A stretch of DNA of 64,000 bases from Spongilla lacustris (lineage: Eukaryota > Porifera > Demospongiae > Spongillida > Spongillidae): assembly GCA_949361645.1 (NCBI GenBank), contig OX442416.1, forward strand, positions 20,543,451 through 20,607,450, written 5' to 3'. Both the position numbers and the translations under genes were made by a program. Below, piece by piece: positions 1 to 64,000 of this stretch. The stretch's first letter is position 1. Each line of letters begins with the position of its first letter. Below the pieces are notes generated by a model, which ran no database searches, had not been told where the DNA came from, and saw nothing but the letters and a program-made list of their open reading frames with translations.

Positions 1-135
1 TATATCTAGCATGCTGTGTGTGTGATGGGTGTGCAAAATGGAAGCCTTGTGCAGACACCATTGGGACCCATGTCTCCAGAGTGCCCTATTTCATGGATAT
101 CAATGAAATATATTTGGGGAGCCCTAAAATTTCAG

Positions 136-368
136 TGTGCCCATGTATGTGTGTGTAGTGTGCCCATGTATTGGTGTGTAGTGTGCCCATGTATGAGTGT
201 GTAGTAAGTGTGCCCATGTATGGGTGTGTAGTGTGCCCATGTATGTGTGTATAGTGTGCCCATGTATGGATGTGTAGTGTGCCCATGTATGTGTGTGTAG
301 TGTGCCCATGTATGGGTGTGTAGTGTGCCCATGTATGGATGTGTAGTGTGCCCATGTATGGGTGTGTG
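136..368. repeat. 23-bp minisatellite, about 10 copies
   Basis: The unit TGTGCCCATGTATGGGTGTGTAG (given here as TGTGCCCATGTATGGG plus TGTGTAG) repeats about ten times with substitutions at the middle GGG and one 4-base insertion (TAAG) near 207. Open frames across it on both strands arise only because the unit has few stop codons; they are not genes. Confidence 0.95.
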
Positions 369-527
369 AATGCTTGGCATGCTAAGCTTAGGATGTGCTT
401 CATGCATGTGTCTATGTTTAGTGACATTAGAACCTCAAGTGGCAGAGAGATGCAATTACACATGGCTTTGCACACACACATACATCTAAATATGCCATAC
501 ACATACACATTTGCATCCAACACAATA

Positions 528-566
528 CATGCACATGCACATGCACATGCACATGCACATGCATAT

Positions 567-624
<58 letters not shown>
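528..624. repeat. compound microsatellite (ACATGC)n then (AC)n
   Basis: About seven ACATGC hexamers (528-566) run directly into an uninterrupted AC dinucleotide tract (567-624). The Thr-His and Cys-Val peptides read through it are translation artefacts. Confidence 0.97.
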
Positions 625-627
<3 letters not shown>

Positions 628-1096
628 CAGTCTGGGTTCCATCATGGAATTGATACAGAAGCCCTGCAGTGTGGTTACTGCTCCCCTCAACATGTGCCAG
701 AAGGAAAGGTGGGCATGAAAATGAGCCTTGCTCAGGGTAGATGGAAGGAGGGAGGAGTAATTGGCATTCCTCACCCATGTCTGGCTACCTTGGATACCAC
801 TTCACCTGTTGCTCCTCAATCCTCCCCACCCAGGGCCATTGAAACCATTCAGAGTTATACCTGAGGAACGCGACATCCCAACAAGAAGCACGTGCACAGC
901 ATCCTTTACTGTTACATTTAAACAAGTTAGTCGAGAGTGCTTAGTGTCCTGCCTTTGGGGAGGGGATTGGGGGCAGGGAGGGTCATACATGTACATGGGG
1001 GTCACATGCATGAGTCAGGCTGTGCATGTCCCACGCATGCTAGCTGTGAAGGATCGATCTAGCCGCAGCCTGCGCCCCGCTCCTTCCCTCCAGCTG
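625..1096. other. no gene recognised
   Basis: Mixed-composition sequence with short open frames that show no recognisable domain and no convincing splice partners. I see no repeat structure apart from scattered ACATG/CATGCA words that are common throughout this window. Confidence 0.5.
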
Positions 1097-1454
1097 CTAG
1101 ATAGCTTTCGAGCTGCTACAATCGCTTCGGACTAGTCTATCAGGATTCGCCTCAACAGGCGACTCAGTAACCTCAATCGAGTTACAGTCTGTAACGTCAA
1201 TGTGCTCCTTGTTTCCACCTGCGCAGTGGAGCAGCGCTGGGTTGAATGATGTTTGCTGAACAGCGTCTAACGTTGTCGCCGTCTCAGCGAGTGGAATTGT
1301 TGTGCTAGCTGGAACATGGTTGCTGCTCAGCTGAAATTACTTGGGAGGTTAGAGCTTCGGTACAGCTCTTCTTCGCTGGTAGGAACTGCTCAATCGTGTG
1401 GCAGATTGCTGCAGCTTTTCTTTTTTCTCGTTCGCGTTGTTCACGGCGACCCAT
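1097..1454 (-). pseudogene. decayed ORF with basic N-terminus, possibly transposon-derived
   Basis: On the minus strand an ATG at 1454 opens a 49-residue frame that starts MGRREQREREKRKAAA, continues CHTIEQFLPAKKS and stops. Shifting by one base at the stop (AGCTAGC) opens a second frame of about 70 residues (ASTTIPLAETATTLDAVQ..., then SFNPALLHCAGG) down to a TAG at 1097. The basic start followed by a short TIxxFxPAKKS-type segment is reminiscent of N-termini of hAT/TTF-type zinc-finger transposases, but no zinc finger or catalytic core follows. I infer a broken transposon or unknown gene; an unrecognised intron is the alternative to a frameshift. Confidence 0.35.
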
Positions 1455-2100
1455 GGATGGTTCTTTGGACTGGTTATGGGTAGTAGCCTACAACACGTGC
1501 GTGAATACTAGAACTGACCAGCAGTCGACAGCTACTCAACAGACAAACTTCAAGTGGCCTGCCGCAAGCACGCAATATGAATATACATATGGGGAGATAC
1601 GAACGCGTACCTGAAATAGCAGTAGCTTAAAGAAATGTCGAAATGGGATACAACAGTTTCAATAAAAGGAACTTTTCTATAGCTTGCTAAAGGTGTGCGC
1701 GAATCACGTGCAAATCACGTTGTACAGTGCAAAATATTACACTGGATTAGCAGCTGCTTAGCTCCAAAGCATACTGCGTGCGGTAATTTGCCAATTGCTG
1801 GGCTACTGTAATTATTCATTGGACATATTCAGCGGACTTAGCGGCAGGCGGGGGGGTGCAAATGCACCCAGTGCACCCTCTGTGGCTACGGGCCTGGACT
1901 GATATCCATCACCGTACCAAACCACCCAATACGTGCATAGTTCATAGCAAAAGGTCTGCATAAACATCCTTTTGGACCTGGAGGCTCCCACTATTCAGTC
2001 TCTTTTAGCACCTCATTCATCCTTTGTTACCAGGGTGGTAGCTCGTGAACCCTGACACTATACTGTCACTAGCCTTAATATATATAATAGTGCGACGGAA
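1455..2100. other. intergenic, no gene recognised
   Basis: No coding frame is supported. Near 1850-1895 a G-run is followed by a short GTGCAAATGCACCC-type palindromic segment and a GTGGCTACGGGCCTG motif of the kind found at ends of small transposable elements, but no partner terminus was found. Confidence 0.4.
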
Positions 2101-3991
2101 ATGAGCCGACGCCCCATTAGCAAACACGACACGCAGGAGAATGCATATGAGACAACTGTAACGAAAGTAGAAGGTCTAAATGGGGTTACAGGTATTACAA
2201 ACCGTGATAAACCGGCGGAAGAGAAAGGTCGGATCATCCTACAAGAAGGTATAGCAAAAGGTTGTGAATTTGGGGTAACTATCCTAGTGTGCGGAAGGAC
2301 TGGTGTAGGAAAGTCATCTTTGATAAATGAAATCTTTGGTGCAAACGTCTGCCCTACAGGAGGAGCAGATTCTGTGTCTGACAACGCATTTGATCATGTT
2401 ACCCAGGAAGTCAAACCCGCATACAAGAAAATCAATGCCATTGTGGTGTACCACTGACAATTTACGATTCCCCGGGGCTGCAAGATGGCACAGAAGATGA
2501 CGGAAAATACATTGAGGACATCAGTAAATACTACGATACCGTTAATTTGGTGTTTTACTGTATTGATTTTAACACCGACAGATGGTTGCTCCAGGATAAC
2601 AAAGCTGTCGAAATGCTAACCAAAAGATTTGGAAGCTGGTTTTGGGGAAAAAAACTATCGTAGTTTTGACTAAAGCAAACAAGGTGCAAAATGATGTGCA
2701 GATGGAGGCAAAATGTAAACCGGGTTATGAAACTAAAATTGAAACGCGATTCTTGAACTTTGTGCGACGAACGCGCCAATGCTTTAGTCGCTACAATATT
2801 GCATCAGAAATATCCGAAGCGATAGCATTTATTGCAGCTGGCTATACAAACACACGAATGCTAGTTTATGTGTCAGAGCGACTAAAGATAAGACCAAATG
2901 GGGCAGACTACCTAGCTGAGCTATGGACAACATGCTTGTCTCGTCTTAAAAATAGTGAATCTTATTTGGCATTTATGAAGGCAACCTTCACTGATGGGAG
3001 GTATGTACTGGATCCGTATGAAGCTGCTAAATATGACGAAGTGATGAAAATGATTCAAAAGCAGATAGAGGAAGAGGAACTTAAACAATTTAAAGCTGAA
3101 GAAGAAATTAAGAAAAAAATTATGCAAAAGGAGAAAAAGGAGAATGATGAAATAGAAAGAAGAAGGCAGCAAAGATTACAAGAAGAGAAAGAGGAGAATG
3201 ACAAGAGGGAAAAAGAAAAGCAGAAACTATTGAGGAAAGAACAAGAGGAGGAGAATGAAAGAGAGAGAATTAGGCAGCAGAGGTTAAAAGAAGAAAAAGA
3301 AGAGAATGAAAAGAGAGAAAGAGAAAAGCATAAGCAGTTGAAAGAAGAGAATGAAAAGAGAGAGAGAAATGCAACAGAAATTAAAAGAAGAAAAGGAGGA
3401 AAACGAAAGTAGGCAGAGAGAAAAGCAGCAAAGAGAAAAGGAGCAGAGGTTAAAAGAAGAAAAGTTGGATACTGAAAGAGCAAAGCAGCAAATATTACAA
3501 GAAGAAAGGGAGGAGAATGACAGGAGAGAGAAAATAAGGCAGCAAAGGTTAAAAGAAGAGAAGGAGGCGAATGAAGAGAGAGAGAGAGTGAAGCAACAGC
3601 AGTTTAAAGAAGAGAAGGAAGCGAATGAAAGGATGGAGAGATTGAAGCAACAGAGGCTAAAAGAAGAGAGGGAGGCGAATGAAGAGAGAGAGAGAGCGAA
3701 GCAAAAGAGGCTAAGAGAAGAGAGGGAGGCGAATGAAGAGAGAGAGAGAGCAAAGCAAAAGAGGTTACAAGAAGAGAAGGAGGCGAATGAAGAGAGAGAG
3801 AGAGAGCGAAGCGAAAGAGGTTACAAGAAGAGAGGGAGGCGAATGAAGAGAGAGAGAGAGTGAAGCAACAGAGGTTAAATGAAGAAAGGGAGGCGCGAGA
3901 AAGAGAAAAGCAACAGATGTTAAAAGAGGAAGCGGATAGAAAAAAATACGAGGAAGTAACTGTAACGCGGATACCGCAAAAATTTATTTAA
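2101..3991 (+). pseudogene. P-loop GTPase with long charged helix, frameshifted
   Basis: The first frame (2101-2457) has a clear G1 P-loop, GRTGVGKSSLINEIFG, about residues 64-79. The next frame (2454-2660) carries the G3 motif in LTIYDSPG. The third (2642-3412) carries a G4-like LTKANK, then a highly charged Glu/Lys/Arg region continuing in frames 3360-3863 and about 3835-3991, ending VTRIPQKFI. This order matches small GTPases of the AIG1/GIMAP or MMR_HSR1 type with an added C-terminal helix. Four frame changes are needed (about 2452, 2650 in a 7-A run, 3360 and 3835 in AG-rich repeats). They could be true decay or homopolymer and repeat sequencing errors; two lie exactly in error-prone tracts. 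No intron is needed. The start is the first ATG after in-frame AT-rich sequence. GTP binding is inferred from motifs; the cellular role is unknown. Confidence 0.72.
3380..3890 (+). repeat. 54-bp in-frame repeat encoding 18-residue charged helix
   Basis: Within the GTPase tail an 18-codon unit, RLREEREANEERERAKQK, repeats about six times or more with small changes, more degenerate upstream to about 3100. The GAAGAGAGAGAGAGA core is slippage-prone, and the two frame changes in the tail fall in it. Confidence 0.8.
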
Positions 3992-4606
3992 ATAAGGAAC
4001 AAACGGAGCAAGTATAGTGGCATCCACCAAGTCTTGGTTGCAGTCGGGGTGGGAAACTGTAAAGAGTGGTGCTAAATATCTTGTGAAAGGATTGAAATGG
4101 CTTCTATTTTAGCTGTGTCCTAGTAAAACATGAACTAATGTATATGTAGGATTTAAATGTCGTTGATATGATTATGCCAAAGATATTATGATTATGCTAA
4201 AAAATGGTATATGCGACAAAGAAATGGGACAACGTAGTTAGCACGGCTGTTACAAATCGACAAAAAGGGTCATAATTAGAGCACAGGAAAAAGATTTACG
4301 GTTCAACAACCGCATTCCCTTTACAAGCTCATTAAAGTTTCAACTTAAGGTTTCCGCAGCCAATCGATCTAATGAGAATGAAATTGCAAAAAACGGTAAC
4401 TAGAACTAGTCCTCTTATAAGATTTAGCCTCACGCATCCATTAGACTCGAGTGGCGCACTGCATTTCGTTCCGCGCATAAGAGGGTTTTTTTTAGGCGGG
4501 AAAAGTAGCATAAAATCACGACTGTGTAGCTTTTTTTCCGCTCTTATAAGTGCTGTCGGAAAAAACAGCTTATAGTGCTATCTTTGCCAGGTAAGAATAT
4601 GTTTTC
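3992..4606. other. intergenic with hairpin near 4545-4574
   Basis: No supported gene. TATAAGTGCTGT (4545-4556) and ACAGCTTATA (4565-4574) form an imperfect hairpin, and CTTATAAG occurs twice (about 4415 and 4543). An open frame at 4372-4575 has no recognisable domain. Confidence 0.4.
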
Positions 4607-4959
4607 AGTCCGTGGTGCCGCGTCTCCTACGCCCTGCTATAGTTATTATAACACACATACCCAAATTATGAATAACGCGCACCACAAGAATGGAAGTGCA
4701 CCACTAGATGATCTGTGCCGAGTGTGCGGGTGCAAATTGCATAGAGGGATCAAAGCAAAGGGGAGAGCAGTAAAACCAGAGCCGCCATACAGCTGTATCT
4801 CCTACGCTGACAAGTTTCTTGTGGCTTTTAACATCAACATTCTTGTTGATACACCTGAGATCCACTCCCAAATGTTTTGCACCTTGTGCCTCCCGTGTTC
4901 TTGTGGCAAAAGAGCTGAAGAATCGCTTCAAGTGCTATGTTCAGCTACACATGCACTAG
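4607..4959 (+). CDS. possible zinc-binding exon (CxxC ... CxxC)
   Basis: The long open frame 4575-5774 has non-repetitive coding-like sequence only up to about 5060. It contains LCRVCGCKL, then a spacer with YSCISYADKFLVAFNINI, then DTPEIHS and FCTLCLPCSCG, a paired CxxC arrangement typical of a zinc-binding fold. Such N-terminal zinc modules occur in invertebrate transposase-like and RAG1-like proteins; I cannot assign the family. A TTTTCAG acceptor precedes 4607 and a CTAG/GTATGC donor follows 4959, so I propose one internal exon. The rest of the frame is minisatellite. Neighbouring exons were not found, so this may be a relic. Confidence 0.38.
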
Positions 4960-5067
4960 GTATGCAAATGGTTTCTTTTAAATATCCCTCACTCTATGCA
5001 ACTTCATATGGGTACAGCAATAGATGCATCATCCATCATAAAATAGAAATGATCACCCCACGAGCCT

Positions 5068-5730
5068 GGATGAGTGTACATCGGTGGCATTGGATGAGTG
5101 TACATAGGGGGCATCGGATGGGTGTACATGGGGGACATTGGATGGGTGTGTGTGTAAGGCATCGGATGTGTGTACATGGGGGGCATTGGATGGGTGTACA
5201 TGGGGGCATTGGATGGGTGTACATCGGCACATTGGATGGGTGTGCATGGGGACATTGGATGGGTGTACATCGGGGGCATTGGATGGGTGTACATCGGGGG
5301 CATTGGATGGGTGTACAAGGGGGACATTGGATGGGTGTACATGGGGGCATTGAATGGGTGTACATGGGGGCATTGGATGGGTGTACATCGGGGGCATTTG
5401 ATGGGTGTACATCAGGGGCATTGGATAGGTGTACATGGGGACATTGGATGTGTGTACATGGGGGTCATTGGATGGGTGCACATGGAGGGCATTGGATGGG
5501 GTACATGGGGGGCATTGGAAGGGTGTACATGGGGGCATTGGAAGGGTGTACATGGGGGACATTGGATGGTGATCATCGTGTACATGGGGGACATTGGATG
5601 GGTGGCATTGGATGGTGTACATGGGGGGCATTGGATGGGTGTGCATGGGGGCATTGGATGGGTGTGTATGGAGGGCATTGGATGGGTGTACATGGGGGGC
5701 ATTGGATGGGTATGCATGGGGACATTGGAC
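5068..5730. repeat. 24-bp minisatellite, about 27 copies
   Basis: The unit GGGTGTACATCGGGGGCATTGGAT (20 of its bases: GGGTGTACATCGGGGGCATT) is repeated with length variation in the G run. All three frames on both strands stay open for long distances, giving WMGVHGGH- and MYTHPMPP-type peptides that are artefacts. Confidence 0.95.
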
Positions 5731-7850
5731 GTGCTGTCTCGTGGGAGAACGGCCCGGGCTGTGTCTTTTCATAACCGCCTTGGTTGGGTTCACCCCTGGC
5801 CCCGTTGCAGGAGGGTTTCACCTAGTATGCATCCAGAGTGCAATCCATCTTTACCAATGCATAGACAAATAGCCAATACACTATACAGAATATGGTGTCG
5901 TGGGTGATAGCGCTAAAAATAACAATATTCTGAAGGCTCACAACTTCTAGTAGAATACGCGGCACCACGAGATGACATTGGAAAATATAGAAACAACCTA
6001 CCGGCTTTACACTGTTAAAATTTCAAGGTACTTTATAAGGGCGGAAACTTTACCAGGGCAACGTTTATCCTTCTAGGTCGAGAATCACCCCGTGGATTTG
6101 CAAGCTAATGCCACATCCAGGATTGAAAGATAGCGCCAGAGATGCACATCATTAATACCAGTAGACATTGTAGAAACTGTACGTAGACAACGCCGGCACT
6201 GTATCGAAACGGTCTGTACAAAAAGGTCCATCCACAAGAACAGATGTGTTGCTAGGGTAGTAATTAGGTCCGTTGCTATGAAAAATTTTCGTATCAAGGG
6301 GCGTAGCCTTTTTGTCCAAGGTTTCAATGCAATGAAACAGCCGTGTTAGTAGAACGCGGTAATTTAAGTTCCAATGACGTCATTATTTATTAACAGCATT
6401 ACAATATTGGCATGTATAATCAAGTTTATCATCAGCAGCGTATAACTACTGGTTGACGTCTAGGATCGAGTGAACCTAGATATGTCTAGCTGTATTAACG
6501 GGCGTGGCAGACCTCCAACTCTCAGGCACTCACGCACTCCCGCTAGCCATTCTCACGCATATCCGTCTACGCCTTTGCAGAAATATTTTAACACCGCATC
6601 CATGAGAAACGCGGGGAAATGTAGTCAATTTTGTAATCCCTAGAAAGTTTTGAGTGCGGAGATTCCACTACATGTACTATTATGAGGCAGATTCCTTTTT
6701 TTTTTGCATCTCAAACAGACATACCATTGGCTCAAAACGTCATTGCATAGTAGAGTGGTTCTAGCTTTATCGCGTATGAGGTATAAACTTTTGAAAAGAA
6801 CATATTCCTTCTAGAGTGAGTTGTGAAAATTCAGTGAGGCTCTAAGTTCAATACATGTAATCATCACTCAAGGTAGAAGTGATATGCAGAAAACGGCAAG
6901 CAGACTTCAAGAATCTTTCTTCCTGTCTTACTAAATAACAGACCATGACTCTATCCAGACAGGTACAAACTGGGTTTGTTTGTTAAAACTTGCAAAACTT
7001 GCCTACCGCGAGCGAAAATGTCTTGTAACTTACTGCATTTTCCAACAAGGAGTTATTTATAAATGACCATTCCAAAAAAAAGTATATATAAGTTACTCTT
7101 TACAAATGGGTAAGCTTTATGATTATATATTTTTCCAACCTAAAAAATAACATACTAGGAGGGAATATCCGCAATGCCCCCAAATTTCCCCGCGTTTCTC
7201 GGGGATGGGGTGTTATTTTATTACTTCTGTCGTCGTTTAACCATAGAGTTGAAGGATTGGGAACCGTGCACGTGATCCAAAGACTTGCGCGACGACTCAA
7301 CTCTAGCTAAGATATATTATCTCTGGTTAGCAGTATAAGTCGCTAAAGAAGATCTAGCAGGCCTAACAGCTGCTCAGTGACTTTGCTGATGCATCAACAT
7401 TCTAGACTGCAGCTTATTTTTCCTGCTACAAGGTTCTACGAGCAGGCATAAATGCCATTCGTAAGGTTCAGGCCAGGCCATTCTAGCAGCCGTACGTATA
7501 AATTCGCGAACCTTACATCAGAAGATAGTGCCCAAGGTAATAGGTTGACTTCAGTGTCTTTTTATGCATACATTAGGTACGCCAAGGCAGAGCCACACAG
7601 AATAACAAAACCGTAGCCATCCAGGTAAGCAGTCCGGACGTGACGTCACGTGTAATTATCGACGTTCTTTTGTGTAATCAACATTCCATTGCTTACGCGC
7701 AACTGGTCCATTAATATGCTTCCCGGATACTGTCCCCCACTTTAGTGCTGCCATACTTTATTCGCAATGGCACATATATATATAAATTTGATGTAGTGCA
7801 TAACATGGGAGAAGTATGTGGAGCACGTTTAGGCTAGGGCTGATGGTCAG
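5731..7850. other. intergenic, no gene recognised
   Basis: About 2.1 kb of AT-rich sequence with no long or domain-bearing frame on either strand. The minus frame at 6327-6085 (80 codons) has no recognisable features. Poly-A/T runs occur near 6690 and 7075. Confidence 0.5.
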
Positions 7851-7859
7851 GTGTGTACA

Positions 7860-9690
7860 TCAGCTGCATGGTAATATGTGTAGTCCCATATATATGCTGA
7901 ACCTGAAGGGACGCTTCCTTATGGCTGGCCTGTACTCCCACTCACTGACATCCACCCCCACAGTTGATGATTGCATGCAGAGTTGAAGTTGTGCCGCTAA
8001 AGTGGTGTTCCCACAGTTAATCCTGTTAGCCCACCAACATCATATATCAGCTTCACTGATCTAATTATAATAGAACCTCTATATATAGGCTGATAGCAAC
8101 TTAGTTTTGAGGTAGTTGATGCAATCTCTGGCACTCTTCTGAACATGCATTCTTTGCGGGTAGTTGAGATCCTTCAGCCCTGTCAGGTTGAGGTTGGTAA
8201 GTTCTCCGAGTCTCCCCATTTGTGCAGGCAAGGACAGGATGTCTTTGTTATCACTCATGCAGGTCCAGTGACTGCAGGGTCACAAAGCTGCAGACACACT
8301 GGAAGACAGTACGAAATTCATTATCAGCAAGGTTGAGGGTACGAATGCATGGAGCTACGGGGTTTCCAGGAATCTCAGTCAGCTTGTTGTGGGACAGATC
8401 AAGGACGGTCAGTGTGGAGGTCCATTTAGGGATCTCGGGAAGCTCTTTCAGTTTATTACTCGATAGGCTCAGCTCTGTGAGGCTAGGTAGCTCCAGTATG
8501 TTGTGAGGGATTGTGGTAAGCTCGTTGTACTGCAGGTCTAGCTTCACTACCTGCCAAGGTGAGGAAGAGATTGAACGTGTCCAAGCGGCTCATGTGAATA
8601 CTTACCTGCCTGAGGTACAAACCCATCTCATCTGGAAGAGATCTGAACCCATTGCGAGCTAAGCGCAGTCTTTTAACCCATTGAATTTTACGAAGCCAAT
8701 CTAAATCAAGTGATACCAGACGAAGACCATGCCAGTAGACTGTGCCCTCCTTCTGATTGACATCTGTCCGCAGAAGCAGTTCTGCCCTCATGCTCGGATG
8801 GTTATAACGGTTAGCTATTTCAATGGGAACAACAGTAGATACTTTGGCGGACGTAACCATCTTTTGGACATCAGCAAACTCCTCATCGGAGCAGTCCACA
8901 CCCGGTGGGGCACCTCCCACTTCACCAAACAGCTTCAACACAAGGTTGTGGTCATCGGTCATGGCAGCCTTGACCAATAGCAGCATTGCCCGGGCTGCGT
9001 GCTGCTTCATCTGCTTGGCCAGCACCAGCGCCTCGTCAATATTTCTGGCCCCCTTTATGACCAGCTTATATTGCCTATGTTCAAGTGGCTTCCTTTCATC
9101 ACTGCTGCTCAGTATCAAAGCGCGAGGGAGACAATCTGCCTCGAGGTCAGGATTGCCGCGCAAGAGATTTTTCAATCCTGGTCCATCCTTTTCCACTTCC
9201 TTGATCCCTTCTGTTGCCGAGTTGGGGGTAAAAAAAAAAAAAGCAGAACACAATAACAATAATAATAATTTGTCCTTTTCGTACCTTCACTTTTTAAGAG
9301 ACGGACAATACCATTCTTCAAACTAAGCTCCGCCGTCTGTTTGGGTGTCTTTCCAAAGTCGTCTGTAATGCTTATATCTGCACTGTGCTGCAGTAGGACC
9401 TTAACACACTCCAAATGGCCGCTGCTGGCCGCGAGGTGCAATGGAGTGTACCCGCTGTAAGCCCGGCAATTCACATCACATCCCTTGTGTAACAAATAGT
9501 CCAAGATGGGCGCATGTGCGTTGGCTGTGGCTTCGTGAAGAGGCGTGTACCCAAATACGCCCTTGTGTCTCGCCAATTTCTTTTCCAAATCTCCTTTATC
9601 CAAACCCTTCACATATTCGACCACACTACTCAGCACTCCTTTTTGGCATAGCTTGTGCAAACGCCAGTCATCATTCAGCTGCCCAGCCAT
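7860..9690 (-). pseudogene. ankyrin-LRR-Roc protein of LRRK/ROCO type, decayed at 3' end
   Basis: Exon 1 (9690-9285) starts MAGQLNDDWRLHKLCQKG and holds about three ankyrin repeats (GYTPLHEATANAH, GYTPLHLAASSGH, GKTPKQTA). It splices at GAAG/GTACG to exon 2 (9210-8606), then across a 55-bp intron to exon 3 (8550 onward). Exon 3 carries leucine-rich repeats (VVKLDLQYNELTTIPHNI, VLDLSHNKLTEIPGN). The frame breaks at 8251: an extra CATG-like insertion after SLDL gives stops. In the shifted frame the LRR resumes (SDNKDILSLPAQMGRL) to about 8090. Further on, in the same frame, Roc-like sequence GNTTLAAQLQ and TVGVDVSEWEYRP appears (about 8000-7920), interrupted by stops and a further shift near 7895. 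ANK-LRR-Roc order is that of metazoan LRRK kinases; COR and kinase are absent. The 3' half looks dead; the 5' part may still be transcribed. Confidence 0.75.
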
Positions 9691-9868
9691 CGATTATTTC
9701 GATACAAAGAAGTACTCGTGTGACGGCAGGAGCAGCTGACACAAACACTCCTACCCACGCACACACTACATACTTCTATTCCCCTAGTTACATTTAGCAT
9801 GCTTCGTAATGTAGTATCACTGTATGCATGTCTAGGCGGCAGACAGTGTTTTATACTAATAAAAAGAA

Positions 9869-9896
9869 GGGGGGGGGGGGGGGGGGGGGGGGGGGG
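9869..9896. repeat. poly-G tract (28 bp)
   Basis: Uninterrupted G run a few bases outside the left end of the transposon at 9910. It is one of about ten such tracts in the window. Confidence 0.97.
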
Positions 9897-10346
9897 AATG
9901 GGAATGATATGTTCCGCACGGATGTTCAATACGTAGCCCGTTGATTAACCGGTTGGCCGGTTGTTTAACCGGACATGCCATAATGCGCATGCTCGTAAAT
10001 CGTATGAATGTGTGAACTCGTGGAGATGGGAGAAAGACTCGATCAAGGTATCGTTTCAAGAATATAGTATATTGACTCCTAGCTCTTCTCCTGTTGGTGG
10101 AAAACGTACCAGAAGCGCGGTGATCAGAAAGGAAGTGCATGGCGCAAAGAATCGTTAACCATCTCAAAGGTACTCGAGATGCTGATGGCGCCTTTCGTCA
10201 CTTCGTCAAAAAGAGCGGCTTTGCGTTGGTGGACTTGCAATCGGTTGGAATAAGAGACGTCCTGGTTGTTTCTGTGATCATATGCATGAAAGAAAAGAAT
10301 CAGGTACTAATCCTTTCACGATGGTGTCTTCTACCTTTTTTTCTTG

Positions 10347-10366
10347 CCCCCCCCCCCCCCCCCCCC
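10347..10366. repeat. poly-C tract (20 bp) interrupting transposon ORF
   Basis: A run of 20 C residues lies at the end of the 10139-10381 frame, inside the element at 9910-12413. Confidence 0.95.
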
Positions 10367-10873
10367 TTCCCGGGCCGGTAACTACACATATTTAATTGAG
10401 CAATAGTATCAGTAAGTTGTACTCGTCTTATATAGATTATAGAATGGCAATAACCGAACGATGTTGAAGGGGCATAGAAGAGTTGCGATTGCGGAGGAAT
10501 TCTGGAACAGGTTCATAGCAAGGACTGCTTGCATGCAGGAGCAAAGAAGACTTATGCAAGGGTATTTGCAAGCGGCGCTTTATATCTAGCTACTAACTAG
10601 CATTTTTTCATTTATACAGATTCAGAGTTTATATAACTATCTTCCAAGAAGTGTGGTTGAACACTATATAAAGCTGTGTGTCACTTGCAGTCTCAGAATG
10701 CTTCAAAAAACAAAGCCAAATCTTCGGCCCATAATTGCAAATGGGTTATTTTCCTGACTACAGAACACAGTAAAGAAATGTTCGAGGACAGAACATGTTC
10801 TGACATGTTGCGCTTACCCTGTGCCATCGTTCAGATAACTGGTGAACACCACTCTCTTTATCGCCTTTGATGC

Positions 10874-11089
10874 AGTTCAGGTGTACTTCAGAGGTGTTAT
10901 CGTGCAGATGATTTAGAGCCTTTTAATGGTGACTACTCAATCCCTGTAGATGGATGGGAGGTCCAGCCCATAGTAACACTGAAAGAAGCTGCAAGCAAGC
11001 AGTCACCTTGGAACTCATTCACTACCAATAAATGTAATTGCATACCTGGTACCTGTGAGTGTCACAGATGCAGATGGAAAAATAAATAA
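10874..11089 (+). pseudogene. cysteine-rich transposon protein fragment
   Basis: An open frame without its own ATG reads SSGVLQRCYRADDLEPFNGD, later GWEVQPIVTLKEAASKQ, and ends in a Cys/His cluster KCNCIPGTCECHRCRW before TAA at 11087. In the next frame (about 11097-11155) more Cys/His follows (CSSHCYCKNKQQ). The CxC/CxxC cluster resembles the cysteine-rich tails of integrase-type transposases. A frameshift separates the two parts. Assignment is tentative. Confidence 0.4.
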
Positions 11090-11447
11090 ATGAAATTGAG
11101 TGTAGCAGCCATTGCTACTGCAAGAACAAGCAACAGGATAGCAAGATCCGGCCCTAACCAAGGTTAGTGCAGATTCTTTTTTTTTTTTAATTGTTGTACG
11201 GATTTAATTTGATCACATAGGTGCATGTAATTAGATTAAATGTGCAGTGGCAGATCCAAGGGAGGGGGAGGAGTTGCAACCCCCCCTCCCTTTTTCGGAC
11301 CATGCACTCTTTGTATTACAAATCCTCTTTATGTGAAGTATAGATAATTTTACTTTAACGTACATGACTTTAACCATACATATTCCAGTAAATTGCATTC
11401 TTATTTATCACCTCTTCAGATTGTAAATGCAGAAATAGATGTCATAG

Positions 11448-11969
11448 CAAAAGAACGAGAAAGCAACAACACATGAGGTTGACATAGATTGCGACGAAAT
11501 TGATGCTGGTTCTAGCTTTCATGGGAACATACCTGAAGACACAAAGAAACTAATTGCTGATATCATGCAATCTCCATGCCCCAAAATTGAAGTACAGTGC
11601 ATTGATGTGCAAAAGCAGAAAGGACAAAGTGATTGTGGGTTGTTTGCTATTTCATTTACCACCTCGCTTGCCCATCTTCAAGACCCTGCAAGCATAACCT
11701 ATGACCAGGCTAAAATGAGAACACATCTCATTCACTGCTTTGAAACACAGAGTATGACACCATTTCCTTCACGTGGGTCTCGTAGACCCAGTGATCCAAA
11801 TATCGAAGCCTACTCAATCTATTGTGTCTGCCGAATGATTAATGATGGCACTCCCATGATCCAGTGTTCCTCATGCACAGAGTGGTATCATATGGCTTGT
11901 AGTGCTGTGCCTTCACGGTTCAAGACAAACAAAAGACTACAATGGAAATGCCAGTCTTGTGCAAAGTAA
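11448..11969 (+). CDS. Ulp1-like (C48) protease C-terminal half fused to PHD finger
   Basis: The frame is open from a TAG at 11445, preceded by GATGTCATAG, which could be an acceptor. The first ATG for a stand-alone protein is 11565. The protease part has QKQKGQSDCGLFAISF, holding the Gln and the catalytic Cys of Ulp1/SENP cysteine proteases; the upstream His-Asp part is missing. A PHD finger follows: YCVCRMI, CSSC, WYHMAC and WKCQSC supply the Cys4-His-Cys3 ligands. It ends AK-stop at 11969. It lies inside an inverted-repeat transposon, so it is most likely transposon cargo with a lost upstream exon rather than a host deSUMOylase. Confidence 0.7.
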   Translation, partial: QKNEKATTHEVDIDCDEIDAGSSFHGNIPEDTKKLIADIMQSPCPKIEVQCIDVQKQKGQSDCGLFAISFTTSLAHLQDPASITYDQAKMRTHLIHCFETQSMTPFPSRGSRRPSDPNIEAYSIYCVCRMINDGTPMIQCSSCTEWYHMACSAVPSRFKTNKRLQWKCQSCAK

Positions 11970-12337
11970 CAGAACTGTTCATTCATTGTCATACATGCAT
12001 GTACATGTAGCTGATCCTCATTTGTTCTAATTGCATCCTGTTATCCTTCCCTATTTTATTGTCCAATACTATACAAGCATGTAGAATAATATTCATCAGG
12101 TATTGTAGAAGATGCATAAACACTGCAAGCAATATAGGCAATCACTGTAACAATCTTACTTCTCATTTGCAAAAATAAACTTAATAAATGCACAAATCAC
12201 ATGCATGCATGCCGCATGCGTAGCTGATATGAAGGCAAGATGTAATGAGGATTGGAAAGTTGTGCACCTTAGATACACTTCATATTGTTATTCAACTGTC
12301 CGATAACTTATCACCATTATGCATCCGGTCAGCCGGA

Positions 12338-12383
12338 TGATCATCGGGATAACCGGTTGATCAACCGGTTATCCCGATGATCA
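12338..12383. repeat. 46-bp perfect palindrome
   Basis: Centred between 12360 and 12361, the sequence beginning TGATCATCGGGATAACC reads identically on both strands with no spacer. It sits 30 bp inside the right terminus of the transposon and contains the CCGGTT words seen near the left terminus, so it is probably a sub-terminal transposase-binding array. Confidence 0.95.
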
Positions 12384-12521
12384 ACCAGATAAATTAACCA
12401 TCCGTGCGGAACAAATACATAGTCTTGTACCCAGATCCAAGTGTACGTAAGTAACGTAACGACCATTACATCACCGCTAAGGTGATGCAATCCCATCGGC
12501 AGCTGCATTTAGAGGTCAGGG

Positions 12522-13926
12522 CACCCTACATACATGTAGATGTGTCTACCTGATCTCCCCTACATACATGTAGATGTGCCTACCTGACCTCCCCTACATA
12601 CATATAGATGTGCCTACCTGACCTCCCCTACATACATGTAAATGTGCCTACCTGACCTCCCCCACATACATGTAGATGTGCCTACCTGACCTCCCCTACA
12701 TACATGTAGATGTGCCTACCTGACCTCCCCTATATACATGTAGATGTGCCTACCTGACCTCCCCTACATACATGTAGATGTGCCTACCTGACCTCCCCTA
12801 CATACATGTAGATGTGCCTACCTGACTTCCCCTACATACATGTAGATGTGCCTACCTGACCTCCCCTACATACATGTAGATGTGCCCCTACATACATGTA
12901 GATGTGCCTACCTGACCTCCCCTACATACATGTAGATGTGCCCCTACATACATGTAGATGTGCCTACCTGACCTCCCCTACATACATGTAGATGTGCCTA
13001 CCTGACCTCCCCTACATACATGTAGATGTGCCCCTACATACATGTAGATGTGCCTACCTGACCTCCCCTACATACATGTAGATGTGCCTACCTGACCTCC
13101 CTACATACATGTAGATATGCCTACCTGACCTCCCCTACATACATGTAGATGTGCCTACCTGACCTCCCCTTCATACATGTAGATGTGCCTACCTGACCTC
13201 CCCTACATACATGTAGATGTGCCTACCTGACCTCCCCTACATACATGTAGATGTGCCTACCTGACCTCCCCTACATACATGTAGATGTGCCTACCTGACC
13301 TCCCCTACATACATGTAGATGTGCCTACCTGACCTCCCTACATACATGTAGATGTGCCTACCTGACCTCTCCTACATACATGTAGATGTACCTACCTGAC
13401 CTCCCCTACATACATGTAGATGTGCCTACCTGACCTCCCCTACATACATGTAGATGTGCCTACCTGACCTCCCCTACATACATGTAGATGTGCCTACCTG
13501 ACCTCCCCTGCATACATGTAGATGTGCCTACCTGACCTCCCTACATACATGTAGATGTGCCTACCTGACCTCTCCTACATACATGTAGATGTACCTACCT
13601 GACCTCCCCTACATACATGTAGATGTGCCTACCTGACCTCCCCTACATACATGTAGATGTGCCTACCTGACCTCCCTCCCCTACATACATGTAGATGTGC
13701 CTACCTGACCTCCCCTACATACATGTAGATGTGCCTACCTGACCTCCCCTACATACATGTAGATGTGCCTACCTGACCTCCCCTACATACATGTAGATGT
13801 GCCTACCTGACCTCCCCTACATACATGTAGATGTGCCTACCTGACCTCCCCTACATACATGTAGATGTGCCTACCTGACCTCCCCTACATACATGTAGAT
13901 GTGCCTACCTGACCTCCCCTACATAT
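12522..13926. repeat. 34-bp minisatellite, about 41 copies
   Basis: The unit is CTACATACATGTAGATGTGC followed by CTACCTGACCTCCC. Copies are nearly identical. Several have lost the CTACCTGACCTCC half, leaving short units (near 12886, 12940, 13028). Each unit holds the self-complementary CTACATACATGTAG, so the array can form many small hairpins. There are no spacers of unique sequence, so it is not a CRISPR array. Confidence 0.98.
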
Positions 13927-14440
13927 GCTTTTTCGTAGCATTATACATGTATACAATATGTCATAATGCATATATGTATGAGTCTGTGTGGATGAATAAT
14001 ACTCTAGCGTACAGCTTTGTTATATTCAACCATCTCTTGGGTGCAAGATTGCCATGGCACCAGATAAAGGTTTAATTTTTGAGCTGATGCTGTAATGGTG
14101 TTTTAGCATATCCCAATTTAATATTTTTTAATCTACAGTTTTAGTAATAAGTGCCCATAGATTATGATATTCCATTCCATTGCTCCTTGTTCCTCATTCT
14201 AGCAGCAAAGAGCTACAGTAACTGCATAATGTAGGGTGGGAGTCCAATTTGCTGATGCTTTTAAGACCACTGTATTCAATCACAGATAGTTTATAATGAT
14301 AATTATCATATTTTACTTCAAATCCTATATACATAGAAGTACTTGAAACGTAAGAGCTTTGCTGGCAACCATGCAGATATGGTCATTATATGTGCAAGCA
14401 TTGGTATTTGTGTATGATAGTGGTTGGATTTATTTTAATA
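13927..14440. other. intergenic, no gene recognised
   Basis: AT-rich sequence between the minisatellite and the retroelement tail; no supported frame or repeat. Confidence 0.5.
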
Positions 14441-14458
14441 CAAGTATGACCCCACATC

Positions 14459-14969
14459 TGCCACCACTGTGGAGGCCATGTTTATGCCCTCACTACTCAT
14501 GGGCTCAGCTGTATCAAAAGCCAAGGTCATTTTTCAAGGCATACTGCTATCAATGCCATCATACATAGGTCACTAGCTGCAGTTAATGTACCATCAACAC
14601 TTGAGCCCACTGACCTATGCAGATCAGATGGCAAGCGACCTGACAGTTGTTCTATTGCCCCATGGAAGTCTGGCCAGTGTCTTGTTTGGGACTTTACTTG
14701 TGTTGACACCTTCGCAGCCTCATACATAGCCCGTGCCACAAGGGAAGCTAGAGCTGCTGAAGCCAGAAAGATGCTCTGCTGTCTAGATCCCACCATTGTT
14801 TCCCAGTTGCAATTGTTGATGCTCTCAGTTTGCTCACTCATATCAGCAGGCATCATAAGAGCATCACATATGACAAAACTCCCGCTTATTTCTTCTGCAG
14901 AGAGTGCCCATTGCACTACAGCACGGCAATGCTGCCTCTGTATTGGCCATGGGCACCACAAGTAGCATG
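14459..14969 (+). pseudogene. retroelement ORF tail (zinc finger plus PD-(D/E)XK-like)
   Basis: The plus strand reads CHHCGGHVYALTTHGLSC, a CxxC...HxxxxxC finger, then RHTAINAIIHRSL, then RSDGKRPDSCSIAPW, GQCLVWDFTCVDTF and SYIARATREARAAEARK. The R-PD...W-D-T pattern and the Ala-rich helix match the C-terminal tail I recognise from RT-encoding retroelements of sponges and cnidarians. After ARK the homology moves to another frame (CFPVAIVDAL) and then a third (PIALQHGNAASVLAMG), ending at 14969. No reverse transcriptase core is present: a truncated, frameshifted copy. It lies just beyond the 3' end of the ANK-Roc-Death gene, on the opposite strand. Confidence 0.7.
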
Positions 14970-15058
14970 TAATTTATATAGTGTATCCCTGTGTATTTGC
15001 TAAATAGTGTACATGTAGGTCTGTAAATTCTGCTGTAAAATTATCCATATGGTACGCA

Positions 15059-18000
15059 TTACAAAATTTTGTATCCTACTGGGTGCACGTACACAAAAGC
15101 TATAAATACTGCAACACATACAACTAAAAGGATCATACACATACTGCCTATAATGGGGGGAGGCGTGGTTTGTGCACTGTGTAGGTTTAAGTGCTTGGTA
15201 CGACTTTCCAGTGCTTCACCTGAAGTAGGTTTTTGAACTTCAACACTGGACTTAAGCAGGGTTGAATAAGGCACTGAGTCATCTATAACATTGGAGGAAA
15301 GAAATAGTCATACCAGCAACTGCATCAGACATCAATGCATGTCATCTGCAGCTACTTAAATCAATTTAGAACAACTCATATTATGGTTGGTAATGGTTAT
15401 TTCAACACGAAAACACGAAAGTGTTTTTGCTCTCTACCATACAGGAGTCCAACAGCGGACTACTGTACAGGGGTCCAATAAAGGTCTACTGTACAGGGGT
15501 CCAATAGAGGTCTACTGTACAGGGGTCCAATAGAGGTCTACTGTACCGGGGTCCAATAAAGGTCTACTGTACAGGGGTGTAAAAATCCAATAGAGATCAT
15601 TGATGTTCCCTATTGATCAAAAAAGTCATGTTTTTCCATTTTGCTGTAACACATACAGGTCAAATTGAAGGAAAGAAGGGATTATAGAAACTATGCTGTT
15701 ATTGATTTATAGTATTACTTGATTTAGTAAGTTCAACATTTCAAATGTATTAAGGTCGGTAAATATTTCTAAATTTCTAAATTGCTAAATTTCCATAAGC
15801 ACTTGTTTTTGTTTTTTTTTTAACTCAATTGATGCAACATTAAATGTATACATACTATAAATACTTGAAACTGAAGCTGGTTGATTTGAAGGTTGTGAAG
15901 AAGGAATGAATGAATCCAGACTGACACCTAATGGATGTAAAATTACTTTAAGTTAGAAACAATATTACCATAATGTTAACTAACCAAGTCTATTGGCTAG
16001 AGTCATTACACTTTCTCGTTCTGTTATCGCCAGCACCTCAACAAGCTTTCTGTAAGTGGCTTTGACATCCTGACGAAGCCATGTGCTGAACATCTCTCTC
16101 TTCGGAGCATTCACATCACCAGTGTAATTCTTTTGGATGTCTTTTAGTGTGTTATCAGGGATGCCAAGCTCAATACCAACACCATGCCAATCAGCAACTG
16201 GCAAGTTGTGGATCATCTTTAACTCAGGCCTGCTGTCTAGAAGAGCTGGGTAGGTGATAGGAGAATTTTTTTTAGATATTAACAATGCTAAAACCATCCA
16301 GCACCTTACATACATCACATAGTGCTTTTGGCATCCCATGGTAGGAAAGGAAACAGTGAGAGGAAAAGCGACAAAGGAAAGCAGAGTAGGGTAGAATATT
16401 CTATCATGCAGTAATACCAGTCCTACAAACAAAAATAAGAGTGGTTGCAATAGCTAGCTACTGTAAGGTGGCATATAGTACATGCAATTGCACTCAACAT
16501 GCACCTGCACATAACACATACAATGCATGTACATATCCATAGGTCCCTATCCTTGAAGAAAAGTTAACACCCATTCAAGTACTGAAAATAACACCCTTCA
16601 TTATGCTTTATGATTGCAGGTTACCATTNNNNNNNNNNNNNNNNNNNNNNNNNNNNNNNNNNNNNNNNNNNNNNNNNNNNNNNNNNNNNNNNNNNNNNNN
16701 NNNNNNNNNNNNNNNNNNNNNNNNNNNNNNNNNNNNNNNNNNNNNNNNNNNNNNNNNNNNNNNNNNNNNNNNNNNNNNNNNNNNNNNNNNNNNNNNNNNN
16801 NNNNNNNNNNNNNNNNNNNNNNNNNNNNTACAAAGTAAGGATGTTTATAGGCTGATAAGATAAATGATTACAAGGAATTGATAAGCTATACAATCATATG
16901 TAAAGTGACGAGACATATGCAATTGTATGTCACAGCTAAAATAAAAACAGTTTCATTGTAAGAATATGGATGATTAGGAAGCTTGTCAGTACTTTACTAT
17001 GATAGTCCTATAGAACCTCATAAAACCCGTACTACTTCACCTTGCTTTCTGAAAAATTGACTCACTACAAGCCAAACATTGAATCTAGTATAAGCATGTT
17101 ATACACATTTTCTACACTGATGTACATTTTATTTCTTTTATTTGAGTGTGGCCATCCATAAATAAGAGTTATGAGAGATGAAGCATTATTGAAGTGCGCA
17201 TGTTAGGGCTGGAGTCAGGTTGTTTGCAACATTGAACTCATATGATAAAATGTTCAGTGGCTGGGAGATGGTAGACACACAGGCCCATCAGGTTGGTAGT
17301 GACTAGTACTGATGCAATAATAACATAATAAAGATCAAGGGTAATTAACCATTGAAACCATAGCCTTCTTATCAGTGAAATTATGGCATGTACCTTGATT
17401 ATCAGGATTGCAACCTGTTGATACATTAGGACTTGTAGCTGGAACTGCAGGAGCTGAAAATGATAGGCATAGTTTAGTAGTCACAACTCACAATAATACA
17501 ATTTTCAGTTTGATTAGTAAATTATATTAAACATACATATAAAAACATCTACTCCCAGATATGCAACAAATCATGAGTACTAGAGTTAGTTATGACTAAG
17601 AAAATAGAAATTCTGAATGCAGTTTAATTCAAGTAATCAGTTACCTGACAATAGCTATGGTTATTATATGTTAAGATTATTAGTTTGCAGCTACTGGTGG
17701 CTCCATATGGGGCATTTCTTGTGTTTAGAAAATAATAATAATAATCTTTTGTGCCAAGTTTTTTGCACACAAACATGCAGATGCTTCCAAGTTGCTTGAA
17801 CAGTTGGAGGATGTGGGTGCTGTTGATCCACAGGTGGCTCTGCTCCCGCTTAGGCAATGTGGTGGCTTCTGCAAGTTGGTGCACCTTGCTAGATCTCCCT
17901 CCCCCCCCCCCCCCCCCCCCAGCCTTAATTGGTGAGGCTTTGCATTTCTTTGATGATGATGTCCATCGCTGTTTTTCTGAATGCACCATGATAGACACAC

Positions 18001-21000
18001 CCAATGTTGCTTGGCAACAGGCCCAACTCAGCCTAAGTAGAGGTGGTCTTGGGCTCCGTAGTCTTTCAGAACACAGTTCAGCTGCCTACATATCCTCTTT
18101 AAGTGCTTCTGGTGTCTGCTCATCTTCTGACAAGCACCTAGCTGAGGCCATCAAAGATTTTAATGATCTTGTCTCCTGTGACGATGCCTTAGGATCATCT
18201 TGAAGTTGTGATGCACCAAAGATCTCTATCTGGCAAAATAGAAGATCATGATTTAAGTGTGTTACTTGACAAGGTCTCCTTGCTTGACAAAGCATATCTG
18301 CTATCCATTTCTTTGTTACTGATACTCCTGTCTGCTCCTATTGCCCATCCCATCATTCCCATGCCTTGGACCATTTAGGCCACCATGCCTTAACATGCAA
18401 GCACGGAGGAGATGTGGTGTAGTGGCACAACAGGCTCAGGGACGTCCTCTTAGAATCTTGCCGATGGGCCTGTTTGGGTCCTCAAGTTCAAGCAGGAAGT
18501 GGTTTGGGGCATGAAGGACGTAGAACACGGCCAGCAGACATCCTTATCCCTCATTGGGATTTGGGCAAACCAGCAGCTCTAGATCTGACTGTCACATCTA
18601 CGCTAAATTCAAGTACGCTAATGGAAGTGGGTGTGACAAGTGAATCTGCAGCTCTTATGGGTGCTGGGGTGCAGAAGCCATGCAAACTTTATCACGCCTT
18701 GCCTCTCGCCTAGCCACCAGGGGAAATTGCTCCAAGTCCCATGCTACCTGTCTATTGTATGGCAGGCTTAGCCTGACTTTGATACGAGCCAACGCACGGG
18801 CACTCCTGTCTCGAGCAGGATCACCTGTGGAAGTTCCATAGAACTTATTGTAATATTAGTTCTTTTGTTTGTAATATATATGTGTATTACATATATTATT
18901 ATTATTATAATTATACTAGACTTAGCCCGTGAATAATCACGGAGCTGATTGTATAGAAGTCAATGTTTTTTACATACAGTAATCTACCATGGTCCCACCT
19001 ATTGTAATATACGGTTACTACGCAACCTATTAAATAGCGCGCGCAATGAAATACTTCCAGTCTGTAACGATAAATATGAACACCGGTCAATTGCCATTGG
19101 TCGATAAGTTACCCCGTGAAAAATCACGGAAGTGGTTCTATAAGAAGTGCAGAATGTTTTTTTACATACAGTAATCTACCACCTGTTGTAATATACGGTT
19201 ACTACGCAACCTATTTAATAGCCCGCGCACGCAATAATAATACTACTTCCGGTCTGTACGATAAGAATGAACACCCAGTCAATTGCCATTGGTGTTGCTA
19301 TGTACTTTTGTGTGGGAGTGGTCGTTTCTATTGGTTGCTAGGTACGCGTTGCTAGTTATGCTCAAAGCGGAGTTTATAAATAGGTGGTTACGCGGACGTA
19401 CGGTGTCGTAGTGCACAATGTCCCCCCTAAAATTTGTCCCCCCGGACGTTTTGCACTAGTGTACAATGTCCCCCCGGATATTCTGCACTAGTGTACAATG
19501 TCCCCCCGGACAATCTACACTAGGGCAAACTGTCCCCCTCCAGGGTAAAATGTCCCCCCTCATAACATTTTATTTCATCGATGACAAGTGTGCTGGGAAA
19601 CTTTTACGGCAGTACACGGGATCGCGTCGACGCCATTACTCGGTAGCTCCTAACCGTCGCCAAAGCTGCGGCATGTCGTTCCGCCGCTTGAAATGCTCAT
19701 TGTAACCAATACTGACACCACACGAACATTTAGAATTTTAGTATTAATTAAATTCCTTTTAACGAATACCCACAGCTCTTATCCTTTCCGTGTCGTCAAA
19801 GCACTCATTGAAACCAATATTCACACACATATATACACGAACATTCATTATTAAAATTCCTTAAGGAGTGGTGATTGATATATACTTCATGGCTGAAATC
19901 TCATCAGTATGAGAGATTGAAATATATATATATAATTATATATAATTATATATATAGATCAACTTGGATCATAGCCTGAAAAGTAATGTCACATCAACAC
20001 AGCGCTAGCTCCACACTGCGTGCACCGCCTGACATATCAGATTCTCAGGAAAGGCTATTCCCATCGTCAGTTCATCGGTTGCGTGATAGTACAACCGATC
20101 AGTCGGCTACCCAGACTAAAACCCATCCTAAATAGCTTAAAACCATGCATCCTGCGTCCAGGGTGGGAATAGTGTAAAAACCTTACTTGGAGGTGTTTTG
20201 TCGAATGTAGACGTATGAATTGAATTATTGCTTCAACATTCGACAGAACTAGGGTAGAACCACATGTATTCCGATCCTGGACGCACAATCCAGGCAGGAT
20301 GGTTTTTACGACGGGTCTTTGTTAAAAACCAGCCTGTTGGACGTTTATAACTGCCTTTGTTATCCTATAGGTACGACATTGCGCCCTAGTGTGGAGTGTC
20401 CAGGGGGGGACATTTTACCCTAGGGGGGGGACAGTTTGTCCTAGTGCAGAATGTCCGGGGGGACATTATGTCCGGGGGGACATTCTGCACGGGGGGACAA
20501 TCCGCCCTCCCACAACGGACGTACGGACGGACGGACGGACGTACGGACGGACGTACGGACGGACGTACGGACGTTGGAAATTATAGTATTAGATGGAACA
20601 AATAAAATTTAAAAAATTTTAGATCAAAATAGTAATATACAATACTACTGTTTTGATTGCTTAGTTGGGCATTGTAATCAAAATCTTGATTTTCACAATA
20701 TTCTTCATTTTGCTGAGAAATTAATGGTTCTTGTTCATTTTTCTGAATAATATTGTTGAACATATGTATTGTATAAAAAAGCACTACTAGTACACAGATG
20801 TAGATGAGGAAGCATTGCTCAACTGTTAGCATACTCTATTTGATTTCAGTTGCAGTGCAGATTGTTGATTAAGGATCATTGTGCTTGATCTAGCCTGACC
20901 TGGCTGCATAAATATTATAATATTGATGCCTGCCTGCTGACAAAATATATATTGTCCACATAATGCTGCTCCCTAGCCTTTATCCCCAGATGCAAGTCAT

Positions 21001-24000
21001 TAAGTGGAGATTTTTGGGTGCTGCAGGAATCAATGCAAATATGGCTGTCGTTAGTAAGAGCTCTAGCAAACTAATACGCCTACTAATGTGGTATACGTCA
21101 CATGACTTCTGCAATGTGATTGGTCGCATCAATATTCCGGCGCGAGTGCATATGAAAATGGTCCCACCATGGCATGCATCTGTGAAATGAGTCCAAGTAG
21201 CGCACATATGTACATATAGGAAAGGTGTTGGGTAGGTAAAATCATTATTGCACCTAGCTCTCGACAGCTAGTAGCTTCAAATTTTGCTTCAAATTCGATA
21301 GTAGCTTTAAATGTCATCCAAGATATGTCAAATTAGAAGAGGTGAGTGGTGAGGTAATAGTAACAGCTGCCTATCTCCCAATCAGCCACTGGGAGGGTTG
21401 GATGTCTTGATCCCAGATGGGCATGATCCATCTTGAAACATATCTAGGGAGCCTCTTCTTACATCTAAGCCAAGCTACATAGTATGGTACATGTCTTTGC
21501 ATATAGCAGATTAATGTATATAATTATGTATTAAAAGACAGAGAATTCATTGTGTATGTTTTAGCAGTTCAAAAAAGAATTAATTAATTGTGCACTGAGT
21601 ACATAACCACCTCAGTTTGATACTTGTACAGGTTCAATAAAATCAGTGGTAACATACCTATTAATGGCAAGCATATCTCAATCCCCTCAAGATTGGTGGA
21701 GCCACTGCCACACTCAAACGAAAGTTGTAGATTTTGATGCTTCATTGCCGAACAATATTGAACATGAATAACAAATCGGGGAGGGTACATGTCATGTTTC
21801 TCAAAAGTTTTTAAATCATCTTCCTTATACTTCCAGAAGTCAACATCATCTGTTTTAATCTAAGGATGAAGATATAACACATGGAATGCCGTATCAAATG
21901 CTTACCCCATTTTTGCCAGCAAGGAATGAAAGCAACCAATTTGGATTTTTCTCATCATACACGACTGTAAGTGTTTGATCAGAATTCAAAACAAATTTTT
22001 TGATCGGAAGGATTTCAAGATGACCCATTTTTTTCTTCACAGACTAAAAAGAAACAGTCATTAGAGAGGATATACATTAAGAATCATTCTTGTGATACCT
22101 CAATACATGTATCCAGAAGATAGGTCACAACAAGATGAATTTCAGACTTGCTGTAATTCACAATGGGTATACAACAATACAAATGCTTAGTAGTTTTGTC
22201 CTTATGTCCAATTAAACATGTAAAGCAAAAATGTTCTGTTTCAAATTCAGCCAGATGGCCATGGAGTGGAGTTGCCTTATCAACTCTGTGAAATGAATAA
22301 ACCTTTTTTCGGAGTTGTGCATTAAATATAATGTCTTTATTATGTAAAGCTTTTGCAAAAGATATTGGTGTATCTGCAGAGTCTAGCCCTTCACAGTCCA
22401 TAATATGTGGCAGTCTAAATTTGACACGTTTCAATAATTTCACTTCTGGATGGCAACAGATCCAGTAAATTGGAGAAATGGGTTTCACGTCGCTTGGAAA
22501 TACAAATGGCCCATGAAGCATAACCCCAATGGATACAATTAATTCTTCACTCCCTGAAATAACTCCTTGTGGAAACTCAATGGAAAATTTGTGGATGTCA
22601 TTAGCATAAATATAACCAGTACTGTCAACTGTGAAATTATCAGTTGCCTGACAGTGGACCATTACATCATCAGGAATATAACAACAGTCTGAAGGGGTGA
22701 AGAGGATATGCAAGTTAAACCAAAGGAGACTACTAAGTTACTGTATTCATATAGAGTACAAAATATTTATTATTCATGGGTGTTAAAAATGTTAATAATG
22801 GTGAGTACAACCGGCAAGGCAAGTTGAAGAAATTTTCATAGAAACTAAATTTACCAGCACAATTAATGTTAGTAATAATATCTTGCAAAAATTACAAAAG
22901 ATGCTACCACTTAACGGCATCATTCAAAGGAGGGGAGAGGGTTGGAGGCAAAGTTCCCAAAATGGATGCTGTTCGCAATGCGGCAACCCAAGTCCATCAA
23001 GAATGACATGGAGCGAGGGCCACAGACGTTCTATATATTTAGCACTATATAGAACGTCATTACAATCATGTTGCTAAATATAGGAAGAATTATTGTATAT
23101 CTCCACTGAATCCCTTGTTCCCTTCCTTTTTACACCACCATTGCCTTCAAATCCTATATACCACTACCTTTCTCAGAGAGAATGTTTTTTATATCTTTTA
23201 TACATGTAGAATAGTTTCTCTTTAGGATAATAGACCCACATATGACAATTGCAATAAATCATGTCCTATAGATTTTAACTGTTTATGATTAATCTGTATG
23301 TCAATGTTTATAAATGACTCAATACCATTTTATGTAGTCTCCACACAACATGCAGCCATTATTTTACACCAGCAGGTACAACTCTATATATTGTCATTTG
23401 GACCAACATATACTGTTATAATACGAGACTTAAAAACACAGTAGGAATGTCTTAATGTCTCTAGCTTCCCTTACACACTTTTCCACACTCACCTTTCATA
23501 CTAAGCCACGCTGTGCTGTTATGACCTATTTCTGCTAAAGAAAACACTTTTCCTTCGTCTTCTGAGCATGTCACTGATTCATATGATTCGTTTAATAGAG
23601 CTTGGTGACTAGCAACACCAGGTGTTGGACATGGGCAGACAAAGCCAAACTGTGGTTTTTCACCACAAAAAGTCTCCAATATGTTTTCTTTAATTTCAGC
23701 ACACACATGGCAAAGGCCATATGCATTGGGACTATTGATATGGACTTCAATGTAGGTCACCTTATCTACAAGGGTAACAGTACAATTTGATACAAACATC
23801 TTGATGCAGTTGGAATAAATACATGCTGGCATCAATTTTTGATTAGAAGCAATTTGCCAATTATATGATGATATTAATGATGTAATGAGAAAACAAAACT
23901 CCCCATATCTTATTTGCCTGTGCAAATAAAACACTAACAGCGGTGCAGCTGAATCTAGAGACAATGATAATTCGCTTTCAATACCATCTGTATCCAGTTT

Positions 24001-26929
24001 GTTAAGGATTGCTGGCATGAAATATTCTGTGTCATGGAAGATATCACACTTGGATATGACTTTGAGATGGAGAAGTATGGTAATTACATCATTTGGCTCA
24101 AACAAACCATGTTTATAAATGCTGCTCTGTGAATACGTGGTATCAATAACTTTCAAAAGTTGAGGTGATATGAAGCCTGAGTTGTGAGCATGTTCTACCA
24201 TGCTGCTTGTGCCACCAGAAACTGTGGCATTTACTAATAAGGTGATTATGTTGAGGAGCACTTGAGGGTTAGTGAACACGACATTTGGTAATACTGCTGG
24301 ATAGTACAGGATGACATTTCTGTCATGAAAGAAATGAAGCAAATTTTGCATATCTTCCATTTTGATGTTGAGTGTATTGGCTATTTTTTTACAAACATCT
24401 AGGTCAACTATATCTAATCCACTGTTCTTGGAGTGTATATTAATATTTTGAAGAAAATGAAGCCACCTATGTGGAATACATTTGGGTTGTAACTCATTCC
24501 TCACTTCTATAATTTTCTCCCTTATTTCTGTTAAGACCTTTTTGTCCTTTTCATTTAACTGAGGTATGTTTAGTGGAAATATTATTCTTCCCTCTGAGGA
24601 GCTAGTAAAATAAACATTGTTCAATGTGTTATGGTTTAATTGCTTTAGGAGTTGTTCGTCTTCATCTCCTGCTCCATCCAGACAAGCACTTGAAGGATCT
24701 GTGTTTAAACCAGCTATTAAAGTTCGAAATTGCCCATCTACTTCATGTTTTTGATTGTGCAGTGCACATCTCCTAAGAATTTCAGTGCATTTAAGTATAG
24801 AGGTTTCCAATCTTTCATCATTGCTTTCGCTCTCAACACTGAGGTGGTCACTAAGTCTTTCAGATAGCTTGTAAACAAACACACCTAAGTCATAACTTGA
24901 TACAAAAGCTGATAAGATATGCAGATACTGTGCTTGTCCTCCAGTGTCAATGAATTGTAACCAATTTAATGTTGCTGTTGAATTGTTTGTTAAGGAAATG
25001 TCTGCCTCGCAGTATGTGATTTGTCTTTTGAATGGTTTATAAGAAATGTGCAATGTTGACTGCTCTTCATAAACAGAAACTGGCCTTACTCCTTTGATTA
25101 ATTGTAAAGCATCTTTTAATTGTGTACCTCCATCTTTCTTCCAATATTTGACATTTCTCATGCTTGTAGAAAGGATTTGAGAAAATGTTACAAAATTTGG
25201 TGTTGGATCAGGAGAAGAATTTATTTGATCATTTAATAAAAGATTGTTGAGACATGTTTTCCCAGCTCCTGGAGGCCCAAAAAGTACTACTCTGTTGAAG
25301 TACACTGATATGAGCTCTTCTTCATTGGGTTCAGTATTTGACAATCTTGGATCATCGCTTCGATATTCACAAGTGGCTAAAGGTAAAGGTAGTTTTAGCT
25401 GAGTCATTAATCAAACCATGACTCCATTTAGATATTTAATAACTTACTGTTATTAATGAAAACTATATCTCCAGTACTCTTCTGATAAATATTCCATTGA
25501 GGCTGTTGGGAGCATTAATTATGGTATGAATACATTTGATTATTTTCTTACAATCATTGGACCAAGGTCATCACGAATAGCCTGATGACTCTACATGTAT
25601 TGATGGAATAACACAATGTTATAATTAGCAAACTAATAAGTCAACATTGATTTACCCATGCTGCTAGAATTCTGCTTTTCCTTTCCATTGGTACCCACTG
25701 GCGATGGTTTTTATCAAGCCATATTGCTATACAGTTTGGTGGTAGTGCCTATGGTTAAGACGACAAAAATAACCCAGCAATCAGATGGAAAAATGTATGA
25801 GTCTTACAGGTGTAAACTTTTCCTTCATCATGGTAGAAAAATAGTCAATTAAATTTTTGTGATTAAAAGTGACTGCTAAATCCAAAGGAGAAATTTCATA
25901 TATGTCTTTATCATTAGGATTACAGCCATGCTGCTCTATTAGATACTTTGCAATTTCAAGATTACCACCTTCACAGGCATGATGAAGAGGTATTCTGTTA
26001 TCATAATTGCGACATTGAGGGTCACATTTCTTCTCCTTAATGAGATACACCAAGACGTCTAAACTGCCTCCTAATGCAGCCAAATGGAGGACAGTATCAC
26101 CACTGATATCCTTAACATCAAGGTCACATTCATCTTGTTGTATAAGATATTTAACTATTTCACAATTTCCTTTTTTGCAGGCAACAAGCAGAGGAATTCT
26201 TTCAAATAAACCTTGACATTTTATACTGCACTTGTCTTTGCCCAGAAGGTATTCAGCAAAATCCAAATTGTCATTACCTGTTAAATTAGCCAAATGCAAT
26301 GCTGTATCTCCATTTTCATCTTTGTGAGAGAGGTCGCATCCACATTCCACCAGATACTTTACTATATCAAAATGGCCTGTTAAGCATGCAAATTGCAATG
26401 GAGTTCTGTGCCAGAGGCCTTGACTGTTTATATCACAACTTTTTTCTTCAACCAAATACTTCACTAGAACCAGACTGCCACCAAATGCAGCAATATGAAG
26501 AATACTGTTATTAAAGTTATCTGTCCATGAAAAATCAACCCCATTAATTGACTCTAAATATTGTATAATATTTAGATGCCCTTTTTCACAGGCATGAAAT
26601 GATGGTCTTCTGCCATGTTTTCCTTCACTACCTGGATCACAATTGTGCTTTGTGGTCAAGTACTTTACTAACTCTCCATTGCCACTGTATGCAGCCAAGT
26701 GAAGTGGAGAGTCACCATTAATATCGATACAGAATAAATTACACTTTTTTTGCTCTATCAAATACTGCACAACTTCAAGGTGTCCCTTCTCACAAGCACA
26801 ATGCAATGGTGTTCTTCTCATATCATTCAAAGATTCTGGATCAATATTCTGCTCAATCAGTGATTTAATTTTAGTAATGTTGCCATCACTTGCTGCACTA
26901 CAGATTTGAAGAGCATTGTTGCCTTCCAT
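15059..26929 (-). CDS. ankyrin-WW-like-Roc/COR-ZU5-UPA-Death-TM receptor-like protein
   Basis: Twelve exons join in phase at GT-AG sites: 26929-25808, 25748-25656, 25590-25552, 25502-25448, 25376-23493, 22688-22099, 22043-21906, 21859-21658, 17453-17394, 16245-15985, 15927-15865, 15282-15059 (1,576 residues). Order: 11 ankyrin repeats (1-374, e.g. RRTPLHCACEKGH); a WW-like segment (about 415-448: PQWNIYQKSTGDIVFINN then DDPRL, second Trp replaced by Tyr); a Roc-type GTPase with P-loop GPPGAGKT (470-477) and FIDTGGQ (G3, about 580); a COR-like region (LLHFFHDRNVILYYP); ZU5 (1065-1261, FSIEFPQGVISGSEEL); a UPA-like stretch (1262-1374); a Ser/Pro linker; a Death domain (1397-1481, LPVADWHGVGIELGIP); and a final membrane helix (1546-1568). 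Each module occurs in apoptosis or immune signalling proteins (DAPK1, PIDD1, UNC5, ankyrins); I infer a membrane-tethered GTPase switch with a Death effector. An upstream acceptor at 26952 gives a 5'UTR exon start at 26951; ATG 27010 is a less likely start. An extra exon could hide in the gap. Confidence 0.85.
15434..15576. repeat. 26-bp tandem repeat, about 5.5 copies
   Basis: The unit CTACTGTACAGGGGTCCAAT plus AAAGGT repeats with few changes inside intron 11 of the minus-strand ANK-Roc-Death gene. Confidence 0.9.
16629..16828. other. assembly gap, 200 N
   Basis: Exactly 200 N bases, probably a fixed-size placeholder. It falls in intron 9 of the ANK-Roc-Death gene (17393-16246). The exon phases on either side already match, so no exon is required here, but an alternative one cannot be excluded. 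Confidence 0.99.
17755..18845 (+). pseudogene. retroelement ORF C-terminal fragment, frameshifted
   Basis: Plus-strand reading gives LLRQCGGFCKLVHLARS-like sequence, a 20-bp poly-C tract (17901-17920), then LIGEALHFFDDDVHRCFSE, AWQQAQLSLSRGGLGLRSL and AEAIKDFNDLVS, stop near 18203, a deletion, then LDHLGHHALTCKHGGDVV, an internal stop, HNRLRDVLLESC and RRTRPADILIPHWDLGKPA. The H-H-x3-C finger and the R-PAD block match the C-terminal region of a reverse-transcriptase protein family common in sponge and cnidarian genomes. At least three frame breaks make it dead. It lies in intron 8 of the ANK-Roc-Death gene, on the opposite strand. Confidence 0.75.
18925..19300. repeat. two diverged tandem copies of a 187-bp unit
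   Basis: The unit starting CCGTGAATAATCACGG (about 18927) recurs from CCGTGAAAAATCACGG (about 19113). Both continue through TTACATACAGTAATCTACCA, ATATACGGTTACTACGCAAC and CAATTGCCATTGG. Each start is itself a short hairpin (CCGTGA...TCACGG). It lies in intron 8 and is probably part of a small non-autonomous element. Confidence 0.85.
19411..20507. mobile_element. inverted-repeat element with GTCCCCCC-rich arms
   Basis: The left arm (19411-19557) repeats CAATGTCCCCCCGGA, GCACTAGTG and GGGTAAAATGTCCCCCC. The right arm (about 20380-20507) has the reverse complements (GGGGGGACATTTTACCCTAG, CTAGTGCAGAATGTCCGGGG). Arms are imperfect inverted repeats about 130-150 bp long. The interior holds a further hairpin pairing GTAAAAACC (20176) with GGTTTTTAC (20303) and GTCGAATGT with ACATTCGAC. 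No coding capacity: a composite foldback or MITE-type element in intron 8. Confidence 0.65.
19920..19958. repeat. (TA)n-rich tract
   Basis: ATATATATATATAATTATAT-type low-complexity sequence inside the interior of the GTCCCCCC element. Confidence 0.9.
20516..20573. repeat. (ACGG/ACGT)n microsatellite
   Basis: Tetranucleotide array of GGAC and GTAC words next to the right arm of the inverted-repeat element. Confidence 0.95.
21658..22688 (-). other. ZU5/UPA exon cluster of the ANK-Roc-Death gene
   Basis: Exons 6-8 (22688-22099, 22043-21906, 21859-21658) are separated by introns of 55 and 46 bp with clean GT-AG ends (GAG/GTATCA, TTTTTAG/TCTG, GGG/GTAAGC, CCTTAG/ATTA, ATAG/GTATGT). They encode the ZU5 and UPA-like part and are listed so the exon boundaries can be checked independently. 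Confidence 0.8.
23015..23202. mobile_element. MITE copy (CTCTCAGAGAGAATG family), partial
   Basis: It contains TTAGCACTATATAGAACG, a GCTAAATATAGGA arm, CTTGTTCCCTTCCTTTTTAC, ACCACCATTGCCTTCAAATC and CTCAGAGAGAATGTTTTTTA, the same words and order as the full palindromic element at 62094-62383. It sits in intron 5 of the ANK-Roc-Death gene. Confidence 0.8.
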
Positions 26930-27010
26930 TTTGTGGATTGCAGAATTTTCTCTAAAGGTGTAATGAATATTGCACAATCTAAAAATGCAAATGATTAAAT
27001 CTAATTGCAT

Positions 27011-28092
27011 TCAACACCTCACTCATCACTACATAATCATCAAAAGCCTCCCAAATGTGTTCTGATGTATTTCGATACGGCTGGAGCCCATGTGTGACAC
27101 AAAACACGCTATTTCATCTTCCTACTACAACTACACATATTGTCTTGGACTTAGTTACCAAACATAAATGAAACCATTTCAGCAGAGTTTAGCCCCTGGA
27201 CTGCTGAAAAAAAACATATGTCACACTTCAGAACCACGCAGCTGAGTATCCAGTAATATAATGTATGTTATGTTTTAGCCAACCTTCAGTGCCTTTTCCT
27301 AATAAAGGTGGGGTGAACCTATTACCTTTCACATGTACATCAGATTCAAACTAGGGTGTGTAACATTTTTCATAAATCAAATGTGTTGTTTGACATGACA
27401 ATCCATTCCCTTAGTCATCTTACTCTCTTGAATGCTCGTGGTCTGCCTGGACCATCTGACCAGCCCCACTATAGCTATAGTTAACGGAAATTCTGTCACT
27501 AGAATTTTCTTATCAAATATAACAAGGGTTGGCTATTTATTTCAGCCAGTATGGTGAATTTTTAGGCACATATATAGCAAAGAGACCAGAACTCTGATGG
27601 GCATGTGTACATGCATATTTGAGAGCTCAAAGGACATAAACTATAAAATGCGGATTAATATCTCATTAGACACTGGAAAAATGATGACATTGCGGTGATG
27701 TACTCTTCAGCGCTGCCATATGCATCAGATGATGAGCTGCACTAGCTGAGTTATGTGCAGCCGTCTGGCATGTGTGCCGGTTTTCGAACATTTGAGCATG
27801 CGCGAATGAAATATATCCCGCCGCTTCGGTAAATTAAAGCGACAAAATAGGAAGTTTAGTGGCTACGTGCAGTCTTCTGAAAATTTGATTTGATTGACTC
27901 ATTGGTGGTATTGGATTAAAAATTCAGGCCCCGTAGCCAGCCAAGGGGGAGAGGGGGGGGGGGGTTCGATGCTTCAGAGTTCCGCCCCGTCTAGTTAAAT
28001 TACATTTTGCATCAGGCCCGAAGGTGACAACAGCTAGCGCTCACACTTTTTGTGTAGAGCAGTGGAATCTCGTATTTGGCCCACGGCCCTTC
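27011..28092. other. upstream region of the ANK-Roc-Death gene
   Basis: No coding frame supported. It should hold the promoter and 5'UTR exon(s) of the minus-strand gene that begins coding at 26929, but I see no distinct TATA box or CpG-rich block. A poly-G run lies near 27953-27964. Confidence 0.4.
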
Positions 28093-28093
28093 T

Positions 28094-28208
28094 CCCCCCC
28101 CCCCCCCCCCCCCTCCCCATCCCCATGGCCACGCATGCACGAGTAGGACCCCCCCCCCCCCCCCCCCCCCCCCCCCCGCTATCGTATCAGTTCTATTATT
28201 CGATCACG

Positions 28209-28239
<31 letters not shown>
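28094..28239. repeat. cluster of three long poly-C tracts
   Basis: Uninterrupted C runs at 28094-28113, 28149-28177 and 28209-28239 separated by about 30 bp. The Pro-rich frames across them are artefacts. On the minus strand this is a dense G-quadruplex-capable block between two divergently oriented loci. Confidence 0.95.
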
Positions 28240-28240
<1 letters not shown>

Positions 28241-28839
28241 CCAGACTTCCTGGCTACAGGGCCACTAGCAGCCAACTACTGAAAGAATCAATACGTATAA
28301 CTATTGACTTCAATACGTATAACTATTGACTATAGTCTTTCGACGCGTCTGTACTGTGTCTCCAAATGCTGGCTATACATTACGAAAGGGCGTGTTTTGA
28401 TGACTATATACGACTCGAAAAAGCAAAGGCGAAATACAATTATTATAATTATATATACATGCATATGTACGTGCAGTCACTAGTTCTAACTGTAGGTTTA
28501 ATTGGTTCGGTTCAGTACAGTGTGATACCGTACCTTGCTGCATATACTCTTCACTGATACATGCGGGATATACATGTATAAGCATAGATATCGATATTAT
28601 AGTAAATAAAACAGTATTCGAGCGTAGCGTTGCCTTTATTAGTTTAATCCTAAATCAGCCAGACTATTGAGATGGAGCCTGTCAAGTACAGTATCTTCTC
28701 TCTATACAAATAACGTTACTACAATTTTCGTGCCTTACCTTTTGATCCGCTCTGCTTTCGCCTCACGTTGTTGCACTTCTGGGGGGCGAGGCGTCAAATA
28801 TAACCAATTGATGTATGAATTCTTGCATATGTAATGCAC

Positions 28840-29108
28840 CTATCATTGTTACGTGCACGTGACCCCCCAAAACTGGGGCGAAGTCGAGATTAGGTGGGGA
28901 TTTGACGCGTGAATATCATTAATGGGTCACACATTTCTCGGCCGAGGTATTTGACCTTTAATTAACGCACGTAGCGAAGACATTTGACCGGTTATTATCC
29001 CCCAACCAGGGGCGGTTTGCTTTAGTAAAGGTCAAATCCCTCCCAATTCTCCTAGGTGCAAGGTGGGGTGGGGGAAGGTCCGGGGGGGTTATCACGTAAC
29101 AATGATAG
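28840..29108. mobile_element. MITE with 16-bp inverted ends
   Basis: CTATCATTGTTACGTG (28840-28855) and CACGTAACAATGATAG (29093-29108) are perfect inverted repeats flanking 237 bp without coding capacity. I see no matching element in copy 2 of the duplication. Confidence 0.7.
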
Positions 29109-29881
29109 ACGATCCAATTCTTTCCTTCTTTCCTGTTGTAAAAACTTGCGTGACGGGCGCAATAACATATATCGGCATATTGATATGATCAATGCATGAT
29201 AAACTTAATGATCAATCAATCGATATAATTGGAACAGGGATGTCTGTCTAGTCAAATCCAATAATAGGGATTATGAATTCAATTACTCAGAAGGGTGGAG
29301 GGATGGGGGAGGACCCACAGAAGGCTGAAGCAGTCAAGCAGTGATGCTGGCCGTCCCGGACCGTATTGATTTGACGGCTCAGACGGCCCAGCCGCGCCGG
29401 ACAGTGACAATGGATTCTTCATTATAGTACATGTGATGTGACCGCAGTAGACAGGAAAAATGTTGGCAGTCCAAATTTTGAACTGTTGATCGTGGCCGTA
29501 AGGAACTTTCATTGACGGCCACGTGCTCAATTGGACTAAAGATGCTAAGGCACACAACAGTCGATGTTATGCAAGTGCTTCAGGTATACTTGAAGTTCAG
29601 GAAGCAATAAACGAACCGCCATTTTTAAAATTGTGAGAAGGCACATGCAGGCTAGGGCTACAAGTATAATTTAACTGAAGGTGATTTTGTAATAATAAAA
29701 ACAGCCAGCCCATCGGGCTTTTGTGTGCATGCAACGTCTGCATGAGCCTGCAAGATAAAGAATCAAAGATATACCAAGTTATAGCTACATCAGTACTAGT
29801 TATGTCACGTGTGCGTGCATGCCCTATAATTGTACATTTCCCACATGTATTTAATTTTGGGAGTTGCAGCCCTGCACTGGG

Positions 29882-29889
29882 TATAAATA
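29882..29889 (+). promoter_or_regulatory. TATA box, multicopper oxidase copy 1
   Basis: TATAAATA lies 89 bp upstream of the ATG at 29971. The equivalent TATATAAAT is kept at the same place in copy 2, with conserved AGACCAAGTT/GACCAAGTTCCTTC downstream where transcription would start. Confidence 0.6.
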
Positions 29890-29970
29890 AATAATTGAAG
29901 ACCAAGTTACTTCAAAACGGTGCAAACTAGCGTCCTTGCAAAACGTTCTGCATCTGGATCGCAAGCAAAC

Positions 29971-32900
29971 ATGGCGCTGTTACGTAAGTGTTAATTTGCT
30001 TGTACCAGTTGTATGTATACATGTTCATGTAGATAATTAAGCTTATAGCCTACATGTAAACCTACTATTGGCTACTAAAAGTTGCTTATGCATGTCTACT
30101 ATACATCCGGCCTATTGCAGGACGCCTATTTTCATGCGGAATTACCAAGCAGCTCTGGTCTCCTGAATAGATGCATGTACATGTATCAGAAGCGTCGTCG
30201 CCGATTACAATGAAGCGTTCAAATTACAATAGCCATGCATATACGAGCAATTGCATACTTGAATGAAATGTACTAGAAATCAGCACACATTATACGCGGT
30301 TATGCGTTAAAAAGCTACAATGAGTAATGACATTCACTTGTTGACACTTAAGGTGTTATTACGTATACACACTAGCAATTAGCATTCATTGCAGTTTGGG
30401 GGGCCATGCCAAATATATCCGTCTCACATTTAAACTGCCACATTGGTGTGGATACTGGAAGCTGTTGGTGCGCAGTTGTATATATCAGCGGATAATTTAA
30501 TGACACATATAATTACTAATTATAAATATATGCATGCAGTTAGAGCACAGGCATTTTGCCGCATGAAAATTAGGCTGAGGCGACAATACGTACATCCAAG
30601 CGTACCACACGCAAGTGCTATCACGTGATGTCTGAGTGCAGAGCTCGAGGATGGCTTCTTATTTTCTCCAGTTCTTCCTCGTCTTCCAAAATCGCTTTAG
30701 CTGTTCGGGTTCCTCAGAGTCCCGATCTATTTATCATGAGATTTAATTTCTGACTAATAAGGTGTGAGTGCTTTTGAAATATTGATCACTATCTAATTTA
30801 TGTGGTTAAATGTGGTCACCACGATGTCTATCGATATATGCTGTAAGGATTCTTTTATCTTTGCTTGCTGGGATCATCAGTTTGCAGTTATAGACAATGT
30901 AAGTACTCAGTTGGGTTTGATAATGTTGAAGACGTTAGCTCATTCGCAATTGTTTTGACCTGTACATGTACGTGTAAGTTCTAGATCGCGTGCCGACTTA
31001 GTGCACATGGCTTGCACAGGTACTACTCAGTAGGGTAATCTCCAACAGGCAGGAGGAGCACTGGAGAATACATGTAGCCATTTATAAATAAGGTGTGAAG
31101 TGGGAGGGACGGCCGGGGGCACCAAAGGTGTATGAATTTACTGGAGAATACCTGTTGACATAGATTGACCACTAGATATATAGTTTACTATTAGCACCTC
31201 ACATGCACATAGGAATTCATTCTATGCTTGGCGGTCTGATGTTTGTTATTAGTGATCACACCAGTATCTCAGTTGGGTTCGATGATTGTGAAGATGTTAG
31301 CGCCATTCGCAATTATTTTTGACCTGTACACGCAGAACAAGGCACGTTGGTGCATTTCCCCCGTGGGTGCTAATAAGAGTTTCTCGCACGACATAAGTTT
31401 ACGCCCGTCGATTTGCGCGCATGGCCGGTAGTCGTTTCGAAGAACTCATGACTCATGAGATCCTGGGTAAGGATCAGGCTGCTGGCCTAGCATTAATGCA
31501 CATTACCTACTGGCAGAAGATTGAAGTTGTAGAGCCACACTCATATTATGCCCGTCTTCACCTGTGCTCTACGTTTCAAGTGACTTCTTTACACAAACCA
31601 CCGCTGCTTGCCGAAGCTGCCTCATTTCCTCCAAATGATACAAAAAGATCATTTCCCTTTGATTTAAACCACGAAATACAGCAATACCAATCTAATTTGT
31701 AGTATAGAGGGTTCGGTACGTGACCATGGTAACCACAATAGCCGCCATCTTGACAGAGTGATTTATATTGCGAGCCAGCGTTCGATAACATCGATTCACA
31801 GTATTTCGACCAGTAATCAAAGAAAAGATATCGAACTAAGCTTTCTTGTTATCCTGTATAGGTTTTGTGGATCTGTACATGTATTATGATTTTAGGGTCA
31901 TGCGGATACTTTACAGTCTTTAGTATACTACCATGCAGCCGGTAGAGCCTCTATTACTTCCGGCTGTGAGCTATCCGTATACCGTTATTCACTCCAGTGC
32001 GTATACGTCGAAAGACAAGAACCTATACCTATAAGCAGTGATGCCGCGGCCAGCACGGACCGTCCGTGACCGTATTCATTTGACGGTTTATGACGGCCGA
32101 CCGTGACCGTGACCGGGAAGCTTACCGATCACGTGATTAAACAAAATAATTGGCCGTCAAATTTATTTGCTGGCCGTCCGTGGCCGTCAGAACATTTGAC
32201 GGTCCATTAAGCCTATCACGTCACTAGCGTCACGTGCAGTTGATTTTTTCCCTGCGTGGCAAATGTCGCCTTTCCAAGAACCTTTGAGGATAAGCCACCT
32301 GATAGCGCGGTGAAGTCTGCAGCAAACCCACCCGACTGTCACCAACACGTGGCTATGGAACCATTTAAATTTTTATTATTTTTTACGTTGTCCCCCTCGC
32401 CATGACATAGTCTCGTCCCCAGCCTGATATGTATTCGTAATATGCGATGTGCTGCCGAATGTGGGTCTGGGGACGCGACTTGCCATGATTATGCGTTATC
32501 GCGTGGATTCCACGTGCGAGCGAGTTTTCTCCCAGTTGAGACTCATTGTGAAGATGGAGGATGGATCCAGCCAGGATTGAATCTGTTCTCTTTCTCAGCT
32601 GCAATAAAGCCTTTAGTTAATTGAATCTGTTCTTTCACACTTGTTCTGCTATGCCCATGCATACCGTTCATGAACCATTTCTATTGATACCTGCATGCCA
32701 AACTTCTATAGCATAAATAATGACCGTCCGTGACCGTATTAAAATTTTGACGGTTGACGGCCATGCAGCCGTGTACGTGACCGTACTGAAATTATACGGT
32801 CCATCTTTGACCGTGAACGTGACCGTCTATATCCAAACGGCCAGCCGTGAACGTGACCGGATTGTCAAAAGCTGGCCGCGGCATCACTGCCTATAAGCAT

Positions 32901-35900
32901 ACAATGAAGGCTGGGTGCGTATTGTTCTGACGACTGATGCGGGAAACGAACACTGAATTAATCTTCGAGTTGTCAAAGGATAAATACAGTTATATTGAGC
33001 TTGTATTGTAAACGTTATGTTACAGGTTTATCGCTCACAAAAGCACAAAACCTTGGATAATTGCTCAACATTATGGTCTCAGCCCTTTATAATTATGACT
33101 GGAGAGAATTGTACCTATGTTCACGCAGTGCTGCCCTGCTCTTTTGGGTTGCATGCATGTCAATATATATATATACATGCTTGTATCAATGCTATGTGAA
33201 CGTGAACATTTCTCATTTGTCTTTCACTAAAAAAGGTCATCAAGAGAAGCTATGTCTCTTAGAATTGTATAATTTAAACATTGGAAATTCTTCAGTTGGT
33301 GCATGACAATTGTTAATTGCTTTCCTTTATTTAATGACAGCATTACAATACAGAACTAATAGCACCCACACTTCCAACACAATCAGCAACATTAAACCCT
33401 CTATCAGCCATTATGCAACCACCTGCATGGTAGTAGCCCATGCATGCACCGGCATGCAGTGCATGCTCTGTAATTATCACTGGCTCTTCCACCATATCTT
33501 TGTGAAATGAAACTGATAGAACCTTATGGACTGTGCATGCATGTTTAGGTGTTTATAAGTGCTCCAGGTCAGTCTGGCTCTAAGACTTTAAGATCTTTCT
33601 ATAAAATCTCAAAACATTCTATATTGCAGTTCCATTATTTGCTCTGTCTTGCAGTGTAACATTCAGCCTTACACATGCACAAAATCAATTGCTGAAATGA
33701 GGATATCCTGTTCAAGCATTTCACATGAAGTCCTAGCAGTGTGATATGCATGGTTCAGTTGGCAATCCATGCAGTATAGTATATATCGTAGATCACCGGC
33801 TCTTCTCGTCATCTCCATCAAAGAACTGCTGAGTAACTATATATTCTTTTTTTCCAAAGCCATCTTCAACTCCTTGATAGTATAAGCTTTTTCAATTCTT
33901 CTCAAGTTCCATGCCTGTTAGATCATGCTTTGCTGAGAAATCTGTCTGCATGGCATGAAACATTATCCATTGAGCATCGAGTTTGACAACAGTATATCCC
34001 TTACAATGCCAGCTGCAATGAAGTATATTTGCATTACTTTTATAATCAGTACCTGAAAACAACATTTTACTGATCTATCTGGGTTCGTCATGCAGTTTCA
34101 TTGCAGCTGTCATCATTTATACATGTATTGGCAGCTTGAAGCCTATCCTATATATCCGCGATACATGTTTCGAACTGTAACTTTAGAATGACCCATGTTC
34201 TGAGTTGGTACTCAGTCAGGAATCAGGATTTAATTCATCGTAGAGCTTTGCAGGCCCACGTGCAAGTTATAGTAGGTGTATCAGTGGTATATATGCAATT
34301 CTAATTAAGAGGCTAACCTTTGGTGAAATGATCACCGCATACAAGCAACATAGACTTGGTTTTGTGCAACTGCATAGGTGGTAAGGTCTTAGCGATTATT
34401 AGTAATGCTAGCGAGCCATCGTGCACTTCGTTCAGTGGATGTGACGTCACTGTGAGAACCCTCTATATCTGATTCTAACCACACTCAAACAATTCACAAG
34501 TTTAGTGAATTATACTTTTACCTGTATTTTTCATGCAACCTATAATGTCCTATATACAAGTATTTCATAATTCTCTGCACAATGTTGGGCATTAGCTGCT
34601 AAAGTATGCCTGCTGACTTTGTCTACTCCAAATGAAGAAATGTCAACTCTAAACCGGCTAAGATTATGGCCTTGAATAATCTAAAACTTCTTGAACATGC
34701 ACAACCCTCGAGCCATTACACCAACTCAACATGGTGTGACAGTTTTCTAGAAATAGGACAATCTTTTTGAGGATAGAAGCACCATCTGCAATGATTGCAG
34801 TTTTTCAGCTGTCACGTAATATGCCAATGCATGGTTTCAGAATCACTTTCTCATGCATCACCCCAGCCCAAAACCATACAACCATCACTCCTGGTCCTAT
34901 GAATTATATTATATGTGACATACAACATAGATCATATGTGCCTAAAGTGCATGAGGTTTATATACAAACAGAACAGTGAACTTTCTTTGTACCCTGTAGA
35001 TGTTTTTATTTATATTAAAGCATGTATAATATTTTCTTGTAATATTCTGCATACACATTCATGTATGCCGTACACACAGGTGCAACACTGTTGCTTGTAC
35101 TGCTTGCATTCAAGCCAGCCAGCAGTCAGGTCTGCAACTACCAAATGAGGGACTGCATTTGTAACAGCAGCCAGAGTGTGTGCAATTTCAATATAGTGAT
35201 AGAAGCCTTTCCAACCTTTACAAGCTATGAATTGAACAGTGTGCCTGGAATGGCTGGCCTTCAACGTGGGGCATTAGGTGGAATCTACTACTTCAACACA
35301 ACAAGTGGATCACTTGTTGCCAATAACATTACGTTGGGAGGTCGTGGGAGATGCTCTAACATCTCAAACGAGGCATTCGGAAACACAAATTGCAGCATTC
35401 CAATGACAGTTGATGGAAAGACATATCGCACATTCCTTGCTGTGAATGGCCTCATCCCCGGTCCTAACCTCATTGTGAATTATGACCAAACCATAGTTGT
35501 GAATGTCATAAATGCCCTACACAGTGACAGTATCTCCATCCATTGGCATGGGATGCATCAGCACAACACCCCGTGGATGGATGGTGTGGCTGGGATCTCA
35601 CACTGTCCCATCATTCCAGGTGCAAGCTTCACCTACATCTTCAAGGCCAATCCATCAGGCACATTCTGGTACCACTCTCACAGTGGTGCACAATGAACGG
35701 AAGGTATTTTTGGAGCCCTCATTGTTAAGGAGATCAATAATGTACCACAACTGACCCTGAGTTCAACTGAGTACATTTTGTCTTTGCTGGACTGGCAACT
35801 GGAGTCATCAGATGTTCTATTTACCCGACTCAGGAGTAAAATTGGATTTTTTCCCTTAGTGCCGTATGGAGTGGTTCCAACTGGAGGGACAAACTGGGTG

Positions 35901-37310
35901 AATAATGGAGCAGACAATACCCTTGTTGGGACCATACCATACTGGTCAGGTTTAATAAATGGATTAGGTCGACACCCTGCTGTCCCATATGCCACTTCAA
36001 GGTTGAGCATATTCAATGTTGCATACAGGGATGATACCATGGCTAACCCAGCTTACTATCGATTCAGGCTAATAGGGGCACAAAGCCTATATGCGTACAG
36101 GTTCTCTATCTCAGGTCACAGCCTAAAGTTGATTGCAACTGATGGTTTCTTGATTCAACCGGTGGATGTTGATTACATCATCATCCATGGAGGAGAACGC
36201 TATGACTTTGCCTTGAGACCTAAAAATGTGACCGAAGCAAATGGCACAACAGACTACCTGATACTAGCTGAGACATTGGAGGTTGACTTGACTGCGCCTG
36301 GACCTCCCTATCCCTCTTTTAACCACATTGCAGAGGCTATACTTCATTATGGTGATAACACAAACCAGCCCAATCCAGCCAGTTACAACCAAACCAATGC
36401 AGCATACAACCTAGGGTGTGGAAAAGGTGGCCAGCGTAACTGTGTGGCTATAAACTGTTTATTTCAGAACTACCATCCAAGCTATAACATCAGCTGTATG
36501 TCTCTTACAGCTTTAAAGCTTCTTTATCCAACTCCAATGAATGATATGCCAGGAATACCAACATTAGAGAATACTTTTTTCCTGAACTTTGGATTTGAAG
36601 GTGTGGGAAGTGCTGTCAATGGTAGAAATTTTGTTCCTCCACCGTTTCCTCTGCAAAGCCAACAGCCTGGGTCATCTCTACCAGGTGGAACCTTCTGCCA
36701 GAATGGATATGTAGACTGCTCCCAAACATGTTTCTGCACCAATATTGTGAATATTACAAGTCCCGACTCCACCATAGAGATGGTATTTAGTTCTGTCGGG
36801 AAGGGGTACAACTTTGCACATCCTATTCATCTTCATGGCCACAGTTTTCACGTTGCTGGCATTTTCTATGGCACCTACAATCAAACTACAGGGTACGTAG
36901 TTATGAATAACACTGATGTTACATGTGGCTCAGATTCCCACTGCACAAATCCTAAATGAAGTTCAACGTACACACAATCAACTATCACTGTTGACAACAG
37001 CACTATTAGAAAGGACACCATTGTTGTGCCTGCCGGTGGTTATGTGCGGGTACGATTTGTTGCTAATAACCCCGGCTACTGGTTTCTGCACTGCCACCTA
37101 GAACCTCACCAAGTGGAAGGGATGTCCATACTCATTAATGAGCTCGAAATCCGACAAAACAGTCCTCCAGATGAGCTCACTCAAAGTCAAAAATGTGGAA
37201 ACTTCAAATGGAGTGTAGCCTCATTTAATACAAAAGTTAATCAGGCTGGACTGATGTCAGTTTCAAATGTGTGCATTGTAGCTATGGTGCTGTTACAGCT
37301 GATTCTGTAG
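29971..37310 (+). pseudogene. multicopper oxidase copy 1, two nonsense codons
   Basis: Exon 1 is 13 bp (29971-29983, ATGGCGCTGTTAC, donor GTAAGTG); exon 2 is 35080-37310 after a CACACAG acceptor. Joined, they start MALLRATLLLVLLAFKPASS, a signal peptide, then [10 protein letters not shown]. The frame would run 747 residues with all four copper motifs ([38 protein letters not shown]) and ends in a hydrophobic tail ([13 protein letters not shown]) that could be a GPI or membrane signal. TGA interrupts codon 210 (35694-35696), where copy 2 has CGA, directly after HSHSGAQ, and codon 631 (36957-36959), where copy 2 has TGG. There are no frameshifts. The locus looks recently silenced, unless stops are read through or are assembly errors. 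Confidence 0.85.
32036..32889 (+). mobile_element. hAT transposon, 854 bp, perfect 8-bp TSD
   Basis: The ends CAGTGATGCCGCGGCCAGC and GCTGGCCGCGGCATCACTG are perfect inverted repeats flanked by CCTATAAG on both sides (32028-32035 and 32890-32897). This is diagnostic of hAT. Sub-terminal GACCGTCCGTGACCG-type repeats occupy both ends. The interior reads CERVFSQLRLIV at about 32517-32552, a relic of the hAT dimerisation domain. Non-autonomous. It lies in intron 1 of multicopper oxidase copy 1. Confidence 0.93.
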
Positions 37311-37420
37311 CCATTACTGAGTGCTGTTACCATAGTGTGAGAACAAGTAGTGAACTCGATAGCTAATAGTGGCCTTTTGCATATGTACTTGTGTTTAATA
37401 TTTAATGCACCTGCACCGAC

Positions 37421-38575
37421 AGAGGCAGTGTAACACTAGCAATATGCATGCAGTCTAACGAATTTCAATCATTCAAGTTCCTGAGGGATATGCTTTGTTC
37501 TGATAGCTAGGCGTCAGATGACAATTGTATTTGCGAGCAAAACGGTGCATATCATTAATCATATCTTGATACATTCGGCTAGATCTGCTTGCATGCGCGC
37601 GCGTGCATATACGCATTTCCCATATACTATTATACCTGCATGTAACGCCCTTTATTTTTAAATACTGCTCGTTTTGTAGCAGACAGCAGACTGAGCAGAG
37701 CCTTCGAATAATAGTGATATTGACGACTATATATAGCCGACAACTCCATGCATGAATGCTTATAAGAGTGACAGTTACATGTAATTTACAATTTACTTCA
37801 GTGTTTGGAGTTTTCTCACCATGCTACCCCCATGCCACTGGGGGTAGCTTACAGCGCTTCTCTTGCTGGTTTGGAGATCGAGGGCCCCCTTAAAAGCCTG
37901 TATCCGCCCCTTTGGTCCTGCATACAGAGCGCTAACATGAATATTTAAGCGTATTAAAATGCTCAGTACGTCGCGGGTCATGCATGCAGTTGCGTTTCTC
38001 AAAATTGACAACAATACTTCAATGAATTGCGCGGGCATGTATAGGTTGCGTAGTAACCAAACTCCAAGGTGTAACAAAGGGCTTTCTTATAGCTAGGTCT
38101 AGGCTCGTACGCGTACATCTAAATACAGACATGTACATGTAGTGTAATCTGGGTACGAGACACGACAACGCCCACCAAGATCAGAAAGACACACTCGGAA
38201 GGTTCAGTGAAGGCAGCCAATCTGGGTCTAATTCACTATACAGTGACTGCACTGGTTTGCCCTTGATGAAGTGCAGGGAACATATCCGAGCGTTATGAAG
38301 TGACGCCGAGTCTTTACGACCGATTGCAGCCAGGAAGCCGTTCCTTCTTCTCTGTGACAATTCTAGCTCGACTCGTATGCACCATTGTGGGTTCTTACCT
38401 TAGGTATCCTGTACAATCTTGTGCCCTTACCTACCCTAGAATTGGTGAAACACTGGTCGACAACGCAGACTCCCATTTCATCCGAGCACCAATATGGCGG
38501 ACACGATAACGTCATTACCTTTACGTGATTAATTGCTTTTTGTCATATGACCATGAAAGAGCTCTATACATGTAT
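37421..38575. other. spacer between the duplicated loci
   Basis: No supported gene on either strand; short frames at 38077-37793 (minus) and 38300-38509 (plus) have no domain. The right end grades into the copy 2 homology block. Confidence 0.5.
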
Positions 38576-39407
38576 ACATTACGAAAAGGCTTGTTTTAAC
38601 GGCTATGACGTGAAAACATAGGCGAAATGAATATATAATAATGATTATATCATACATGTTTATATAATAGGTTTCGTACAGGCGGCCTGGGTAAATCATA
38701 CTTTTTTATTGGTACGGGCACCGTAGTATTGACCATACCATGCTGGGTACTCCGCCCAGGCTACACTGATGCGGGGTACATAAAACAGTATTCTAACGTC
38801 GCATAGTCACACCGCTTCATCCGAGCATAGCAGTTTAATTCTATAATCGGCTAGACTATGGAAACGGAGCCTGTCAAGTACAGCGTCTTCGATCTCTCTA
38901 TACAAATAACGTTATACGATGTGGTCTACAATTCGTGCCTTACCTTTTTATTCTCTCTGTTTTCGCCTCACGTCGAGGCGAAAATAAAAAGCTCGAACTG
39001 CTCTCGTGCCAATGGCGTTATAGAATTTCCAGTATCAGATAATTTAAATAAAGCATGTATAACCGATTACGTATACGATCTTTATGTAATCCCATGCATG
39101 GCAATGTTTCTCGTATATAATTAGAATTGTGTATCGTGCCTTGCTTAGGTTTGTGCAAGCCGCCAGATTTGTTTACCACTTTTGGCTAACGATTGTCTAA
39201 ATGCCTTTATGCATGGCAAAAGAGGCGAAGTAAACGACGAGAGGAATTAATGCCAAACGTGCTACCATCCCGAGTTTGGTACAATCATTATTTTTAGTAC
39301 AATGCCGGTCCTGAACAAAAGCGAGCGTCTGCTTGTGACACTAGCAAGCAAATGACGAGCTGTGAGCAAAGCAGTGCATAAAGCTTGGGAAAGATAGTGC
39401 ATGGTAT

Positions 39408-39600
39408 ATAGGATTTGAAGGCAACGGTGGTGTATAAAAAGGAGCGGAACAATTAAGGGATTGGAGATGCAATAATTAGTCCTATATCAGTTTAGCAACA
39501 TAACAGTGCCGTTGTACAAAGTGCTAAATATAGGAATAAACTATTGCCTTGAAATCCTATATATGTATGCCATTATCTCTCTCAGAGAGAATGTTTTTGG
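39408..39600. mobile_element. MITE copy (CTCTCAGAGAGAATG family)
   Basis: It starts GGATTTGAAGGCAACGGTGG and ends CCTTGAAATCCTATATATG ... CTCTCAGAGAGAATGTTTTT, with GTGCTAAATATAGGA centrally: a diverged palindromic member of the family at 62094-62383. It is absent from the equivalent place in copy 1. Confidence 0.75.
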
Positions 39601-39649
39601 TACTTGAAGTTCAGGAAGCAGTAAACAAACTGTCAATTTTAACATGTAA

Positions 39650-41645
39650 AATGACGGAGGAGAAACGGGAGTACATGTATATGGTTTAACGAAACGTGCC
39701 ATCCATCCCATATTCCGACAACTGCTTAAAAAAACGGGTTTACTCAATTTAGCGGTAAACACGACGTAAAGATGAGGTAAAGCTCTGCAGGTTTACACAT
39801 ATTTACTTATGTTTAAAACGAAGCAAACCTGATGTTTACGCAATAGTGTAAAGGTGGTAAAGTCTGGGTTTACGCGTGTTTACGCACCGCAAATATGATG
39901 TCAAATGTTACATTTGGTATAGCTTTACACTTCCTCGTAACTATATTTAGCACAGTTGAGTGTGACAGCTTTTTTTTTAGATCTACAGCTAGCTAGCTAC
40001 TCTTAATTTTAATACATAACTTCAAATTGGTTAGCGTTGATGAATTGCAAATACAAATAGCAGTATAAAACACCAAGGAAATTAAAAGTCCACTTTTGAA
40101 GCATGGCGGAGGCTCGGGTGCTGAGGAAGGGTTCGCTCCGTGCCACCGTTCGCGCCGCTCTGTTAGTGCGCCTTTGCTCAATTGTTAGGAAGGAACCCCC
40201 ATATCTTCTTCATTTTCAGTCTCCTGATTCGTCTGTGGACAGATTGATTCCTCTGTGGACAGATTATGTATTCTACATGAAGTATATTTTATACCTGTAT
40301 ATCAGTTTTACTTACTTTTGACGAGCTGGCGAAGTTTCTGTACAACATGCCATGCATGCATGCATGGGGAACGTTTTTTTAAACATCAGAGTTCCATGTA
40401 CCACAGTTTAAAAGCAGACAAGCTTCTCCCAATGTCATACCCTCTTGGTAACTATATTCATTCATCAGGACAACACTTTGGAATGATTTATTGTACCTGT
40501 CAAGTGGTAAGGGTTGAGTCACACAAGCTCACAAGGTACCCAGACCTTTCATCAGAGTCCCATGTACCACACTATAAAATCAGACAAGCTTCTCCCAATG
40601 TCATACCCTCTTGGTAACTATACTCATTCACCAGGACAACTCTTTGGAGTGATTAATTGTACCTGTCAAGTGGTAAGGGTTGAATCACACAAGCTCACAA
40701 GGTACCCAGACCTTACATCAGAGTCCCATGTACCACACTATAAAATCAGACAAGCTTCTCCCAATGTCATATACCCTCTTGGTAACTATACTCATTCACC
40801 AGGACAACACTTTGGAATGGTTTATTGTACCTGTCAAGTGGTAAGGGTTAAGCTCACAAGGTACCCAGACTTTACATGAGAGCCCAGAGCTCGCAAATAC
40901 TGGCGTATATGTATACATGTATGCCAAGGAAGATCAGAGCGATGTACACTCACCTACACATAACCACTAACATTCCTGTCCTCCAGCTAGGCTTATATCG
41001 CTGCGCTTGGGACTAGCCGTTCAGAAGTGATCGTCACGCGCACCGATAACACAGCAACTTAATTTGTTATCTAGGCCTATAGCTATAGCTATTTCGTTAA
41101 CGTTATAATTAGAAGGAAGGTCATATTTGCTTACCCTGGTAAAGATGATCCCAAATCTAGTACGAGCAAACATATGGTAAATACGTACATAAATATATGC
41201 CGCATTTACTCGCTCTGGAAATGTAACGTAAATATGTACGTAAACATGTTTGTACCTTTACGTACGCGGTAAATATATCGTAAATATTCTGGCCACTAAA
41301 GTAACAAATAATACATACACTACAATAGAGGAACATTGGAAGGTTTTTGTTAATCATGCTACACCAAAGGTATCAGCGATTCACTGACTGTCAGTTCAAT
41401 AGAGGCTGGGAGGTGTATAGAATGTCCTTGATTTGATCGCGCTCCTCTGATACATTTTATGTATTAGCGTAAAACGTATAAATGTTTACGTCTGTGTAAA
41501 TACGAGCGTAAATATGATGTTTCACGTTTGCAATAAATTTACGCATAGCGTTCAGCCGTAGTAAAGCCATTATTTTGTCCAGTGGACTGGTGCGAAGTTC
41601 ATTAACACGCTCCTCGCCATGATAGGGCTTTATGCGCTCTTTGTG
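39650..41645. other. ~2-kb insertion specific to copy 2
   Basis: Homology to copy 1 breaks after AAGTTCAGGAAGCAGTAAAC (39606-39625) and resumes at CTAGGGCTACAAGTATAATT (about 41662). In between are TTTACG/CGTAAA-rich sub-repeats (39735-39905, 41155-41285, 41457-41545), partly in inverted orientation, and a 166-bp tandem repeat. It looks like one or more nested elements; the exact ends are not resolved. Confidence 0.55.
40384..40880. repeat. 166-bp tandem repeat, three copies
   Basis: Units start CATCAGAGTCCCATGTACCA at about 40384, 40550 and 40717 and share TCTCCCAATGTCATA, CCAGGACAAC and TTGTACCTGTCAAGTGGTAA. The long plus-strand frames across them follow from the repeat and have no domain. 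Confidence 0.93.
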
Positions 41646-41964
41646 CAAGAAGGGCCAGGCCTAGGGCTACAAGTATAATTTAAAGATAAAAACAGCCAGC
41701 AGAAATCAAACATACCGGCATGTACGTACACAATTAGTCCATTGGGTGTTTTGTGTGCTATTAATTGTTCGCAGGCGGTACGATATGTTTTATATTCAGT
41801 AACCACAAGAAAAGACGAAACCACTGCATGAGCCTGCAAGATACTAAGTTGTAGTTACATTTAGTGTACAATCTCTACACGCGTATATGCATTAGTATAT
41901 ATTGACGGTATTGCGGCACCTAATTGAAATTCCCCATTTCCCACATGTCACGATTCCGACAGTG

Positions 41965-41973
41965 TATATAAAT
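41965..41973 (+). promoter_or_regulatory. TATA box, multicopper oxidase copy 2
   Basis: TATATAAAT lies 93 bp upstream of the ATG at 42058, matching the copy 1 arrangement. Confidence 0.6.
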
Positions 41974-42057
41974 AATTGACGACCAAGTTCCTTCACAACG
42001 GTGCAAATTAGCGTCCTTGCAAAACGTACGCGTTCTGCATCTGAATCGCAAGCAAAC

Positions 42058-45000
42058 ATGGCGTTGTCTCGTAAGTGTTAATTTGCTTATATGTACATGT
42101 AAAATCTTGCGATTACTATAGTAGGATAAGTTTATAGCCAAACCTACTATTGGCTAAATGCATGACTACATCCTATTGCAATCGAACGTGGACGTTGTGA
42201 GCAGTCTACATGTCAGTAGGCCTATTTTCACGCGGAATTAACAGGCAGCACAGGCCGGTCTGCTATATACATGTATACATCAGTGTACGAAAAGCGTCAC
42301 CGTCCATCACAATGGAGCTTTCAGATTACAATAGCCTGGGCAACTGTAACGTGGGCATGCCAACAAAATGTATGTAAGCTTGAATACCGGCTAGCCTCTC
42401 ACGGCAGAATATTGAAGATTTCGACGGCATACCGGTACTGCGAGACTCAAGTTAGATCATGGTTTATATTAAGTATGAGTGAGATCAATTGCATACTTGC
42501 GTGAAATGTAGCTGTAGAAAGCAGCACAGTTTTATTACACGCGGTTATGGATGCATGCGTACACGATGTTTGAAGCTAGAATATGGCCGTCTCACATTGC
42601 AAAAGGCACATTGGGGCACATTGGTGGGGATGTGGGAAGCTGTTTATGCGCATGCAATAGAAGCGTAACGGAGTTGTACGCAAGTTATTATATCAGCGGA
42701 TAATTTAATTAATGACACATCTTAATCACGAATGCACGTTGCACACACACGCACACACGCATGCACAGCCAAGGATGGGACTGGGGAGCAGATGGCCAGC
42801 CCGGTCTGACAGGTCGGCCTGCCAGGCCGGACTTCCCGCTTGACCTGACAGGCCGGGTCCGTAGAAACAGGGGGGGGGGGGGGGGGGGGGGTTTGGTGGT
42901 TAACCTAGTAAAGTTACATGTATAGACCATGTGCAGTGCACGCGTGGCTCGCACAGGTACTACTATACGTTGGTGCACTCAGCAGGCCCACTTCCAACAG
43001 GGACGAGGAGCACTAGTAGAGAACTACATGTAGCCATTTATAAATAAGGTGTGTTGACGTGTTTAGCGGTATACATTGACCACTACATAATTTACTATTA
43101 GCACCTCACATGGTTACATATTGAAGTCATCAGTTCTATATAGTTTCTCGGTATTTGCACGACTCGAGATCCTGGGAAAGGATCAACTGGCCTACATTAA
43201 TTACAAGCATGCAAGTTGTAGACAGTCACACTTATGCCTGTCTTCACGCAAGACGTTTGTCACGGCTGTGCATGGTTTTTAGTCATCGACTGAATTAGAT
43301 CAATGTGCTCTACTTTTCAAGCGATTTTTTCAAACAAACCACCGCCGATTGTCGAAGGTTCAAGCTGCCTCTGATGCAAAAAAAAAAAGCTGATTACTCT
43401 TCAGCAAGCAGTTTGATGATTATTTCATAATTTTCTGTACCGGTTGGGTAGGTGCATGTACTTCTATCATTAGCTGGTAAAGTATGCCTGCGAGGAATGT
43501 CAACTCTAAACTATGATTATGGCCTGGAACACCACTGGAAATTAATACAAAACCTCTTGAACACAACCCACGAGCACAAGATACTCATTACACCAAATCA
43601 CCTTGGTGTGACAGTTTAAAATAGGACAACCTTTTGAAGATAGTAGCAACTTCTGCAATGTGTTAGCCGTTTTTCAGCTGTCAGTCCAGTCACTATAGTC
43701 AGTAATACATATATTATAATATGCCAATAGATTTGAGAATCGCTTTATCATGCACCCCCCTAGCCCAAACTACATGTGCAACCATCACTCCTTGTCCTAC
43801 GAAGTCATTCATATTTGTGATATCGAGATTAACTCTCATGTAGGATTTGACCAATATTCTGAATCTCGTTTTTTTGGAAACCGACGATCGGATCATTCGC
43901 TTTGTTCCAAATATCGAACGAAAAGAAAAAGATAAACAGTTAGCATGTGTCCGATGCCAAAACACGGTGGGCTTACTTGAATATTCCTAAAGTGCATGAA
44001 GTATGTATATGTATATGTATACAAACAATGATTTACAACGCCGGATTAACTTTCGCTACCTGTAGATGTTATTATTTATATTTAAACAGGGTTGCCGAAG
44101 GCCGGCCGACCTTTCAGGCCGACCTTTCAGGCCGGACCTTCTGGCCTGACCTTCAGGCCGGAACCCGGCCTGAAAGGCCACTTATTAAAGATGTGGTTAG
44201 ATTATTAAACTTAATAAACTTGAATAATATTATCACAAGATTATATTATATTTATTATTATTTTTAATTATATTTTTTACATGTATATACAGATTAAACT
44301 ACACACAAGTCACAAAACAACATACAAACTCAAATGTATTCCTGATGAGGGCAGGAAAGTCTGCACAAAATAGCCCTCACATTTGCCCTAACCAAATGGT
44401 ATATACAATCACTGTTAATTAATCAGTCACACGATTATGCCGCATACATCAGTAAGTTGCGCAGATGAACCAGACCGCCGAGACCGGTCCAGACGTAACT
44501 AATCTAACTGCTCAGCACCCATGCATTGTGCTTAAGCATTATGCACGCCTCCAGTCGCTGAGGGAGAAGATTCCATCTTTGACGCTGTTGAATAAGCTTG
44601 GCTCTAGAAAATACCCGCTCAGATGGTGCAGATGAGGCAGGGATTGCCAAGCGGTACTTTATTGCAAGCTTAGAAATTCTTGGAAAACGCGAGTCGTGCA
44701 ATTTCCACCATGCAAGTGCATGGATCTATAGGAGAAGTAGCATTCACTTGTCGTGTTTCGGGAACTGAAAGCCAAGCATCAAACTCATCCTTAACTTCTC
44801 TACGTAGGTCGTTCGAATAAACGTCACGCGCGTCATAATTAATTGATTGCAAATAAATATTTAATAATTTTAACATGAAATTTAATAATTGTATCATTCG
44901 GGTCGACCTTTCAGGCCACGGGCCGGAGCCCTTGCCTGACCTTCAGGTCACAGGCCGGACCCTGGCCTGACTTTCGGCAACCCTGTATTTAAATATAATG

Positions 45001-47340
45001 TTCTCTCATTATCTTCTGCATACACATTCATGTATGCCGTACACATGCATAGGTGCAACACTGTTGCTTGTTATGCTTGTACTAATTGCATTCAAGCCAG
45101 CCAGCAGTCAGGTCTGCAACTACCAAATGAGGGACTGTATTTGTGACAGCAGCGAGAGTGTGTGCAATTTCAGTATTGTGATAGAAGCCTTTCCAACCTT
45201 TACAAGCTATGAATTGAAAAAAGTGCCTGGGATGGCTGGCCTTCAACGTGGGGCATTAGGGGGGATCTACTACTTCAACACAACGAGCGGATCACTTGTT
45301 CCCAATAACATCATGGTGGGAGGTCATGGGAGATGCTCTAGCATCTCAAACGAGGCATTCGGAAACAGCAATTGCAGCATTCCAATGACAGTTGATGGAA
45401 AGACATATCGCACATTCCTTGCAGTGAATGGCCTCATCCCCGGTCCTAACCTCATTGTGTACTATAACCAAACCATAGTTGTGAATGTCATAAACGCCCT
45501 ACACAGTGACAGTATCTCCATTCACTGGCATGGGATGCATCAGCACAACACCCCGTGGATGGATGGTGTGGCTGGGATCTCACACTGTCCCATCATTCCA
45601 GGTGCAAGCTTCACCTACATCTTCAAGTCCAATCCATCAGGCACATTCTGGTACCACTCTCACAGTGGTGCACAACGAACGGAAGGTATGTTTGGAGCCC
45701 TCATTGTTAAGGAAATCAATAATGTACCACAACTGACCCTGAGTTCAACTGAGTACATTTTGTCTTTGCTGGACTGGCAACTGGAGCCATCAGATGTTCT
45801 ATTTACCCGACTCAGGAGTAAAATTGGATTTTTTCCCTCAGTGCCATATGGAGTGGTTCCAACTGGAGGGACAAACTGGGTAAATTATGGAGCAGACAAT
45901 ACCCTTGTTGGGACCATACCATACTGGTCAGGTTTAATAAATGGATTAGGTCGACACCCTGCTGTCCCATATGCCACTTCAAGGTTGAGCATATTCAATG
46001 TTGCATACAGGGATGATACCATGGCTAACCCAGCTTACTATCGATTCAGGTTAATAGGGGCACAAAGCCTATATGCGTACAGGTTCTCTATCTCAGGTCA
46101 CAGCCTAAAGTTGATTGCAACTGACGGTTTCTTGATTCAACCGGTGGATGTTGATTACATCATCATCCATGGAGGAGAACGCTACGACTTTGCCTTGAGA
46201 CCTAAAAATGTGATTGAAGCAAATGGCAGAACGGACTACCTGATACTTGCTGAAACATTGGAGGTTGACTTGACTGCGCCTGGACCTCCCTACCCCTCTT
46301 TTAACCACATTGCAGAGGCTATACTTCATTATGGTGATAACACAAACCAGCCCAATCCAGCCAGTTACAACCAAACCAATGCAGCATACAACCTAGGGTG
46401 TGGAAAAGGTGGCCAGCGTACTTGTGTGGCTATAAACTGTTTATTTCAGAACTACCATCCAAGCTATAACATCAGCTGTATGTCTCTTACAGCTTTAAAG
46501 CTTCTTTATCAAACTCCAATGGATGAGATGCCAGGAATACCAATATCAACTATTTTCCTGAACTTTGGATTTGAAGGTGTGGGAAGTGCTGTCAATGGTA
46601 GAAATTTTGTTCCTCCAACGTTCCCTTTGCAAAGCCAACCTGGATCATCTCTAGCAGGTGAAAACTTCTGCCAGAGTGGAAGTGTAGACTGTTCCCAAAC
46701 ATGTTTCTGCATTAATATTGTGAATATTACAAGTCCCAACTCCACCATAGAGATGGTATTTAGTTCTGTCGGGAAGGGGTACAACTTTGCACATCCTATT
46801 CATCTTCATGGCCACAGCTTTCATGTTGCTGGCATTTTCTATGGCACCTACAATCAAAATACAGGATACGTGGTTATAAATAACACTGATGTTACATGTG
46901 GCTCAGATTCCCACTGCACAAATCCTACATGGAGTTCAACGTACACACAATCGATTATCACTGTTGATGACAGCACTATTAGAAAGGACACCATTGTTGT
47001 GCCTGCAGGTGGTTATGTGCGGGTACAATTTGTTGCTAATAACCCCGGCTACTGGCTTCTGCACTGCCACCTAGAACCTCACCAAGTAGAAGGGATGTCC
47101 ATACTCATTGATGAGCTCCAAAGTCTACAAAACCCTCCTCTAGCTGAGCTCACTCAAAGTCAAAAATGTGGAAACTTCTACTGGAATGTAAGCTCTTTTG
47201 AAACAAAACTTGCTTTTAACCCAAACCAGAGTAAAGGATATGGAGCAGTGTCAGATTTTGCGTTAAAAGTTTCTATTCTATTTTATGTCAGTGATCATTA
47301 TAGTTGGGGTGTATCTGCAGATCAGGTGCTGTATATTTGA
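42058..47340 (+). CDS. secreted multicopper oxidase (laccase/ferroxidase-like), copy 2
   Basis: Exon 1 is 13 bp (42058-42070, ATGGCGTTGTCTC, donor GTAAGTG); exon 2 is 45053-47340 after a GCATAG acceptor. The joined start is [18 protein letters not shown] then KPASSQ, a signal peptide completed only by splicing; an in-frame ATG at 44998 lies in the intron. The 766-residue product has a Cys-rich start ([14 protein letters not shown]) and three cupredoxin-type domains with copper ligands IHWHGMH (H162, H164), WYHSHSG (H206, H208), HPIHLHGH (585-592) and [12 protein letters not shown] (675-686). The family oxidises phenols or metal ions at a mononuclear plus trinuclear copper centre; the axial position is Met. 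Substrate is unknown. The tail differs from copy 1 and lacks its strong hydrophobic end. Several NxS/T sites suggest glycosylation. Confidence 0.93.
42755..42895. other. GGCC-rich segment with 22-bp poly-G
   Basis: CCGGTCTGACAGGTCGGCCTG and related GGCC/CAGGCCGG words, then a G run at 42870-42891, resemble the sub-terminal repeats of the hAT element at 44087; probably a fragment of a related element. It lies in intron 1 of copy 2. Confidence 0.5.
44087..44985 (-). mobile_element. hAT transposon, 899 bp, perfect 8-bp TSD
   Basis: CAGGGTTGCCGAAGGCC at the left and GGCCTGACTTTCGGCAACCCTG-type sequence at the right are inverted ends. TATTTAAA flanks both sides (44079-44086 and 44986-44993). CAGGCCGGACC-type sub-terminal repeats follow. 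It contains a transposase C-terminus on the minus strand. It inserted 67 bp upstream of the exon 2 acceptor of multicopper oxidase copy 2; copy 1 keeps the uninterrupted site (ATTTATATTAAAGC near 35010). Confidence 0.94.
44504..44860 (-). pseudogene. hAT transposase C-terminal (dimerisation) fragment
   Basis: Minus-strand frames read [16 protein letters not shown], then after a frame change [32 protein letters not shown] and [18 protein letters not shown]. AxSxxSERxFS and RxxL are signatures of the hAT C-terminal dimerisation domain. The rest of the transposase is missing. Confidence 0.85.
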
Positions 47341-47740
47341 GAACAAGTAGTTAACTCTCTAGCTAATGTCACTAGTGGCATTTTGCATATGTATCGGTTT
47401 TTTATATTTACATGAAACTGGGGACCAGGAGGTTAGGGAGGGGGTGGGAAGGAAGGAAGATGTGAGCTCATTATATCTATATGGCACTCCTAAACCAGCT
47501 GAGTGGCTCCATTTGGAAAACTGTTTTACAGTACGGATCCTCGTGTCTTTAAAAATAGCTGTATTATTGTGATATGGTGCCCACACAGCGTATTTTTCAA
47601 GACAATATATTCATGTTAGTGTATCCTAGATATGCATTAACATTGAGAAATGCATGCTATTTGTATTGCTGTTTTGTTCAAGTGTTCAGATGAGCATTAC
47701 AAACTGGTAGTTCCTGAAATAAGGAATGGGTTTGCTGCTA

Positions 47741-49175
47741 TAGACCCTATGCACACGCATAAATTAATAAATTAGGGCGTGGCAGTCATGTGACATGACA
47801 CAATGTAGTACGACGAGGAATCCGATGTTTACAAGTAGCTAGACATATAAAGAGGAGACTGGCAAAGCTCAGTATAATTGACTGCTGGCTGTCCAATTAA
47901 GTGATTTCATGTGGCATGCATACTTAAATACGGAAACTTCTTGTCCAGACTGACAGCTGCAACTTAAAAAAAAACTCAAGTATGTATGCATGTTTTAACT
48001 GAATGGTACAACTGATTCACACATCAGTTATGACATAATGCAGAACACACAGTAAGCCAGTATACTGACAGCCAATTGTACAAATATCACTGATTTCAAT
48101 TGTTTTTTTAGAAGCGTAATCATAATAATGCCCTTTGGAATTGTATATAGGAGAGAAATTACATGTTATGAATTCTTGCATGTGATACATGTATATATTT
48201 CCCTTGACCAGCCTTCTGAATTTTTTTTTACCCGGCTTTAGTACTGATAGGAGGAGCAACAACTTGAGCACAATAAGACCCACTGCATCTTCCATTGTGA
48301 AGCCACGATCAGCTAATGTGATGTCACCAGGGAATGGATTTTCTAAAATGCCACATTGCTCTGTACTTGCTGAATAAATGCTCTTCCAGGTTTTGAAAGG
48401 AAAGAGGAAGTGCCCTCAGGGATAATATATGTTATAAATGTTTGTGGCATACTCTTCTTCACTTTACTAGGCCAGTAAATAAGAGGGCTCAGCCACTGAA
48501 CCATGCATGCATAATGAGGACCAATTGTTAACTGAAGAGGCATGACAGTTAACTGAGTGCATGAGACACACCAAACCTACATGTCCCTTACGAATGATAT
48601 CACTTCCATTTTGGTCTCATGCATGCAGTGCAAGTTTACAAATTCGGGGCATCGATGGAATTCAAATTTAAATAACTCTGCAACAGAACATGATCCAAAA
48701 GTGCTTTACGATGATGTGCACTTTCGAACCTTCCTAGAATGATATTTTACTCTTTTTGTGAATACATCTTCGAGTACAAGTGGCAAAAGGGAGCACAGTT
48801 TGCCCTATTCCATCCACAAAAAAATTGAATTATGCCCGTTAATTCGCTTAGTGCAGGTAAGATAAAACCTGTTTTTTGGCGCACTCTACGGATGGTAAAT
48901 AAGCATGCTATTCTGAAACTTCTATTCCTAATCGCTTCTATCGGCCACCAGAGGGAAAACAAGGCGTTGCATTGCGTTCAGCGGCGATCAAAACACCAGA
49001 GCAACACGTTGCACAGAGAACTCACATAATTCTTTGTTTTTGAAGGTTTTAAGCATTTTTGATGATTTCTAACTCAACAGTACTCTCCTTTACCTCGTAA
49101 AACTGTCAGTCCTAAAGAAGTCACAAGCGAATCACGTGATGATAATTATTCATTTATGCGTGTGCATAGGGTCTA
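47741..49175 (-). mobile_element. inverted-repeat DNA transposon with DDE_4-type remnants
   Basis: TAGACCCTATGCACACGCAT (47741) and the reverse complement ending at 49175 (ATGCGTGTGCATAGGGTCTA) are perfect inverted ends at least 24 bp long. Minus-strand transposase relics lie inside. No clear target duplication was found. It is located 400 bp downstream of multicopper oxidase copy 2. Confidence 0.8.
48210..48543 (-). pseudogene. DDE_Tnp_4 (ISL2EU/IS4EU-like) transposase remnant
   Basis: One frame reads SPLIYWPSKVKKSMPQTF, matching the WPS..VKxxMPxxF block preceding the first catalytic Asp. A later frame reads NPFPGDITLADRGFTMEDAV, the GDxxLADRGF block that carries the second Asp. The blocks lie in different frames and the part containing the first Asp is deleted, so the gene is dead. 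Confidence 0.75.
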
Positions 49176-50161
49176 CACATTAATATAGACCTGGCTAACA
49201 TCATCAGCACCAGTGGACAATATGTTTGCTGAACACACCCTTGGCCTGGCTGGCTATGACTTTATAGAATTTGAAATGCACTTTTCTGTTGGTTGAGGAG
49301 CAAAATATGCTCCTATAGGAATGTAGCCAACAAATTGTATGTTAAGGTATAACTGTTGAAGGGTGTTGATATCCTGGTATGTTGGATGTCATGGCCTCTG
49401 TGTTAGGCTGTTGATGAGTGTTAGATACACAAGATATACAAAGTGCCATGTGGTATAAGAGATGGTTTCTGCAGATGTGTGAGCATTCTAGGTGTCATGT
49501 GAACGGTCACTATATCCCCCCCCCCCCCCTCCAGTGGTGTTATATCTTATCAGTGCACAGGCTTCTAGAGATCTGGAGTAGAAGAAGGCCAGTGGCAGCA
49601 GATCATGATCAGGAAGCATCATGATTCTTAATACAAATGTATATATTAGTTGTGGCCATATGCCATGTCATAATATTATTTTGTTTGAATAGAGCCGGCA
49701 TGGTTTTTTCCCCTCACTTCAGTGAGGTTTTTTTCCCTGAGGTGGTATGGGGCCACCATCTCTAAATAAAGTAGGTTGGTCCCTGTTCTCTATGTAGGTT
49801 CTCAGTGGTATGAGGATCAGAGTCATGTCATGTGACATTTTGTATTGTGTCGGCATGTGTAGCACCAATTATATGTCAAAGTGGATTGGGTGATGCGACT
49901 ATGATATAGGAGAAGCGTCTAATATTAAAGTAGGGTTCCTTGTTGGAAAAGTAAATGGGGCAATGCAATGGTTGTGTGCACACTCTCAGAACAAGCAAGA
50001 AAATATAGTTCAATCTATAAAATTAGTTAGAAAACAACATTTTTATATTACAAGAACAGAGACCTAAAGATATGAAGAGAACAGTTCAAGGAGGAAGATA
50101 GAAAAGAAGTTACAATGTGTGGCACAAAAGGAAGTGGAATTATCCAGATACCTTGGAATCA

Positions 50162-50300
50162 GTGGCGGATCTAGGAATGGGGCTATAGGGGGGGCGGTTG
50201 ATTGGAGGGGCGGCCGGGGGCGGGGCCCACCCACTCACCAGCAAGGGGGTATGGGGGAGCGCTGTAAGCTCCCCCATCGGGGCCTGGGGCGGAGTCCCAG
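50162..50300. mobile_element. MITE terminal fragment (CAGTGGCGGATCTAGG)
   Basis: CAGTGGCGGATCTAGGAATG is a typical element end. The segment GGGGGAGCGCTGTAAGCTCC continuing CCCATCGGGG is shared almost exactly with 60835-60870. The other end was not located. Confidence 0.6.
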
Positions 50301-52998
50301 AAGCTTTCACATTTTTCACTTCAAAGCCGCTAAAAATCAGCGTATTCGCAGCGCAGTTACATACGCGTGAAAAACAACGAAGTTTATTGCGTCATCGCGC
50401 CTCGTAACGGTCGTCAACAGGCGTCTGAGCGTCCAGGGATATGATTGGAAACGGTTCCGTAATCTACGTGTAACGGAAAACCATCCGTGATGCGCCTACA
50501 TGGATTCTGAATTGGTGAGTTTGCAGTTGACTCGGACGAATATGACATGGATGCTGATCCCAGTGGACGGGTTTCAGGGGTGTAGTTCAAAGTTTTCAGA
50601 TCTGTTGTACGGAAAGTTGTTCAGGAGATTTCGTGACTCGAAGCTTAAGCGATCCGAACGCTTTAACAGGCTTATACATTGCTTTCAAAAGTAAAGCTTG
50701 ACTGATCCCATTAGTAAAACCTGCCTCTTAATTAGAAAGAAACCAACTTACTAAGTGTAGCTTTTCGTTTCTGCGATCTCGCGACTCTAAGAATAGCCCT
50801 CAAGCTCAACACGGAATTCAGCCGTATATCAGCCTTGTTTCCAATCCATGTATTTAATATCCCTGGAGCGTCTGAGAATATTGGATATGCTCGCGTGAGC
50901 AAACTGTACTTCTCTATATTGTCTTGTGATGTATGTAAATCGCTTCAGTTAGAGGCATGGTGATGTAGCAATTGAAGCAGCAGCAGCTGTGAAAATACGG
51001 TGCACCTAATTAAACCTTTACACAGCGAAACCATTGCATTGAGACGGTAACGTCTCATCACGTGACCTTACCCGTCACTTGGATGTAGGCGGATACCGAT
51101 GAAATCAATCCCAACGGTCCGTGTGCGAACCGAGAGTGGACGGTAACGTCTTTCCCCCCCGTCGCTCTGTCACGTCTTTATACGCTATATCCCGTCCCTC
51201 CGGGAAATCCACGGCTAAGGCCGGATCGCTTTTACCGTGTCGTACCGTCAGTACGTACATGTACGGTTGGGTATAGGTTCTACAGCACTTTCTATCCATG
51301 CACGCAGCTTTTATACGTACACCATCACATTCACTTCTCAGAGGTAGTTTTCAAAAAGCCATATACAAATACAAATGCATGTACAAAAGGAAGAGCAAGT
51401 GTTTTGCTGGGTCTCATTACGCAAAGAGCCGGATGCCGTCCTGTTTTAAGATATATACATGTATATATAGCATCAATCATGAATGAACCACAGAAGTGCT
51501 TGCTTACATTTGATAATCTGCGCGCGATGACACTAGCGAGCCACTCACGTCATCAAACGTTCATCTTGTGTAAAATGTCACAGATGAGACAAAAAAGTGA
51601 CCCTTTGTACATACCTCATTGTGCTCCAAAGCCGTAAAGCGTGGCTGGGTAGCCTGGGTCGAGGACAAAAATACGTTACCCCTACTTAAAAAGGCGTATG
51701 TGTTCGCGTTACACCCTATTCCAGAATCTTGTAGAGTGCATGAAGGAAGGTGGTTGTGATATCTTCGACACCCCCAAAAATGGCGCGCTTACGCTAAAAT
51801 TTACTTACGCAGCACTCATGTCTCATGGATCAGTATATGTGGCGTATCAACGAGTTCACAAACATAACTTCGGATCCAGAGAGTTCCGCCACGCCAATAT
51901 TTGAACCTGAAAGGTGCTATATAGGAGGACAAAGGCCAATGGTGAACCATGCGCACTTACCATATCGTTGTCATTCGCTCTCGAAGCTATATAGCATGCA
52001 GGCTATATAAAAATAACAACGCTAACTTACAGATTTTCCGTCAATGCGCTTATAAACTCCTATAGGGCAAGTAGCATAAAAACATGCAAAGCACATTTGG
52101 TTATCAAAACAGAAGCTCACCTAGCATGTTCGAGATCGAAGCCATCCCTAAATAGTGGCACATGCATGTTGAATCAAGCGATAGCACGTTTCGCTTACCG
52201 CCTAGCTTGTCCGATTGGTGCTCGAACCGCTATAGCCATGCATGCGCTGTTATTAGAACTGAAGGCATATTAAACCAATGACGGCATATTAAACCAATGA
52301 CGGCACGTTAATTTTCACATCATGCAGTTGCTTACATATATCTTTCTCAGCACTCGAGGCATCTTTTACGCTTCAAATATCGACAAGTCATCCAGAGCAG
52401 CGTGAGCATCGACGGCGGGAGCATCATAGGCTCACATAGTGTAATCTGGATTCGCACACAACAAAGGCCATTAGCTTACTATCAGGTGAAGCTGCATGCC
52501 GTTGCCTCTCTAGTATGTCATGAAATGGAGCATCGCCAATTCAGCTTCGCGCGCGGGATTCACTCTAAAGTAAAGGGATTCTAGTAATAATATAGCGCAT
52601 GCGACACAAAGAAATACGCCGGCAATCCACGACTAATGCAAACCTCATTACAGTTGACGTAGTAATTTGTCTCGTTTACTGTTAAATGATGAATCGAAGA
52701 GCTTTAAGGTCGCCATTTCAACCGCCTAAAGCTAGCCTACGAATTATATAGTCACGAGACCAAAACTATAATAATTAATAAACTCGATATTACGATAGGC
52801 GTATAGGAGCTGAAGTGATATAATCAATACCTGACGCGACTCTAAGATCTGTATGCAGGGGAGCGGATTGCTTTTTTGGAACGGACGATGATTACGGCGA
52901 ACTTGAAGTGAAGCACTGTAGGACCACATAAAAGAGAGCATATAGTACATGCTACAGACTACTACAGTAAATAGAGCACACATGCAGTACATGCTATA

Positions 52999-53072
52999 CA
53001 GACTATTACAGTTGTTCAAAACTACATGTATGTGCATGCGCATACACTTTTGAACAACTGTATAGTAGTCTG
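52999..53072. repeat. hairpin-forming inverted repeat
   Basis: CAGACTATTACAGTTGTTCA (52999) pairs with TGAACAACTGTATAGTAGTC ending at 53072; arms about 23-25 bp, loop about 26 bp rich in ATGTGCATGCGCAT. No gene nearby. Confidence 0.85.
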
Positions 53073-53758
53073 TTGTATGTACATGTACACCTTAATTTGT
53101 TAATGGATGCATGTTTTGTGCTGACTTGTTACACATGCATGCATGTATGCATCATTGTCCATGACAGGTAGACTGTACAACCGACACACAAAAGGTATAA
53201 GCAATTGGGGTAGTGCATCGTGTATCACTGAATAAATTAAAAACCCAGACCCGTTTGAAATTCCGACATGCATCAGTGTACAGTAATAACACTGCATATA
53301 AAAGTAAGAGTTTGCTATTATATTGTATACCAATTGTAAAAACATTCCGCCACGCATGTATGCATCTTGCGATCACTGTTTTGCATGCTACATGCGTATA
53401 GCTATACAGAAAATTCTGAAAGTTATATTATAATAATAGCACGTATTATAATTATTACAATCATAGCTATAGTCTTTATGACTCTACTCAAGGAGTACTC
53501 GCTCTCTTGATCTCCAGTTATTATAAACAATGTACTGCATGGTGTTGAATGTTATCAAACTACACTCCTGCAGGTGAATGTCTCGATATGGTTGTTTATA
53601 CACATGCATATGCATGTTTTACGCGTCAGTATAGAGCATGCATTCGCTTTGTTCACCTTCTATAGTAAGACTTCTAACAGAAGGATGTATCGAACGAGGC
53701 AATTGCAAATCATTTTAATTCACTTCTGATTTGACTCAAACTACATGCATGCATGCTA

Positions 53759-54258
53759 GTTGGGCGTGGCCCGCCCTTCGCGTATTGGCGGAAGGTCGGG
53801 TTGCAAGCCTATACCTGGATTTGTTCTGCTGCAATGGGGATTGCAGTCCAATCGGATTGCAGCGTTCAAGTGGGTCCCATTATCACCCAATTAGCGGCTG
53901 ATGTGAGGTAATGATAGGCAGCTGTTCCTTCCATTTAACTTACATGTATATGACAAACATTGCTTTTATTTGCGAATGTGTTACAGAGGCAGCTAAAGAG
54001 TTGCGCTGCCCTGCTACTATGAAGCCTGAACAACAATGCGAAGGGTGGGCCATGCCCAACTCATCGACACCGCACCCGAAACAATACATGTGAGCAACTG
54101 CTCTGCAGACACATTATCGCCACGTAATCTAACGCTCAATAATCGTGCAATAACATAACGATATTCACAACGATATTACATAACACTCCAGAACAAATCT
54201 TGGTATAGGCTTGCAACCCGACCTTCCGCCAATACGCGAAGGGAGGGCCACGCCCAAC
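53759..54258. mobile_element. 500-bp MITE with ~60-bp inverted ends and TA duplication
   Basis: Left GTTGGGCGTGGCCCGCCCTT ... GGTCGGGTTGCAAGCCTATA is matched on the opposite strand at the right end, with TA on both sides (53757-53758, 54259-54260). No coding capacity. The TA duplication suggests mobilisation by a Tc1/mariner-type transposase. Confidence 0.88.
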
Positions 54259-54260
54259 TA

Positions 54261-55330
54261 CATGCATGCGTGATCCACGCGTAATCCTAGCTACATGACA
54301 TATGCTTGTGTATTAGAAGGGGATCGAAGTTTTAGTCTACTGAACACATGTATTGATGACTGGAATTTAGTTTTCAAGAGACGAACAACGTTACTCACCG
54401 CTTACTTACTGATAGCGTTAAGTTTGTACTGACCGCCAGGTTGTAGCTTTTCGCATACATATGTGTATCGTTATAGACCGATGTCAGCACTAACATCACA
54501 GCAAATAGAAGGAGTTCTGCCGTTAAAGAATGATCTAGATTTGCCTATTCCTGATCCGCTGCTAGTTCGGAGCCGGTCGACACTCGAGGTATATTAAAAA
54601 TTCCCGCCGGGTTATTTAACGATCGACACCAATGATGGCACCAAGACATGCATGTACATGATAAATGTACAATTATATAACGGTGGTTCAAGTCATGCAG
54701 AGAGTCATGTCTTGAGATGTTTACCTGCCCCGCCCCCGATATATTTACATGTACTAACAATCGAATATCAGCAATACAATTTGTTACAAACACAACTTGG
54801 TAATCCAGGTGCATGTCGAACAGATCCTCACGATCACTTGTGCGAAGCGCGCGTGCAACCACCATCCCTTTTCCAATTCAAGTCAATTGACAGCCATACT
54901 GTTCGAGCAAATATGCACGTCATAAAAAAGGCGTGTGTACAAACTAAACGTCTGTTAACTGGAGGAAAAAGGCTGGGAAGGAGGAGGAACGAAGGAAGAG
55001 TGTGAAAATTTCTTCTTGATGTCCGATACTGCTAATAAAGTACCAAGCATTCATGAGAGACATCAGGAACTGTGGAACACTGCGACTCACGTGAAGGTAA
55101 CGCCCACTTCCGGTCACGCCTTTCTCAGGGGCGGTCACAGCACACAGACTTGTCCAAAGTGATATCAAGTGTACAAGACATAGGTCAACATACTTGGATT
55201 GTATTAACAATTCTTTGTTCAAGACAGTGGCTCATGTGACGGCAACACCCACTTCTGGACACGCTATTGATGTATGAAATATCAGATAGATCAATATAAC
55301 GAGAACAATTTTGTGTTGAAGACTATGCAA
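54261..55330. other. intergenic, no gene recognised
   Basis: Frames at 54865-54545 (minus) and 54652-55005 (plus) overlap antisense and have no domains. No repeat structure seen. Confidence 0.45.
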
Positions 55331-55471
55331 GGGATTATGGGTGGGTTGTGGGTGTGTACATGTGTGTGCTGTGTGTGCCATTACTTATTCAGTATTCTCA
55401 TCGCGATCAAAACTACATCTTACAGCCTAATCTCTCCAAATATGCCGTCTTTATGAACACCCTGTTGTGTA

Positions 55472-58393
55472 GAGGTGGGTACAGATGTGGAGTGCCTAGG
55501 GATTGTGGGTGTGTACATGTGTGGAGTGCCAAGGGATTGTAGGTGTGTACATGTGTGGATGGTGGGTGTGCAGTTGTGTGGAGTGCATAGGGAGGGTGTG
55601 TACATGTGTGGAGTGCCTAGTGATTGTGGGTGTGTACACGTGTGGAGTGCTGTGCCTAGGGATTGTGGGTGTGTAGATGTGTGGAGTGCCTAGGGATTGT
55701 GGGTGTGTACATGAGTGGAATGCATAGGGATTGTGGGTATGTAGATGCATGGGTTGTGGGTATGTACATGTGTGGAGTGTATAGGGATTGTGGGTGTGTA
55801 CATGTGTGGAGTGTATAGGGATTGTGGGTGTGTACATGTGTGGAGTGCCTAGGGATTGTGAGTGCGTACATGTGCGGTGTCTAGGGATTGTGGGTGTGTA
55901 GATGTGTGGAGTACCTAGGGATTGTGGGTGTGTACATGTGTGGTGTGCATAGGGATTATGGGTGTGTACATGTGTGGAGTGAATAGGGATTGTGGGTGTG
56001 TACATGTGTGGAGTGTTAGGGATTGTGGGTGGGTACATGTGTGGAGTGTATAGGGATTGTGGGTGTGTACATGTGTGGAGGGCCTAGGGATTGCAGTTGT
56101 GTACATATGTGGAGGGTATATGGGGATTCTGGGTGTGTGCATGTCTAGGGATTGTGGGTGTGTACATGTGTGAAGTGTCTAGGGATTGTGGGTGTGTACA
56201 TGTGTGGAGTGTATAGGGATTGTGGGTGTGTACATGTGTGGAGTGCATAGGGATTGTGGGTGTGTACATGTGTGGAGTGTATAGGGATTGTGGGAGTGTA
56301 GTTGTGTGGAGTGTCTACAGATTGTGGGTGTGTACATGTGTGGAGTGCATAGGGATTGTGGGTGTGTACATGTGTGGAGGGTATAGGGATTGTGGGTGTG
56401 TACATGTGTGGAGTGTATAGGGATTGTGGGTGTGTAGTTGTGTGGAGTGCCTAGGGATTGTGGGTGTGTACATGTGTGGAGTGCCTAAGGATTGTGGGTG
56501 TGTACATGTGTGGTGTGCATAGGGATTGTGGGTGTGTACATGTGTGGAGTGTATAGGGATTGTGGGTGTGTGCATGTGTGAAGTGTCTAGGGATTGTGGG
56601 TGTGTACATGTGTGGAGTGCCTAAGGATTGTGGGTGTGTACATGTGTGGAGTGTATAGGGATTGTGGGTGTGTACATACATGTGTGGAGGGTATAGGGAT
56701 TGTGGGTGTGTACATGTGTGGAGTGTATAGGGATTGTGGGTGTGTGCATGTGTGAAGTGTCTAGGGATTGTGGGTGTGTACATGTGTGAAGTGTCTAGGG
56801 ATTGTGGGTGTGTACATGTGTGGAGTGCATAGGGATTGTGGGTGTGTACATGTGTGGAGTGTATAGGGATTGTGGGTGTGTACATGTGTGGAGTGTATAG
56901 GGATTGTGGGTGTGTAGTTGTGTGGAGTGTCTAGGGATTGTGGGTGTGTACATGTGTGGAGTGCATAGGGATTATGGGTGTGTACATGTGTGGAGTGTAT
57001 AGGGATTGTGGGTGTGTACATGTGTGGAGTGTATAGGGATTGTGGGTGTGTAGTTGTGTGGAGTGCCTAGGGATTGCGGGTGTGTACATGTGTGGAGTGC
57101 ATAGGGATTGTGGGTGTGTACATGCGTGGAGTGCCTAGGGATTGTGGGTATGTACATGTACATGTGTGGAGTGCATAGGGATTGTGGGTGTGTAGATGTG
57201 TGGAGTGCCTAGGGATTGTGGGTGTGTAGATGTGTGGAGTGCCTAGGGATTGTGGGTGTGTACATGGGTGGGTTGTGGGTGTGTACATGTGTGGAGTGCC
57301 TAGGGGTTGTGGGTGTGTACATGTACATGTGTGGAGTGCATAGGGATTGTGGGTGTGTACATGCGTGGAGTGCCTAGGGATTGTGGGTATGTACATGTGT
57401 GGAGTGCATAGGGATTGTGGGTGTGTAGATGTGTGGAGTGCCTAGGGATTGTGGGTGTGTACATGTACATGTGTGGAGTGCCTAGGGATTGTGGGTGTGT
57501 AGATGTGAGATGTGTGGGTTGTGGGTGTGTACATGTGTGGAGTGCCTAGGGATTGTGGGTGTGTAGATGTGTGGAGTGCCTAGGGATTGTGGGTGTGTAC
57601 ATGTGTGGAGTGCCTAGGGGTTGCAGGTGTGTACATGTGTGGAGGGTATATGGGGATTCTGGGTGTGTGCATGTGTGAAGTGTCTAGGGATTGTGGGTGT
57701 GTACATGTGTGAAGTGTCTAGGGATTGTGGGTGTGTACATGTGTGGAGTGCATAGGGATTGTGGGTGTGTACATGTGTGGAGTGTATAGGGATTGTGGGT
57801 GTGTACATGTGTGGAGTGTATAGGGATTGTGGGTGTGTAGTTGTGTGGAGTGCCTAGGGATTGTGGGTGTGTACATGTGTGAAGTGTCGGGATTGCGGGT
57901 GTGTACATGTGTGGAGTGCATAGGGATTGTGGGTGTGTACATGTGTGGAGTGCCAAGGGATTGTGTGTGTGTAGATGTGTGGAGTGCCTAGGGATTGTGG
58001 GTGTGTACATGTGTGGAGTGCCTAGGGATTGTGGGTCTGTACATGGGTGGGTTGTGGGTGTGCACATGTGTGGAGTGCCTAGGGATTGTGGGTATGTACA
58101 TGTGTGGAGTGTATAGGGATTGTGTGTGGAGTGCCTAGGGATTGTGTGTGGAGTGCCTAAGGATTGTGGGTGTGTACATGTGTGGAGTGCATAGGGATTG
58201 TGGGTGTGTACATGTGTGGAGGGTATAGGGATTGTGGGTGTGTAGATGTGTGGAGTGCCTAGGGATTGTGGGTGTGTAGATGTGAGATGTGTGGGTTGTG
58301 GGTGTGTACATGTGTGGAGTGCATAGGGATTGTGGGTGTGTACATGTGTGGAGTGCCTAGGGATTGTGGGTGTGTTGCAGTGGAAGTAGCTAA
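55472..58393. repeat. 34-bp minisatellite, about 85 copies
   Basis: The unit is GGATTGTGGGTGTGTACATG plus TGTGGAGTGCATAG, with frequent C/T variation in the last four bases (GCATAG, GCCTAG, GTATAG), partial deletions and duplicated ACATGT. Long minus-strand His/Thr/Pro-rich frames (HTCTHPQSL) are artefacts. Confidence 0.97.
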
Positions 58394-58637
58394 TCCCTAG
58401 GCACTCCACTCACATACAAACCCACAATCCCTATGCACTTCACACATGTACATACCCACAACCCACACATCTCACATCTACACACCCACAATCCCTAGGC
58501 ACTCCACACATGTACACACCTACAACCCACACATGTACACCCCCTCAATCCCTAGGCACTCCACACATGTACACACCCACAATCCCTAGGCACTTCACAC
58601 ATGTACACACCCACAATCCCTAGGCACTCCACACATG
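58394..58637. repeat. inverted block of the same 34-bp minisatellite
   Basis: From TAATCCCTAGGCACTCCAC onward, seven or so units occur in reverse-complement orientation (CACACCCACAATCCCTAGGC). The switch occurs across a short unrelated junction (GTTGCAGTGGAAGTAGC, 58374-58390). Confidence 0.95.
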
Positions 58638-58941
58638 TACATCACAGCTGATCAATTGAACGGGTACGCTTACGCTCAACTATGCTAAATTAGTGAGTGC
58701 GTATGCTTGATAGAGTGCGTAGGATGATAACATACCTTCAAGGCTTCAACGACCTCAAGTACCGTTACGGTGGTGAAGTGTGCAAAGTGAGTAGACGTGT
58801 AGATGTACTACTAACATGTTCAAAATATGTAGATCTTTGCACGTATTCCCCGCAGTGGTGAGTCTTGCCGCGGCCACTCATTATATTTGAATTCGGAATA
58901 GATGACTTGTATCACGTGACCCTGAAGTAAAATTATAACTA

Positions 58942-60461
58942 CAGTGGAAACCATCACACTTGCTCCTATAATTTTTTTGTACTGTTATTTTGTTCACTTG
59001 AATATATTTCAATAACAATGAGCTCAAATGGAAATCTGACAACGCAGGTATAGTGTACAACTATTTTTCAATATATACTGAAAGTTAAAAAGCATCACGT
59101 GACTATTTACTTTAGTTATTAACACTTGTTGTGACCCCAGTACAAAAGAAATTGTAAGCATAATTCCTCCTCCTGTACGCAATAGATCTGAACCATATTT
59201 GCAATATATCTAAAGAACAAGCATTAGCAACCTTTGGCCGCGTCGGTTTTTAAGTCCGGTAAATAGTTACGGTATTATCGAGCTAGATATGCGTTTTTAG
59301 CTCGTAAAAGCTTAGCGATGCAATTTCGTAGTACGCTCTCACTGGACTGCTATACTTCGTTTCCGAGTCGTCACATGTTAGATCTATCGCGAAATCGTAC
59401 TTGGGAGGCAATAGACCATTCTTTGCCGTTAAAAAAGTGCCATCAGAGCTGAGTACCTGAAAACATCCGCCATATCGCGATGAATTGCATTTGAAACGTC
59501 ATTATTGCGTCATAATATATTTATAATGTGACGTATCGGCAGAAATAATACGAATGGATGAAGTGCTGTCATTGACTCAATGAGGATTGTGAAACGGTTC
59601 TTAACCTAACGATGCTGCGTCTTGCAGCCACTCACGGCGAACGTCTAGTAAATCAGTAGTATCAAATCGGGAAGCTTTATGGGCCATCAAGACATTCGCA
59701 AGGGTAGCGTTCTATCACCCAAAGCTTCCAATCCTTGATGGCAGCTTCAAAATAGCTAATTGGGTCCGCTTCGCTTCCAGCTTTAAAGTTGCCTCTTGCG
59801 TTTCTTGTAACCTCGTCCTGCCCAATTTGATGCTTCTGATTTCGTATCATCTCTGCCGATACGTCACATTATAAATATATTCATGGAAAATGACGCAACA
59901 ATGACGTTTCAAATGCAATTCATCGTGATATGGCGGATGTTTTCAGGTAATCAGCTCTGATGGCACTTTTTTAACGGCAAAGAAGGGTCTATTGCCTCCC
60001 AAGTACGATTTCGCGATAGATCTAACATGTGACGACTCGGAAACGAAGTATAGCAGTCCAGTGAGAGCGTACTACGAAATTGCATCGCTAAGCTTTTACG
60101 AGCTAAAAACGCATATCTAGCTCGATAATACCGTAACTATTTACCGGACTTAAAAACCGACGCGGCCAAAGGTTGCTAATGCTTGTTCTTTAGATATATT
60201 GCAAATATGGTTCAGATCTATTGCGTACAGGAGGAGGAATTATGCTTACAATTTCTTTTGTACTGGGGTCACAACAAGTGTTAATAACTAAAGTAAATAG
60301 TCACGTGATGCTTTTTAACTTTCAGTATATATTGAAAAATAGTTGTACACTATACCTGCGTTGTCAGATTTCCATTTGAGCTCATTGTTATTGAAATATA
60401 TTCAAGTGAACAAAATAACAGTACAAAAAAATTATAGGAGCAAGTGTGATGGTTTCCACTG
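58942..60461. mobile_element. foldback element with ~600-bp arms and TA duplication
   Basis: The left arm 58942-59543 and right arm 59852-60461 are near-identical inverted repeats starting CAGTGGAAACCATCACACTT, flanked by TA on both sides. The 308-bp centre is unique and non-coding. Differences between arms are few (for example CGCGATGAATT versus CACGATGAATT), implying recent formation or gene conversion. TA-CAGTG ends suggest a mariner-type mobiliser. Confidence 0.92.
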
Positions 60462-60730
60462 TATGCAGTGCGGACGCGCGGTACCGTACGGTAGTGTTCG
60501 TCGATTACCGTTACACGGGTAACGTCACTAAACGTCTCCGTGAAATTTACGTGGAAGTCCGTCGTGATTGAAAGAGACGGGGCACCGTTGCAATCCGTCT
60601 CCGGACAGCGGTTTTGCTGTGTTAGTGACAATCGGTAGACCATGTACTTGTACATTTAAAGACTGAAACTTTGTTATTGTTAATTATGTTCGTGATTCAG
60701 TTAAGTTAGTATACACCTAATATATTCAGT
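60462..60730. other. GC-rich segment, no gene recognised
   Basis: The CGTACGG/CGTCACG-rich block 60465-60620 resembles 51060-51260 and may be part of a dispersed repeat. Confidence 0.4.
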
Positions 60731-61343
60731 GGCGTAGGAAGGGAATATAGAGTGCAGCGGCCAACAAAGGTGGTTCCCCCGCCTCCCCGGGGAGGGTACG
60801 GGAGGGGGGCACCCCTCCCGGCCAGCTAGGGGCACGGGGGAGCGCTGTAAGCTCCCCCATCGGGGTCTGGGGCGGAGCCCTAGAACGCTTTTTGCGTAGA
60901 AAACCCCCAAAAACAACTCAAAAACTGTAACCAGGTTAGTTTGTTTTGAGACCTTGCCTCTGCGCATGTAACAAAACGGCTATAGTGCAGCCAAGGCCAC
61001 TTTTGGTAACCGTTGTACACTGGGTAGCCTAGCTTGAGCTAGCTCTCGCGATCAATTTGAAGACCACTTGCATCAGCTGCGTGTCATTAACTAGCAGCAA
61101 TTTCACATATTATTAAATTGATACATGCTCGCTTGTCAACCTATTATTATTATTTTGTTGTTGTGAAAAAGTGCAGCGGCCATGGCCGCTGCTGCCGCCC
61201 CAGCTCCTACGCCACTGGCCTATGCACAGGCACGATTTCGAAGGAACGAATAAAACGTTCGCGGTTATTAAATAAAATTTCATTAAATTTCGTATCTAGA
61301 TCTGTGCGAATTAATCACTGAAACTTTTAAGAAATTGCCGCCC

Positions 61344-61374
<31 letters not shown>

Positions 61375-61554
61375 ATATACACAAAAGGTGTGCTTTCTAG
61401 ATGCGCGTGCGTTACGTACGGTAGGAAGTGCGCGCGCACGCGTGTGTGGGGAGGGAGGGGGGGGGCGGCAATTTCATGACAGGGGCGGCATTTAATATGA
61501 ATGGGGGGGGGCTGCCGCCCCCCCCCCCCCAAGGCTATGCTAGATCCGCCACTG
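60731..61554. mobile_element. composite of small elements with CAGTGGCG ends
   Basis: CAGTGGCGTAGGAAGG starts at 60731. The inverse TCCTACGCCACTG ends at about 61219, and a second inverse end GATCCGCCACTG at about 61554. The interior shares the GGGGGAGCGCTGTAAGCTCC block with 50240, and 61341-61360 is a poly-C followed by an AC microsatellite. Probably nested MITEs; no target duplications were clear. Confidence 0.6.
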
Positions 61555-62093
61555 CTTGGAATGTAAAATGAATATAATATTTATTTAATGTATCAGTCAT
61601 GCAGTTATTAGTGGTCTGTATTTTGAACAGCTATGGTACATGTAGCATCACAATGTGCTATATAATATGGAAAGCAATCAAAGAGGTCCTAAAGCAATTA
61701 TTACATATTGGAAGAATGACTGCGAAGTAGAAGGAGGGAACATTACAATATCACTATACGAGCTATTGGCAGCGGATTGTATAAACGGGGACCCGATGTA
61801 ATGTGTATTTGACACTGTGAGCCTTATCACGTGTAGATATCTATGTTGTATGTTATGCAATTATGGCATCATTATCTTGAATACTTTTACAGTAGCTGCA
61901 TGGAGAAGTCAAGCGGTCACAGTTTTTTTATAGCGTGGTCCATTCACATTGCATACATTGTTAGTTACCCGCGATGCAACGTTTGAAACGTTAAACGTTA
62001 CACCAAACGCTGTCATAATTCCATGCATGCGCGTCATGCATGGAGGCAATCTCATATAAGCGTATGACGTAATCAAGACAACCAGCCTAATAT
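61555..62093. other. intergenic, no gene recognised
   Basis: AT-rich sequence; short minus-strand frames (61860-61678, 62187-61909) carry no domain. Confidence 0.45.
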
Positions 62094-62383
62094 AACAAGA
62101 TATTAAAAACATTCTCTCTGAGAAAGTTGGGGGTATATAGGAATTGAAGGCAATGGTGGTGTAAAAAGGAAGGGAACAAGGGATCAACGATGATACGAAA
62201 TTTTTTTACGTCCTATATTTAGCAACGAAAGATGTACGTACTACAAAAGTGCTAAATATAGGACTGTTAAAAAAATTTCGTATCATCGTTGATCCCTTGT
62301 TCCCTTCCTTTTTACACCACCATTGCCTTCAATTCCTATAGTACCACCAACTTTCTCAGAGAGAATGTTTTTTATATCTTGTT
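62094..62383. mobile_element. palindromic MITE, full-length family member
   Basis: A nearly perfect 290-bp inverted repeat: AACAAGATATTAAAAACATT at the left mirrors the right end, with GGAATTGAAGGCAATGGTGG, AAGGAAGGGAACAAGGGATC, ACGATGATACGAAATTTTTT and TCCTATATTTAGCA paired across a short centre near 62238. Diverged copies lie at 23015 and 39408. Confidence 0.93.
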
Positions 62384-62495
62384 CCCTTCATTTTTGATGG
62401 ACGATATCGCAAAATGTCATGCAGAACACGTTTGTCTCGATCGCTGATGAAGTACAGCGTATTTAATATGTAATACAGAAATAGTAAAACAAAGT

Positions 62496-62905
62496 TTAAT
62501 TATAAAAATAAGCATTAGTTATTTTAAAAATGTACGGGCGATCTCCACCTCCTCCTCTTCCTCTTCCTCTTCTACCTCCTCTTCCTTCTCTTCCTCCTCT
62601 CCCTCCTCTTCCCCCTCTTCCTCGACTCCCTCCTTCATCAGCTTCTGCAGTCGTTTTCTTTCTCTTTTTCACAGGCTCCTGTTAGGAAATCAATATAAAG
62701 TTACATTGTATGTAAAGCAAATGAGTATATTGCCATTAAAATTTTACACTTTCTTCGTCCATTTCGGCGTCCAAAGGCAAAGCGGCAGAGCCTTGGGCTT
62801 CCGCTTCCGCTTCCTGAATCTGAAAAGAGTATAAGTTGTTAGCGTATCACAACTTACAAGTTGAATCGAAGCTTCGTCAAAATCTTCAGTATACTTAGCA
62901 GCCAT
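62496..62905 (-). CDS. small RGG-box protein, three exons, 100 residues
   Basis: Exon 1 (62905-62858) reads MAAKYTEDFDEASIQL and ends CTT/GTAAGT. Exon 2 (62819-62748), after TTTTCAG, reads IQEAEAEAQGSAALPLDAEM then DEES and ends AGT/GTAAAA. Exon 3 (62678-62496), after CTAACAG, reads EPVKKRKKTTAEADEGGSRG, then an RGG/GRGG-rich stretch, then DRPYIFKIT and a stop. All joins are phase 0 and 101 codons are intact. An acidic start, a KKRKK nuclear-type signal and an RGG box suggest a small nuclear nucleic-acid-binding protein; the family is not recognised. In the alternative frame of exon 3 the same DNA reads as poly-Glu, but it does not join in phase with exon 2. Confidence 0.62.
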
Positions 62906-63078
62906 CTATACATGGAAATATAAGCTCACTTAATACGAGCTCACACGTTAATGTAGCTCAATACAGCTTCACTGTTTTTTTGTTGTCAAAGCTTAATTAA
63001 GACGGCACTAAATTTATTCATATTAAATAGCGCGTTTGCTTGCAAAAACTTTCCAATCACATTTGTAGGCATAGAATC

Positions 63079-63259
63079 CGAAGAGGTCCGGTAGGATCAC
63101 TCATTCAAATCGGCTGTTGAGTACCCGCCAAAATGTGTAGAACACACTGTAAACGTGTATCTCACGTCCCGAAGAGGTCCAGTAGGATCACTCATTCAAA
63201 TCGGCTGTGGAGTACCCGCCAAAATGTGTAGAACACACTGTAAACATGTATCTCACGTC
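63079..63259. repeat. 91-bp tandem duplication
   Basis: CCGAAGAGGTCCGGTAGGAT... through CACTGTAAACGTGTATCTCA is repeated with about three differences. It lies 170 bp upstream of the RGG-box gene start and could include promoter elements. Confidence 0.93.
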
Positions 63260-63319
63260 ACTTATGTCTTACATCATGTTAATTACGTCACAATGCAACG
63301 AATCTTGTTGGACAGAGTT

Positions 63320-63830
63320 TTATCTTATGCTCGTGAAGAATAAATACAGCAAACCAAAATCATTAATGCATATGTACCACCATTGAATATCACCAACCTT
63401 CTTATAGATAATATTTTGTTCCCTTTTTTTCTTTTTTTTTTTACGTTGGGTTGCCTTAATGTTACCAGGCACCAGTATGACATTTATGTAACTCAGAAGT
63501 GGCTTGTTTCTGTGAGGGTCCATTAGTGGTAGAGTGAAAAGGATCAGTACCAGCTGTGCAGAAGTACCCACCAAAATGTTATGCATACCCATGTCCAGCT
63601 GTAGCAACACTGAACATGTCACTGCCTAGCAACATCATGTTTCGTGGTTTGTTTCTGACTATAAGGAAGTAAACAACACCATACATATACACTCCTGGGG
63701 TGAACTTCTTTGAGATTTGATTCAATTGCCAATAAGGATAGGTCCCCCACATATGCCTGCTTCTCAGACATATATGTATTATCCACTCAAGGTGGAGGGT
63801 ATCATGAGGCCCAACCTCACTCATTGTCGC
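63320..63830 (-). other. possible coding exon(s), unassigned
   Basis: Minus-strand frame 63622-63320 reads MHNILVGTSAQLVLILFT then LPLMDPHRNKPLLSYINVIL, ending at a possible donor (CCTG/GTAACA) before an A-rich tract. The overlapping frame 63824-63579 reads GVYMYGVVYFLIVRNKPRN. The hydrophobic stretch could be a membrane segment, but there is no domain I recognise and the window ends nearby. Confidence 0.25.
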
Positions 63831-64000
63831 CTATTTTAGGCAAATGAATCTGCTTGGACAATCAGCTGACAATATTGCTAGGCAGGCTTATGCACAACAC
63901 AACACCAGATTTGAGTTGGACACTAATGTTTATTATCAAGTCTATTGCATTGCACTTATGTCACACATTTGAATAGTGTGGGCAACGATGGCTGTACTGT

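Follow-up and report, generated by a model that had tools for sequence, protein, structure and literature searches.

Introduction

DAPK1 carries ankyrin (ANK) repeats, and UNC5 and UNC5CL are membrane-tethered ZU5-UPA-Death proteins whose membrane segment is N-terminal. The DAPK1 group of Roco proteins is characterised, in excerpts of PMC6337361, as confined to animals and marked by a death domain. In NLRP1, an inflammasome sensor of humans, and CARD8, which both carry a FIIND, ZU5-UPA is followed by a short linker (25 residues in NLRP1, as given in an excerpt of PMC7794386) and a death-fold domain, and NLRP1 also has a sensor and an NTPase part. PIDD1 is built from a repeat sensor, ZU5, (UPA) and Death, with H-F before the scissile position according to a portion of PMC3210808. 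Animal immunity proteins in which TRADD-N is fused to FIIND or UPA-ZU5, with predicted autoproteolysis, are described in excerpts of PMC8195603, as are bacterial AP-GTPase/COR conflict proteins with LRR sensors. An LRR-ZU5-kinase protein of amphioxus is listed in an excerpt of PMC9573974, and excerpts of PMC11508797 name FIIND for human and fish NLRPs only. Among the literature matches listed, no published report of Roc-COR joined to ZU5 was found.

Here, we analysed a stretch of 64,000 nucleotides from the sponge Spongilla lacustris (the window), in which one gene probably encodes a Roco death receptor that resembles DAPK1, is anchored by its tail and contains a FIIND-like ZU5-(UPA) switch. 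This switch may cleave itself through a cysteine. Like DAPK1, of the third Roco group, the predicted protein has ANK, Roc-COR and Death in the same order. Unlike DAPK1, it carries a ZU5-UPA cassette between COR and Death, and the Death domain, which follows COR as in the DAPK1 group, stands behind this cassette. A C-terminal membrane helix is added, and Pfam detected no kinase domain, a feature of DAPK1, in the 1,579-residue model. Compared with NLRP1 and CARD8, a Roc GTPase takes the place of NACHT, Death that of CARD and HF-C that of SF/S; the UPA is putative, the linker has 20 residues and a membrane tail is present. Compared with PIDD1, ANK and Roc-COR replace LRR, one ZU5 stands against two, cysteine replaces serine and the membrane tail is again additional. 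UNC5 and UNC5CL are without ANK or Roc-COR, and the TRADD-N proteins have TRADD-N where the window protein has Roc-COR. The bacterial conflict proteins likewise have a Roc-COR switch, with a repeat sensor on one side and a variable effector on the other, the effectors named in the excerpts (PMC8195603) being other than that of the window protein. The order of ankyrins (ANK1-3), ANK-ZU5-ZU5-UPA-Death, differs from that of the model, which has one ZU5 exon and Roc-COR. In a single-sequence search with the whole model, the best 60 matches listed were ankyrin-repeat proteins. The parallels to DAPK1 and PIDD drawn in the first-pass annotation proved apt. Its proposal of an NLR-like sensor was not borne out, as Pfam found neither NACHT nor LRR in the model.

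Results

A 12-exon gene model

The model occupies the minus strand from 26929 to 15059, and all exons and motifs given below lie on this strand. Twelve segments join through GT-AG introns, with matching phase at 11 of 11 junctions. The best rebuilt chain begins with the ATG at 26929 and encodes 1,579 residues plus stop (1,580 codons); the number of exons, the GT-AG introns and the phases agreed with the first-pass annotation, from whose 1,577 codons and start at 26951 the rebuilt chain differs. For the small exons, several alternative splice choices are possible. Searching the same genome revealed counterparts of all 12 exons at other places, which puts the chain beyond chance, and dN/dS for the ZU5 and Death exons was 0.3-0.5, i.e. 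below 1. As a prediction from sequence, the 12-exon gene stands in its main features, and we infer a single transcript.

Exon 1 (25808..26929, residues 1-374) begins with the start codon and encodes ankyrin repeats, about 11 when counted with a simple sequence pattern. The ankyrin call was confirmed by Pfam (Ank_2, 213 bits), and counterparts of the exon lie 5' of Roc in L010-L016. Exon 2 (25656..25748, residues 375-405) has counterparts, read by eye, in L010-L013 and L015. It looks WW-like by eye and had been annotated accordingly; a WW domain was rejected, Pfam WW giving no match in the window or in five paralogue stretches. Exon 3 (25552..25590, residues 406-418) encodes HxxIxxDLGPMI and recurs in L010-L012, L016, L019 and L020, while exon 4 (25448..25502), encoding PxWxxFQKxxGDIVFIN, recurs in L010-L020 (11 loci, E <=0.05).

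The Roc-COR exon and its relatives

Exon 5 (23493..25376, residues 437-1064) encodes the Roc-COR GTPase tandem. In Pfam, Roc (19.5 bits, cut-off 27) and COR-A (21.5 bits, cut-off 35.3) each fell below the cut-off alone, and a single-sequence PDB search returned nothing significant. In contrast, a profile of the exon matched LRRK2 in the PDB at E 1e-11, and the AF2 model (pLDDT 72) matched LRRK2 in Foldseek at 2.5e-16; the best 17 Foldseek matches were all Roco structures, with a query TM of 0.53 for the top one. The Roc/COR annotation, too weak domain by domain, is thus clear from profile and modelled fold, which place the predicted protein among the Roco proteins. The candidate GTP-binding motifs of Roco proteins are present as well, namely the P-loop GPPGAGKT (25255..25278, residues 470-477; at least 90% conservation at three columns of alignment A5), the G3 motif DTGGQ (24934..24948, residues 580-584) and, at G4, the G4-like GLNTD (24697..24711, residues 659-663), which is mostly THxD in relatives.

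Counterparts of exon 5 were found at no fewer than 69 other places in the genome (70 of 281 candidates scored), and by its sequence the window gene belongs to a large (ANK-)Roc-COR-Death family, a Roc-COR expansion. A Death exon lies 3' of Roc-COR on the same strand in 11 of the 29 other Roc loci fetched (E <1e-9, 1.5-kb flank), as judged with a Death profile built partly from loci that have Death 3' of Roc-COR; the flanks of the remaining 18 lack a strong Death match, two of them having a weak one. A candidate phase-1 acceptor for Death after Roc-COR was present in 7 of 11 close paralogues. In the 11 sister loci with a strong Death match, Death follows COR directly, without ZU5, whereas in the window gene a phase 1-1 cassette of ZU5-UPA exons stands between the two. 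The phases would also permit an isoform of the window gene in which COR is spliced to Death without the cassette.

The ZU5-(UPA) cassette and a conserved HFC motif

Exon 6 (22099..22688, residues 1065-1261) encodes a ZU5 domain and the beginning of the next domain. This assignment is made through the paralogues and the family profile, the window exon itself having no Pfam match: relatives at 31-34% identity reached 34-48 bits with the Pfam ZU5 model, and the profile of the family matches the ZU5 of ZO-1. Failure of the ZU5 HMM had been named in the first-pass annotation as evidence against its model, and taken literally this is what the window exon gave; the domain call itself survives through the relatives. 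A single-sequence PDB search with exons 6-8 found nothing significant, and the single-sequence fold of exon 6 (pLDDT 35.8) was not used. All 41 ZU5-UPA candidates of the genome search were scored. Exons 6-8 are kept together in 7 of 7 close paralogues; the frame of exon 8 is broken in L061, which was left out of alignment A4 (7 of 8 UPA pairs).

Exons 7 (21906..22043) and 8 (21658..21859) would encode the first and second part of a putative UPA domain. Here the earlier UPA call agrees with place and length, whereas Pfam and PDB searches gave no match for the exons, and we infer the domain from its position. Over the whole genome Pfam UPA had no match, nor did the control anywhere, and the PDB search of the UPA exons yielded weak SH3 matches only (best E 0.3), which were treated as chance. 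Pfam FIIND did not match the window; of two other sequences tested, L088 alone gave a match, below cut-off.

The motif HFC (22225..22233, residues 1217-1219) lies where PIDD cleaves itself (HF/S); at this site FIIND and PIDD have HF/S or SF/S, the window protein HF-C. In the ZU5 family of exon 6, HFC is found in 17 of 21 sequences and FC in 20 of 21, the exception being L071 with QSS; alignment A1 contains 16 of the 21 (L068 and L076-L079 left out). In two further ZU5 exons of the genome, outside the family, the aligned columns read HFS and SFS. The cysteines at +3 and +17 of the site (C1222, C1236) are invariant (21/21), and the HFC cysteine may therefore be structural. Going beyond the first-pass annotation, the paralogues show that the window gene is part of a very large family, with sister loci devoid of ZU5 and with conservation of HF-C.

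ZU5-UPA followed by Death was also found in L060 (E 6e-8), in L062 (E 2e-3; Pfam Death 48.7 bits) and at C25:5589902/5587341. At a second locus on the contig of the window, C2:20.78 Mb, a ZU5 exon, accompanied by weak matches to exons 7 and 8, is followed 6-9 kb downstream on the same strand by exon 9, Death and a broken match to the tail. Upstream of the close ZU5-UPA paralogues, looked at for four of seven, one Death exon was the only partner (in L084), and no Roc was found within 4-7 kb. Database searches found no homologues of the ZU5-to-Death part, and ZU5 was not seen in the 21 database proteins found (16 scanned with Pfam, 5 by precomputed annotation).

Long intron, Death domain and C-terminal tail

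The intron after exon 8 (17454..21657, 4,204 nt) is the weak link of the model. Together with exactly 200 consecutive N in intron 9 (16629..16828), most likely an assembly gap and not mentioned in the first-pass annotation, it separates the ZU5-UPA exons from Death. At least one interspersed repeat, also present in L084, was noticed by eye in the long intron. Exon 9 (17394..17453), the 20-residue linker, has counterparts in L049 (with splice sites) and L044, both 5' of Death.

The annotated Death domain, encoded by exon 10 (15985..16245), was verified by Pfam (residues 1408-1476; 28.8 bits, cut-off 22.6). A genome search for the exon, in which 150 of 151 candidates were scored, gave counterparts at 52 further places; in the Pfam Death genome search, 150 of 405 candidates were scored. 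A single-sequence PDB search gave nothing significant, the best match being PIDD at E 0.19. Exon 11 (15856..15927), a linker, recurs in L019/L042, L020/L041 and L045. Exon 12 (15059..15282) encodes the tail, the C-terminal transmembrane helix and the stop; it recurs in part in L042 and in broken form in L044 and at C2:20404204. Both exons are also present in a near-identical copy of the Death-tail block at C2:20.47 Mb, 86 kb away. The transmembrane helix (15086..15142, residues 1553-1571) ends 8 residues before the C-terminus and is strong, with a mean hydropathy of 3.08 compared with 1.75 for the best stretch outside the tail. By hydropathy, the predicted protein has a single C-terminal helix and no N-terminal signal, as expected of a tail-anchored protein, and a membrane location is predicted.

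Discussion

Alternative explanations

The locus could in principle hold two genes, one with ANK-Roc-COR that ends near 23461 (or has a different 3' end), the other with ZU5-UPA-Death-TM; we consider this unlikely. Such a division would fit the frame of exon 5, open to a stop at 23461, the 4.2-kb intron and the lack of Roc 5' of close ZU5-UPA paralogues in stretches covering four of seven. However, the COR exon ends with a GTGAGT phase-1 donor, the donor-like sites at this exon end are all of phase 1 (13/13; window and 10 of 11 paralogues, the match in L017 being unreliable), and the ZU5 exon is entered in phase 1, so that an exon is needed before it. Moreover, Roc lies 0.8 and 1.3 kb before ZU5 on the same strand at C4:390419/389048 and C1:30324228/30322310; for a Roc-to-ZU5 splice in the latter paralogue (C1:30.32 Mb) no convincing donor was found. 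That the Death-tail exons were joined to the window gene by assembly error appears highly improbable. The 200-N run would allow it, and the Death-tail copy, with 1.6% divergence in non-coding sequence, adjoins another 200-N run, so that a misplaced haplotig is possible. Strand and phase fit nevertheless, and exon 9, which lies between the N run and the ANK part of the gene, precedes a related Death exon in both L044 and L049.

A different question is whether the single gene is right and its ZU5 serves as a scaffold that does not cleave itself, like that of ankyrins and UNC5, with C1219, C1222 and C1236 structural or metal-binding. We give this reading slightly less than an even chance. Many ZU5 proteins do not cleave, and the invariance of the +3 and +17 cysteines, with the site cysteine present in 20 of 21, would suit a structural role. 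Yet the preceding phenylalanine is equally conserved (20/21), the HFS and SFS of the two non-family exons align at the same columns, and cysteine is named a competent nucleophile in related autoproteolysis in a portion of PMC3210808.

Proposed mechanism and implications

For the single tail-anchored receptor, a mechanism can be drawn by analogy from the excerpts of PMC3210808 and PMC7794386. The ankyrin repeats would recognise a ligand or a self protein that has been modified, and the Roc-COR tandem would change its GTP state or dimerisation. ZU5 would keep UPA-Death silent, and self-cleavage or rearrangement at HF-C would be followed by removal of the N-terminal part; the membrane-tethered UPA-Death would then cluster and recruit death-domain partners. 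More tentatively, and with considerable doubt, an early-animal ZU5 family including the window Roco receptor might cleave by cysteine (HF|C) rather than serine, making the receptor a GTPase-gated, membrane-tethered counterpart of NLRP1/CARD8 from which UPA-Death is released on loss of the sensor half.

Novelty is limited in that the excerpts of PMC8195603 already report fusions of FIIND/UPA-ZU5 to TRADD-N. The gene matters because both its apparent domain combination and the cysteine at the position of the human serine cleavage site are open to bench tests. The HF-C site in particular allows experiments on where FIIND-type activation came from and by what chemistry it works. The Roco GTPase and the ZU5-UPA module are separate in named vertebrate proteins, and the family of the window gene has Roc-COR at no fewer than 70 places of a single genome. 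If the reading is correct, one sponge polypeptide would unite the Roco GTPase known from DAPK1 with the autoprocessing ZU5-UPA module of PIDD/NLRP1, and a FIIND-type switch would exist outside the NLRs, attached to a Roco GTPase.

Domain architecture of the rebuilt gene

Within the 248.6-Mb genome of Spongilla lacustris, the window (C2:20543451-20607450) carries on its minus strand a predicted gene that was independently rebuilt as 12 exons, running from 26929 to 15059 and predicted to encode 1,579 residues and a stop. All 11 introns are GT-AG and their phases agree, so the exon chain of the first-pass annotation was recovered; its total of 1,577 codons was not, as the rebuild has 1,580 and a few splice choices therefore differ between the two. 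For exons 2-4 several alternative splice choices are possible.

The ankyrin repeats of exon 1 (Ank_2, 213 bits) and the Death domain of exon 10 (28.8 bits, cut-off 22.6) were both above the Pfam cut-off in the gene model, in agreement with the first-pass annotation. The Roc and COR calls in exon 5 fell under it (Roc 19.5 of 27 bits, COR-A 21.5 of 35.3 bits), yet they were borne out by other searches. An exon 5 profile that included 19 database relatives matched LRRK2 in the PDB (E 1e-11), and an AlphaFold2 model of this exon (pLDDT 72, pTM 0.77) retrieved only Roco structures among its 17 best Foldseek matches (LRRK2 2.5e-16, query TM 0.53; C. tepidum COR, target TM 0.72). Searches of the PDB with single sequences gave no significant match for exon 5, exons 6-8 or Death, the best match of the latter being PIDD (E 0.19). 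The sole named relative of the Roc-COR part was from Amphimedon queenslandica. The proposed C-terminal membrane helix was likewise supported, with a mean hydropathy of 3.08 over 19 residues compared with 1.75 for the best stretch outside the tail.

A Pfam scan of the gene model returned no ZU5, UPA or WW match, and the WW call was consequently dropped. Although the ZU5 exon of the window (exon 6) has no Pfam match itself, its relatives at C1:30.32, C1:30.49 and C4:0.389 Mb score 45-48 bits against Pfam ZU5, and one at C7:8.63 Mb scores 34 bits. In an alignment of 16 of the 21 ZU5-family sequences, 3/16 members match Pfam ZU5 (best 1.5e-11), and the alignment profile matches the ZO-1 ZU5 structure at 1.1e-5. 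The ZU5 call thus holds through the family. Neither Pfam nor PDB searches supported the UPA call; exons 7-8 are a putative UPA by place and length. The putative UPA exons weakly resemble the GRB2 SH3 domain (exon 7, 21906-22043, minus strand; E 0.3), a match treated as chance. MACC1 and SH3BP4 combine ZU5, SH3 and Death.

A conserved HFC motif at the position of the PIDD cleavage site

At the position of the PIDD autocleavage site, HFC was found in 17/21 family ZU5 sequences and FC in 20/21, the lone exception (L071) reading QSS. Two ZU5 exons of other genes carry HFS (L087, C14:8301350-8302000, minus strand) and SFS (L088, C16:717300-717900, plus strand) in the same alignment columns. The former is followed, by eye, by the start of a second ZU5, and the latter reaches 19.6 bits against Pfam FIIND (cut-off 25.8), which suggests that PIDD-like and FIIND-like genes exist in the same genome. 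According to passages of PMC3210808, cleavage occurs at HF/S in PIDD and at SF/S in CARD8 and NLRP1, replacing the serine by alanine stops both CARD8 and NLRP1 from being cut, and an acyl shift of this type can start from serine, threonine or cysteine. Counting against a cleavage reading, cysteines at +3 and +17 from the site are invariant (21/21), so that all of them, the HFC cysteine included, may be structural.

Exon order in paralogues and integrity of the locus

Comparison with paralogues argues for a real gene rather than a fortuitous joining of exons. Paralogues of the Roc exon have the same small exons upstream, in the same order. Ankyrin repeats lie upstream of Roc in L010-L016. L010-L020 all have a counterpart of exon 4, and six of them also one of exon 3; exon 2 counterparts were recognised by eye in L010-L013 and L015. 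The COR exon ends at donor-like sites in phase 1 in 13/13 cases (the window and 10/11 paralogues). Another public contig yields a protein, 99% identical, in which the Roc-COR exon is retained; it continues beyond the donor and diverges five residues on, after LSMKGECGK. It is an unspliced reading, compatible with an intron there while leaving the exact donor unfixed. Exons 6, 7 and 8 are consecutive in 7/7 close paralogues (63-75% identity), with a broken exon 8 frame in one (L061). Values of dN/dS (Nei-Gojobori, own script) lay at 0.30-0.51 in seven pairs of the ZU5 exon, 0.33-0.49 in five Death pairs and 0.29-0.56 in three pairs of exon 8. In the rebuilt chain three blocks are phase 1-1, as exon shuffling requires: ZU5-UPA (exons 6-8), exon 9 and Death.

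The model is weak at two places: a 4,204-nt intron separates exon 8 from exon 9, and exactly 200 N (16629-16828), most likely an assembly gap, stand between the latter exon and Death. The Death-tail block (14428-16628) is nearly identical to C2:20471389-20473534, and each adjoins a 200-N run. With differences at 25/1,583 aligned non-coding and 2/557 coding positions, the copy at 20.47 Mb may represent the other haplotype at a separate position, a possible haplotype duplication in the assembly. Two observations favour joining the ZU5-UPA side to the Death-tail side, namely the pairing of exon 9 with Death at two further loci and the arrangement of a second locus on this contig. Exon 9 lies with its splice sites 5' of a Death with a broken frame in L049, and is present as a coding match in L044. 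The second locus has, on a single strand, ZU5 with weak exon 7 and 8 matches (20.7807 Mb), exon 9 (~20.7874 Mb), Death (20.7887 Mb) and then a broken tail match. The tail helix has a partial counterpart in L042 and a broken one in L044.

Other genes and reading frames in the window

Two closely similar multicopper-oxidase (laccase-like) genes lie in tandem on the plus strand. All three Cu-oxidase Pfam domains were found in a single frame at 44971-47340; for the gene at 35043-36959 the Pfam scan covered the 35043-35696 frame. On the minus strand, 8483-9693 holds an ankyrin-repeat frame and, after it, a segment without a Pfam match that seems leucine-rich by eye; this may be a further ANK/LRR gene. 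The plus strand also carries a P-loop GTPase-like frame followed by long charged repeats (2056-3863; weak Pfam matches, e.g. MMR_HSR1, dynamin, AIG1) and a frame with a PHD finger (11448-11969) in which a part resembling the ULP1 protease was also recognised by eye, a combination found in some transposons.

Family setting and proposed mechanism

With 70 of 281 candidates scored, the Roc-COR exon matched 69 other places, many of them in arrays; identity was 34-41% for 12 of these and about 31-35% for the other 57. Clusters at about 31-35% identity lie at C1:30.3-30.5, C3:15.9-17.3, C9:0.08-0.16 and C5:10.4-10.7 Mb, a very large expansion. Among 29 other fetched Roc loci, 11 had a same-strand Death exon on the 3' side (E <1e-9; 1.5-kb flank, profile built partly from such loci), two had a weak one and 16 none; Roc-COR-Death is thus a form often seen. 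ZU5 was present in the 3' flank of one of the 29. In the close Roc group ankyrin repeats precede Roc-COR-Death, an order equal to DAPK1 minus the kinase.

Passages of PMC6337361 describe three groups of Roco proteins, of which the DAPK1 group, with Death and with a kinase before Roc, is confined to animals. Bacterial Roc-COR proteins are also placed between repeat sensors and variable effectors, and animal TRADD-N proteins are fused to FIIND and UPA-ZU5 modules with predicted autoproteolysis (passages of PMC8195603), so shuffling of ZU5 into immunity proteins is already known. Roc-COR joined to ZU5 was not described in the literature among the matches listed. We class the gene as a new variant of the Roco death proteins and not as an NLR, where the first-pass annotation had suggested a possible NLR-like sensor; strictly it is not a FIIND member either, because the serine is absent and the UPA unproven.

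Once FIIND is cut in NLRP1 and CARD8, its two halves stay associated until the N-terminal half is degraded, whereupon UPA aids oligomerisation of the death-fold domain (passages of PMC7794386). On this analogy, the half with the ankyrin repeats and Roc-COR would act as sensor and gate, and the membrane-held putative UPA-Death as the released effector; the ligand, the cleavage and the partners of this predicted receptor are inferred. The Death of the window gene and the one beside L019 and L020 share 79% identity, against 35% for the Roc of these two loci. From these sequences, the switch would appear to diverge while the signalling end is either conserved or exchanged, as might be expected of a receptor family.
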